Part shown: positions 1 to 37,126 of the stretch, piece after piece
Layout: every line of letters begins with the position of its first letter
Position numbering within the stretch: the stretch's first letter is position 1
Assembly (NCBI GenBank): GCA_029267445.1
Contig: JAJUIU010000037.1
Span: forward strand, 1-37,126
DNA length: 37,126 nucleotides
Source of the DNA: Rhodospirillaceae bacterium
GTDB lineage: Bacteria; Pseudomonadota; Alphaproteobacteria; Azospirillales; Azospirillaceae
Direction: 5' to 3'
Notes under the pieces: model-generated
Seen by the model: the letters and a program-made list of their open reading frames with translations, nothing else
The model's database searches: none
What the model was told of the DNA's origin: nothing
Program-made: the position numbers and the translations under genes

Positions 1-28
1 CCCCTCACCCCCCTCGCTCCGCTCGGGA

Positions 29-51
29 CCCTCTCCCGCGAGGGGAGAGGG
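29..51. repeat. Short GC-rich inverted repeat at the left edge
   Basis: A perfect 9-bp inverted repeat (CCCTCTCCC at 29-37, GGGAGAGGG at 43-51) with a 5-nt loop. Hairpins of this sequence type are common dispersed intergenic elements in GC-rich Proteobacteria. It could end transcription of whatever lies left of the window, but there is no T-tract. It sits about 60 bp upstream of the first kinase gene. Confidence 0.5.
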
Positions 52-111
52 GGTACTCGACGCGCGCTGAAGCGGCTGCGACGGTATCGACGCCCGCCAT
101 GGAGACCCCCG

Positions 112-1455
112 ATGGGCTTTAGGCGGTTCGAATTCAACGTCACGGTCCGGGTGGCGCTGCTGGCGCTCAGCTCCATGCTGCTGGGCGTGCTGCTGGTTGG
201 CACCGACTATGTCGCGACGACCTTCCTGGTCGGGGTGGCCATCCTGGTGCAGGTGGGAGGCCTCCTGCGCGCGGTGACGACGACGAACCGCGAAATCTCC
301 CGGTTCCTGACCGCCATCGCCCATTCCGACTTCTCCCAGAGCTTCAGCATGCGGGGGCTGGGCAGCGCCTTCGACGAGCTGGGCGCCTCCTTCACGGCGG
401 TGCTGGACCGGTTCAGGGCGGCGCGGGCGGACACGGAGCGGCAGGCGGACTACTTGAACGCGCTGCTGGAGCATGTGCCGGTGGCGCTGGCGGCGGTGTT
501 CCCGGACGGACGGGTGGAGCTGCTGAACAACGCCGCCCGCCGCATGCTCGGCTACGAGGATGTGAACCTGCGGCTGGCGGAGGGCGGGACGCTGGCCGAC
601 GCGCTGCGTATCATGAAGGCGGGCGACAGGAAGCTGCTGCGCACGTCTGGCGGCACCGGCCCGCAGCAGCTCACCGTGGCCGCCACGCAGCTCACGCTGG
701 CGGGCGAGGCGCGGCTGCTGGTGTCCATGCAGAACATCGGCGCCGACCTTGAGGCGACGGAGGTGCGCGCCTGGCAGGATCTGGTGCGGGTGCTGACGCA
801 CGAGATGATGAACAGCCTGACCCCGGTCAGCTCGCTCGCCCGGACCGCGCAGGGGGCGCTCGGCGACCTCAAGGGCAAGGTGGCCGACCGCCCCGACCTT
901 GCCGATGAGCTGGAGGATGCGGCCCAGGCCATCGACACGGTGGCGCGGCGCTCCGACGGGCTGCTCCGCTTCGTGGAGCGCTACCGGCAGTTCACCCAGG
1001 TGCCGAAGCCGCAGACCCAACGCGTCAGGCTGCGGGAGGTGGTGGAGCGCATGGCCGTGCTGATGTCCCCGGCCATGCAGGAGCGCAGGATCGTCTTCGA
1101 AACACTGGTCCTGCCTCCGGGCCTGGAGATCGTCGCCGATCCCGACCTGCTCGACCAGGTGCTGATCAATTTGCTGAAGAACGCCGTGGAGGCGGTGGGT
1201 GCCCAGGCCGACGCGTCGGTGTCGCTGTCCGCCCGCCTGGACGAGTCCGGCCGCGCCATCATGCAGGTGACGGACAATGGTCCGGGCATCCCGCCGGAGA
1301 TCGCGGACAAGATCTTCGTGCCCTTCTTCACGACGAAGCGCGAGGGATCCGGCGTCGGGCTGTCGCTCGCCCGCCAGATCATGCTGGCCCATGGCGGCAG
1401 CATCGCCGTCGAAACCGCCCCCGGTGCCGGGACGCGGTTCACGCTGCGGTTCTAG
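112..1455 (+). CDS. NtrY-like membrane sensor histidine kinase
   Basis: A 447-residue two-component sensor kinase. Two hydrophobic segments (about 13-30 and 34-55) anchor it in the inner membrane with almost no periplasmic loop, so it probably senses a membrane or cytosolic signal. A HAMP-like/linker segment is followed by a PAS-like fold (about 112-210). The phosphoacceptor His230 lies in the HEMMNSLTP motif typical of NtrY relatives. The ATPase domain has an N-box near NLLKNAVEAV and the G-boxes DNGPGIP and GSGVGLSLAR. The ATG at 112 has GGAG at 101-104. The partner response regulator is not in the window; an NtrC-type regulator to the left would be expected but cannot be seen. The gene converges on the MaoC gene with a 9-bp gap. 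The ligand is unknown. Confidence 0.88.
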   Translation: MGFRRFEFNVTVRVALLALSSMLLGVLLVGTDYVATTFLVGVAILVQVGGLLRAVTTTNREISRFLTAIAHSDFSQSFSMRGLGSAFDELGASFTAVLDRFRAARADTERQADYLNALLEHVPVALAAVFPDGRVELLNNAARRMLGYEDVNLRLAEGGTLADALRIMKAGDRKLLRTSGGTGPQQLTVAATQLTLAGEARLLVSMQNIGADLEATEVRAWQDLVRVLTHEMMNSLTPVSSLARTAQGALGDLKGKVADRPDLADELEDAAQAIDTVARRSDGLLRFVERYRQFTQVPKPQTQRVRLREVVERMAVLMSPAMQERRIVFETLVLPPGLEIVADPDLLDQVLINLLKNAVEAVGAQADASVSLSARLDESGRAIMQVTDNGPGIPPEIADKIFVPFFTTKREGSGVGLSLARQIMLAHGGSIAVETAPGAGTRFTLRF

Positions 1456-1464
1456 AAGGGCGCT

Positions 1465-1929
1465 TCAGCCGACGACGAGGCTCAGCCAGTCGGCGACCAC
1501 GGCAGGCCGGGGCTCCCCCTCGATCTCCACCGTGAGTCCGTAGGTGACGAGGGTCTGGCCGCTGCCCTTGGGCTCCACGGCCTTCAGGGTGATCGCGGCG
1601 CGAATGCGGGCGCCGACGCGCACGAAGCTGACGAAGCGCAGCTTGTCGAAGCCGTAGTTGAAGACCATGGTCGCGCCGTCGACGCGCGGCATCACCTGTC
1701 CGGCCAGATGGCTCTGCAGCGACAAGGTCAGGAAGCCGTGGGCGATGGTGCCGCCCAGCGGCGTCCGCTTCGCCGCCTCCACATCCACATGGATGAACTG
1801 GTGGTCGTGGGTGAGATCGGCGAAACGGTTGACGAGGTCCTGGTCGATCGTGAACCACTCCGACGGCCCGAAGCTCCGCCCGATCTGGCTGGAAAGGTCG
1901 GCAAGCTTGATCGTGGCGGGCGCGGACAT
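1465..1929 (-). CDS. MaoC-family (R)-specific enoyl-CoA hydratase
   Basis: A 154-residue single hot-dog-fold protein of the MaoC dehydratase family (PhaJ-like), which hydrates trans-2-enoyl-CoA to (R)-3-hydroxyacyl-CoA. The hydratase signature is visible as THDHQFIHVD, with the probable catalytic pair Asp42 and His47, followed by the conserved HGFLTLSL segment. The reading frame is open further upstream, but homology begins at the ATG at 1929, which has AGGA about 7 nt upstream. The divergent neighbour is the pseudouridine synthase, with about 95 bp between the start codons. The product could feed polyhydroxyalkanoate synthesis or act in beta-oxidation; nothing nearby settles which. Family assignment is firm, substrate is not. 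Confidence 0.88.
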   Translation of the reverse strand: MSAPATIKLADLSSQIGRSFGPSEWFTIDQDLVNRFADLTHDHQFIHVDVEAAKRTPLGGTIAHGFLTLSLQSHLAGQVMPRVDGATMVFNYGFDKLRFVSFVRVGARIRAAITLKAVEPKGSGQTLVTYGLTVEIEGEPRPAVVADWLSLVVG

Positions 1930-2024
1930 GGACGGTTCCTGACGGTGGTTGCGGCCGGCGGCCTTGGTCGCAGACCGGGGTGACGGCGTCAAGACGCGGT
2001 ACGGGACGGGGAAGGCGGGGGCGG

Positions 2025-2708
2025 ATGCCGTATACGGCGGAGGAGATGCGGGCGCGGGTGCTGTACCGCGACGACGGCGTCCTGATCCTGGACAAGCCGC
2101 CCGGCCTCTCCGTGCATTACGGCACGAAGACGGTGGAGCACCTTGAGCAGTATCTGCCCTGGGTCGCCTTCGACATGCCGGAACCGCCGCGTCTGGCCCA
2201 CCGGCTGGACAAGGACACGGCCGGCTGCCTCGTCCTGGCGCGGACGGCGGAGACGGCGGCCCAGCTGGGGCGGCTGTTCCTGACGGGCCGGGTTTCCAAG
2301 ACATACTGGGCCGTCGTCCTGGGCCGCCCGCCGGGCGATGCCGGCCAGATCGACATGCCCCTGCTGAAGGTGCACATCCCCGGCATGAGCAAGGTGGTGG
2401 TGACGCCCGCGGGGAAGCCGGCGCTCACCGACTGGCGCGTGCTGGCCGGGGACGGGCGGCTGACCTTGCTGGAGCTGACGCCGCGCACCGGACGCATGCA
2501 CCAGCTGCGGGCCCACTGCGCCTATTCCGGATTCCCGATCCTGGGCGACCCGATCTACGGGCCAGAACTGCCACCGCCGGTCCCGCTCCACCTGCTGGCG
2601 CGGGCCGTGTCGTTTCCGTGGGCGGGCGGTGTGGCGACAGCGGAGGCCGCACCGCCGCCGCACATGGCGGCCACGATCGAGGCGCTGCGGGCCGTAGCCG
2701 GGCCCTAG
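2025..2708 (+). CDS. RluA-family pseudouridine synthase
   Basis: A 227-residue RNA pseudouridine synthase that isomerises uridine in rRNA or tRNA. The RluA catalytic motif HRLDKDTAG is present with the catalytic aspartate at Asp62. The downstream family landmarks KTYWAVV and RTGRMHQLRAH, and GDPIYG near the C terminus, are also present. No S4 domain precedes the catalytic domain, so it resembles the short RluA/TruC-like class. I chose the ATG at 2025, which has GGGAAGG-type purines upstream. A GTG at 1980 would add 15 low-complexity basic residues. The stop codon overlaps that of the next gene on the other strand at a shared CTAG. The modified RNA position cannot be told from sequence alone. 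Confidence 0.87.
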   Translation: MPYTAEEMRARVLYRDDGVLILDKPPGLSVHYGTKTVEHLEQYLPWVAFDMPEPPRLAHRLDKDTAGCLVLARTAETAAQLGRLFLTGRVSKTYWAVVLGRPPGDAGQIDMPLLKVHIPGMSKVVVTPAGKPALTDWRVLAGDGRLTLLELTPRTGRMHQLRAHCAYSGFPILGDPIYGPELPPPVPLHLLARAVSFPWAGGVATAEAAPPPHMAATIEALRAVAGP

Positions 2709-2920
2709 CGGCCCGGAATCTTCTGGGCGTGGCCGCTCAGCCCCCGGGCGCTGGGCAGGCGTCCGGGCGGCTGCCCCTCCTTCTCCCGGCGCGTTCTGGC
2801 GGCGGCCCCTTCCGGGTGGTCCGCCGCCGCGTCGGAGCGGCGCTGGAACTGTTCGTCCGCGACCTCGTCGGGCGACGCGTTGCCGAGCTTGCCCGGATGC
2901 TCACGGTTGTCGGCGCTCAT
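2705..2920 (-). CDS. Small hydrophilic protein of unknown function
   Basis: A 71-residue, highly charged protein with no hydrophobic segment or cysteine, rich in Arg, Glu, Ala and Gly and probably disordered. The ATG at 2920 has GGAG 8 nt upstream, which supports real translation. It converges on the pseudouridine synthase with overlapping stop codons. Composition resembles small alphaproteobacterial stress-associated proteins, but I recognise no family. An FNR-like box (3038-3051) lies about 120 bp upstream of its start and could serve this gene rather than the sulfide operon on the other strand. Confidence 0.55.
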   Translation of the reverse strand: MSADNREHPGKLGNASPDEVADEQFQRRSDAAADHPEGAAARTRREKEGQPPGRLPSARGLSGHAQKIPGR

Positions 2921-3037
2921 GGCCGTCTCCGAATTCCGTTGATACCGAAGCTTTCAACAGGGGGCCGCTGCCCGGATCACGCCGGGGCGCCTGTGGCCGC
3001 ACCGTTCGACCACCGATCCGTTCCGCGCCGATACGGT

Positions 3038-3051
3038 TTGACCTGCATCAA
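3038..3051. promoter_or_regulatory. FNR/FixK-like binding site
   Basis: TTGAC-CTGC-ATCAA matches the FNR/FixK/Anr consensus TTGAT-N4-ATCAA with one change. It is centred about 210 bp upstream of the persulfide dioxygenase ATG and about 125 bp upstream of the divergent small gene. Oxygen- or redox-linked control is an inference from the motif. Confidence 0.5.
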
Positions 3052-3173
3052 GGCGCCCATTCGGCCGGGCGGCCTATCGTCCCGTCATCGTCGCAACCGA
3101 AGGCCCGAAAAGGCCCATGCGTCCGGACGCCGCAGGCGTTAGCCCGCTTCAGCCATCCGGCCCCCTTTTCAAA

Positions 3174-3200
3174 CCTTCATTTATGCGAATATATTGATGG
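3174..3200 (+). promoter_or_regulatory. AT-rich promoter/operator region of the sulfide operon
   Basis: An AT-rich island containing the perfect palindrome AATATATT (3188-3195) about 60 bp upstream of the operon's first ATG. Sulfide operons with this gene set in other Proteobacteria are repressed by ArsR-type persulfide sensors (BigR/SqrR/YgaV) that bind AT-rich dyads over the promoter. No ArsR gene is present in the window, so the link is by analogy. Confidence 0.4.
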
Positions 3201-3254
3201 ACAGAAGCAGCCCGCAGGGGCGCTCCTGACCGAAACCCACATGGGGAAACGCCG

Positions 3255-4124
3255 ATGTCAGCGAAACCCGAGGTGACCGCCTTCTTCGACGAGCCGACCT
3301 TCACCGTCAGCTATGTCGTCGCGGACCCCGCCACCAAGCGCTGCGCCATTGTCGACAGCGTGCTCGACTACGACCCGCATTCCGGCCGCACCTCCAAGGC
3401 CTCGGCCGACCAGATCATCGCCTTCGTGCGTGGCAACGGCCTGACGGTCGAGTGGATCCTGGAGACCCATGTCCATGCCGACCACCTTTCGGCGGCACCC
3501 TATCTGCGGCAGGAGCTCGGCGGAAAGCTCGCCATCGGGGAGCAGATCCGCACCGTGCAGGAGGTGTTCGGCAAGGTGTTCAACGCCGGGCCGGAGTTCC
3601 CGCGCGACGGTCGGCAATTCGACCGCCTGCTGAAGGACGGCGACACCTTCACGGTCGGGACCATCCCGGCCAGGGCCATCCACACGCCCGGCCACACGCC
3701 GGCCTGCATGACCTATGTGATCGGCGACGCCGGGTTCGTCGGCGACACGCTGTTCATGCCGGACTTCGGCACGGCCCGCTGCGACTTCCCCGGCGGCGAC
3801 GCGCGCCAGCTCTACCGCTCCATCAGGAAGATCCTGGCCCTGCCGCCGGAGACCCGGCTGTTCATGTGCCACGACTACAAGGCGCCGGGCCGCGACGAGT
3901 ACCGCTGGGAGACCACGGTCGCCGAGGAGCGGGCGAGCAACGTCCATGTCAACGACCGCGTCAGCGAGGACGAGTTCGTCCGGATGCGGACCGAGCGGGA
4001 CAAGACGCTGGGCATGCCTCGGCTGATCCTGCCGTCGGTCCAGGTGAACATGCGGGCCGGCGACCTGCCGCCGCCCGAGGAGAACGGCGTGCGCTACCTG
4101 AAGATTCCGGTGGACGCGCTGTGA
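3255..4124 (+). CDS. blh: Persulfide dioxygenase-like metallo-beta-lactamase (Blh/ETHE1 type)
   Basis: A 289-residue metallo-beta-lactamase-fold protein. The metal motif THVHADH gives His72, His74, Asp76 and His77. The later landmarks HTPGHTPACM, GDTLFMPDFGTARCDFPGGD and CHDY are characteristic of the Blh/ETHE1 persulfide dioxygenase group, which oxidises glutathione persulfide to sulfite with mononuclear iron. It is the first gene of a run with DUF2892, DUF442-SQR and SulP, the usual sulfide-detoxification set: SQR makes the persulfide and this enzyme oxidises it. In Xylella and Agrobacterium Blh, a DUF442 domain is fused to this enzyme; here the enzyme stands alone and DUF442 is fused to the SQR. 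The ATG at 3255 has a GGGGAAA site upstream. The symbol is given by family resemblance. Confidence 0.87.
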   Translation: MSAKPEVTAFFDEPTFTVSYVVADPATKRCAIVDSVLDYDPHSGRTSKASADQIIAFVRGNGLTVEWILETHVHADHLSAAPYLRQELGGKLAIGEQIRTVQEVFGKVFNAGPEFPRDGRQFDRLLKDGDTFTVGTIPARAIHTPGHTPACMTYVIGDAGFVGDTLFMPDFGTARCDFPGGDARQLYRSIRKILALPPETRLFMCHDYKAPGRDEYRWETTVAEERASNVHVNDRVSEDEFVRMRTERDKTLGMPRLILPSVQVNMRAGDLPPPEENGVRYLKIPVDAL

Positions 4125-4178
4125 GCGACGGGCCGACCGCGCCCGCTGAGTGAACGTCAAACCCTGAGGAGGATGGTC

Positions 4179-4385
4179 ATGGTGAAGAATGTCGGCGGTC
4201 TCGACCGCATGCTGCGCATCGTCGCCGGTCTCGTGCTGCTGAGCCTGTTCTTCGTGCTGGAGGGCGGGGCCCGGTACGTCGGCCTGATCGGCCTCGTCCC
4301 CCTGGCGACCGGTCTCCTCCAGTGGTGCCCGGCCTACACGCTGTTCGGCATCAACACCTGCCCGCTGCGCCCGACACGGGCCTGA
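4179..4385 (+). CDS. DUF2892 small inner-membrane protein
   Basis: A 68-residue protein beginning MVKNVGGLDRMLRI, the standard N terminus of DUF2892 proteins. Two hydrophobic segments (about 14-30 and 34-50) form a membrane hairpin. The C terminus has two cysteines in QWCPAYTLFGINTCP, the conserved DUF2892 ending. I chose the ATG at 4179 because GAGGAGG at 4166-4172 is correctly spaced; an in-frame ATG at 4173 lies too close. Proteins of this family accompany rhodanese and sulfide-oxidation genes (for example the membrane part of YgaP) and may handle sulfur species at the membrane, but the activity is unproven. It follows blh by 54 bp in the same operon. Confidence 0.85.
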   Translation: MVKNVGGLDRMLRIVAGLVLLSLFFVLEGGARYVGLIGLVPLATGLLQWCPAYTLFGINTCPLRPTRA

Positions 4386-4497
4386 GCGGCGACCGGCCGG
4401 TCCGCACGGGACCCGCCGGACCAAACCATGACCGCACGGACCCGGCGGGTGGATCGCCCGGCCGGGGACCGCGCGGCGGAGACGGGGGATACGTGCG

Positions 4498-6312
4498 ATG
4501 GATGGTCTGAAGCGGCTGACGCCGTTCCTGTCGGTGGCGCCCCAGATCGGGGAGGCCGATGTCGGCGTGCTGGCGGCGCGGGGGTTCCGCGCCATCGTGA
4601 ACAACCGCCCGGACGGGGAGGGCGACAACCAGACCCCGTCGGAGGTGCTGGCCGCCGCCGCCCGGCGCGTCGGCCTGGAATACCACCACCAGCCCGTCGT
4701 CTCCGGCAAGGTGACGGATGAGGATGTCGGGGACTTCGCCGACCTGCTGGCGCGGCTGCGCGGGCCGGTCCTGGCCTTCTGCCGGACCGGCACCCGGTCG
4801 ATCACCCTCTGGGCCCTGTCGGAGGCGTGGCATCTCGACCCCGAGACGATCGTCGAGACGGCCGGGGAGGCGGGCTACGACCTGTCGGGCCTGAGGCCCC
4901 GTCTGGAGGCGCGCTGGCGCACCGGGCAGCTCATGCGGGCGGGCGGCACGGCCGACACCGCCCACGATGCCGACACGGCCCACAACATCGACACGGGGCG
5001 CCCGGCCAGCAGCTACGACGTCCTGATCGTCGGCGGCGGGGCGGCCGGCTGCGCCGCGGCGGCCAGCATCCTGAAGCGCCGGCCCGGTCTGGCCGTGGCC
5101 GTCGTCGAACCCCGCGACGTCCACTACTACCAGCCCGGCTGGACGCTGGTGGGCGGCGGCGCCTTCCGCCGCGAGGACACCGAGCGGCCGATGGCCCGCG
5201 TCATGCCCAAGGGCGTGAAGTGGATCCGCGCCGCCTGCGCCGCCTTCGAGCCGGAGCATCACCGCGTGGTGCTGGAGGATGGGGAGCGGATCGGCTACCG
5301 CACCCTGGTCGTCGCGCCCGGCCTGAAGCTCGACTGGGATCAGGTGGAGGGGCTGCGCGACGCGTTGGGCCACAATGGCGTCACCTCCAACTACCTGTTC
5401 GATCTGGCGCCCTACACCTGGGAGCTGGTGCAGTCGATGCGCGGCGGCACGGCCCTGTTCACCCAGCCGCCGATGCCGATCAAATGCGCCGGCGCGCCGC
5501 AGAAGGCCATGTACCTGTCCTGCGACGCGTGGCTGCGCCGGGGCGTGCTGAAGGACATCCATGTGGAGTTCGACACCGCCGGCACCGCGCTGTTCGGCGT
5601 GGCCGCATATGTCCCGACCTTGATGCGGTATGTCGAGCGGTACGGCGCCAACCTCTGCTTCGGTTCCACCCTCAAGGCCGTGGACGGTCCGCGCAAGACG
5701 GCATGGTTCGACGTGGCCCGGCCGGACGGTGGTGTCGACCGCGTGGAGAAGCGCTTCGACATGCTGCACGCGGTCCCGCCGCAGACGGCGCCCGACTTCG
5801 TGCGCAACAGCCCGCTGGCGAACGCCGCCGGTTGGGTGGAGGTCGATAACGAGACCCTGCGCAGCACCAAGTACGGCAACATCTTCGCCCTGGGCGACGT
5901 CTGCTCGGCCCCCAACGCCAAGACGGCGGCGGCGGTGCGCAAGCAGGCGCCGGTGGTGGCCGAGAATCTGCTGGCCACGCTGGACGGGCGGGGGGCCAGG
6001 GCCGTCTATGACGGCTACGGCTCCTGCCCGCTGACGGTGGAGCGCGGCAAGGTGGTGCTGGCGGAGTTCGGCTATGGCGGCAAGCTGCTGCCGAGCTTCC
6101 GCTGGGACAGCACCAAGGCGCGCCGCTCGGCCTGGTACCTGAAGACGAAGCTGATGCCGTCGATCTATTTCGACATGATGCTGCGGGGCAAGGAGTGGCT
6201 GGCCGAGCCGCATCTGATCCCGCACGAGCCGCAGCCGCACGAGGCCCAGCCCGCCTGCGACTTCGGCAAGGTGGTGGCGGGCGGACCGCCGCCGAAGGTT
6301 CCAGGGGAGTAA
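4498..6312 (+). CDS. DUF442 phosphatase-like domain fused to sulfide:quinone oxidoreductase
   Basis: A 604-residue two-domain protein. Residues 1-140 are a DUF442 (TIGR01244-type) domain with a tyrosine-phosphatase/rhodanese-like loop, Cys95-RTGT-Arg100. A 30-residue Ala/Asp/Thr/His-rich linker follows. Residues 172-604 form a two-dinucleotide-fold flavoprotein of the type II (mitochondrial-like) sulfide:quinone oxidoreductase class. Evidence is the FAD motif VGGGAAG near 178, the catalytic-type cysteines Cys330 (IKCAGAPQK) and Cys510 (YGSCPLT), and FALGDVCSAPNAKTAAAVRKQ. It should oxidise sulfide at the membrane face, pass electrons to quinone and transfer the sulfane sulfur to an acceptor; the DUF442 cysteine is a plausible acceptor. 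The ATG at 4498 has GGGGGAT upstream. It lies between DUF2892 and SulP in one operon. Confidence 0.88.
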   Translation: MDGLKRLTPFLSVAPQIGEADVGVLAARGFRAIVNNRPDGEGDNQTPSEVLAAAARRVGLEYHHQPVVSGKVTDEDVGDFADLLARLRGPVLAFCRTGTRSITLWALSEAWHLDPETIVETAGEAGYDLSGLRPRLEARWRTGQLMRAGGTADTAHDADTAHNIDTGRPASSYDVLIVGGGAAGCAAAASILKRRPGLAVAVVEPRDVHYYQPGWTLVGGGAFRREDTERPMARVMPKGVKWIRAACAAFEPEHHRVVLEDGERIGYRTLVVAPGLKLDWDQVEGLRDALGHNGVTSNYLFDLAPYTWELVQSMRGGTALFTQPPMPIKCAGAPQKAMYLSCDAWLRRGVLKDIHVEFDTAGTALFGVAAYVPTLMRYVERYGANLCFGSTLKAVDGPRKTAWFDVARPDGGVDRVEKRFDMLHAVPPQTAPDFVRNSPLANAAGWVEVDNETLRSTKYGNIFALGDVCSAPNAKTAAAVRKQAPVVAENLLATLDGRGARAVYDGYGSCPLTVERGKVVLAEFGYGGKLLPSFRWDSTKARRSAWYLKTKLMPSIYFDMMLRGKEWLAEPHLIPHEPQPHEAQPACDFGKVVAGGPPPKVPGE

Positions 6313-6319
6313 GTGGATC

Positions 6320-8089
6320 GTGAGACTGGCGCGGCTGTTTCCGGTGCTGGAGTGGGGGCGCGGCTACGGCGCCGCCACCTTCTCCAGCGATCTGCTGGCG
6401 GCGGTGATCGTGACGATCATGCTGATCCCGCAAAGCCTCGCCTACGCCATGCTGGCGGGCCTGCCGCCGCATGTAGGTCTCTACGCCAGCGTGGCGCCTC
6501 TGGTCGTCTACGCCCTGTTCGGCAGCAGCCGGACGCTGGCGGTGGGGCCCGTGGCGGTGGTCTCGCTGATGACGGCGGCGGCGGTGGGGCAGGTCGCCAC
6601 GCCGGGCACGCCCGAGTATGTCGCGGCGGCGATCACGCTGGCCTTCCTGTCCGGCCTCGTGCTCGTGGCGATGGCGGCGGCGCGGCTGGGCTTCATCGCC
6701 AATTTCCTCAGCCACCCGGTCATCAGCGGCTTCATCAGCGCCTCCGGCCTGCTGATCGCGGTGAGCCAGCTGAAGCACATCCTGGGCATCCCGGCGGCCG
6801 GACACACCCTGCCGGAGATGGTGGAGCAGCTCGCCCTTCACGCGGACCGGGTCAACTGGATCACCGTCGCGATCGGGGTCAGCGCCACGGTCTTTCTGTT
6901 CGCCGTGCGCTCGCGGCTGAAGCCCGCCCTGATCAAGTTGGGCGTGAACCGGCGGCTGGCCGATGTGATCGCCAAGGCCGGGCCCGTGGCGGCGGTCGTC
7001 GTCTCAACCCTGGCGGTCAGCCAATGGGGGCTGGCGGAGCAGGGGGTCAGGATCGTTGGCGCCATCCCCCAGGGGCTGCCGCCCGTGACCCTGCCGCAGT
7101 TCGACCCGGCCCTGTGGGTCGAGCTGCTGCCGGCGGCCATCCTGATCAGCGTCGTCGGCTTCGTCGAAAGCGTGTCGGTCGCCCAGACCCTGGCCGCCAA
7201 GCGGCGCCAGCGGATCGACGCCGACCAGGAGCTGGTGGGTCTTGGCGGGGCGAACATCGCGGCGGCGCTGACCGGCGGATATCCGGTCACCGGCGGCTTC
7301 GCCCGCTCCGTGGTGAATTTCGACGCCGGGGCGGAGACGCCGTTCGCCGGCGTGATGACGGCGGCCGGCATCCTGGTCACCGCCGTGTTCCTGACCCCGC
7401 TGTTCCACAACCTGCCCCAGGCGGTGCTGGCCGCCACCATCATCGTGGCGGTGCTGTCGCTGGTCGATCTGAAGAGCCTGAGGCGCACCTGGACCTATTC
7501 CAAGAGCGACTTCACGGCCCAGGCGGCCACGATCCTGATGGTGCTGGGCGTGGGTGTGGAGGCGGGGATCGTCACCGGTGTCGCCCTGTCGCTGCTGCTG
7601 TTCCTGTGGCGCACCAGCCGTCCGCACATGGCGGTGGTGGGGCAGGTGCCGGGGACCGAGCATTTCCGCAACATCGAACGTCACGCCGTGATCCAGAGCC
7701 CGACCGTCCTGTCGGTCCGGGTGGACGAGAGCCTCTATTTCGCCAACGCGCGCTATCTGGAGGACCGCATCTACGATCTGGTCGCCAGCCGGCCGGAGCT
7801 GAAGCACGTGGTCCTGATGTGCCCGGCCGTGAACCTGATCGACGCCAGCGCGCTGGAAAGCCTGGAGGCGATCGCCGCGCGGCTGAAATCGGCGGGCGTC
7901 ACGCTGCACCTGTCGGAGGTGAAGGGCCCCGTGATGGACCGTCTGCGCCGCTCCGACTTCTTCGAGCATTTCGAGGGCCAGGTGTTCCTGTCCCACCACC
8001 AGGCGATGGAGGCCCTTGACCCGGTGATGACGCGGCACGCGTCGGCCGGGCCGGTCGCCCTGGTCAAGGCGATGAAGGCGGGGGAATAA
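6320..8089 (+). CDS. SulP-family anion transporter with STAS domain
   Basis: A 589-residue SulP/SLC26 permease. The N-terminal signature PQSLAYAMLAGLPPHVGLYAS and many hydrophobic helices extend to about residue 430. A cytosolic STAS domain (about 450-560) contains the typical CPAVNLIDASALESLEAI element. SulP proteins move sulfate, bicarbonate or related anions. Position 7 nt after the SQR stop makes it the last gene of the sulfide operon, so export or exchange of sulfite, sulfate or thiosulfate produced by persulfide oxidation is the likely job (inference). The GTG at 6320 has AGGGGAG ten bases upstream. An overlapping plus-strand frame has no family resemblance. Confidence 0.9.
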   Translation: MRLARLFPVLEWGRGYGAATFSSDLLAAVIVTIMLIPQSLAYAMLAGLPPHVGLYASVAPLVVYALFGSSRTLAVGPVAVVSLMTAAAVGQVATPGTPEYVAAAITLAFLSGLVLVAMAAARLGFIANFLSHPVISGFISASGLLIAVSQLKHILGIPAAGHTLPEMVEQLALHADRVNWITVAIGVSATVFLFAVRSRLKPALIKLGVNRRLADVIAKAGPVAAVVVSTLAVSQWGLAEQGVRIVGAIPQGLPPVTLPQFDPALWVELLPAAILISVVGFVESVSVAQTLAAKRRQRIDADQELVGLGGANIAAALTGGYPVTGGFARSVVNFDAGAETPFAGVMTAAGILVTAVFLTPLFHNLPQAVLAATIIVAVLSLVDLKSLRRTWTYSKSDFTAQAATILMVLGVGVEAGIVTGVALSLLLFLWRTSRPHMAVVGQVPGTEHFRNIERHAVIQSPTVLSVRVDESLYFANARYLEDRIYDLVASRPELKHVVLMCPAVNLIDASALESLEAIAARLKSAGVTLHLSEVKGPVMDRLRRSDFFEHFEGQVFLSHHQAMEALDPVMTRHASAGPVALVKAMKAGE

Positions 8090-8250
8090 CACCTTCTGGC
8101 GTCGGATCCTTGGTAACGAAGTGCCCACCGCCCCTGTTTGGGCCGACGCGCCGCGCGATTCCTCGATGACGCGGGGCGGTCGGGGTGGAGCGACCCGGGG
8201 GCGGGCCGCATAGGCCATTCGTCCGGCTTCCGGGTCGTGCGAATCTGGGG

Positions 8251-10146
8251 ATGACTCCGACCGTCCGCGGATACAGGCGCGAGCACGCCCTTGAACGGTA
8301 CCGCGAAGCGACCGAGATGCCAGCCAGACCCGACAGGTCAACCGATCTCCACCAGCAGCCGGGGCTCCACCGGGCAGACCCCGGGCACTTCCGGCCGGAG
8401 CCCGACCTGTTCGCCGCGCTGGCCGAACTCAGCCACGACCTGGTCTATGTCTATGAGATCGAGACGGGTCGGACATTGTACCTGAACCGGCGCGCGCGCG
8501 ACATGCTGGGCGGCGTCGGGGCGGACGCGGACGGCGGCCGTGTGGAGCCCGTTCGGCTCGAAGTGCATCCCGACGACCTTCCCCTGGTGCGGCGCCGGGC
8601 GGAGATGGTGCATGCCATGCGCGACGGGGTGGAGGAGGGGGCGGCGGACGCGGCCGGCCATGAGCTGACATACCGCCTGCGCGACGCGTCCGGGGCCTGG
8701 CGATGGCTGCGCGGTCGCGAACGGCCCCTGTCGCGCCGTCCCGACGGCCGGGCGCGGCAGGTCCTCGGCATCGCGCAGGACATCACCGAGGCGCGGGAGC
8801 GCGACGCCGCCCTGGCCGAGGCGCATGCCCGGTTCGTGACGCTGGCCGACGCCAGCCCCGCGATGCTGTGGATGGGGGACGCCGAGGGACGGATCGAGTT
8901 CTGCAACGGCGCGCTGACGGCCTATATCGGGATGGATATCGCCGCCCTGCGCAGCCTGGACTGGGGCAGTCTGCTGCATCCCGACGACCTGCCCGGTGAA
9001 CGTGCCCGGTGGGCGGACGCGCTGGAGGCGGAGCGCGACTATCATCACCGCTTCAGGCTCCGCCGCCATGACGGGGCCTATCGCTGGGCGCTGAGCCATG
9101 TGGTCCCCGTCCGGGACGCCCAGGGACGGGTTGCGCGCTGGATCGGCAGCACGACCGACATCCACGACCAGGTGCACGCCGAGGAGGCGCTGCGCCACAG
9201 CGTCGAGCGGCTCCGCCTCGCCATCGACACCTCCGGTGTCGTCATGTTCAGCCAGGACGCGGACCTGCGCTACACCTGGATACACCATCCAGCGCTGGGC
9301 TACGCGCCGGAGGACGTGATCGGCCGCACCGACATGGACCTGATGGAGCGGCCGGAGGATGCGGCGCGCCTGATCGAAATCAAGCGGCGGGTGATGCGCA
9401 CCGGGCGGGGGGAGCGCCACCTTGTCCAGATCCATCAGGGCGGCGCCGCATTCTGGTTCGACCTGAACGTCCATCCCCGCCTGGGGCCGGACGGCGGGAC
9501 CATCGGCGTGATCGCGGCCTGCGTGGACGTGACGGACATGCAGCGGGCGATCGAGCGCCGTGAGATGCTACTGAAGGAGCTGAACCACCGCATCAAAAAC
9601 AGCCTGCAGCTCGTCGCCAGCCTGCTCCGGCTGCAGATGGCGGAGATCGAGGATCGGACGACCCGTTCCCAGTTCGAGCGGGCCTGCCAGCGGGTCACCG
9701 CCATCGCGGAGCTGCACGGCCGCCTTTACATGACGGAGGATGTCAGCTCGCTCGACTTCGGCCTCCAGCTGCGGTCCCTGGCACCGCGCCTGGTGGAGCA
9801 GATCGCCGGCCGCAACGCGCCGATCGCTCTGGAGGTGGAGGCGGACGAGGGGGACAGTCTGACCGTCGATCAGGCGGTTCCGCTCAGCCTGATCGTGAAC
9901 GAGCTGCTGACCAATGCCGCCTCGCACGCCTTCGCCGACGGGCGCGAGGGGCGGATCGTCACCGGCTTCCGCGTGGCCGACGGTGTCGGGCATTTCTGGC
10001 TGTGGGACGACGGGCCCGGCCTGCCGCCGACCGTGGAGGAGCGGCTGGGGCTGCGGCTGGTGCGGGCACTGGTCGGCCAGATCGGGGGCCGGCTGGAGAC
10101 GGGCGGTCCGCCGGGCACCCGCTTCGACATCCGATTCCGCGCCTGA
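8251..10146 (+). CDS. Three-PAS sensor kinase, HisKA_2/HWE type
   Basis: A soluble sensor kinase of 631 residues from the ATG at 8251. An ATG at 8317 (609 residues) and an upstream frame from 8185 are alternatives; none has a strong ribosome site. Three PAS/PAC modules follow one another, with PAC-like endings near QVLGIAQDITEARERD, RWIGSTTDIHDQV and GVIAACVDVTDMQ. The phosphoacceptor is His446 in LLKELNHRIKNSLQLVASLL, a HisKA_2 motif. The ATPase domain contains SLIVNELLTNAASHAF and DDGPGLPP. Kinases of this class (PhyK, LovK, light and stress sensors) often feed PhyR in the alphaproteobacterial general stress response. No chromophore-binding cysteine motif typical of LOV domains was noticed. 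The gene is monocistronic and ends at a strong hairpin. Ligand and partner are unknown. Confidence 0.87.
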   Translation: MTPTVRGYRREHALERYREATEMPARPDRSTDLHQQPGLHRADPGHFRPEPDLFAALAELSHDLVYVYEIETGRTLYLNRRARDMLGGVGADADGGRVEPVRLEVHPDDLPLVRRRAEMVHAMRDGVEEGAADAAGHELTYRLRDASGAWRWLRGRERPLSRRPDGRARQVLGIAQDITEARERDAALAEAHARFVTLADASPAMLWMGDAEGRIEFCNGALTAYIGMDIAALRSLDWGSLLHPDDLPGERARWADALEAERDYHHRFRLRRHDGAYRWALSHVVPVRDAQGRVARWIGSTTDIHDQVHAEEALRHSVERLRLAIDTSGVVMFSQDADLRYTWIHHPALGYAPEDVIGRTDMDLMERPEDAARLIEIKRRVMRTGRGERHLVQIHQGGAAFWFDLNVHPRLGPDGGTIGVIAACVDVTDMQRAIERREMLLKELNHRIKNSLQLVASLLRLQMAEIEDRTTRSQFERACQRVTAIAELHGRLYMTEDVSSLDFGLQLRSLAPRLVEQIAGRNAPIALEVEADEGDSLTVDQAVPLSLIVNELLTNAASHAFADGREGRIVTGFRVADGVGHFWLWDDGPGLPPTVEERLGLRLVRALVGQIGGRLETGGPPGTRFDIRFRA

Positions 10147-10169
10147 GGATTCCGGACCTGGAACGGAGA

Positions 10170-10195
10170 ACCCCCGGCGCGTGGGCGCCGGGGGT
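10170..10195. terminator. Strong bidirectional hairpin terminator
   Basis: A perfect 11-bp stem (ACCCCCGGCGC at 10170-10180 with GCGCCGGGGGT at 10185-10195) closes a 4-nt loop. It lies between the convergent kinase and lipoprotein genes. There is no U-tract on either strand, so termination efficiency is uncertain. Confidence 0.65.
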
Positions 10196-10221
10196 CTGAA
10201 GCCGGTCGGACCGGAAGCGCC

Positions 10222-10614
10222 CTACTGCCTGTTCTCAGGGGGCTTCTCCGGCACGGTCTCGATCGCCTCCTCGGTTTCCTTCAGCGCCTCGTCGACGCTC
10301 TCGACGGCCGGGGCTGCGGGATCGGAGGCGGCAGGCGCCGTCGTCGTGGTGCCCGCGCTCCCTCCGGCCTGTCCGCCCATGCCGACCTCCGGCTCCGGCG
10401 GGACGAGGCCGTCCTCGGTGTCCTGCTCGACCGGCTCGGCGGCACCCGTGCGGGCCGCCGGGTCCGTCACCGTCGGCGGCGTGGCGGCGGTTCCCGCCGG
10501 CTCGGTCGCGGCTGGCTGGGTCTGCGTCGTCTGGGAATCGTCGCCGCAGGCTGCCAAAAGGGGCACGGCCAACGTCGCGGCGGCCGTCAGCCGCAGAAGC
10601 TGCTTCATGGTCAT
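10222..10614 (-). CDS. Small Thr/Pro/Ala/Glu-rich lipoprotein
   Basis: A 130-residue predicted lipoprotein. The signal sequence ends in the lipobox LAAC with the lipidated cysteine at Cys23. The mature part is low-complexity and acidic (Thr, Pro, Ala, Glu), has no further cysteine and is likely disordered. The residue after the cysteine is Gly, followed by Asp-Asp, so inner- or outer-membrane retention cannot be decided firmly. The ATG at 10614 has GGAGG 7 nt upstream; a second ATG at 10608 is possible. It lies 33 bp downstream of the PRC-barrel gene on the same strand and is the last gene of a three-gene envelope operon. Function is unknown. Confidence 0.75.
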   Translation of the reverse strand: MTMKQLLRLTAAATLAVPLLAACGDDSQTTQTQPAATEPAGTAATPPTVTDPAARTGAAEPVEQDTEDGLVPPEPEVGMGGQAGGSAGTTTTAPAASDPAAPAVESVDEALKETEEAIETVPEKPPENRQ

Positions 10615-10647
10615 TCCGGGTCCTCCCTTCGATGGTCCGCCGCCGGC

Positions 10648-11571
10648 CTAATCGGCCTGGGGCTGCTGCCGCGGCTGACCGGGCTGTTGCCGCTGCTGCT
10701 GTTGCTGCTGCTGTTGCTGCTGCTGGCGCTGTTCGGCTCGATCCTGCTGCCGCTCCTGCGTGGCGTCCGCCTGCCGGGGCTGGTCGGACTTCCGCTGGCC
10801 CTCCGGGCTCTGTGACAGGCGGGCCTCCTGCCCGGAATACTGGAAGGGCTGGCGCCGCTCCGCCTCCTCCTCGGACAGCTGGACCTGCAGCCGCCGCTGC
10901 TCGGGGTCGAACCGCACCTCGTTCCAGGGGACGGCGACCAGCCGCTCCTCCCCGCCGAACAGACCGCCGCCCATCTGGATCACCAGCCGGTCGAGGCGCT
11001 GGCCCTGGGCCATGATGATGTCATCGACCTCGCCGATCCCGTCGCCCTCGCTGCCGACGACCTCCATCCCGATCAGATCGCCGCGGGCGATCCCGGCGTC
11101 CTGCATCTCCGCCTCGCGGCGGCTCATGCGGACGATCTCGATCTTCGGCTGCTGCTCGGCCTGCTCGACCTGAACGTTGGGCTCCGCCGTCTCGATCCGG
11201 ACGTCGGGTTCGCCCATCTGCACTTGCACCTGGGTCTCCCCGGGCCGGGTGACCTGGGCCTCAGTCCGCGCGGGCGGCTCCTGGACCATGATCTCCGGCT
11301 GCTGGCCCGGCTGCACGTTCACCTGGGGCCGCGCGGGATCGAGCTGGATCTCCGGCTGCCCCTGGCGGATCCGCACATCGGGTGCGGGCTGCTGGACCTG
11401 GACTTCGGGTGCTGCCTGCTGGACCTGCACCTCCGGCCTGGGCGCCTGCACCTGGACCTCGGCGTCGCGTTCCTGCTGCTGGGGCTGTCCCTGCTGGCCG
11501 AGCGCGCCGGCGGGCGCCAGCAGCGCCAGGAGCGCGATGGCGGGCAGGGCGTCTTGGATGGTCTTTCGCAT
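10648..11571 (-). CDS. Secreted PRC-barrel protein with 9-residue repeats and polyglutamine tail
   Basis: A 307-residue exported protein. A signal peptide (1-25, cleavage near GALG-Q) leads into about eleven copies of a nine-residue repeat of the form PEVQVQQxx (about 38-148). A PRC-barrel domain follows (about 150-240) with the typical segments DLIGMEVVGSEGDGIGEVDDI and LVAVPWNEVRFD. The C terminus (about 272-307) is almost pure Gln with some Arg and Pro, including a run of eleven Gln. The protein shares domain order with the larger gene upstream, so the two are paralogues. PRC-barrels fold as small beta-barrels that mediate protein or RNA contacts. An envelope scaffold role is inferred. It lies 24 bp after the upstream gene's stop. 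Confidence 0.8.
   Translation of the reverse strand: MRKTIQDALPAIALLALLAPAGALGQQGQPQQQERDAEVQVQAPRPEVQVQQAAPEVQVQQPAPDVRIRQGQPEIQLDPARPQVNVQPGQQPEIMVQEPPARTEAQVTRPGETQVQVQMGEPDVRIETAEPNVQVEQAEQQPKIEIVRMSRREAEMQDAGIARGDLIGMEVVGSEGDGIGEVDDIIMAQGQRLDRLVIQMGGGLFGGEERLVAVPWNEVRFDPEQRRLQVQLSEEEAERRQPFQYSGQEARLSQSPEGQRKSDQPRQADATQERQQDRAEQRQQQQQQQQQQQRQQPGQPRQQPQAD
11127..11460 (-). repeat. Coding array of about eleven 27-bp units
   Basis: Degenerate 27-bp units encode the nine-residue PEVQVQQxx-type repeats of the smaller PRC-barrel protein. Units diverge at the DNA level while the P-E/Q-V-x-V-x-Q pattern is kept, with one 10-residue unit breaking the phase. Confidence 0.75.
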
Positions 11572-11595
11572 CGTTCGATCTCCTTGTCCGCCGGG

Positions 11596-13503
11596 TCAGA
11601 GCCGGTCGGGCCCGTAAAGGGCGGCGGTGCTGGTCGAATATCGGAAGGGCGGCGCGGTGGCGGCCTCCTCGTCGCCGAGGGGGATCACGATCTCCTCAGA
11701 CCGGGCGGGGATCACGGCATCGCCATAGGGAACCCGGATCAGCCGACCCTGTTCGGCGACAGCCTCGTCGAGCCGTATCACCAGCCCGCGAACCTCATCG
11801 GCGCGGGGTGACAGGAGCAGGTCGACGACCTCGCCGAGGCGGGTGCCGTCCTCGCCGACGGCCGTGCGCCCGACCACCTCGCGGATCGGTCTGCGGACGA
11901 AGACGTCCCACTCGCCGTCCGGGCCGATCGCCGCCCGCCGCTGATCGGCGGGAACGGTCCCGGCGGGCACCGTGGGCTGCGGCATGGTCTCCACCCCCTC
12001 GGTCCCGCGCGCCGGCACGTCGCCACCGCCGCCGGTGATGCGGGCGGTGGTCTCGGGCGACGCGGTCAGCGACTGGCGCTGCAGCAGCCCGTCGCGCTCA
12101 GTCTGGCGCTGGCGCTCCTCCCCGTCGCGGATGACCACTTCGCCCTCGGGCTCGGGACGTCGGGTTTCGGCGGCGGGCGGCGGCTCGGCGCTTTCGCCCC
12201 GGCGCACGCTGACCTCGGGCTCCTGGCGGTCGACCTCGACCTGCGGCCTCGCCTGCTGGACCTCCACCTCCGGCCGGCCCTGCTCCACCTCCACCTGCGG
12301 ACGGGGCTGCTGCGTCTGGACCTCCGGCCGCCCCTGGGTCACGTCGACCTCGGGTTCGCGCTGCCGGACGTCCACCTCCGGCTGGCCAGGCTGGACCTGC
12401 ACCTGCGGGCGTTGCTGCTGGACATCGACCTCGGGTTGCGCCTGCCGCACATCCACGTCCGGACGCTGCTGCCGGACGTCGACCTCGGGCTGGAGACCCT
12501 GGACATCCACCTGCGGGCGCCCCTGCTCGACGCTGACGCGCGGGTCCGGCGTGCGGACATCCACCTCGGGCCGGGGTTGCGTGACGGCGACCGCCGGCTG
12601 TCCGGGCTGCACCTGCACCTCGGGCCGCGGCTGCTGAATCTGGACGTCCGGCCGGGCCTGCTGGATCGCGATCTCAGGCTCGGCCTGGCGCACCTCGACC
12701 TCGGGCTCGACCGCCTGCACCTGGACCTGCGGCTGCGGCTGGTTGACCGCCACCTCCGGGTTCGGCTGCTCGATGATCACCTCGGGCTCGCGCTGGCGCA
12801 CGATGACCTCGGGCTCGAACTGGCGGACCGTGACCTCAGGCGGGTAGTAGCGGACGACGATCCGGGCGGGCGACTGCTTGACGATGATCTGCGGCGCCGG
12901 CTGGTTGACCACCACTTCCGGCGGGCGCTGCTGGATTTCCACCTCGGGCGGGCGCTGCTGAAGCTGCACCTGCGGGGCCGCCTGCTGCACATCGACCTGT
13001 GCCGGCCGCTGCTCGACATCGACCTGCGGGCCGACAGCCTCACCCGCACCCTGCGCCGCGAACGCCTGCGGGCCCTGTCCCGGCCGGGGCTGGGGCTGGA
13101 CCTGAGGCTGGGCCTGATCCTGGACCTGCGCCGGCTCGTTCAGCGCCGCCAGCGACTGCCGCACATGCCGTTCCGCCTGCTCGAAGGCGCGCCGCGACTC
13201 CTCGGTCTGCTGGACCCGCGGGAGGTCGCGGGCCTCGTTGAGCCGGGTCTGCAGCTCCTCAAGGGTCTGCCGCGTCCTGTCGCGGGCCTGGCGCACCTGC
13301 TGCGGATCGCCCTGTTCCCGCGCCTGGCGCAGCTCACGCTGGGCGTCGCGGGCCGCGTCCCTGGCCTCGCGCAGACGCTCCAGCGTCTGTTCACCGGCGG
13401 CACCCGGCAGGCTCTGCTGTGGTCCCGGTCCTTGCGCGTGGACCGTGCCTGTGGCGGTGAGCACCGCGAGGGCAACGGCCGCCGTCATCAGGTGCGTTCG
13501 CAT
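11596..13503 (-). CDS. Large secreted repeat protein with C-terminal PRC-barrel
   Basis: A 635-residue exported protein. A signal peptide is followed by a predicted coiled coil (about 38-120, rich in Glu, Arg, Ala and Gln) and a Gln/Pro linker. An uninterrupted array of about 31 nine-residue repeats (about 158-437) has the consensus x-P-E/Q-V-[DEQ]-V-[RQ]-Q-x. A disordered stretch and a PRC-barrel domain (about 530-620; VVGRTAVGEDGTRLGEVVDLLL, then LIRVPYGDAVI) complete it. The alternating Val spacing suggests stacked short beta-strands; Pro at each turn fits an elongated fibre or solenoid. The ATG at 13503 has GGAGG 7 nt upstream; the frame is open beyond it but homology starts here. It is the first gene of an operon with the smaller paralogue and a lipoprotein. 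Function is unknown. Confidence 0.82.
   Translation of the reverse strand: MRTHLMTAAVALAVLTATGTVHAQGPGPQQSLPGAAGEQTLERLREARDAARDAQRELRQAREQGDPQQVRQARDRTRQTLEELQTRLNEARDLPRVQQTEESRRAFEQAERHVRQSLAALNEPAQVQDQAQPQVQPQPRPGQGPQAFAAQGAGEAVGPQVDVEQRPAQVDVQQAAPQVQLQQRPPEVEIQQRPPEVVVNQPAPQIIVKQSPARIVVRYYPPEVTVRQFEPEVIVRQREPEVIIEQPNPEVAVNQPQPQVQVQAVEPEVEVRQAEPEIAIQQARPDVQIQQPRPEVQVQPGQPAVAVTQPRPEVDVRTPDPRVSVEQGRPQVDVQGLQPEVDVRQQRPDVDVRQAQPEVDVQQQRPQVQVQPGQPEVDVRQREPEVDVTQGRPEVQTQQPRPQVEVEQGRPEVEVQQARPQVEVDRQEPEVSVRRGESAEPPPAAETRRPEPEGEVVIRDGEERQRQTERDGLLQRQSLTASPETTARITGGGGDVPARGTEGVETMPQPTVPAGTVPADQRRAAIGPDGEWDVFVRRPIREVVGRTAVGEDGTRLGEVVDLLLSPRADEVRGLVIRLDEAVAEQGRLIRVPYGDAVIPARSEEIVIPLGDEEAATAPPFRYSTSTAALYGPDRL
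12192..13032 (-). repeat. Coding array of about 31 27-bp units
   Basis: Tandem 27-bp units encode about 31 nine-residue repeats in strict phase: the repeated valine recurs every 27 bp with no indel that I can see. Central units (about 12250-12560) are more alike than the outer ones, consistent with recent expansion in the middle. The array is coding, not a CRISPR. Confidence 0.85.
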
Positions 13504-13617
13504 GCACACTCCTCCACTCTCTCGGTTGGCGGGTCCGGGCGCGGACCGTTCTTCTGGATGGCGTGTTCTTCGGGCGCTGGACGGCGATGGCGACCGCCGT
13601 CCTGGCCGCGTTCCGTC

Positions 13618-13642
13618 AACCGGGATGGAGCGTGGGCGTTCC
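13618..13642 (-). promoter_or_regulatory. Candidate EcfG-type promoter (one mismatch)
   Basis: Read on the minus strand: GGAAC (13642-13638), 16-nt spacer, GGTT (13621-13618). The EcfG general-stress consensus is GGAAC-N16/17-CGTT. It lies about 115 bp upstream of the large repeat-protein ATG in the correct orientation. Confidence 0.35.
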
Positions 13643-13672
13643 CGAAAATGAGGGGGGCCGGATCGACCGGAG

Positions 13673-13876
13673 TCAGGCGCGCTCCGGCGGGGGCGGCGGT
13701 TCGGCCGGCGGCACCGGGATCGGGCCGGGCGGCTCCTCCAGCGGCGGGCGCATGGGCTCGTCCTCCGGCATCGGGGGCGGCGGCACGACGGGCGGGGGGA
13801 CGTCCGGGGTCGGCGGAACCGGCGGGTAGGGGCCGAGGGCGATTGCCGGTCGGCGGATCGGGGAGGGTGTCGGCAT
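13673..13876 (-). CDS. Proline-rich microprotein
   Basis: A 67-residue protein in which more than a third of the residues are proline (runs such as PPPVVPPPPMPEDEP), with scattered acidic residues and no cysteine. It is probably an extended polyproline chain. There is no convincing signal peptide, although a short basic/hydrophobic N terminus (PIRRPAIALG) is present. No ribosome site is visible upstream of the ATG at 13876; a possible promoter -10 only 9-12 nt away raises the chance of a leaderless or near-leaderless transcript. It lies upstream of the repeat-protein operon on the same strand. A similar proline-rich microprotein is at 14813-14989. Confidence 0.5.
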   Translation of the reverse strand: MPTPSPIRRPAIALGPYPPVPPTPDVPPPVVPPPPMPEDEPMRPPLEEPPGPIPVPPAEPPPPPERA

Positions 13877-13884
13877 GGCGGTTC

Positions 13885-13910
13885 AACCGGTGGCGGCGCC
13901 GGGCGGTTCC
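13885..13910 (-). promoter_or_regulatory. Second EcfG-like element, directly upstream of the microprotein
   Basis: Minus strand: GGAAC (13910-13906), 17-nt spacer, GGTT (13888-13885), differing from the EcfG consensus only at the first -10 base. The -10 element ends 8 nt before the ATG at 13876, which would leave almost no 5' leader. Confidence 0.33.
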
Positions 13911-14029
13911 CTGTCCGTCGGGCTCCCCACATTCGGGGCGCCGGCATCCGCCGGGGGACGCGGTGCTTGCCTTGGACGGGTGCCGCCTGTGTAAACTCCG
14001 GTTCGGGAGCTGAACCACGACCGGCCCGC

Positions 14030-14791
14030 ATGCTCGACGAGATACTCCTCTACGCCGCCATCGGGTTCGCGGCCCAGATGGTCGACGGCGCCATCGGCAT
14101 GGCCTATGGCGTGACGGCGACCACCTTCATGCTGACCATGGGCATCCCCCCGGCGACCGCCAGCGCCAGCGTCCACGCCGCGGAGGTCTTCACCACCGGG
14201 GCCTCCGGCCTCGCCCATTGGAAGATGGGCAATGTCCGCTTCAAGCTGGTCTGGCGGCTGGCGCTGCCGGGAATGGTCGGCGGCGCCCTGGGCGCCTTCG
14301 TCCTGTCCGGCCTGCCGGGGGACGCCATCCGGCCGTTCGTGACCTTCTACCTGATGGTCATGGGCGGCCTTATCCTGTGGAAGGCCCTGCGTCCGCCCGC
14401 GACCACCGACGAGCCGCCGAAGCATGTCGGCTTCCTCGGCCTGGGCGGCGGTTTCCTGGACGCCATCGGCGGCGGGGGCTGGGGGCCGCTCGTCGCCTCC
14501 ACCCTGATCGGCGGCGGGACCGTGCCGCGCTACGCCATCGGTTCGACCAATCTGGCAGAGTTCTTCGTCACCAGCACCATCTCCGCCACCTTCTTCGCCA
14601 CCATCGGGTTCGAGCTGTGGCCGGTGATCCTGGGGCTGGTGCTGGGTGGGGTGCTGGCGGCCCCCTTCGCCGCCTACGTCACCCAGCGCCTGCCGGACAA
14701 GCCGCTGATGATCCTGGTCGCGGTCGTCATCCTGCTGCTCAGCCTGCGTGGCTTCGTCCAGGCGATCGAGCCCTGGTTCGGCGGCGGCTGA
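14030..14791 (+). CDS. TSUP-family (TauE/SafE) sulfite/anion exporter
   Basis: A 253-residue membrane protein with about eight hydrophobic helices and the duplicated TSUP architecture. The first half has AAQMVDGAIGMAYGV and the second half the matching GGGFLDAIGGGGWGPLV. TSUP proteins export sulfite, sulfoacetate or related organic sulfur anions; substrate cannot be assigned. The frame opens upstream, but the ATG at 14030 starts where family similarity begins. The ribosome site is weak (GGGAG about 20 nt away). It lies on the plus strand between two minus-strand proline-rich microproteins, so it is probably monocistronic. With the SulP operon it is the second possible sulfur-anion exporter in the window. 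Confidence 0.87.
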   Translation: MLDEILLYAAIGFAAQMVDGAIGMAYGVTATTFMLTMGIPPATASASVHAAEVFTTGASGLAHWKMGNVRFKLVWRLALPGMVGGALGAFVLSGLPGDAIRPFVTFYLMVMGGLILWKALRPPATTDEPPKHVGFLGLGGGFLDAIGGGGWGPLVASTLIGGGTVPRYAIGSTNLAEFFVTSTISATFFATIGFELWPVILGLVLGGVLAAPFAAYVTQRLPDKPLMILVAVVILLLSLRGFVQAIEPWFGGG

Positions 14792-14812
14792 GCCCGTCCG
14801 CCACGCGCTGCC

Positions 14813-14989
14813 TCAGCCGAGCGGTGTCGGAGAGGGGACGTCCGGACCCGGTGCCGGACCGCCCGGCAAGGGCGGGATCTCCTGGCCCGGCACGTCGGGC
14901 GTCTCGGTGGGGGAGGGGATTTCCTGCCCCGGCAGGTCCTCGTTGGGGACCGGCGGCTGGGTCGGGGGGATGGGCTGGGGTCCGGGCAT
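14813..14989 (-). CDS. Second proline-rich microprotein
   Basis: A 58-residue open frame with a good ribosome site (AGGAG, 7 nt before the ATG at 14989). It starts MPGPQPIPPTQPPVPNEDL and contains the element PGQEIP twice, followed by a Pro/Gly tail. More than a third of its residues are proline; it has no cysteine and no membrane segment. It converges on the TSUP gene with a 21-bp gap and lies 86 bp downstream of mlaA on the same strand, so it may be co-transcribed with mlaA. Composition and size match the microprotein at 13673-13876. No family is recognised. Confidence 0.55.
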   Translation of the reverse strand: MPGPQPIPPTQPPVPNEDLPGQEIPSPTETPDVPGQEIPPLPGGPAPGPDVPSPTPLG

Positions 14990-15075
14990 TCCAGGCTCCT
15001 GTCGTCACGGGTCTCCCCGTCAACAGGCGGGCGGCGCCGTCGGTCCACGGTCACCGCCCCTGATATGGTCCTTCG

Positions 15076-15891
15076 TCAGTCGAACTCGGGAATGTCCGGG
15101 AACTGCTCGGGGTCCGGCGCGCCGTCCCTGATCCACCCGTCGCGGCGCTGCCGGTAGAGCGATCGGAAGGCGGCGTAGTAGTCGAAGCTGTTGGCCCGCA
15201 GGTCGTCGATGACCTCGATGTACTCCGCCCGCGTGTCGGCGATGGTCAGGCCGACGCGGGTATATGTGAACCAATCCTCCTCGTTGTTGGCGGCGTAACG
15301 GGTCACCGGGTCGGCCCAGGCCTCCAGGAACAGGGCCGGGCCGTCGCGCAGGGAGGAGGCGCCGATCACCGGCAGCACGAGGTAGGGCCCCTCCGGCACG
15401 CCCCAGACGGCCAGCGTCTGCTCGAAGCTCTCGTACTCGTAGGGGATGCCGTTCTGGGCGGCGACGTCGATCAGGCCGCCCAGCCCGACGGTGGTGTTGA
15501 TGGCGAAGCGGGCCAGCACGTCCCCGGCGCCGTCGAGATCGCCCTGCAGAACCTGGTTCGTCAGGTCCAGCGGGGCGCGGACGTTGCGCAGGACGTTGCG
15601 CACGCCGGTGCGCACCGGGTCGGGCAGGACGGTACGGTAGATTTCGGCCACCGGGCGGATGATCACCACGTCCAGCAGCTCGTTGAACCAGAAGACGCCG
15701 CGGTTGATCGGCTCCAGCGGGTCGTTGGCGTCGTCCCGGTGCGACTCCCGGTTCTCCGCCGCGATCTGCGCGAGCTGCGTCTCCGTCACCTGGTCCGCCG
15801 TCTGCGCGGCGACGGGCGCGGCGCCCAGCAGCATGAGGGCGGTGAGGGCGGCCAGGCGGCTTTGACGGTAGGGCGATCGACGGACGGACAT
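15076..15891 (-). CDS. mlaA: MlaA-family phospholipid-transport protein without lipobox
   Basis: A 271-residue MlaA (VacJ) family protein, the outer-membrane component that removes mislocalised phospholipids from the outer leaflet. The family core is clear: NDPLEPINRGVFWFNELLD, RPVAEIYR, LPDPVRTGVRNVLRN, and a later GVPEGPYLVLPVIGASSLRD with YEYESFEQTLAVWG. The N terminus is an export signal (MSVRRSPYRQ then a hydrophobic core, ending near PVAAQ). It has no lipobox cysteine, unlike the classical lipoprotein. The ATG at 15891 is chosen because it begins the signal peptide; the open frame extends 36 residues further upstream without similarity. No mlaB-F genes are in the window. Confidence 0.88.
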   Translation of the reverse strand: MSVRRSPYRQSRLAALTALMLLGAAPVAAQTADQVTETQLAQIAAENRESHRDDANDPLEPINRGVFWFNELLDVVIIRPVAEIYRTVLPDPVRTGVRNVLRNVRAPLDLTNQVLQGDLDGAGDVLARFAINTTVGLGGLIDVAAQNGIPYEYESFEQTLAVWGVPEGPYLVLPVIGASSLRDGPALFLEAWADPVTRYAANNEEDWFTYTRVGLTIADTRAEYIEVIDDLRANSFDYYAAFRSLYRQRRDGWIRDGAPDPEQFPDIPEFD

Positions 15892-16090
15892 GCGGGACGG
15901 CTCCGGACGGCGCGTCGCCGTCCCGGGGCGGCGGGAGGCGTCGTGCGGGGTAGGCGCGCCTTCCGATGTAGGGCGGGGCCGGGCGGCGCAAAGTGACACG
16001 GCTCACAGCCTAGGCCATGAACCCCTAAAAGAATCTTGCACCGCAACAGGGTGGGTCAAATGCGGCGCGCGCCGGGCGGCATTGCGCAAA

Positions 16091-16111
16091 TTCGGGGGAT
16101 TCTACCCCGAA
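16091..16111 (-). terminator. Hairpin overlapping the methyltransferase stop codon
   Basis: A 7-bp perfect stem (TTCGGGG at 16091-16097, CCCCGAA at 16105-16111) with a 7-nt loop that contains the stop codon of the methyltransferase gene. On the minus strand it is followed by TTT. It is a plausible weak intrinsic terminator for the PKHD-hydroxylase/methyltransferase unit. Confidence 0.45.
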
Positions 16112-16731
16112 AGGACAGATTGCGCGCCTGGTGCCCGCCACAGGCTGGCGAGCCAGTCCTGCCGCCGACGGGAAACCCCGGGCGGCCTGCGCCACTGCCG
16201 GATTGGCGTGAAGCCGGCTTCACGGGCCAGCTTCGCCCAGCGCTGCGGACGGCGGAAGGCGACATAGCGGTCCTCCGCCCAGCCTTCCGTGCCGTCTCCG
16301 GTGGGGTCGCAGGCGAAGAGGACGCCTTTTGGCCGCAGCGATGCCCTCAGTCGCGCCAGCACATCCGGCAATGCCGCCGTCGGCACATGGAACAGTACGG
16401 CCTGGGCGAACACGCCGTCGAAGGCGGTTGCCGGCAGGTCGAGGTCCAGCATGTCCTGTTCCAGCACCGGTGCCCCCGACCGCTCGCGCGCCACGGCGGC
16501 CAGGGCGGCGCAGCCGTCCAGCCCGACGGCCCTGTGCCCCAGCGCCGCGAAGGCGGCGAGGTCGCGGCCCGGCCCGCAGCCGAGATCGAGGATGTCGTGC
16601 GGCGCCGGGCCGGGCAGCTCGGCCAGGAAGGCGTCCCGGCATTCGGCGGTGTCGTGGTCGGCCAACGCCACCGCGTAGTCGGCCGCGCGGCGGTCGTAGT
16701 GCTTGATGGTCGACGGCGGCCCGCCGGCCAT
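16102..16731 (-). CDS. Class I SAM-dependent methyltransferase
   Basis: A 209-residue methyltransferase with a Rossmann core: motif I is ILDLGCGPGRDL (about 47-58), the acidic end of strand two is in AVGLDGCAAL, and the post-I region includes DGVFAQAVLFHVP. The substrate is not evident; it resembles small UbiE/Methyltransf_25-type enzymes. Its ATG overlaps the TAA of the PKHD hydroxylase as TAATG, so the two are translationally coupled. It ends inside a hairpin. Iron-linked expression is implied by the Fur-like box upstream of the first gene. Confidence 0.83.
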   Translation of the reverse strand: MAGGPPSTIKHYDRRAADYAVALADHDTAECRDAFLAELPGPAPHDILDLGCGPGRDLAAFAALGHRAVGLDGCAALAAVARERSGAPVLEQDMLDLDLPATAFDGVFAQAVLFHVPTAALPDVLARLRASLRPKGVLFACDPTGDGTEGWAEDRYVAFRRPQRWAKLAREAGFTPIRQWRRPPGVSRRRQDWLASLWRAPGAQSVLSG

Positions 16732-17405
16732 TAGTCGTCCGCCCAGCGGCGCAGCAGGTTCGACAGGCTTTTGGACAACAGATCGAACTCCGCCGTCTTG
16801 CCCGACTGCCGGAACAGGGACTGCCGCGCCGTGTCGATGTCGAACAGGATCTCCCGCCCGGCCGCGTCGCGGACATGGGAGCGGATCCAGCCCACGGCGG
16901 CCAGCCGCTCCCCCGCCGAAACCGGCTCCACCCGGTGCAGCGTGGTGGACGGGTAGAACAAAGCCCCGCCGGCCGGCAGCTTGAAGGCGAGGTCGCCCGC
17001 CGCTGTCTCCATCACCAGCTCTCCGCCCTCGTAGCTGTCGGGATCGGCCAGGAACAGGGTGAACGAGACGTCCGTGCGCACGCCGCCCATGATCGCGTCG
17101 TCGACATGGCTGCCATAGCCGTCGCCCGCGCCGTATCGGCTGAACAGGATGGGGCCGAACGCCTTGGGCCGGGTCGCCATCATCGCGACGGGATGCGCGC
17201 GCACCGCCTGTTCGACGATGGCGCGCAGCTCGGCGGCGGCCGGATCGTCCGGGGCCAGCTGCCGGTTCGCCTTGACCAGTTTCGCATGCCAGCCGGCCGT
17301 CGCGGCACCATCCTGGAATCGGGCGGTCGCGAGCCGGGCGCGCAGGCGCTCGACACCCTCCGTCGGCAGCAGCTCGGGAACGGGCAGGATCATGCCCCTA
17401 GCCAT
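16731..17405 (-). CDS. PKHD-type Fe(II)/2-oxoglutarate hydroxylase (PiuC/YbiX-like)
   Basis: A 224-residue (from 17405) dioxygenase of the PKHD group, which uses Fe(II) and 2-oxoglutarate. The iron ligands are visible as HVDD in YGSHVDDAIMGG (His-x-Asp) and the distal His in STTLHRVEPV. The co-substrate arginine lies in VGWIRS. The Tyr/Arg-rich element ILFSRYGAGDGYG is typical of PiuC/YbiX. These genes commonly sit beside TonB-dependent siderophore receptors and are Fur-regulated; here a Fur-like box lies about 30 bp upstream. The open frame reaches 17525, but similarity begins at 17405 (or an ATG at 17393), and neither start has a strong ribosome site. No receptor gene is adjacent. Confidence 0.86.
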   Translation of the reverse strand: MARGMILPVPELLPTEGVERLRARLATARFQDGAATAGWHAKLVKANRQLAPDDPAAAELRAIVEQAVRAHPVAMMATRPKAFGPILFSRYGAGDGYGSHVDDAIMGGVRTDVSFTLFLADPDSYEGGELVMETAAGDLAFKLPAGGALFYPSTTLHRVEPVSAGERLAAVGWIRSHVRDAAGREILFDIDTARQSLFRQSGKTAEFDLLSKSLSNLLRRWADD

Positions 17406-17433
17406 GCCACGACCACCATCGCCGCGCAATTCA

Positions 17434-17452
17434 GCAAATGAGAATGACTTGC
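17434..17452. promoter_or_regulatory. Fur-like iron-response box
   Basis: GCAAATGAGAATGACTTGC is an imperfect dyad with AATGAGAATGA-type hexamers, similar to Fur boxes found before iron-uptake genes in Alphaproteobacteria. It lies between the PKHD hydroxylase (start 17405) and the divergent secreted protein (start 17515), placed to control both. Confidence 0.6.
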
Positions 17453-17514
17453 AGACTGAGGGCGGGTTTGGCAGGGTCGCGTCATTCACCCTTGAGGGTT
17501 TGAGGATATCCGCC

Positions 17515-18318
17515 ATGAAGCTCACCCCCCGCCTCTGGCTCGGCGTCGGAGTCTCCGTCCTGGCCGCCGGCCCTGCCTTCGCGGGCGCCGTTGCCGCCGA
17601 CCGGCCGGCCGCGCCCGCATCGGCGCACCTCCAGGTCGCCCAGGGCGGGGAAGGCGGGGAGGGGGGCGAGGGCGGCGTCAGCGCGGAGGACGCGGCCCGA
17701 GACCCGGTCGCCTATCTCACGGCCCTGGACGTGATTGCCGCGCATTATCTCGCGGGGCTCGACGCATACAAGGCGGGCGACTCCATGGCGGCGGGGGAGA
17801 TGTTCGCCCACCCGATCGGCGAGATCTATGTGGACCTGGAGCCGGTGTTCCAGGCGCGCGGCGTGAAACCCTTCATGGACCCGATGTCCAAGGCCTCCGA
17901 ACTGGCGCTCGGCAAGGCGCCGCAGGCCGAGGTGGAGAAGGCCGCCGCGACCGTGCTGACGGCGCTGGACGCGGCGGCCGAGATGGCCCCCGGCAACGCC
18001 ATTGCGGCCCCGATCCAGGGCAAGGTGATCGTGCGTATGCTGCGCCGTGCCGCCCAGCAGTACGGGCCCGCCGCCCAGTCGGACGAGGCGTATCTTGATG
18101 GCTACGGCCTTTACAAGGCGGCGGCGGCGCGGGCGGAGGCCAATCTGGCCGCCATCGCGGCGAAGAACGCCGACGCCGGTGCCGCCATACAGGAGGCACT
18201 CACCATCCTCGCCAAGGCCTATCCGACGGCGAAGCGTCCGGCCAAGCTGGACCAGGATTCGGGCGCGCTTCTGGCGGCGGCCTCCAAGGCGGAGCTGGCG
18301 CTCAGCCGCCTGAACTGA
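17515..18318 (+). CDS. Secreted Gly/Glu-repeat protein, probably iron-regulated
   Basis: A 267-residue exported protein. The signal peptide ends near AFAGA. The mature N terminus carries an unusual GGEGGEGGEGG run (about 44-54). The rest is helical and Ala-rich, with a conserved-looking segment around IAAHYLAGLDAYKAGDSMAAGEMFAHPIG that has spaced His, Asp and Glu residues able to bind metal. I recognise no named family. The helical, His-containing periplasmic character recalls imelysin-type iron proteins, but no imelysin motif is present. It is divergent from a PKHD hydroxylase and shares a Fur-like box with it, which suggests an iron-starvation role. The ATG at 17515 starts the signal peptide; AGGAT lies upstream. 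It ends 17 bp inside the convergent Nudix gene. Confidence 0.7.
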   Translation: MKLTPRLWLGVGVSVLAAGPAFAGAVAADRPAAPASAHLQVAQGGEGGEGGEGGVSAEDAARDPVAYLTALDVIAAHYLAGLDAYKAGDSMAAGEMFAHPIGEIYVDLEPVFQARGVKPFMDPMSKASELALGKAPQAEVEKAAATVLTALDAAAEMAPGNAIAAPIQGKVIVRMLRRAAQQYGPAAQSDEAYLDGYGLYKAAAARAEANLAAIAAKNADAGAAIQEALTILAKAYPTAKRPAKLDQDSGALLAAASKAELALSRLN

Positions 18319-18724
18319 GGGCGGTCCGCAACGTGGGCAGGGTCTGGCGCGTGGCCTCGGTCAGCGGTGCCGGCAGCGCGTCCAGGGCGAACCAGCCGCA
18401 GGCGGCAAGGGCGTCCGGCTCCCGCACGGCGGGCTCGCCGGACATCACCTCCGCCAGCCATGTGGGGCTGACCCAGTGCTGGCCGCGCGCGGCGTCGATC
18501 TGGTCCACGACATGGAGCAGGCGGACGAGCCGGATCGCGACGCCCAGCTCCTCCGCGATCTCGCGGACGATGGCGGCGGGCACCGTCTCCCCGAAATCCA
18601 CCTTGCCACCCGGCAGGCCCCAGTTGCCCGCCTCAGGCTCCCGCCGGCGCTGGACCAGCAGCAGCCTGCCGTCGCGCAGGATCGCGGCGCCGCAGCCGAC
18701 GCGGGGTTGGGGCGGGGTGGTCAT
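18302..18724 (-). CDS. Nudix hydrolase
   Basis: A 140-residue Nudix protein. The Nudix box is complete: GGKVDFGETVPAAIVREIAE followed by ELGV, with the REIAEE metal-binding core. The N terminus VGCGAAILRDGRLLLVQRRREPEAGNW is typical of the MutT/ADP-ribose pyrophosphatase branch, and the later HWVSPTWLAEV segment matches NUDT15-like enzymes that hydrolyse modified nucleoside diphosphates. The exact substrate is open. The ATG at 18724 lies 5 nt after the stop of the Lrp-type regulator, so both are one transcript. Its 3' end overlaps the convergent secreted-protein gene by 17 bp. Confidence 0.87.
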   Translation of the reverse strand: MTTPPQPRVGCGAAILRDGRLLLVQRRREPEAGNWGLPGGKVDFGETVPAAIVREIAEELGVAIRLVRLLHVVDQIDAARGQHWVSPTWLAEVMSGEPAVREPDALAACGWFALDALPAPLTEATRQTLPTLRTALSSGG

Positions 18725-18729
18725 CGGGT

Positions 18730-19200
18730 TCAGTCCATCGGCAGGGCGGTGCGCTTGGCCACGGTGCGCAGGGTGAAGGCGGAGCGGACGCGGGCGACGC
18801 CGGGCAGGCGGGTCAGGACCTGGGTGTGCAGGCGCTCGTAATCCGCCCCGTCCGCCACGACCACCCGCAGCAGATAGTCGCTGTCGCCGGCCATCAGATA
18901 GCACTCCATCACCTCCGGACAGGTGCGGACCCGTTCCTCGAAGCGGGCGAGGTCCTGCTCCTGCTGGCGGTCGAGGGTGATGGAGACGAAGACGGAGGCG
19001 CCGCGCCCCAGGGCGCCGGGGTTCAGCAGGGCGGCATAGCCCTCCACCACGCCCTCCTCCTCCAGCCGGCGCAGGCGGCGGTGGCAGGCGGACGGGGAAA
19101 GGCCGACCTTCTCCGCCAGATCGGCGTTGCTGATCCGGCCGTCGGTCTGCACCGCGTCGAGGATGCGGCGGTCCAGCGGATCGAGGTCGATTTTGCGCAT
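18730..19200 (-). CDS. Lrp/AsnC-family regulator, probable activator of alanine dehydrogenase
   Basis: A 156-residue Lrp/AsnC protein. The N-terminal winged helix-turn-helix (about 5-55; DRRILDAVQTDGRISNADLA, then LSPSACHRRLRRLEEEGVV) is followed by a RAM ligand domain (about 70-145; VECYLMAGDSDYLLRV-type core). It is divergent from the alanine dehydrogenase gene with 148 bp between the starts, the standard AldR/ald arrangement in which the regulator senses alanine. An inverted repeat in that gap is the likely operator. The ATG at 19200 begins the family homology; longer frames upstream do not resemble the family. Confidence 0.88.
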   Translation of the reverse strand: MRKIDLDPLDRRILDAVQTDGRISNADLAEKVGLSPSACHRRLRRLEEEGVVEGYAALLNPGALGRGASVFVSITLDRQQEQDLARFEERVRTCPEVMECYLMAGDSDYLLRVVVADGADYERLHTQVLTRLPGVARVRSAFTLRTVAKRTALPMD

Positions 19201-19238
19201 TGCAGCATGATGTGAGGTGGAATCTTCGACGGATTCTC

Positions 19239-19264
19239 GCTTTCGCGCACGATCCTGCGAAAGC
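19239..19264. promoter_or_regulatory. Inverted-repeat operator between regulator and ald
   Basis: A perfect 8-bp inverted repeat, GCTTTCGC (19239-19246) and GCGAAAGC (19257-19264), separated by 10 bp. It sits in the 148-bp gap between the divergent Lrp-type gene and ald, the position expected for the regulator's binding site. Confidence 0.55.
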
Positions 19265-19348
19265 ATGCGTCCGCGCGCCATCTCTTCGCAAGGACATTCG
19301 CGCGGGCTCGGCCGTATCCTGGGGGCAAATCCACCAGGGGAGGTTTCG

Positions 19349-20461
19349 ATGCTCGTCGGCGTGCCGAAGGAGATCAAGAATCACGAATACCGGGTCGGCC
19401 TGATCCCGGGCAATGTCCGCCAGCTCGTCGCCCACGGACATCAGGTGCTGGTGCAGCAGGACGCGGGTACCGCCATCGGCCTGACCGACGACCTCTATGT
19501 CGCCGCCGGCGCGCGGATCGTCGGCACGGCGGAGGAGATCTTCGCCAAGGCCGACATGATCGTGAAGGTGAAGGAGCCGCAGCCGCACGAGTGCCGCATG
19601 CTGCGCCCCGGACAGGTGCTGTTCACCTACCTGCACCTCGCCCCCGATCCGGAGCAGACGAAGCTGCTCCAGGCCTCCGGAGCCATCTGCATCGCATATG
19701 AGACCGTGACCGACGTTCGCGGCGGCCTGCCCCTGCTGGCACCGATGTCGGAGGTGGCCGGCCGCATGTCCATCCAGGCGGGTGCCCACTGCCTGGAGAA
19801 GAGCCATGGCGGCATCGGCATCCTGTTGGGCGGCGTGCCCGGCACCCCGCCGGCCAAGGTCGCCATCATCGGTGGCGGCGTGGTCGGCACAAACGCCGCC
19901 CGGATGGCGATCGGCCTGGAGGCCTATGTCACGGTCCTGGACAAGAGCCTGGACCGGCTGCGCGCGCTGGACCTGCAGTTCGGCCGCCGCCTCAATACCG
20001 TCTACGCCAACATCGAGACGATCGAGCAGGCGGTGCTGGAGGCAGACCTCGTGATCGGCGCCATCCTGGTGCCCGGCGCGTCGGCCCCGAAGGTCGTGAC
20101 GCGCGAGATGGTCGGCCGCATGAAGAAGGGGGCCGTGCTGGTGGACGTATCGATCGACCAGGGCGGCTGCTTCGAGACGTCCAAGCCCACGACCCACGCC
20201 GACCCGACCTATGTGGTGGACGGGGTGATCCACTACTGTGTCGCCAACATGCCGGGTGCGGTCGCCCGGACCAGCACCTTCGCCCTGAACAACGCCACGG
20301 CCCCCTTCGTGCTGGACCTCGCCGACAAGGGCTGGCTGAAGGCGCTGGCGGACGACGCGCATCTGCTGAACGGCCTCAACGTCTTCCAGGGCAAGCTGAC
20401 CCATCCGGGCCTCGCCCACCTGGGCGAGGTGGTCCCCGCCCGGCAGGTGATCGGGCGGTGA
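19349..20461 (+). CDS. ald: Alanine dehydrogenase
   Basis: A 370-residue NAD-dependent L-alanine dehydrogenase, which interconverts alanine with pyruvate plus ammonia. The start MLVGVPKEIKNHEYRVGLIP is diagnostic. Substrate and catalytic residues expected from characterised enzymes are in place: Arg15, Lys74 (IVKVKEPQ) and His95 (TYLHLAPD). The NAD-binding glycine motif is VAIIGGGVVGTNAA, and MPGAVARTSTFALNNAT is the conserved C-terminal segment. Length equals the family norm. The ATG at 19349 has GGGGAGG five bases upstream. The divergent Lrp-type gene probably induces it with alanine. A long hairpin repeat follows the stop codon. Confidence 0.95.
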   Translation: MLVGVPKEIKNHEYRVGLIPGNVRQLVAHGHQVLVQQDAGTAIGLTDDLYVAAGARIVGTAEEIFAKADMIVKVKEPQPHECRMLRPGQVLFTYLHLAPDPEQTKLLQASGAICIAYETVTDVRGGLPLLAPMSEVAGRMSIQAGAHCLEKSHGGIGILLGGVPGTPPAKVAIIGGGVVGTNAARMAIGLEAYVTVLDKSLDRLRALDLQFGRRLNTVYANIETIEQAVLEADLVIGAILVPGASAPKVVTREMVGRMKKGAVLVDVSIDQGGCFETSKPTTHADPTYVVDGVIHYCVANMPGAVARTSTFALNNATAPFVLDLADKGWLKALADDAHLLNGLNVFQGKLTHPGLAHLGEVVPARQVIGR

Positions 20462-20472
20462 TCGCTGGCCGC

Positions 20473-20562
20473 CCCCACCCTTCGACAGGCTCAGGGTGAG
20501 GGCATCGGGGCGGCTTTCGTCCAACCGTCGACCCCGCACCCTGAGCTTGTCGAAGGGTGGGG
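20473..20562. repeat. Long dispersed-type inverted repeat after ald
   Basis: Two 26-nt arms (20473-20498 and 20537-20562) are reverse complements except at one position, around a 38-nt loop. The arm core CCTTCGACAGGCTCAGGGTG is a dispersed intergenic repeat seen in many Proteobacteria. It probably ends ald transcription. It also codes for the last residues of the convergent gene on the minus strand. Confidence 0.8.
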
Positions 20563-21174
20563 GGCAGGCACGATAGACGCAGGGCGGGGCGCGTACCCCG
20601 CCCTTAGCGTTTCGACGATGGCGGGCGGGGTCAGCAGGGTGGCCGACACGTCGGGCTGCGGGATCGCCGGGCCGTAGCCGCCGGGCGACCAGGCGTGCAG
20701 CCGGTCGCCCATCACCAGCCAGGCCCGTGCGGGATCGGCGGGCAGGGCGACCATGGCCCCATCCGGCAGCCCGGCCAGGGGCATGACCGGCTTCGAAGGC
20801 GCCAGCCGCTGCCGGTGCAGGACAATGTCCATTTCCCCGGCCCTGGGCGGTTCGGGCAGACCGTGCGCCGCCGCCCAGGCCGCCGCGAAGGCCTTGGCTT
20901 CCGCCCGCCTGCATTCGAAGCAGGGTCGGTGGCCGGCGGCCAGGGCGGTGGGCTCGTCCAGGAAGAACAGCTCCGTATAGCCGTCGCCCATGACCGTGCG
21001 GCGGCGGTCCTTGAAGCACAGCACGCAGGCGATCCAGGCGCGCCCGGTCCACCGGCGCGGTCCCAGCGTCCGGTCGGGCCCGTGCAGCCGGCCGCCCCGG
21101 TTGCCCATCAGCGTGCCGCGCGCCGTGACCGCGACGATGTCGCCGAAGGGGGTGACACGGTTCTGAAGCGGCAT
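20491..21174 (-). CDS. Conserved-looking protein with two CxxC motifs, tail encoded by a repeat
   Basis: A 227-residue soluble protein of unrecognised family. Two CxxC pairs, CVLC in AWIACVLCFKDRRR and CFEC in HRPCFECRRAEA, lie about 40 residues apart and could bind zinc. Between them are conserved-looking GYTELFFLDEPTALAAGHRPC elements. The C-terminal 22 or so residues (HPSTSSGCGVDG onward) are translated from the dispersed inverted repeat and are unlikely to be functional; the ancestral stop was probably near 20560. It follows the RNase Z-like gene by 5 nt on the same strand and is probably co-transcribed with it. Confidence 0.65.
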   Translation of the reverse strand: MPLQNRVTPFGDIVAVTARGTLMGNRGGRLHGPDRTLGPRRWTGRAWIACVLCFKDRRRTVMGDGYTELFFLDEPTALAAGHRPCFECRRAEAKAFAAAWAAAHGLPEPPRAGEMDIVLHRQRLAPSKPVMPLAGLPDGAMVALPADPARAWLVMGDRLHAWSPGGYGPAIPQPDVSATLLTPPAIVETLRAGYAPRPASIVPAPHPSTSSGCGVDGWTKAAPMPSP

Positions 21175-21179
21175 CGAGG

Positions 21180-22103
21180 TCAGTCCCTCCGGGGGCGGAC
21201 CTCCATCTTATCGAAATCGGCGGCGATCCGGACATGCGGGAAGAATGATTTCGCTTCGGCCAGCACCTCGGCCGGGTCGTAGCGGTCGGACTGGTGGGTG
21301 AGGATCAGCTCCCGCACCCCCGCCGTCTCCGCCAGGGCGCAGGCGTCCTTCACCGTCAGATGCCCGCGCGACCGCGCCGTCTCCGCGTCGGTTGTGCGGT
21401 ACGTGGCCTCGATCACCAGCAGATCGACGCCGCGCACGGCGTCCACCAGCGCCTCGCCATTCTCGCAGTCGCCCACGACGGCGGCGCTGGCGCCCGGTTC
21501 CGGATCGCCCAGCACCTCCTCAACCGTGACCGTCCGGCCGTCCTCCAGGGTGACGGCACCCTCGTGGACCAGCCGGTGCCGCTCCGGCCCCTCCGGTACG
21601 CCCAGCGCGTCCAGCCGCGCCGGATCGACCGGCCGGGTCGGCGTCTCGGTGAAGCGGAAGCCGTAGCTCTCCGTCTCGTGGTGGCGGACGGGGAAGGCGT
21701 CCACGCGCACGCCGTCCGCCTCGAACACGGGGCCGGGGGCGAGGGGGCGGTAATCGACGGCGAGGCCCGGATGCCCGTCCGGCCAGACCACCTCGTCCAG
21801 CAGCACGCGGGCGATCCGCAGCGCCTCCGCCCCACCCCACAGCGTCAGCCGGTCGCCCTGGTCCCACAGGTCGATGGTGCCGACCAGGCTGGCCAGCCCG
21901 AGGATGTGGTCGAGATGCCCGTGCGTCAGCAGGATCCGGTCCAGCCGGCGGATTCCGGCGTGCGCGATGCGGATCTGGCGCAGCGTGCCCTCGCCGCAGT
22001 CGACCAGGACGCGGGCGCGCTCATGCTCCACCAGCAGGGCCGAAAGGCCCCGCCGGGCGGACGGCACCGTGGCGCCCGTGCCGAGGAAGGTCAGCGTGAA
22101 CAT
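21180..22103 (-). CDS. RNase Z-like metallo-beta-lactamase hydrolase
   Basis: A 307-residue metallo-beta-lactamase-fold protein of the RNase Z/ElaC group. It begins [18 protein letters not shown] as RNase Z proteins do. The metal motif is THGHLDH (His61, His63, Asp65, His66). Later ligands are in [15 protein letters not shown] and ILTHQSDRY, and the [16 protein letters not shown] element is the RNase Z-type ending. A tRNA 3'-processing role is possible; some relatives are general phosphodiesterases. The ATG at 22103 starts the homology. It is 5 nt upstream of the CxxC protein gene in one operon. Confidence 0.85.
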
Positions 22104-22150
22104 GCCGGCACCCGCCGCGTGACGTCACCGCCGGAAGGGCGTCGTCCCGA

Positions 22151-22378
22151 TCACGCCGCCTCGTCCCGATCCGCCATCATCCTACGGATTTCCCGCAGCT
22201 CCGTCCTGATCCCTTCGAGCGCCTCGGCGATGCGGTCGAGCGCGCTCGACTCCGCCTCGCCGGGACCGGCGGCGGGCTCGTCGCTGTAGAACCCGCCGGG
22301 CGGCGGCGGATGGCTCTCCGTGGCGCCTTCGGGAAGGTCGGTTTCCACCTCCACGCCCAGGACCTCTCGTTTCGTCAT
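22151..22378 (-). CDS. Small acidic protein with C-terminal helix
   Basis: A 75-residue protein. The N-terminal half is Pro/Gly-rich and acidic (ESHPPPPGGFYSDEP). The C-terminal half (about 45-72; ALDRIAEALEGIRTELREIR) is a strongly amphipathic helix with heptad leucine/isoleucine spacing, a probable coiled coil. The ATG at 22378 follows a purine-rich GGGGGCGG. The open frame extends far upstream as a GC-rich shadow, which I do not accept. No family is recognised. A weak EcfG-like element lies about 60 bp upstream. Confidence 0.55.
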   Translation of the reverse strand: MTKREVLGVEVETDLPEGATESHPPPPGGFYSDEPAAGPGEAESSALDRIAEALEGIRTELREIRRMMADRDEAA

Positions 22379-22437
22379 GGCATGCCGCCCCCGCTGAAGG
22401 CGTCCGCCCGCCCGACAGGCGGACACCGGAGCGGGGA

Positions 22438-22462
22438 AACATCCGCCAGGCGGGCGGGTTCC
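22438..22462 (-). promoter_or_regulatory. Weak EcfG-like element upstream of the small acidic protein
   Basis: Minus strand: GGAAC (22462-22458), 16-nt spacer, TGTT (22441-22438), one base from the EcfG -10 consensus CGTT. It would give a leader of about 50 nt to the gene starting at 22378. Confidence 0.28.
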
Positions 22463-22493
22463 ACCGCGTATCGGTTCCGCAAGGCAATCTTTA

Positions 22494-22507
22494 TTGATCC
22501 GCGTCAA
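22494..22507. promoter_or_regulatory. FNR/FixK-like binding site upstream of marR
   Basis: TTGAT-CCGC-GTCAA matches the FNR/FixK consensus TTGAT-N4-ATCAA with one change. Its centre is about 70 bp upstream of the MarR ATG, a position compatible with activation of the MarR/DUF442 unit. Confidence 0.55.
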
Positions 22508-22533
22508 TGCCGGGTTCTCGATCATTGGAGACA

Positions 22534-22552
22534 GTGGCTTCACTGAAGTCAC
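22534..22552. promoter_or_regulatory. Palindromic operator of the MarR gene
   Basis: GTGGCTTCACTGAAGTCAC is a 19-bp palindrome with one mismatched pair and a central cytosine, located 19 bp before the MarR start codon. MarR proteins typically autorepress by binding such dyads over their own promoter. Confidence 0.5.
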
Positions 22553-22570
22553 GCCCGTGGGGCCAAGAAC

Positions 22571-23083
22571 ATGCCGGACTCGACCTTCCGCTTCCGCCCT
22601 GAGGACGCCATCGCCCTCTGCATCATGGACCTCGCGAACGCGATCGCCCGCCACAGCGAGGCGATCCTGGCCGAGGCTGGGCTCACGGCGCCGCAGTGGA
22701 CGGTGCTGCTGAACGTCGCCGGCGACGCCAACTTCCAGGACGGCACCCGCATCGGCGGCAGCATCTTCTCCTCGGAGATCGCGGCGGCGCGCGGCCTGTC
22801 CCGACCGCACATCAGCGCAACGGTGACGGAGCTGATCCGCAAGGGTCTGATCCGCCAGGACGACGACCCGCACGACCGGCGCCGCAAACTCCTTTCGGTC
22901 AGCCCGCAGGGGCTCGCCGTCCTGCGCCGGCTGCAGCCGCTGCGCCAGTCGATCAACGACCTGCTGCTGTCCGACCTTCCGCTCGGCAGCCGCGAGGCGC
23001 TGCTGGACACGCTGGTGACACTCCGGCACCGCGCCCGCATGCCGGAACCGGTCGAGCCCGCCTCCATCCGCAAGGCGTCGTAA
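22571..23083 (+). CDS. MarR-family transcriptional regulator
   Basis: A 170-residue MarR-type winged-helix repressor. Helix-turn-helix and wing are seen in IFSSEIAAARGLSRPHISATVTELIRKGLIRQDDDPHDRRRKLLSVS, where DPHDRRRKLLSVSPQG is the canonical wing. An N-terminal helix with Cys17 (AIALCIMDLANA) and an insert rich in Gly/Asn/Asp (VAGDANFQDGTRIGGS) before the recognition helix are somewhat longer than usual. A palindrome and an FNR-like box lie upstream. It is followed after 90 bp by a stand-alone DUF442 gene on the same strand, the likely target or partner. The single cysteine is not enough to claim redox sensing. Confidence 0.87.
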   Translation: MPDSTFRFRPEDAIALCIMDLANAIARHSEAILAEAGLTAPQWTVLLNVAGDANFQDGTRIGGSIFSSEIAAARGLSRPHISATVTELIRKGLIRQDDDPHDRRRKLLSVSPQGLAVLRRLQPLRQSINDLLLSDLPLGSREALLDTLVTLRHRARMPEPVEPASIRKAS

Positions 23084-23173
23084 CGGCGTCGATCGCCCAA
23101 CCGCCCGTTCGCCCGCTGGCGGCGGCTGCCGTCCTCCGCTAGCCTTCCTCCGTCCCCGACCCGGAGGCAGACC

Positions 23174-23617
23174 ATGCCCCTCGACAACCGCCCGCTCGCC
23201 CCCGACCTCGCCGTCGCCCCGCAGATCAGCGAGGCCGACATCGCCGAGGCGGCGCGCCTCGGCTATCGCACCATCATCAACAACCGCCCCGACGGGGAGG
23301 AACCCGGCCAGCTCACGGCCGCCCGCGCGGCGGAGGTGGCCAGGGCCTTGGGCCTCGACTACCGCTACATCCCGGTGAACGCCCAGACGATGGGTCCGGC
23401 GGTCTGGCGCGACTTCGCCAAGGCCCTGCGGGAGGCGCCGCATCCGGTTCTGGCCCACTGCCGGTCGGGCACCCGCTCGACCCACCTCTGGGCCTTCCAG
23501 GCAGCGGAGGCCGATGCGCTCAGCCTGGACGAGATCGTGGAGCACGGCGCCCGCGCCGGCTACGACCTGGAGGCGCTGCGCCCCACGCTGGAACGCATCC
23601 GGAAGGGCCAAGTCTGA
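23174..23617 (+). CDS. Stand-alone DUF442 phosphatase-like protein
   Basis: A 147-residue protein equivalent to the N-terminal domain of the SQR fusion at 4498. It shares SVAPQI/AVAPQISEADI, IINNRPDGEE and a phosphatase/rhodanese-type loop Cys-RSGT-Arg followed by STHLWAF. In Blh proteins this domain is linked to persulfide metabolism; persulfide transfer by the loop cysteine is the leading idea. The ATG at 23174 has GGAGG 7 nt upstream. It lies downstream of a MarR gene preceded by an FNR-like box. It may be a freely diffusing partner of the fused enzyme or an independent phosphatase. Confidence 0.85.
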   Translation: MPLDNRPLAPDLAVAPQISEADIAEAARLGYRTIINNRPDGEEPGQLTAARAAEVARALGLDYRYIPVNAQTMGPAVWRDFAKALREAPHPVLAHCRSGTRSTHLWAFQAAEADALSLDEIVEHGARAGYDLEALRPTLERIRKGQV

Positions 23618-23662
23618 AAGGGCAGGTGTTCCCCCTGGCGCCGCCCCGGATGTTCCGGCATG

Positions 23663-23678
23663 ATTTGTCCGGACAAAT
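23663..23678. promoter_or_regulatory. Perfect 16-bp palindrome, probable operator
   Basis: ATTTGTCCGGACAAAT is perfectly self-complementary and ends 21 bp before the GTG of the next gene. The TTGTCCGGACAA core is of the kind bound by GntR- or TetR-type repressors. No such regulator is encoded nearby. Confidence 0.55.
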
Positions 23679-23699
23679 TCGGGGCGAGGACTATCGATC

Positions 23700-24434
23700 G
23701 TGACGGCCATCCTCCAGCGCGACCACCGGTCCATCCGGGGCCGGATCCTCTACACCAGCAAGAAGCCGGAGCGGCTGGACCAGGAGCGCGGGCGCGAGTG
23801 GTTCATGACCACGCTGCACACTGACGGCCGGCGCACCATCGTCGCCCATTGCGAGATCGACGACCGGCCCAGCGTGATGCGCGACGTGACGCTCAGCGTG
23901 GACGAGGGCTGGCGGCCGCTGGACTGCTTCGTGCGCCTGACGGTCGGCGACCGCTTCATGGGGTCGAGCTGGTTCCGCTTCGGGGAGCGCGTGGCCGAAT
24001 GCGAAGGCTTCACGAAGCTGGAGGGCCGGATCAGCCAGCGGATGGAGCTCGCAGCACCGCTGGAGAGCTTCCAGGCCCACCCGATCGCCTGCGACAGCTG
24101 GCATTTCCGCCTGTTCGACATGAGCCGGCCGAATGCGGTGCAGACGGTGGAGCCGTTGCTGCTCTCCAGCCCCGACCATCGCGGGGCCACCGGCCCGATG
24201 CTGTTCAAGGTGGCGATGCACATGGCCTTCGCGGGCCGGGAGCGGGTGACGGTCGGCGCCGGGACCTTCGACGCGCTGCATTTCCAGGTGACGTCGGCGC
24301 CCGGCCTGCCCGAGGCGCACCCGCCCTACGACGTGTGGTGCACGGACGACGGGCACTTCACCCTGCTGAAGGCCCAGGTCGGGGGCTACATGCAGACCTA
24401 TTACGAGCTGGTGGAACTGGAAGGCGCGCTTTAG
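23700..24434 (+). CDS. Soluble protein of unknown function
   Basis: A 244-residue soluble protein with no signal peptide or membrane segment. It is predicted to be mostly beta-structure. Segments that look conserved are GRILYTSKKPERLDQERGRE, DRFMGSSWFRFGERVAECEG and ACDSWHFRLFDMS. The overall form recalls beta-barrel lipid-binding or DUF3108-like folds, but I do not recognise a family. It starts with GTG at 23700 with GAGGA 10 nt upstream and has a palindromic operator immediately before it. It is followed after 10 bp by the VOC gene, probably one transcript. Confidence 0.68.
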   Translation: MTAILQRDHRSIRGRILYTSKKPERLDQERGREWFMTTLHTDGRRTIVAHCEIDDRPSVMRDVTLSVDEGWRPLDCFVRLTVGDRFMGSSWFRFGERVAECEGFTKLEGRISQRMELAAPLESFQAHPIACDSWHFRLFDMSRPNAVQTVEPLLLSSPDHRGATGPMLFKVAMHMAFAGRERVTVGAGTFDALHFQVTSAPGLPEAHPPYDVWCTDDGHFTLLKAQVGGYMQTYYELVELEGAL

Positions 24435-24444
24435 GAACCCGCCG

Positions 24445-24828
24445 ATGGCGCAGCACCTCTCCCTGGTGACGCTCGTGGTCCGCGACTACGACGAAGCCAT
24501 CGGATGGTATCTGGACAAGCTGGGCTTCTCGCTCGTCGAGGACACCGATCTTGGCGGGGGCAAGCGCTGGGTCGTCCTGGCGCCGGCCGGCGCGCCGCAG
24601 ACGCGGCTGCTGTTCGCCAAGGCCGCCGGACCGGAACAGGCCGCCGCGATCGGCAACCAGACCGGCGGCCGGGTCTTCCTGTTCCTGCGGACCGACGATT
24701 TCGACCGTGACCATGCCGCCATGACCGCGCGCGGCGTGGTGTTCCTGAAGGCGCCCCGGAGCGAGCCCTATGGCAAGGTCGCCGTCTTCCAGGACCTCTA
24801 CGGCAACCGCTGGGACCTGCTGGGCTGA
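24445..24828 (+). CDS. VOC-family (glyoxalase-like) protein
   Basis: A 127-residue vicinal-oxygen-chelate protein made of two beta-alpha-beta-beta-beta modules. The typical start LVTLVVRDYDEAIGWYLDKLGF and end VAVFQDLYGNRWDLLG are present; the latter is the usual C-terminal metal-ligand region of glyoxalase/bleomycin-resistance proteins. The enzymatic reaction cannot be assigned. It lies 10 bp downstream of the unknown 244-residue protein and converges on LysR with a 5-bp gap. Confidence 0.83.
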   Translation: MAQHLSLVTLVVRDYDEAIGWYLDKLGFSLVEDTDLGGGKRWVVLAPAGAPQTRLLFAKAAGPEQAAAIGNQTGGRVFLFLRTDDFDRDHAAMTARGVVFLKAPRSEPYGKVAVFQDLYGNRWDLLG

Positions 24829-24833
24829 TCCGG

Positions 24834-25745
24834 TCAGCCCTTCGCCTTACGCCCGGCGAGGCCCCGCAGCTGGGCGATGAGGGCGAGCGCGTCGGCCGAG
24901 CGCGTGCTCTGCGACCGCCAGAACACGGCGAGCGGCCGGGTCCAGCGCGCCGCCTCCGGCACATCGATGCGGGCGAGGAGACCGGCCTCCAGCTCCCACA
25001 GCACCGTGCCCAGGGGCAGGATCGCCAGCATGTCCGTCTCCGCCAGGGCGAGGCGGGCGAAATAGGGGCTGTCGGTCTGCACGGTGGGGGCCGGCATCGG
25101 CACGCCGGCCGCCGCGAAATCCGCCCCGACGCGGTCCAGCACAGCCCCTAGGTTCAGGCCGGCCAGCCAGGGATGGCGGGCGAGATCGGCCAGGGCCACA
25201 TCGCGGACGCCCGCGAGCGGATGGCGCGGGGAGGCGACGACCGCATAGGCCTCCTCGCTCAGCCGCTCATGGGCCAGCAGCGGGTCGACCGTCTCCTCCG
25301 TCATCAGCGTGACCAGCAGGTCGATCTCGCCGCGCAGCAGGTCCGGCAGCAGGGTGTCGAACCGCCCCGACTTCACCGTGCAGCGCAGGCGCGGGCGCCG
25401 CTTCACCGTCTCCAGCAGGGCGCGGCTGACCAGGTCCCCGGCGCCGGCCGGTCCGGCGCCCACGGCCAGCCGGTCCGTTCCCCGGCCGAGCAGCCCGTCC
25501 AGCGCCTGCTGGAAGCCCCGCAGCTCCCCGTCGACATTGGCCGCATAGCGCAGCAGCAGCTCCCCGAAGAGGGTCGGCTGCACCATGCGGGTGTCGCGGT
25601 CGAACAGGCGGACGCCAAGGTCCTCCTCCAGCTTCTGGATGCTTTTGCTCAGCGCCTGCTGGGTCAGCCCATGGTCCGCCGCCGCGCGGGAGAAGCTCCC
25701 CGTCCGGACGATGGAGAGGAAATGTCTGATCTGGCGGAGTTCCAT
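24834..25745 (-). CDS. LysR-family transcriptional regulator
   Basis: A 303-residue LysR-type regulator. The N-terminal helix-turn-helix (MELRQIRHFLSIVRTGSFSR, then LTQQALSKSIQKLEEDLGVRLFDRD) is followed by a two-lobe periplasmic-binding-like effector domain. The ATG at 25745 is preferred over a GTG eight codons upstream because it starts the family consensus and has GAGGGGG nearby. It is divergent from the inositol-3-phosphate synthase operon across 251 bp, so it might also control it, but an EcfG-type promoter there makes sigma control at least as likely. Its effector is unknown. Confidence 0.88.
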   Translation of the reverse strand: MELRQIRHFLSIVRTGSFSRAAADHGLTQQALSKSIQKLEEDLGVRLFDRDTRMVQPTLFGELLLRYAANVDGELRGFQQALDGLLGRGTDRLAVGAGPAGAGDLVSRALLETVKRRPRLRCTVKSGRFDTLLPDLLRGEIDLLVTLMTEETVDPLLAHERLSEEAYAVVASPRHPLAGVRDVALADLARHPWLAGLNLGAVLDRVGADFAAAGVPMPAPTVQTDSPYFARLALAETDMLAILPLGTVLWELEAGLLARIDVPEAARWTRPLAVFWRSQSTRSADALALIAQLRGLAGRKAKG

Positions 25746-25914
25746 GCCCCCTCGCGCAGCCTTCACCACTCACAACCGCGCCGCCACACGCCGCGGTTCG
25801 GATGTTCGAAACATGTTCCGCGCAATGCGCCGGGGCTGCACATCATAACGTGCACCCTACAACGCTTCGGCTCCATCCACAAATACGGGACGTGACCCCA
25901 ACCGAACGTGAATT

Positions 25915-25939
25915 GGAACATCGCCTTTCGCTTGCCGTT
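25915..25939 (+). promoter_or_regulatory. Consensus EcfG general-stress promoter
   Basis: GGAAC (25915-25919), a 16-nt spacer, then CGTT (25936-25939): an exact match to the EcfG consensus GGAAC-N16/17-CGTT. It lies in the correct orientation about 57 bp before the GTG of the inositol-3-phosphate synthase gene, leaving a leader of about 50 nt. Confidence 0.68.
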
Positions 25940-25996
25940 AGGGCGGAAAGGCCGGTGCTCGCCATCGGTCGTCGAGCCCGATGAACGGAGCGGCAG

Positions 25997-27106
25997 GTGG
26001 GGCAGGGCACGGTGCGGGTGGCTTTGGTCGGGGTCGGGAACTGTGCGTCCGCCCTGGTCCAGGGTATCGACCATTATCGCGCGGCCGGCGACAACGATGC
26101 CGTTCCGGGCCTGATGAACGTCCGGCTGGGCGGCTACCATGTCGGCGACGTCACGGTCTGTGCCGCCTTCGACGTATCGGCTGAGAAGGTGGGGCTCGAC
26201 CTCGCCGACGCCATCGCCGCCCCGCCCAACAATACCCGCCGCTTCGCCGACGTGGGCCCGACCGGCGTGGTCGTGCGGCGCGGGCCGACCCTGGACGGGC
26301 TCGGCAGCTATCTGAAGAACGTGGTGGTCGAGGCGGCTGAGCCCGCCTGCGACGTGGCGCGGGTCCTCAAGGAGACGCGCACCGACGTGGTCGTCTCGTA
26401 CCTGCCGGTCGGGTCGGAGAAGGCGACGCGCTGGTACGCCGAACAGGCGCTCAGCGCCGGTTGCGGCTTCGTCAACTGCATCCCCGTCTTCATCGCCTCC
26501 GACGCCGCCTGGCGCGAGCGGTTCGCCGTGGCCGGGCTTCCCCTGATCGGCGACGACATAAAAAGCCAGGTCGGCGCCACCATCGTGCACCGGGTGCTGA
26601 CCAACCTGTTCCGGGAACGTGGTGTGCGCCTCGACCACACCTATCAGCTCAATTTCGGAGGAAACGCCGACTTCCTGAACATGCTGGAGCGGGACCGGCT
26701 CCAGTCCAAGAAGGTCAGCAAGACCCGCGCGGTCACCAGCCAGATGGACCGGCCGCTTGCGAACGATGACGCGCACGTCGGGCCCAGCGACTACGTGCCG
26801 TGGCTGACCGACCGGAAATGGTGCTACATCCGCATGGAGGGCACCGCCTTCGGCGACGTGCCGCTGAACCTGGAGCTGAAGCTCGAGGTCTGGGACAGCC
26901 CCAACTCCGCCGGTGTGGTCATCGACGCCGTGCGCTGCGCCAAGCTGGCGATGGACAGGGGTATCGGCGGCGCGCTGGACGGTCCCTCCAGCTATTTCAT
27001 GAAATCGCCGCCCACCCAGTACACGGACGCCGAGGCGCGGGACCGCACCCGTCGGTTCATCGATGGCCGTCCGGAGGCGGAGGGTGCGCCCGGAGGCCGC
27101 CCGTGA
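25997..27106 (+). CDS. ino1: Inositol-3-phosphate synthase (actinobacterial type)
   Basis: A 369-residue NAD-dependent cyclase that converts glucose-6-phosphate to inositol-3-phosphate. The N-terminal Rossmann motif is [18 protein letters not shown]. Family signatures are [30 protein letters not shown] and [13 protein letters not shown] (the NADF element), plus KVSKTRAV. The size matches the short bacterial/actinobacterial synthases rather than the 500-residue eukaryotic form. The GTG at 25997 has GGAG 7 nt upstream. It is the first gene of a run of ten plus-strand genes and is preceded by a consensus EcfG promoter. Its stop overlaps the phosphatase start (GTGA). Presence of Ino1 implies that the pathway begins by making inositol phosphate. 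Confidence 0.92.
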
Positions 27107-27723
27107 CCCTGTTCCTGCTGGTCCGCCACGCGCCCCACGCGCTTCAGGGGGAGGCGCTGGTCGGGCGGCAGCCGGGGGTGGGCCTCGATCCCGGGCAGCG
27201 CTGGCGGGCGGAGGCCTTGGCGGACGCGCTCGCCGGTCTGGGGGTGGACGCCATCCAGTCCAGCCCGCGCGACCGGGCGCTGGCCACGGCGGACATCCTG
27301 GCGGGGCACCTGCGCCTGCCCGTGGAGACGGTCCCGGACCTCGACGAGATCGACTTCGGCGCCTGGACGGGCAGCCGCTTCGAAGCACTGGCGCCCGACC
27401 CGGACTGGCGGCGCTGGAACGACTGGCGCACGGGCGGCCGCCCCCCTGGCGGGGAGGAGATGGCCGCCGTGCAGCTCCGCATGGTCACGCACATGAAGCG
27501 GACTTGGGAGCGGTGGCCGGAGGGCACGGTCCTGCTGGTCGGCCATGGCGACCCGATCCGGGCGGCGCTGGCCCACTGGCTGGGACTGCCGCTCGACCTG
27601 ATACAGCGGCTGGAGGTTTCGCCCGCCGGGCTCAGCCGGGTCGAGCTGCGGCCCTGGGGGCCCCGCGTGCTGTCCGTGAACGAGACGTTCGGCGGGGTGT
27701 CCGGCGCGGGAGCGGCGGCATGA
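27103..27723 (+). CDS. Histidine-phosphatase-family enzyme
   Basis: A 206-residue phosphoglycerate-mutase-like phosphatase. The catalytic RH motif is [12 protein letters not shown] and the second histidine is in [24 protein letters not shown] supplies the acidic element. The GTG start overlaps the ino1 stop by 4 bp, indicating translational coupling. Given that position, dephosphorylation of inositol phosphate or of a glycosyl-inositol phosphate is an attractive role, replacing an inositol monophosphatase. The family does act on many small phosphates, so this is inference only. Confidence 0.86.
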
Positions 27724-28802
27724 AGCTGGTCGTCTTCGGTCTCACCATCTCCTCCTCCTGGGGCAACGGGCACGCCACGCTCTGGCGCGGGCTGGTCGCG
27801 GCCCTCGCCCGCCGGGGCGTGTCGGTCGTCTTCTTCGAGAAGGACCAGCACTGGTACGCCGGCAACCGGGACTATCGGGACCTGCCGGGCGGCCGGCTCG
27901 TGCTCTACGGCGACTGGGCGGAGGCGCTGGGAACGGCGCGCCTGCACCTGGCGGACGCCGACGCCGCCATGGTCACCAGCTATTGCCCGGACGGCGTGGC
28001 GGCGACGGCGCTTGTCCGGCAGGCAAGGGGGCTCCGCCTGTTCTACGACCTGGACACGCCGGTGACCCTGGCCGACCTGGAGGCCGGCAAGACCGTCTCC
28101 TACCTGGACGCCGATGGCTTGCGCGGCTTCGACCTGGTGTTCAGCTACACCGGTGGACGCGCGCTCGATGATCTGCGGGACCGGCTGGGAGCCGCCGCCG
28201 TGGCACCGCTCTACGGGCATGTCGACCCGGCGGTGCATCGGCCGGTGCCGGCGCAGGAGCATTACCGGGCCGATTTATCCTATCTCGGCACCTACGCGGC
28301 GGACCGGCAGCCCGGCGTGGAGCGGTTCCTGGTGGAACCGGCGCGTCGACTGCCCGACCGCCGCTTCGTCATCGGCGGGGCGCAGTACCCGCAGGATTTC
28401 CCTTGGGCCGAGAACATCTGGTTCGTGCGCCACCTGCCGCCGCCGGAGCATCCGGCCTTCTTCAGTTCAAGCCGTGTCACCCTCAACGTCACCCGTGCCG
28501 CCATGGCGGCCATGGGCTGGTGCCCGTCCGGCCGGCTGTTCGAGGCGGCGGCCTGCGGCACGCCTGTGCTGACGGACTGGTGGGAGGGCCTGGACCGGTT
28601 CTTCACGCCGGGTGCGGAAATCCTGGTGGGGTACGGGACGGAGGACGCGGTGGCGGCCGTCGACCTGTCGGACGCCGAGCTGCGCCGCCTGGGCGAGGCC
28701 GCGCGCGCCCGCGTCCTGGCCGACCACACGGCAGACCGGCGGGCCGAGGAGTTCATCGCCGCACTGTCCGCCGCGCGCCTTCCGCAACGCCGGTCGGCCT
28801 GA
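27720..28802 (+). CDS. CgeB-like glycosyltransferase
   Basis: A 360-residue GT-B-fold protein of the CgeB/Glyco_trans_1_2 type. It begins [20 protein letters not shown], with a Gly-rich loop after strand one. The C-terminal domain ends with the typical RLFEAAACGTPVLTDWWEGLDRFF and FTPGAEILV elements that hold the nucleotide sugar. It starts at an ATGA overlap with the phosphatase gene. Acceptor and donor are not readable from sequence. Context suggests transfer of a sugar to an inositol- or sugar-containing acceptor. A second, unrelated GT4 enzyme is encoded further downstream in the same run. Confidence 0.85.
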   Translation: MKLVVFGLTISSSWGNGHATLWRGLVAALARRGVSVVFFEKDQHWYAGNRDYRDLPGGRLVLYGDWAEALGTARLHLADADAAMVTSYCPDGVAATALVRQARGLRLFYDLDTPVTLADLEAGKTVSYLDADGLRGFDLVFSYTGGRALDDLRDRLGAAAVAPLYGHVDPAVHRPVPAQEHYRADLSYLGTYAADRQPGVERFLVEPARRLPDRRFVIGGAQYPQDFPWAENIWFVRHLPPPEHPAFFSSSRVTLNVTRAAMAAMGWCPSGRLFEAAACGTPVLTDWWEGLDRFFTPGAEILVGYGTEDAVAAVDLSDAELRRLGEAARARVLADHTADRRAEEFIAALSAARLPQRRSA

Positions 28803-28826
28803 GCCGCTATCCGAGGGAGGACCCCG

Positions 28827-29645
28827 ATGTGGGGCATCGTACCCGCCGCCGGCAGCGGCACACGCATCCAGCCACTCGCGTTTTCCAAGGAGCTGCTGCC
28901 CGTGGGCAGCCGCCTCGACGGTGAGCATGAGCGACCCCGCGCCGTCAGCGAATACCTGCTGGAACGGCTGGTGCTGGGCGGCTGCGACAAGATCTGCTTC
29001 GTGATCGGGCCGGGGAAGTCCGACATCCTGGAGTATTTTGGCGGGGGCTACGGCACGGCGTCGGCCGCCTATGTGGTGCAGCCGCGCCCAGGCGGCCTGT
29101 GCGATGCGATCTTCAGGGCCCTGCCGCTGATCGGGCCGGACGAGCCGGTGGCCGTGGGCCTTCCGGACACGGTCTGGTTCCCTGAGGACGCGCTGGCACG
29201 GCTGCCGGACGACCGGCTGTCCTTCCTGCTGTTCCCGGTGGACAGGCCGGAGCTGTTCGACGCGGTCGCCACCCGCGAGGACGGGACGGTGACTGAAATC
29301 CAGGTCAAGCGCCCGGATGCGGGGACGAACTGGATCTGGGGCGCCTTCAAGATGCCGGGACGGGTGCTGCACGAGCTGCACGCCCTGTGGCGGGCCCGCG
29401 ACCGGCGGGACGAGTACATGGGCACGCTGGTCAACGCCTGGATCGCCGACGGGGGCGTGGCCGTCGGCGTGCGCGCGGGCGAGGCGTATGTCGATGTCGG
29501 CACGGTGCATGGCTATCGCGCCGCGATCGGGCTGCTGGCCGACCGGATCAGGAACGCGAAGAACGGGGATCATGATGGACGGACTGCTGGCCGACCGGGA
29601 GGAACTGCGGCGGCGGATCGAGACGCTCGCCCCCTGGTTCCATAA
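28827..29645 (+). CDS. Sugar-phosphate nucleotidyltransferase
   Basis: A 272-residue NTP_transferase-fold enzyme that makes an NDP-sugar. The signature is MWGIVPAAGSGTRIQPLAFSKELLPVG, typical of glucose-1-phosphate thymidylyl/uridylyltransferases, with GLPDTVWFP as the metal-binding D and ETEIQ/VTEIQVKRP later. The ATG at 28827 has GGGAGG. The last 25 or so residues overlap the beginning of the next gene in another frame (29572-29645) and are low-complexity Gly/Asp/Arg-rich; the functional end may be near 29570. It is expected to supply activated sugar to the pathway's glycosyltransferases; sugar identity is unknown. Confidence 0.85.
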   Translation: MWGIVPAAGSGTRIQPLAFSKELLPVGSRLDGEHERPRAVSEYLLERLVLGGCDKICFVIGPGKSDILEYFGGGYGTASAAYVVQPRPGGLCDAIFRALPLIGPDEPVAVGLPDTVWFPEDALARLPDDRLSFLLFPVDRPELFDAVATREDGTVTEIQVKRPDAGTNWIWGAFKMPGRVLHELHALWRARDRRDEYMGTLVNAWIADGGVAVGVRAGEAYVDVGTVHGYRAAIGLLADRIRNAKNGDHDGRTAGRPGGTAAADRDARPLVP

Positions 29646-30348
29646 CCTGGAGCTGAATGGGGTCCCGACGGCGCCGGACCATTTCCTGGGCGACTATCCG
29701 GCGGTGAAGTGGAACAGCTTCGCCGCCGCGCTGCCGGCCGATCTCGGCGGGAAGTCGGTCCTGGACATCGGCTGCAACGCGGGCTTCTACAGCCTGGAGA
29801 TGAAGCGCCGGGGTGCCGCACGGGTGGTCGGGATCGACAGCGACCCGCGTTATCTGGCGCAGGCGCGCTTGGCGGCGGAGGTCACCGGCGCCGCGATCGA
29901 CTTCCGGGAGCTGTCCGTCTACGACGTCGGCGCCCTCGGCGAACGGTTCGACGTGGTGCTGTTCCTGGGCGTGCTCTATCACCTGCGCCACCCGCTGCTG
30001 GCCCTGGACCTGATCCGGGAGCACGTGGCCGGCGACATGCTGGTCTATCAGTCCATGCAGCGCGGCAGCGCCGCCGTGGGCGAGGTCGCCTCCGACTACG
30101 CGTTCGCGGAAACGGCCCCGTTCGACAGGCCCGACTTCCCCCGGATGCATTTCATCGAGGGCAGTTACGCGGGCGACTGGACGAACTGGTGGGTGCCCAA
30201 CCGCGCCTGCTCCGCCGCCATGCTGCGCAGCGCCGGCTTCCGCATCGAAGCCAATCCGGAGGCGGAGGTGTTCATCTGTCGGGTGGCCGACAGGTCCGTT
30301 CATGAACTGGCCGCCTATCCGGCACGCGGGCCCGCCCCGCGCGGTTGA
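29572..30348 (+). CDS. SAM-dependent methyltransferase (TIGR04290-like)
   Basis: A 258-residue methyltransferase. Motif I is VLDIGCNAGFYSLEMKRRGAA with an acidic GIDSD, and the post-motif region contains FDVVLFLGVLYHLRHPLLALD. The N terminus (WFHNLELNGV, FLGDYPAVKW) resembles tRNA-wobble/CmoB-like and TIGR04290-type methyltransferases, which occur in gene neighbourhoods like this one. It starts at the ATG ATG pair 29572/29575 with GGGGA upstream and overlaps the end of the nucleotidyltransferase gene by 74 bp. It probably methylates a sugar or inositol of the product; the acceptor is unknown. Confidence 0.84.
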   Translation: MMDGLLADREELRRRIETLAPWFHNLELNGVPTAPDHFLGDYPAVKWNSFAAALPADLGGKSVLDIGCNAGFYSLEMKRRGAARVVGIDSDPRYLAQARLAAEVTGAAIDFRELSVYDVGALGERFDVVLFLGVLYHLRHPLLALDLIREHVAGDMLVYQSMQRGSAAVGEVASDYAFAETAPFDRPDFPRMHFIEGSYAGDWTNWWVPNRACSAAMLRSAGFRIEANPEAEVFICRVADRSVHELAAYPARGPAPRG

Positions 30349-30390
30349 GCATTCTGGGAACAAGACGACGGGAGCCACGGGGGGAGAGGC

Positions 30391-31350
30391 ATGCTCGAAG
30401 CGGTGATGATCTGGAACGAGCCCAACAACAAGTCCCACTGGGACATCGAGCTCGACAGCGACTGGGCCATGTTCGCCGAGATGGCGCGCCTGACCGGACG
30501 GGCGCTGCGGGAGGCATGCCCCGGCGTTCCCCGCGTGCTGGGCGGCATCTCCCCCATCGATCCCGCCTTCATCCGTAACATGGCCGGTCGCGGCGTGCTG
30601 GACGAGATGGACGCCGTCGCCGTCCATGGCTTTCCGCTCGACTGGAACCACTGGCAGCTCGACGATTGGCCGGCCAAGCTTGAGGAAATCCGGCAGGTCA
30701 CATCCAAGGACCTCTGGGTGTCCGAGGTCGGGATCAGCACCTTCGGCGCCGAGGAGGTGCAGGAGTTCGGCCTGAACCGCACGGCGGAGCTGCTGATCGG
30801 GCGGGCCCCCCGCATCCACTGGTACAGCCTGTTCGACCTGCCCAAGGCCTGGCCCGCCACCACCCGCCACCGGGAGGCCGAGGGGTCCAGCTACTACCGA
30901 CACTTCTACATGGGCCTGGTGAAGGAGGACGGCACGCCCAAGCGGGCGCTGTCCCATTTCCCCCGCCACACGCCGGAGATCGGACTTTGCCAGTGGTTCC
31001 ATTACCAGGACCACCGGCTGGACGACGCCGTCCGGCTGATGAAGGAGCTGGGCGTCACCTACCTGCGCACCGGCCTGTCCTGGGCCGACTGGTACCGGCC
31101 CGACGCGCTCGCCTGGTTCGACCGGCAGATGGAGGCGCTGCGGGACTTCCAGGTCACCGTCACCTACTGCTTCACGCCGGAGCACAAGGGCATCCCGAAC
31201 CCCGTCCATGGCGACCGGGCGAACTACACAAGCCCGCCGCAGCGGGCCGAGGAGTTCGCCGCGTTCTGCGTGGAGATGACCCGCCGCTACGGCGGCCAAG
31301 ACCGGGGAGCGGTGCCGGCCGCGGGACAGCTCGCACCGACCTCCGCGTGA
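30391..31350 (+). CDS. Clan GH-A glycosidase, apparently circularly permuted
   Basis: A 319-residue beta-xylosidase-like enzyme. The N terminus is already the catalytic strand: MLEAVMIWNEPNNKSHWD, with acid/base Glu10 in the NEP motif. The nucleophile is probably Glu112 in DLWVSEVGIST. After this core the protein continues with residues 205-300 (DDAVRLMKELGVTYLRTGLS, then VTVTYCFTPEHKGIPN and RAEEFAAFCVEMTRRYGG), which resemble the first three strands that normally precede the NEP strand in GH39/GH5-type barrels. The order therefore looks rotated. There is no room upstream (42 bp) for a lost N-terminal half. The last 19 residues are low-complexity. Its stop overlaps the deacetylase start (GTGA). 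Confidence 0.8.
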   Translation: MLEAVMIWNEPNNKSHWDIELDSDWAMFAEMARLTGRALREACPGVPRVLGGISPIDPAFIRNMAGRGVLDEMDAVAVHGFPLDWNHWQLDDWPAKLEEIRQVTSKDLWVSEVGISTFGAEEVQEFGLNRTAELLIGRAPRIHWYSLFDLPKAWPATTRHREAEGSSYYRHFYMGLVKEDGTPKRALSHFPRHTPEIGLCQWFHYQDHRLDDAVRLMKELGVTYLRTGLSWADWYRPDALAWFDRQMEALRDFQVTVTYCFTPEHKGIPNPVHGDRANYTSPPQRAEEFAAFCVEMTRRYGGQDRGAVPAAGQLAPTSA

Positions 31351-32228
31351 CGCCGCCCGGCAGACGGCGTCCCGGCCTGCCGCTCGCCCCGGCGGCGGTG
31401 GAACTGCTGCGCGATCTCGCCGACCCCGATGTGGGCCTGCTGGACGCGGGCGGCATCGCGGTGGTCTGCGCCCACCCGGACGACGAGACCGTGGGCATCG
31501 GCGCCCAGCTGCCGCGCCTGACCGGCATCCGGATCGTCCATGTCACCGACGGAGCGCCGGCCGACATGCGCGACGCCCGCGAGCATGGCTTCGGCACGAG
31601 GGAGGCCTATGCCGCCGCCCGGCGCGACGAGCTGGAGACGGCGATGGCCAGGGCGGGCATCCCACCGGTGCGCATCACCGGGCTGGGGGTCGCGGACCAG
31701 GAGGCCGCACAGGTCCTGCCGGGACTGTCCCGGCGGATGGCCGACCTGTTCGAGGCGATGGAGATCGGGCTGGTGGTCACCCATGCCTACGAGGGTGGGC
31801 ACCCCGACCATGACGCCACCTGCTTCACCGTCCAGGCCGGGGCGACGCTGCTGGCCCGGCGCGGCCGCCCGGCGCCAAGCCTGCTGGAGATGACCGGCTA
31901 CCACGCCGGGCCCGACGGCAATCTGGAGACGGGCGTCTTCCTCCCCCGGCGGGACTGTCCGGAAACCCTGCTGCCGCTCGACGAGGATGCGGCCGACATG
32001 AAGCGCCGGCTGCTCGCCTGCCACCGCACCCAGGCGGCGACGCTGTCCCAGTTCCGGCTGGAGGTGGAGCGGCTGCGCCCGGCGCCCGCCTACGATTTCC
32101 TAGCCCCGCCGCATCCGGGGCGGCCCTGGTACGAGAATTTCGCCTGGGGCATGGACCTCGACCGCTGGCTCGACCTCGCGGCGGCGGCGACGGCCGACCT
32201 GGGGCTGGAGGCGCCGCCATGGCGCTGA
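31347..32228 (+). CDS. PIG-L/MshB-like N-acetylglucosaminyl deacetylase
   Basis: A 293-residue zinc deacetylase of the PIG-L/LmbE family. The signature CAHPDDETVGIG (zinc ligands His43 and Asp46, with catalytic-type Asp45) and the second ligand region GGHPDHDATCF are both present. Characterised relatives (MshB, PIG-L, BshB) remove acetate from GlcNAc attached to inositol, lipid or malate. With ino1, a GT4 enzyme and an acyltransferase in the same run, GlcNAc-inositol-type substrates are the natural hypothesis. The GTG at 31347 overlaps the glycosidase stop, and its 3' end overlaps the GT4 start by 10 bp. Substrate remains untested. Confidence 0.88.
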   Translation: MTPPGRRRPGLPLAPAAVELLRDLADPDVGLLDAGGIAVVCAHPDDETVGIGAQLPRLTGIRIVHVTDGAPADMRDAREHGFGTREAYAAARRDELETAMARAGIPPVRITGLGVADQEAAQVLPGLSRRMADLFEAMEIGLVVTHAYEGGHPDHDATCFTVQAGATLLARRGRPAPSLLEMTGYHAGPDGNLETGVFLPRRDCPETLLPLDEDAADMKRRLLACHRTQAATLSQFRLEVERLRPAPAYDFLAPPHPGRPWYENFAWGMDLDRWLDLAAAATADLGLEAPPWR

Positions 32229-33277
32229 CGGTGCTCCAGGTCTCCTATCCCCTGGCCCCGGTCGGCGTCGACACGGCGGGCGGGGCGGAGCAGATCCTGG
32301 CCTGGCTCGACCGGGGCCTCGTCGCGCGGGGCGACCGCTCCCTCGTCGTGGCGCCGGAGGGGTCGCGGGTGGCGGGCACGCTGCTGCCGGTGCCATGGTC
32401 CGACGGCGCGCTGGACGACGCGGCCATGGCGGCGGCGCGGGATCGGCATCGGCGGGCCATCCTGCGGGCGCTGGACCGGCACCCGGTGGACCTCGTCCAT
32501 CTGCACGGGATCGACGCGCTGGACTATCTGCCCCCGCCGGGCGTGCCGGTCCTGATCACGCTGCATCTGCCGCCCGACTGGTACCCGCCCGCGATCTGGC
32601 GGCTGGAGCGGCCGGACACCTGGCTGGTCCCGGTGTCGGCGGCCCAGGCGCGCGATTGCCCGGCCGGTCCCACCCTGCTGCCGCCTGTCCCGAACGGCAT
32701 CCCCATCGCGGACCTGGACAAGCGGCACCGCAAGGCTGGATTCGCCGCCGCCATGGGCCGCATCTGTCCGGAGAAGGGGCTGCACATCGCGGCCGAGGCG
32801 GCGCGGGCGGCCGACGCCGACCTGCTGATCGCCGGCCGCCTCTATGCCTATCCGGACCATGTGCGCTACGCGGACACCGTGCTGCGTCCGGCGCTGGACC
32901 GGCGGCGGCGCTGGATCGGGCCGGTCGGCTTCCGGGGCAAGCGCCGCCTGCTCGGCATGGCCCGCTGCGCCCTCGTCCCCAGCCTCTGCCGGGAGACGGG
33001 ATCGCTGGTGGCGATGGAGGCGCTGGCCTGCGGCACGCCGGTGATCGCCTTTCCGAACGGCGCCCTGGCGGAGGTGGTGGAGGACGGGGTGACCGGCTTC
33101 CTGGTGCCCGACGCCGCCTCCATGGCGGACGCAATCGGCCGGGCGGACCGGATCGACCCGGAGGCCTGCCGGGCGGCGGCGCGGGCCCGCTTCGGCCTGG
33201 ACGCGATGGTGGAGGGTTACCGGGCCGCCTACCGCCGCATCCTGCACCCGCAACCGGCGGGAGCCGCCGCGCCATGA
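32219..33277 (+). CDS. GT4-family glycosyltransferase
   Basis: A 352-residue retaining glycosyltransferase of the GT4 type. The GT-B N-terminal loop is AGGAEQILAWLD. The C-terminal nucleotide-binding EX7E motif is ETGSLVAMEALACGTPVIAF. The phosphate-binding region is AAMGRICPEKGLHIA. MshA of mycothiol synthesis is a GT4 enzyme that joins GlcNAc to inositol-phosphate, but many other GT4 enzymes exist, so the analogy is contextual. The ATG at 32219 overlaps the deacetylase by 10 bp and its stop overlaps the next start by 4 bp. Confidence 0.9.
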   Translation: MALTVLQVSYPLAPVGVDTAGGAEQILAWLDRGLVARGDRSLVVAPEGSRVAGTLLPVPWSDGALDDAAMAAARDRHRRAILRALDRHPVDLVHLHGIDALDYLPPPGVPVLITLHLPPDWYPPAIWRLERPDTWLVPVSAAQARDCPAGPTLLPPVPNGIPIADLDKRHRKAGFAAAMGRICPEKGLHIAAEAARAADADLLIAGRLYAYPDHVRYADTVLRPALDRRRRWIGPVGFRGKRRLLGMARCALVPSLCRETGSLVAMEALACGTPVIAFPNGALAEVVEDGVTGFLVPDAASMADAIGRADRIDPEACRAAARARFGLDAMVEGYRAAYRRILHPQPAGAAAP

Positions 33278-34248
33278 CGACGCTGGAACGGCTTGAGGGT
33301 GCCGAGGCGCTCGCCCGGATCGAGCCGGAATGGTGGGCGCTCTGGCGCGCCGACCCGGTGGCGACGCCTTTCCAGTCCCCGGCCTGGCTGCTGCCCTGGG
33401 CCGCCGTGTTCCAGCCGGAGCGTGCCTTCGTCCTAGCGCTGCGGGATGGCGGCCGGCTGATGGCGCTGCTGCCGCTTTTCGCCTTGGTGGAGGCGGGGCG
33501 GACCCGCCTGCTGCCGCTCGGGGCGGGGACGACGGACTGGCTCGGCGGGCTTGTGCATCCCGAGGTTCGAGGCGATGCGCCGGCACGCCTGCTGGCCGCG
33601 CTGGACGCCCTGCCGGGCTGGACCGCCCTGGACCTGGTCCAGCTTGCGCCGGACGATCCCTTCGCCACGGCACCCGCACCCTGGCCGGAGACGCTGGAGG
33701 AGGGGGAGCCCTGTCCGGCCGTGTCCCCCCTGCCGCCGCCGCTGTCGCGCAGCTTCGCCCAGAACCTGCGGACGGCCCGCAACCGGCTTGGCCGGCAGGG
33801 CGGCTGTCGGGTCCGCCGGGCCATGGGACCCGAACTGCCCGACGCCTTCGACCGGCTGACGGACCTGCACGGCGCCCGCTGGCGTTCGCGCGGGGAGGCG
33901 GGGGTGCTGGCCGAGCGGGAGGTGCGCGCGTTCCATCACAAGGCCCTGCTCGGGTTGGAGGCGGGGGGCTTGCTCCGCCTCCTCCTGCTGGAGCAGGGCG
34001 GGCGCGCCCTGGCCATGGTCTACGGGCTGGCCGCCAAAGGGCGGTTCCACTGCTACATCACCGGGTTCGATCCGGACGCCGCCTTCTTCAGCCCCGGCAC
34101 GGTGCTGATCGACCATGCGATGCGGGAGGCGGCAGGGGAGGGGATGACCATGTTCGACTTCCTGCGCGGCCGCGAGGCCTACAAATACGCCTGGGGGGCC
34201 GTGGACCGGCCCAGCGTGACACGCCGCTTCACGCGGGGTGCGGGCTGA
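33274..34248 (+). CDS. CelD/BcsL-like GNAT-fold acyltransferase
   Basis: A 324-residue protein of the Acetyltransf_6 (CelD/BcsL, FemAB-related) type, with two GNAT-like halves. Diagnostic parts are the start WWALWRADPVATPFQSPAWL, the central SFAQNLRTARNRLGRQGG, and the end FHCYITGFDPDAAFFSPGTV followed by FDFLRGREAYKYAW. Such enzymes acylate sugars or amines of surface glycans. In this run it would act on the amine freed by the deacetylase. It is joined by 4-bp overlap to the GT4 gene, and its TGA overlaps the next ATG (TGATG). The acyl donor is unknown. Confidence 0.83.
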   Translation: MTTLERLEGAEALARIEPEWWALWRADPVATPFQSPAWLLPWAAVFQPERAFVLALRDGGRLMALLPLFALVEAGRTRLLPLGAGTTDWLGGLVHPEVRGDAPARLLAALDALPGWTALDLVQLAPDDPFATAPAPWPETLEEGEPCPAVSPLPPPLSRSFAQNLRTARNRLGRQGGCRVRRAMGPELPDAFDRLTDLHGARWRSRGEAGVLAEREVRAFHHKALLGLEAGGLLRLLLLEQGGRALAMVYGLAAKGRFHCYITGFDPDAAFFSPGTVLIDHAMREAAGEGMTMFDFLRGREAYKYAWGAVDRPSVTRRFTRGAG

Positions 34249-35048
34249 TGGCGGGGCCGCCGGTCGGCCTGCGCTGGACGGTGGGCGACGTCAGCCCGCG
34301 CGGCTTCCGGGCGCTGCGCCTCGCCCTGTGGGGGGCGCGGCGCGTGTTCGGGCCGGGGGCCGCCCTGGCGGTGGTGGTGAACAGCGTTCCGGTCGCGGAG
34401 GCGCGGGCGCGCACCGGTGCCGTGCCGGACGGGATCGACTGGCTGCCGGCCGGCGACATGCCCCGGCGGCTCGCCGCCCACCTGGACGGCGGGATGGCTG
34501 AGGGGGTCGCCTGGAAGCTGGCGCCGCTGCGCCTGTTCCCGGACCGCTGGGAGATCGCCTTCGACAATGACTGCGTGCTGTGGGAGATGCCGCCCAGCAT
34601 TGCCGGCTGGCTCGCCGCCGGCGACCGCGCCACATGCCTGCTGGAGGAGGATGTGGAGCGGGCGCATGGCGCCTTCGACCATTTGTGCGGGCCGCTGAGC
34701 CTGAACACTGGCATCCGGGGTTTCCCGCCCGGCTTCGATGTTGAGGCGGCCCTGTGCGCCGTGCTGGACGCGCATCCGGTGCCGCTCGCGGGCGAGCTGG
34801 ACGAGCAGGGGATGCAGGTGGCCGCCCTGCAGCGCGCCCGCCCGCCCGCCGTGGTGACGGTGGCGGAGGTCAGCATCTGCGCCCCCTTCTGGCCCAAGCG
34901 GCCGGAGCTGGGCTCCCACGGGGCGCATTTCGTCGGGCTGAACGCGCGGTCGCTGCCCTGGGACTGGTACGGCCGTCCGGCCAGCGACTGCCAGAACGGG
35001 AACTTCGACCGCTGGGAGCCGGAGATCGCGCGGCGGGTCGGGCTTTAG
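34248..35048 (+). CDS. Unknown protein, possible GT-A-like glycosyltransferase
   Basis: A 266-residue soluble protein without a recognised family. A DND motif sits in WEIAFDNDCVLWEMP, in the place where a GT-A enzyme keeps its metal-binding DxD. Other conserved-looking pieces are GVAWKLAPLRLFPDRW, LLEEDVERAHGAFDHLCGP and a C-terminal GAHFVGLNARSLPWDWYG. A glycosyltransferase role is therefore possible but unproven. It starts at a TGATG overlap with the acyltransferase gene. It is the last plus-strand gene of the run; its stop overlaps that of the convergent glucosidase by 4 bp. Confidence 0.72.
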   Translation: MAGPPVGLRWTVGDVSPRGFRALRLALWGARRVFGPGAALAVVVNSVPVAEARARTGAVPDGIDWLPAGDMPRRLAAHLDGGMAEGVAWKLAPLRLFPDRWEIAFDNDCVLWEMPPSIAGWLAAGDRATCLLEEDVERAHGAFDHLCGPLSLNTGIRGFPPGFDVEAALCAVLDAHPVPLAGELDEQGMQVAALQRARPPAVVTVAEVSICAPFWPKRPELGSHGAHFVGLNARSLPWDWYGRPASDCQNGNFDRWEPEIARRVGL

Positions 35049-37126
35049 GCGGTCCTGACCCAGCAGCGCAGCGCCTCCGCCACGCTCCAGGCCTGGCTGA
35101 TGCAGCCGCGCGGGGTGAAGGGCGGTTCGGCGTCGAAAATCTCCGCGATGGTGCCGACCCCGGCCTCCGACAGGTGGGGCCACAGTCCCTCCAGCATCCG
35201 CCGCGCCTCCTCCTTGTCCTCCGGGTGCAGCTTCAGCCAGGCGTCGATATAGGGGCCGATCAGCCAGCCCCAGACTGTGCCCTGGTGGTAGGCCGCGTCG
35301 CGGGCGCGCAGATCGCCGAAATAGCGCTGCTTGTAGTCCCGGTGACCGGGGTCGAGGGAGCGCAGCCCCACGGGGGTCAGCAGACGCTCCTCCACCGTGC
35401 GCATCACCGGCTCCCAGCGCTCCCGGTCCAGCACAGGACTGTCGAGCGAGATGGCGAACACCTGGTTGGGGCGGCAGGCCGCGTCGTCGCCATGCTCCCC
35501 GTCCACGACGTCGAAGAGGTAGCCCGCGTCCGGGTTCCAGAAGCGGCGGTTGAAGCTGTCGCGCACCCGGTCGGCGAGGTCGTGGACGAGGTTGGCGGAG
35601 CCGACCCCCTGCTCCTGCTCCAGCCAGCCGGCCAGCAGCCTCAGCGCGTTGTACCAGAGGGCGTTGATCTCCACCGCCTTGCCCCGGCGCGGTGTCACCA
35701 CCCAGTCCTCCACCTTGGCGTCCATCCAGGTGAGCTGATAGCCGGGGGCACCCTGGCGGAGCAGGCCGTCGGCCGGGTCCATGGCGATGCCGAAGTCGGT
35801 GCCGTGCCGATGGTTGTTGACGATGTCCAGCAGCCTCGGCAGCAGGCGACGCAGCGTGTCGCGCTCGCCCGTCGCCGCCGTGTAGCGGTTCAGCGCGTGG
35901 AAGAACCACAGCGTGGCGTCGGCCGTGTTGTAGAGGCCGGTGCTACGCCCCTCCGGGAACATGTTCGGGATCAGGCCCCGGCGGATATGCTTGGCGAAGG
36001 TGCGCAGGATCCAGCCCGCCTCCACATGCCGGCCGGTGCAGAGGGTCAGCCCCTCCAGCGAGATCATCGTGTCGCGGCCCCAGTCCGTGAACCAGTGGTA
36101 GCCGGCGATGACGCTGCGCACCTCGTCGCCTGTGGCGTAGGCCTGGATCACGTCGGCCGCCCGGCCGACCGGAGTCATCAGGAAGCTGTCGGCCGCCAGC
36201 ACCAGCTCCGCCGGAACGCCGGACCGGCAGCATTCCGGCGCGATGTTCAGCAGGTGGCGCCGCCGCTCCCGCTCCCAGTCGCGCACGTCGGCGGGGTCCA
36301 GGCTGTCGATCGTGTCCCAGTCCTCCGCCCCGGCGATCAGGGTGACGGTCCCTCCCGGCTCCAGCCGCACGGTGAACTCGCCGGGGCTCCACAGCATGCC
36401 CCGGCTGTCGTAGCCACGCTCCGCCTCGACGGCGTAGAACACCTCGCGCCGGTGCTCCCCATCCAGGGTGAAGCGGCTGTCGGCCCCGAGGAGCTTCAGG
36501 CGCAGGACCGCCTGCTCGCCGTCAGCCGCGATCTCGAACCGCTCGCCGGCGACGGACAGGCGGTAGGATCGCCCCGCCGACGATGCCACCGGCGACTCCA
36601 GCGCCCGGAAGTTCACGGTGGGCCGGATGGCCAGCTCGGTCTCCGGGCAGCCATGGTCCAGATGGTAGGAGACGTGCACGATGTTCTGCCTGTGCGGCAT
36701 GACCACCCGGCGCGTCAGCCTGACGTCACCCACCCGGTAGCGCCAGACCGGCAGGCCCTCCTCCAGGGTGAAGGACTCCAAAGCCGGCAGCTCCTTCTCC
36801 GGCCCGGCGGCGTCCGCATCCATCCGCGCCAGCGGCACCTCCGGCCCGATCGTCGGGCGCAGGCGTTCGTTCAGGTGCGACAGCAGGACCAGGCGCCCCC
36901 GGGGCGCGTTCATCGCGGCGACCAGCAGTCCATGGTAGCGCCGCGTGAGCGCGCCGGAGACGGTGGTGGAGGCGTATCCCCCCAGCCCGTTAGCCACCAG
37001 CCATTCCCGGTCGGTCAGCGTGCCCGCCTGCTCGCGCAAAGCGCCCCCCTCCAGCCTGCGGGCGGCGCCGAGCGCGCCCGGCCGGCCCGTATCCAGGGCG
37101 CCGCCGTCGCGCCGCGTCGGCTCAGG
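35045..37126 (-). CDS. Amylo-alpha-1,6-glucosidase-like enzyme, 5' end outside the window
   Basis: At least 664 residues are visible and the frame stays open to the window edge, so the true start lies to the right. The N terminus seen (REWLVANGLGGYASTTVSG, RRYHGLLVAAM) is the GDE_N domain of bacterial debranching-type glucosidases. The catalytic (alpha/alpha)6 part shows DWGRDTMISLEGL, MDAKVEDWVVTPRRGKAVEINALWYNA and AYHQGTVWGWLIGPYID. It hydrolyses alpha-1,6 or related alpha-glucosidic bonds. It converges on the inositol-glycoside run, ending 4 bp inside the last gene. It may trim or recycle the same product or act on glycogen or trehalose-type stores. Confidence 0.9.
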   Translation of the reverse strand, partial: PEPTRRDGGALDTGRPGALGAARRLEGGALREQAGTLTDREWLVANGLGGYASTTVSGALTRRYHGLLVAAMNAPRGRLVLLSHLNERLRPTIGPEVPLARMDADAAGPEKELPALESFTLEEGLPVWRYRVGDVRLTRRVVMPHRQNIVHVSYHLDHGCPETELAIRPTVNFRALESPVASSAGRSYRLSVAGERFEIAADGEQAVLRLKLLGADSRFTLDGEHRREVFYAVEAERGYDSRGMLWSPGEFTVRLEPGGTVTLIAGAEDWDTIDSLDPADVRDWERERRRHLLNIAPECCRSGVPAELVLAADSFLMTPVGRAADVIQAYATGDEVRSVIAGYHWFTDWGRDTMISLEGLTLCTGRHVEAGWILRTFAKHIRRGLIPNMFPEGRSTGLYNTADATLWFFHALNRYTAATGERDTLRRLLPRLLDIVNNHRHGTDFGIAMDPADGLLRQGAPGYQLTWMDAKVEDWVVTPRRGKAVEINALWYNALRLLAGWLEQEQGVGSANLVHDLADRVRDSFNRRFWNPDAGYLFDVVDGEHGDDAACRPNQVFAISLDSPVLDRERWEPVMRTVEERLLTPVGLRSLDPGHRDYKQRYFGDLRARDAAYHQGTVWGWLIGPYIDAWLKLHPEDKEEARRMLEGLWPHLSEAGVGTIAEIFDAEPPFTPRGCISQAWSVAEALRCWVRTA

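Follow-up and report, generated by a model that had tools for sequence, protein, structure and literature searches.

The gene at positions 30391–31350 (stop codon included) on the forward strand of the window, the whole analyzed stretch of 37,126 nucleotides, encodes a protein of 319 residues. Judged by sequence comparison and a predicted structure, this protein is almost certainly a naturally occurring circular permutant of a clan GH-A barrel. Members of this clan have a (β/α)8 barrel with an Asn-Glu acid/base at strand 4 and a Glu nucleophile at strand 7. It is very probable that the protein is permuted and at the same time keeps its GH-A active site intact, and on the basis of the open reading frame, the alignments, and the model, it is described here as a circularly permuted GH39-like glycosidase. 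An earlier note on this DNA had proposed a circularly permuted GH-A glycosidase, and the proposal is borne out by alignments in swapped order, by rotation scans, and by the strand order of an AlphaFold model.

The open reading frame at 30391–31350 is a real and complete coding frame. An in-frame stop lies 14 codons 5′ of the ATG, with no alternative start (ATG, GTG, or TTG) in between, and a Shine-Dalgarno-like sequence, GGGGGAGAGG, is found directly ahead of the ATG on the forward strand (30380–30389). At the 3′ end, the TGA of the gene shares bases with the GTG start of a PIG-L gene in the sequence GTGA. Of the 110 aligned homologue rows, 99 begin with ATG and 11 with GTG. A Shine-Dalgarno-like motif precedes the start in 89 of the 110, as against 16.7% of 2000 random positions, and 40 of the 110 have no other possible start codon up to the 5′ stop. 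The conservation of start, joint, and end across the homologues argues against truncation or misannotation, in agreement with the earlier note, which had considered truncation unlikely in view of the 42 bp (confirmed here) between this gene and the preceding one.

Alignment to unpermuted homologues places query residues 190/195–301 first and, after a gap of 3–4 residues, residues 3/4–184/186, at 29%–36% identity. Both halves of the protein are homologous to a relative of normal order, and their order is swapped. To locate the old ends, every rotation of residues 1–302 was compared by Smith-Waterman alignment with two unpermuted proteins, L111 and L112, with 200 shuffles each. Against L111, the native order scored 267 and the best rotation 428 (cuts after residues 186–194), with shuffles at or below 62; against L112, the values were 276 and 393 (cuts 184–189), with shuffles at or below 54. 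A second scan, in which 68-row HMM profiles were run against 10 canonical proteins, gave a mean best single-domain score of 97.7 bits unrotated, 87.0 bits when cut after residue 30, and 165.2 bits when cut after residue 190, with lower values beyond; the maximum fell at cuts after residues 186–194. Rotation yields one continuous alignment whose score peaks at the old ends. The cut at residue 205 suggested in the earlier note is about ten residues late.

The same behavior is seen in proteins of the L111 and L112 type, in which an N-terminal barrel is followed by a C-terminal SDR epimerase/dehydratase. Those with intact barrels are matched as one domain by the rotated profile and as two swapped pieces by the native profile. 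The permuted protein of Dyadobacter shows the opposite pattern, with one domain for the native profile and two pieces for the rotated one. The most degenerate SDR-fused rows, L113 and L116, gave two pieces with the rotated and native profiles alike.

By profile and by homologous structural match, the best solved relative is PslG, a GH39 endoglycosidase of Pseudomonas aeruginosa (PDB 5bx9, 4zn2, 9g17). A rotated profile of ten rows matched PslG in a single stretch (43.1 bits, E 2.8e-10), whereas the native-order profile of the same ten rows matched it in two swapped pieces (28.5 bits, E 7.9e-6); the 68-row native-order profile gave 31.9 bits (E 7.3e-7). The rotated match constitutes significant similarity to a classified member, one criterion for GH39 in CAZy. 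Against Pfam, rotation of the single sequence improved Glyco_hydro_1 from E 0.25 to 0.00095 and Glyco_hydro_cc from 17.9 to 18.9 bits, both below cut-off. Neither the native nor the rotated sequence had a listed match to Glyco_hydro_39 (PF01229) at E up to 10, in searches whose filters drop most weak matches, and no GH13 or GH70 model was among the Pfam matches listed for either; L146, another of the unpermuted relatives, has a PF01229 match. The gain on rotation expected in the earlier note was clear for PslG and for the ten canonical relatives but small for Pfam. Because the Pfam GH39 model was unmatched, the relation to GH39 drawn in that note rests on the similarity to PslG, and the family is named GH39-like rather than GH39.

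On the forward strand, the chain can be divided into four parts. Residues 1–186 (30391–30948) correspond to the C-terminal part of ordinary barrels (β4–β8 and the start of α8) and align with residues 232–410 of L111 and 132–310 of L112. The joint, residues 185–197 between the flanking Lys184 and Gly198 (30943–30981), leads from α8 directly into β1 and has 13 residues in all 68 of 68 rows. Residues 197–302 (30979–31296) correspond to the N-terminal part (β1, β2, β3, and α3) and align with residues 127–228 of L111 and 21–127 of L112. The C-terminal tail, residues 303–319 (31297–31347), is variable, with pLDDT below 50 at residues 306–316, and the homologues range from 294 to 325 residues in length.

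An AlphaFold2 model computed from the 68-row alignment has a pLDDT of 89.5, a pTM of 0.87, and eight strands; this model was used throughout, as a single-sequence prediction reached a pLDDT of only 44.4. In canonical numbering, the strands at residues 2–7, 48–53, 75–80, 107–113, and 142–145 are β4–β8, and those at 197–200, 224–230, and 254–260 are β1–β3 at the chain end. The strand order, a check that the earlier note had set beforehand, is thus not the normal one in the model: the catalytic β4 comes first and β1–β3 come last. Two of the three segments that the note had listed as strands 1–3 are β2 and β3, the third is helix α3 (residues 286–300), and the true β1 of the model had been missed.

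Both catalytic positions given in the earlier note are right. In the model, N9-E10 follows the strand 2–7 and E112 lies at the end of the strand 107–113, which is the catalytic layout of clan GH-A. Alignment with PslG makes Glu10 (codon 30418–30420, forward strand; sequence WNEPN) the counterpart of PslG Glu165 and predicted general acid/base, and Glu112 (codon 30724–30726, forward strand; sequence WVSEVG) the counterpart of PslG Glu276 and predicted nucleophile. In PslG, these two residues are given as acid-base and nucleophile, respectively (PMC11912335). Neither residue varies in any of the 111 rows, the window included, and the same is true of His79, Trp144, Arg226, and the Asn that precedes the acid/base. 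The predicted active site, GH-A in type and invariant, draws residues from both chain parts.

With VIA-align, nearly the whole model superposes on complete TIM barrels, such as 7uek (Z 13.7, 217 of 228 residues, 3.6 Å); the full-length rows have Z up to 13.7, rmsd of 3.5–4.9 Å, and identities of 6%–12%. These near-full-length matches indicate that the barrel of the permuted protein, as modeled, is complete; they are evidence of a complete barrel and not of kinship. The sequential aligner placed model residues 1–195 on residues 156–356 of PslG (9g17_A; Z 12.2, 2.3 Å, 175 residues, 23% identity). Superposition is confined to residues 1–195 because a sequential aligner must behave in this way with a permuted relative. 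PslG was absent from the best 50 Foldseek matches in the PDB, and the best of these, generic barrels and β-glucuronidases, were not taken to be relatives. The model depicts a complete fold in which the old ends are joined and new ends lie elsewhere. PslG has the normal strand order and 416 residues in the solved construct, in contrast to the permuted, single-domain protein of the window.

The family is well conserved. A contig scan found 160 stretches encoding a relative, of which 80 loci were kept; these are 64%–80% identical to the window protein and cover residues 1 (or 2) to about 296–319, each in a single uninterrupted BLAST match. Together with 30 rows from an order-level genome search, the window among them, they make up the 110 homologue rows. 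Seven of these repeat a contig that is present in two collections, and one row is the window's own; the distinct proteins thus number 103, the window's among them. None of the 103 has lost a catalytic Glu. The lowest pairwise identity among permuted rows is 0.62, and 94 positions, drawn from both parts, are invariant over the 111 rows. A further relative, L121, is 58% identical to the window protein.

In the order-level search, 39 of 82 genomes had a match, 37 of them permuted and two (G045 and G075) with a normal-order homologue only. The class sample of 289 genomes contained six with the permuted form and six with the SDR-fused form, and none with both. Permuted genes were found in one of 198 genomes from the phylum of Dyadobacter, the same genome carrying the SDR-fused form, in three of 247 from the phylum of an Acidobacteria metagenome-assembled genome, and in 26 of 193, plus one fragment, from the phylum of Pyxidicoccus. 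Several phyla in this spread rest on metagenome-assembled genomes. On plasmids, a match was found in 147 records, and in 97 of these it spans at least 80% of the query. With the A1 profile, full-length permuted matches scored at least 527 bits and unpermuted ones at most 123 bits, and no full-length intermediate or divergent permuted form fell between these values in the class and phylum samples. A myxococcal genome contains a piece corresponding to residues 199–299 only (L201; G967:C1, about 1519541–1519843; a 97-residue open frame, 169.9 bits), perhaps a decayed or split copy of a permuted gene.

The closest relatives outside the family are the GH39-like domains fused to SDR proteins, which form its sister group at ∼35% identity. 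They differ from the permuted family in having the normal strand order and in being attached to the SDR rather than standing alone. Nine of them (L111, L112, L123–L128, and L156) have the same catalytic residues. Of the 18 SDR-fused domains checked, another nine (L113, L116, L157, and L194–L199) lack the nucleophile or both Glu, and the barrel in this clade may therefore sometimes act without catalysis. These degenerate domains come from Myxococcota and from one genus of the window's own family, and have the appearance of a pseudo-glycosidase domain on an epimerase-like enzyme. The idea that the SDR-fused barrel decayed because a permuted gene had taken over is unsupported as a rule: some genomes with degenerate rows contain a permuted gene (G078–G081, G369, and G947) and others do not (G960, G976, and G1012), and in Dyadobacter both forms are intact.

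A maximum-likelihood tree was calculated from 45 rows, in which the 68 permuted rows were represented by 23, each rotated, alongside 10 SDR-fused rows and 12 other unpermuted relatives; the most degenerate SDR-fused rows were excluded. The permuted rows cluster together (100/98), as do the SDR-fused rows (98/99); these two groups are united in turn (99/97), and the other unpermuted rows fall outside. Long branches were flagged by the tree program, also where the SDR-fused rows meet the outer ones. A single permutation event, on the branch to the permuted family, is the simplest reading. From this one tree and the genomic context, we infer that the permuted family would have a single origin, in an ancestor shared with the unpermuted SDR-fused domain of the same type of cluster. 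As the sequence comparisons and the predicted model show, the original ends, after α8 and before β1, are linked by a short joint that does not vary in length, and the new ends lie in the α3-β4 loop, so that the chain starts directly at the acid/base strand. In Dyadobacter crusticola (L156), both forms occur in one cluster (6934–7818 and 14504–16570), 7 kb apart on the same strand, with the catalytic Glu intact in both.

The permuted gene of the window lies in a run of forward-strand genes, several of which recur at other loci. Counted as best matches within 6 kb at 80 loci, some ended early by contig ends, the neighbors upstream are an inositol-3-phosphate synthase (25997–27106; 52/80 loci), the nearest NCBIfam model of which is TIGR03450 mycothiol_INO1 (544.8 bits, short of the cut-off of 638); a histidine phosphatase family protein (27100–27723; 57/80); a glycosyltransferase matching Pfam Glyco_trans_1_2 (27720–28802; 43/80), which we take to be CgeB-like; a sugar nucleotidyltransferase (28827–29645; 41/80); and a TIGR04290 family methyltransferase (29572–30348; 384 bits, cut-off 300; 64/80). 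Downstream are a PIG-L family deacetylase with a GTG start (31347–32228; 22/80), a GT4 glycosyltransferase (32219–33277; 22/80), and an Acetyltransf_6 (GNAT) acyltransferase (33274–34248, searched from 33277; 16/80). Within the same 6 kb, SDR2 is found at 25, SDR1 at 21, ADH at 15, and Gfo/Idh at 14 of the 80 loci. Most of the enzyme classes of the cluster at 25997–34248 parallel those of mycothiol biosynthesis. A mycothiol-like product was considered in view of the inositol synthase, GT4, phosphatase, PIG-L, and GNAT genes and set aside, as the parallel is one of enzyme classes only and the curated mycothiol and bacillithiol models stayed below their cut-offs. No ligase was found among the searched genes of the window cluster, and no published description of the cluster in the literature searched.

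Compared with the SDR half of the Dyadobacter fusion, the SDR2 proteins show 46%–62% identity. None of the 31 SDR2 rows beside a permuted gene (29 of L001–L080, plus L191 and L192) carries a GH domain, L044 being cut at that point; the Dyadobacter locus L156 is the exception, with a fused SDR in the same locus as a permuted gene. The five fused rows in this comparison had been found through their GH domain and are not an independent count. The fused-form loci L111, L112, L157, and L159 contain SDR1, SDR2, GT4b, and CgeB-like genes common to the permuted clusters, and this sharing suggests that the two forms belong to different versions of a single type of pathway.

With its active site intact, the protein is most likely a retaining β-glycosidase or transglycosidase, with Glu10 as acid/base and Glu112 as nucleophile. 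The start of the chain at strand 4 leaves no space for a signal peptide, which suggests a cytosolic location. We infer that it probably acts there as a retaining β-glycosidase or transglycosidase on a glycoside of its own cluster. The putative substrate would be an intermediate or product of the inositol-phosphate synthase, phosphatase, nucleotidyltransferase, glycosyltransferase, methyltransferase, and PIG-L enzymes. The gene for PslG is also located in a polysaccharide biosynthesis cluster, and PslG is exported.

Two other roles for a genuine permuted barrel were weighed. It might act as a binding or scaffold protein, a pseudo-glycosidase, for an intermediate of the pathway; the absence of the nucleophile or of both Glu from half of the SDR-fused sister domains checked and the placement of the gene in a biosynthetic, not a degradative, cluster are compatible with this, but the invariance of both Glu, the preceding Asn, His79, Trp144, and Arg226 in every permuted row makes it unlikely. 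It is rather doubtful that the enzyme breaks down a stored or imported glycan in a β-xylosidase-like catabolism. The annotation as β-xylosidase in some plasmid records (hypothetical protein in others) and a glycogen-debranching-type gene on the opposite strand at 35045–37039 point in that direction, whereas the recurrent neighbors are synthases, nucleotidyltransferases, glycosyltransferases, and the methyltransferase, and within ∼6 kb in two plasmid clusters there is no annotated transporter or catabolic gene other than a zinc-binding dehydrogenase and a Gfo/Idh oxidoreductase, which may act in either direction. That the frame merely fuses the 3′ part of a GH gene to the 5′ part of a different one, as can arise by tandem duplication and subsequent deletion, or has a miscalled start, and encodes no functional barrel is scarcely credible despite its abrupt start at the catalytic strand, since 103 distinct proteins of at least 62% pairwise identity share this start and contain both parts, the joint keeps its 13 residues in 68 of 68 rows, the 94 invariant positions lie in both parts, a complete fold is predicted by AlphaFold, and no further GH homologue was found within 6 kb at the 80 loci (E up to 1e-3, open reading frames of at least 60 residues).

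Enzyme barrels are seldom circularly permuted in nature, and no report of such a case in clan GH-A was found in the open-access literature searched. The GH70 glucansucrases are permuted relative to GH13 (clan GH-H) with activity kept and, like the present family, have a glycosidase barrel that was permuted naturally (PMC11299179), but they belong to another clan and family, are extracellular and multidomain, and make α-glucans. The amylase MalS, a permuted GH13_19 enzyme of known structure (PMC10223318), differs in that whole domains have changed their order (C-A-B-A-C), whereas the cut in the GH39-like family lies inside a single-domain GH-A barrel. Designed permuted TIM barrels have been described as well (PMC13105402).

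Taken jointly, the observations lead us to lean slightly toward the view that this is the first natural circular permutation in clan GH-A, a very large clan, and that it would have arisen once, with the SDR-fused domains as its sister lineage. The permuted form would since have spread as a stand-alone, highly conserved protein across Proteobacteria, Myxococcota, Acidobacteriota, Bacteroidota, and others. It would serve an inositol-linked glycoside pathway that is as yet undescribed, with the permuted enzyme used by some lineages and the unpermuted domain, whether active or decayed, retained by others. The permuted family and its unpermuted sister are both extant, once in the same cluster (Dyadobacter), and this coexistence offers a clean test system for the effects of permutation on folding and catalysis. 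The permutation may also explain the partial profile matches and the label "hypothetical protein" in some records, and the family points to a widely shared biosynthetic cluster.

Elsewhere in the window, two adjacent genes on the reverse strand (10648–14031) have long degenerate repeats of the PxVxVxQ type ahead of a PRC-barrel domain; the larger of the two also matches DUF6470.
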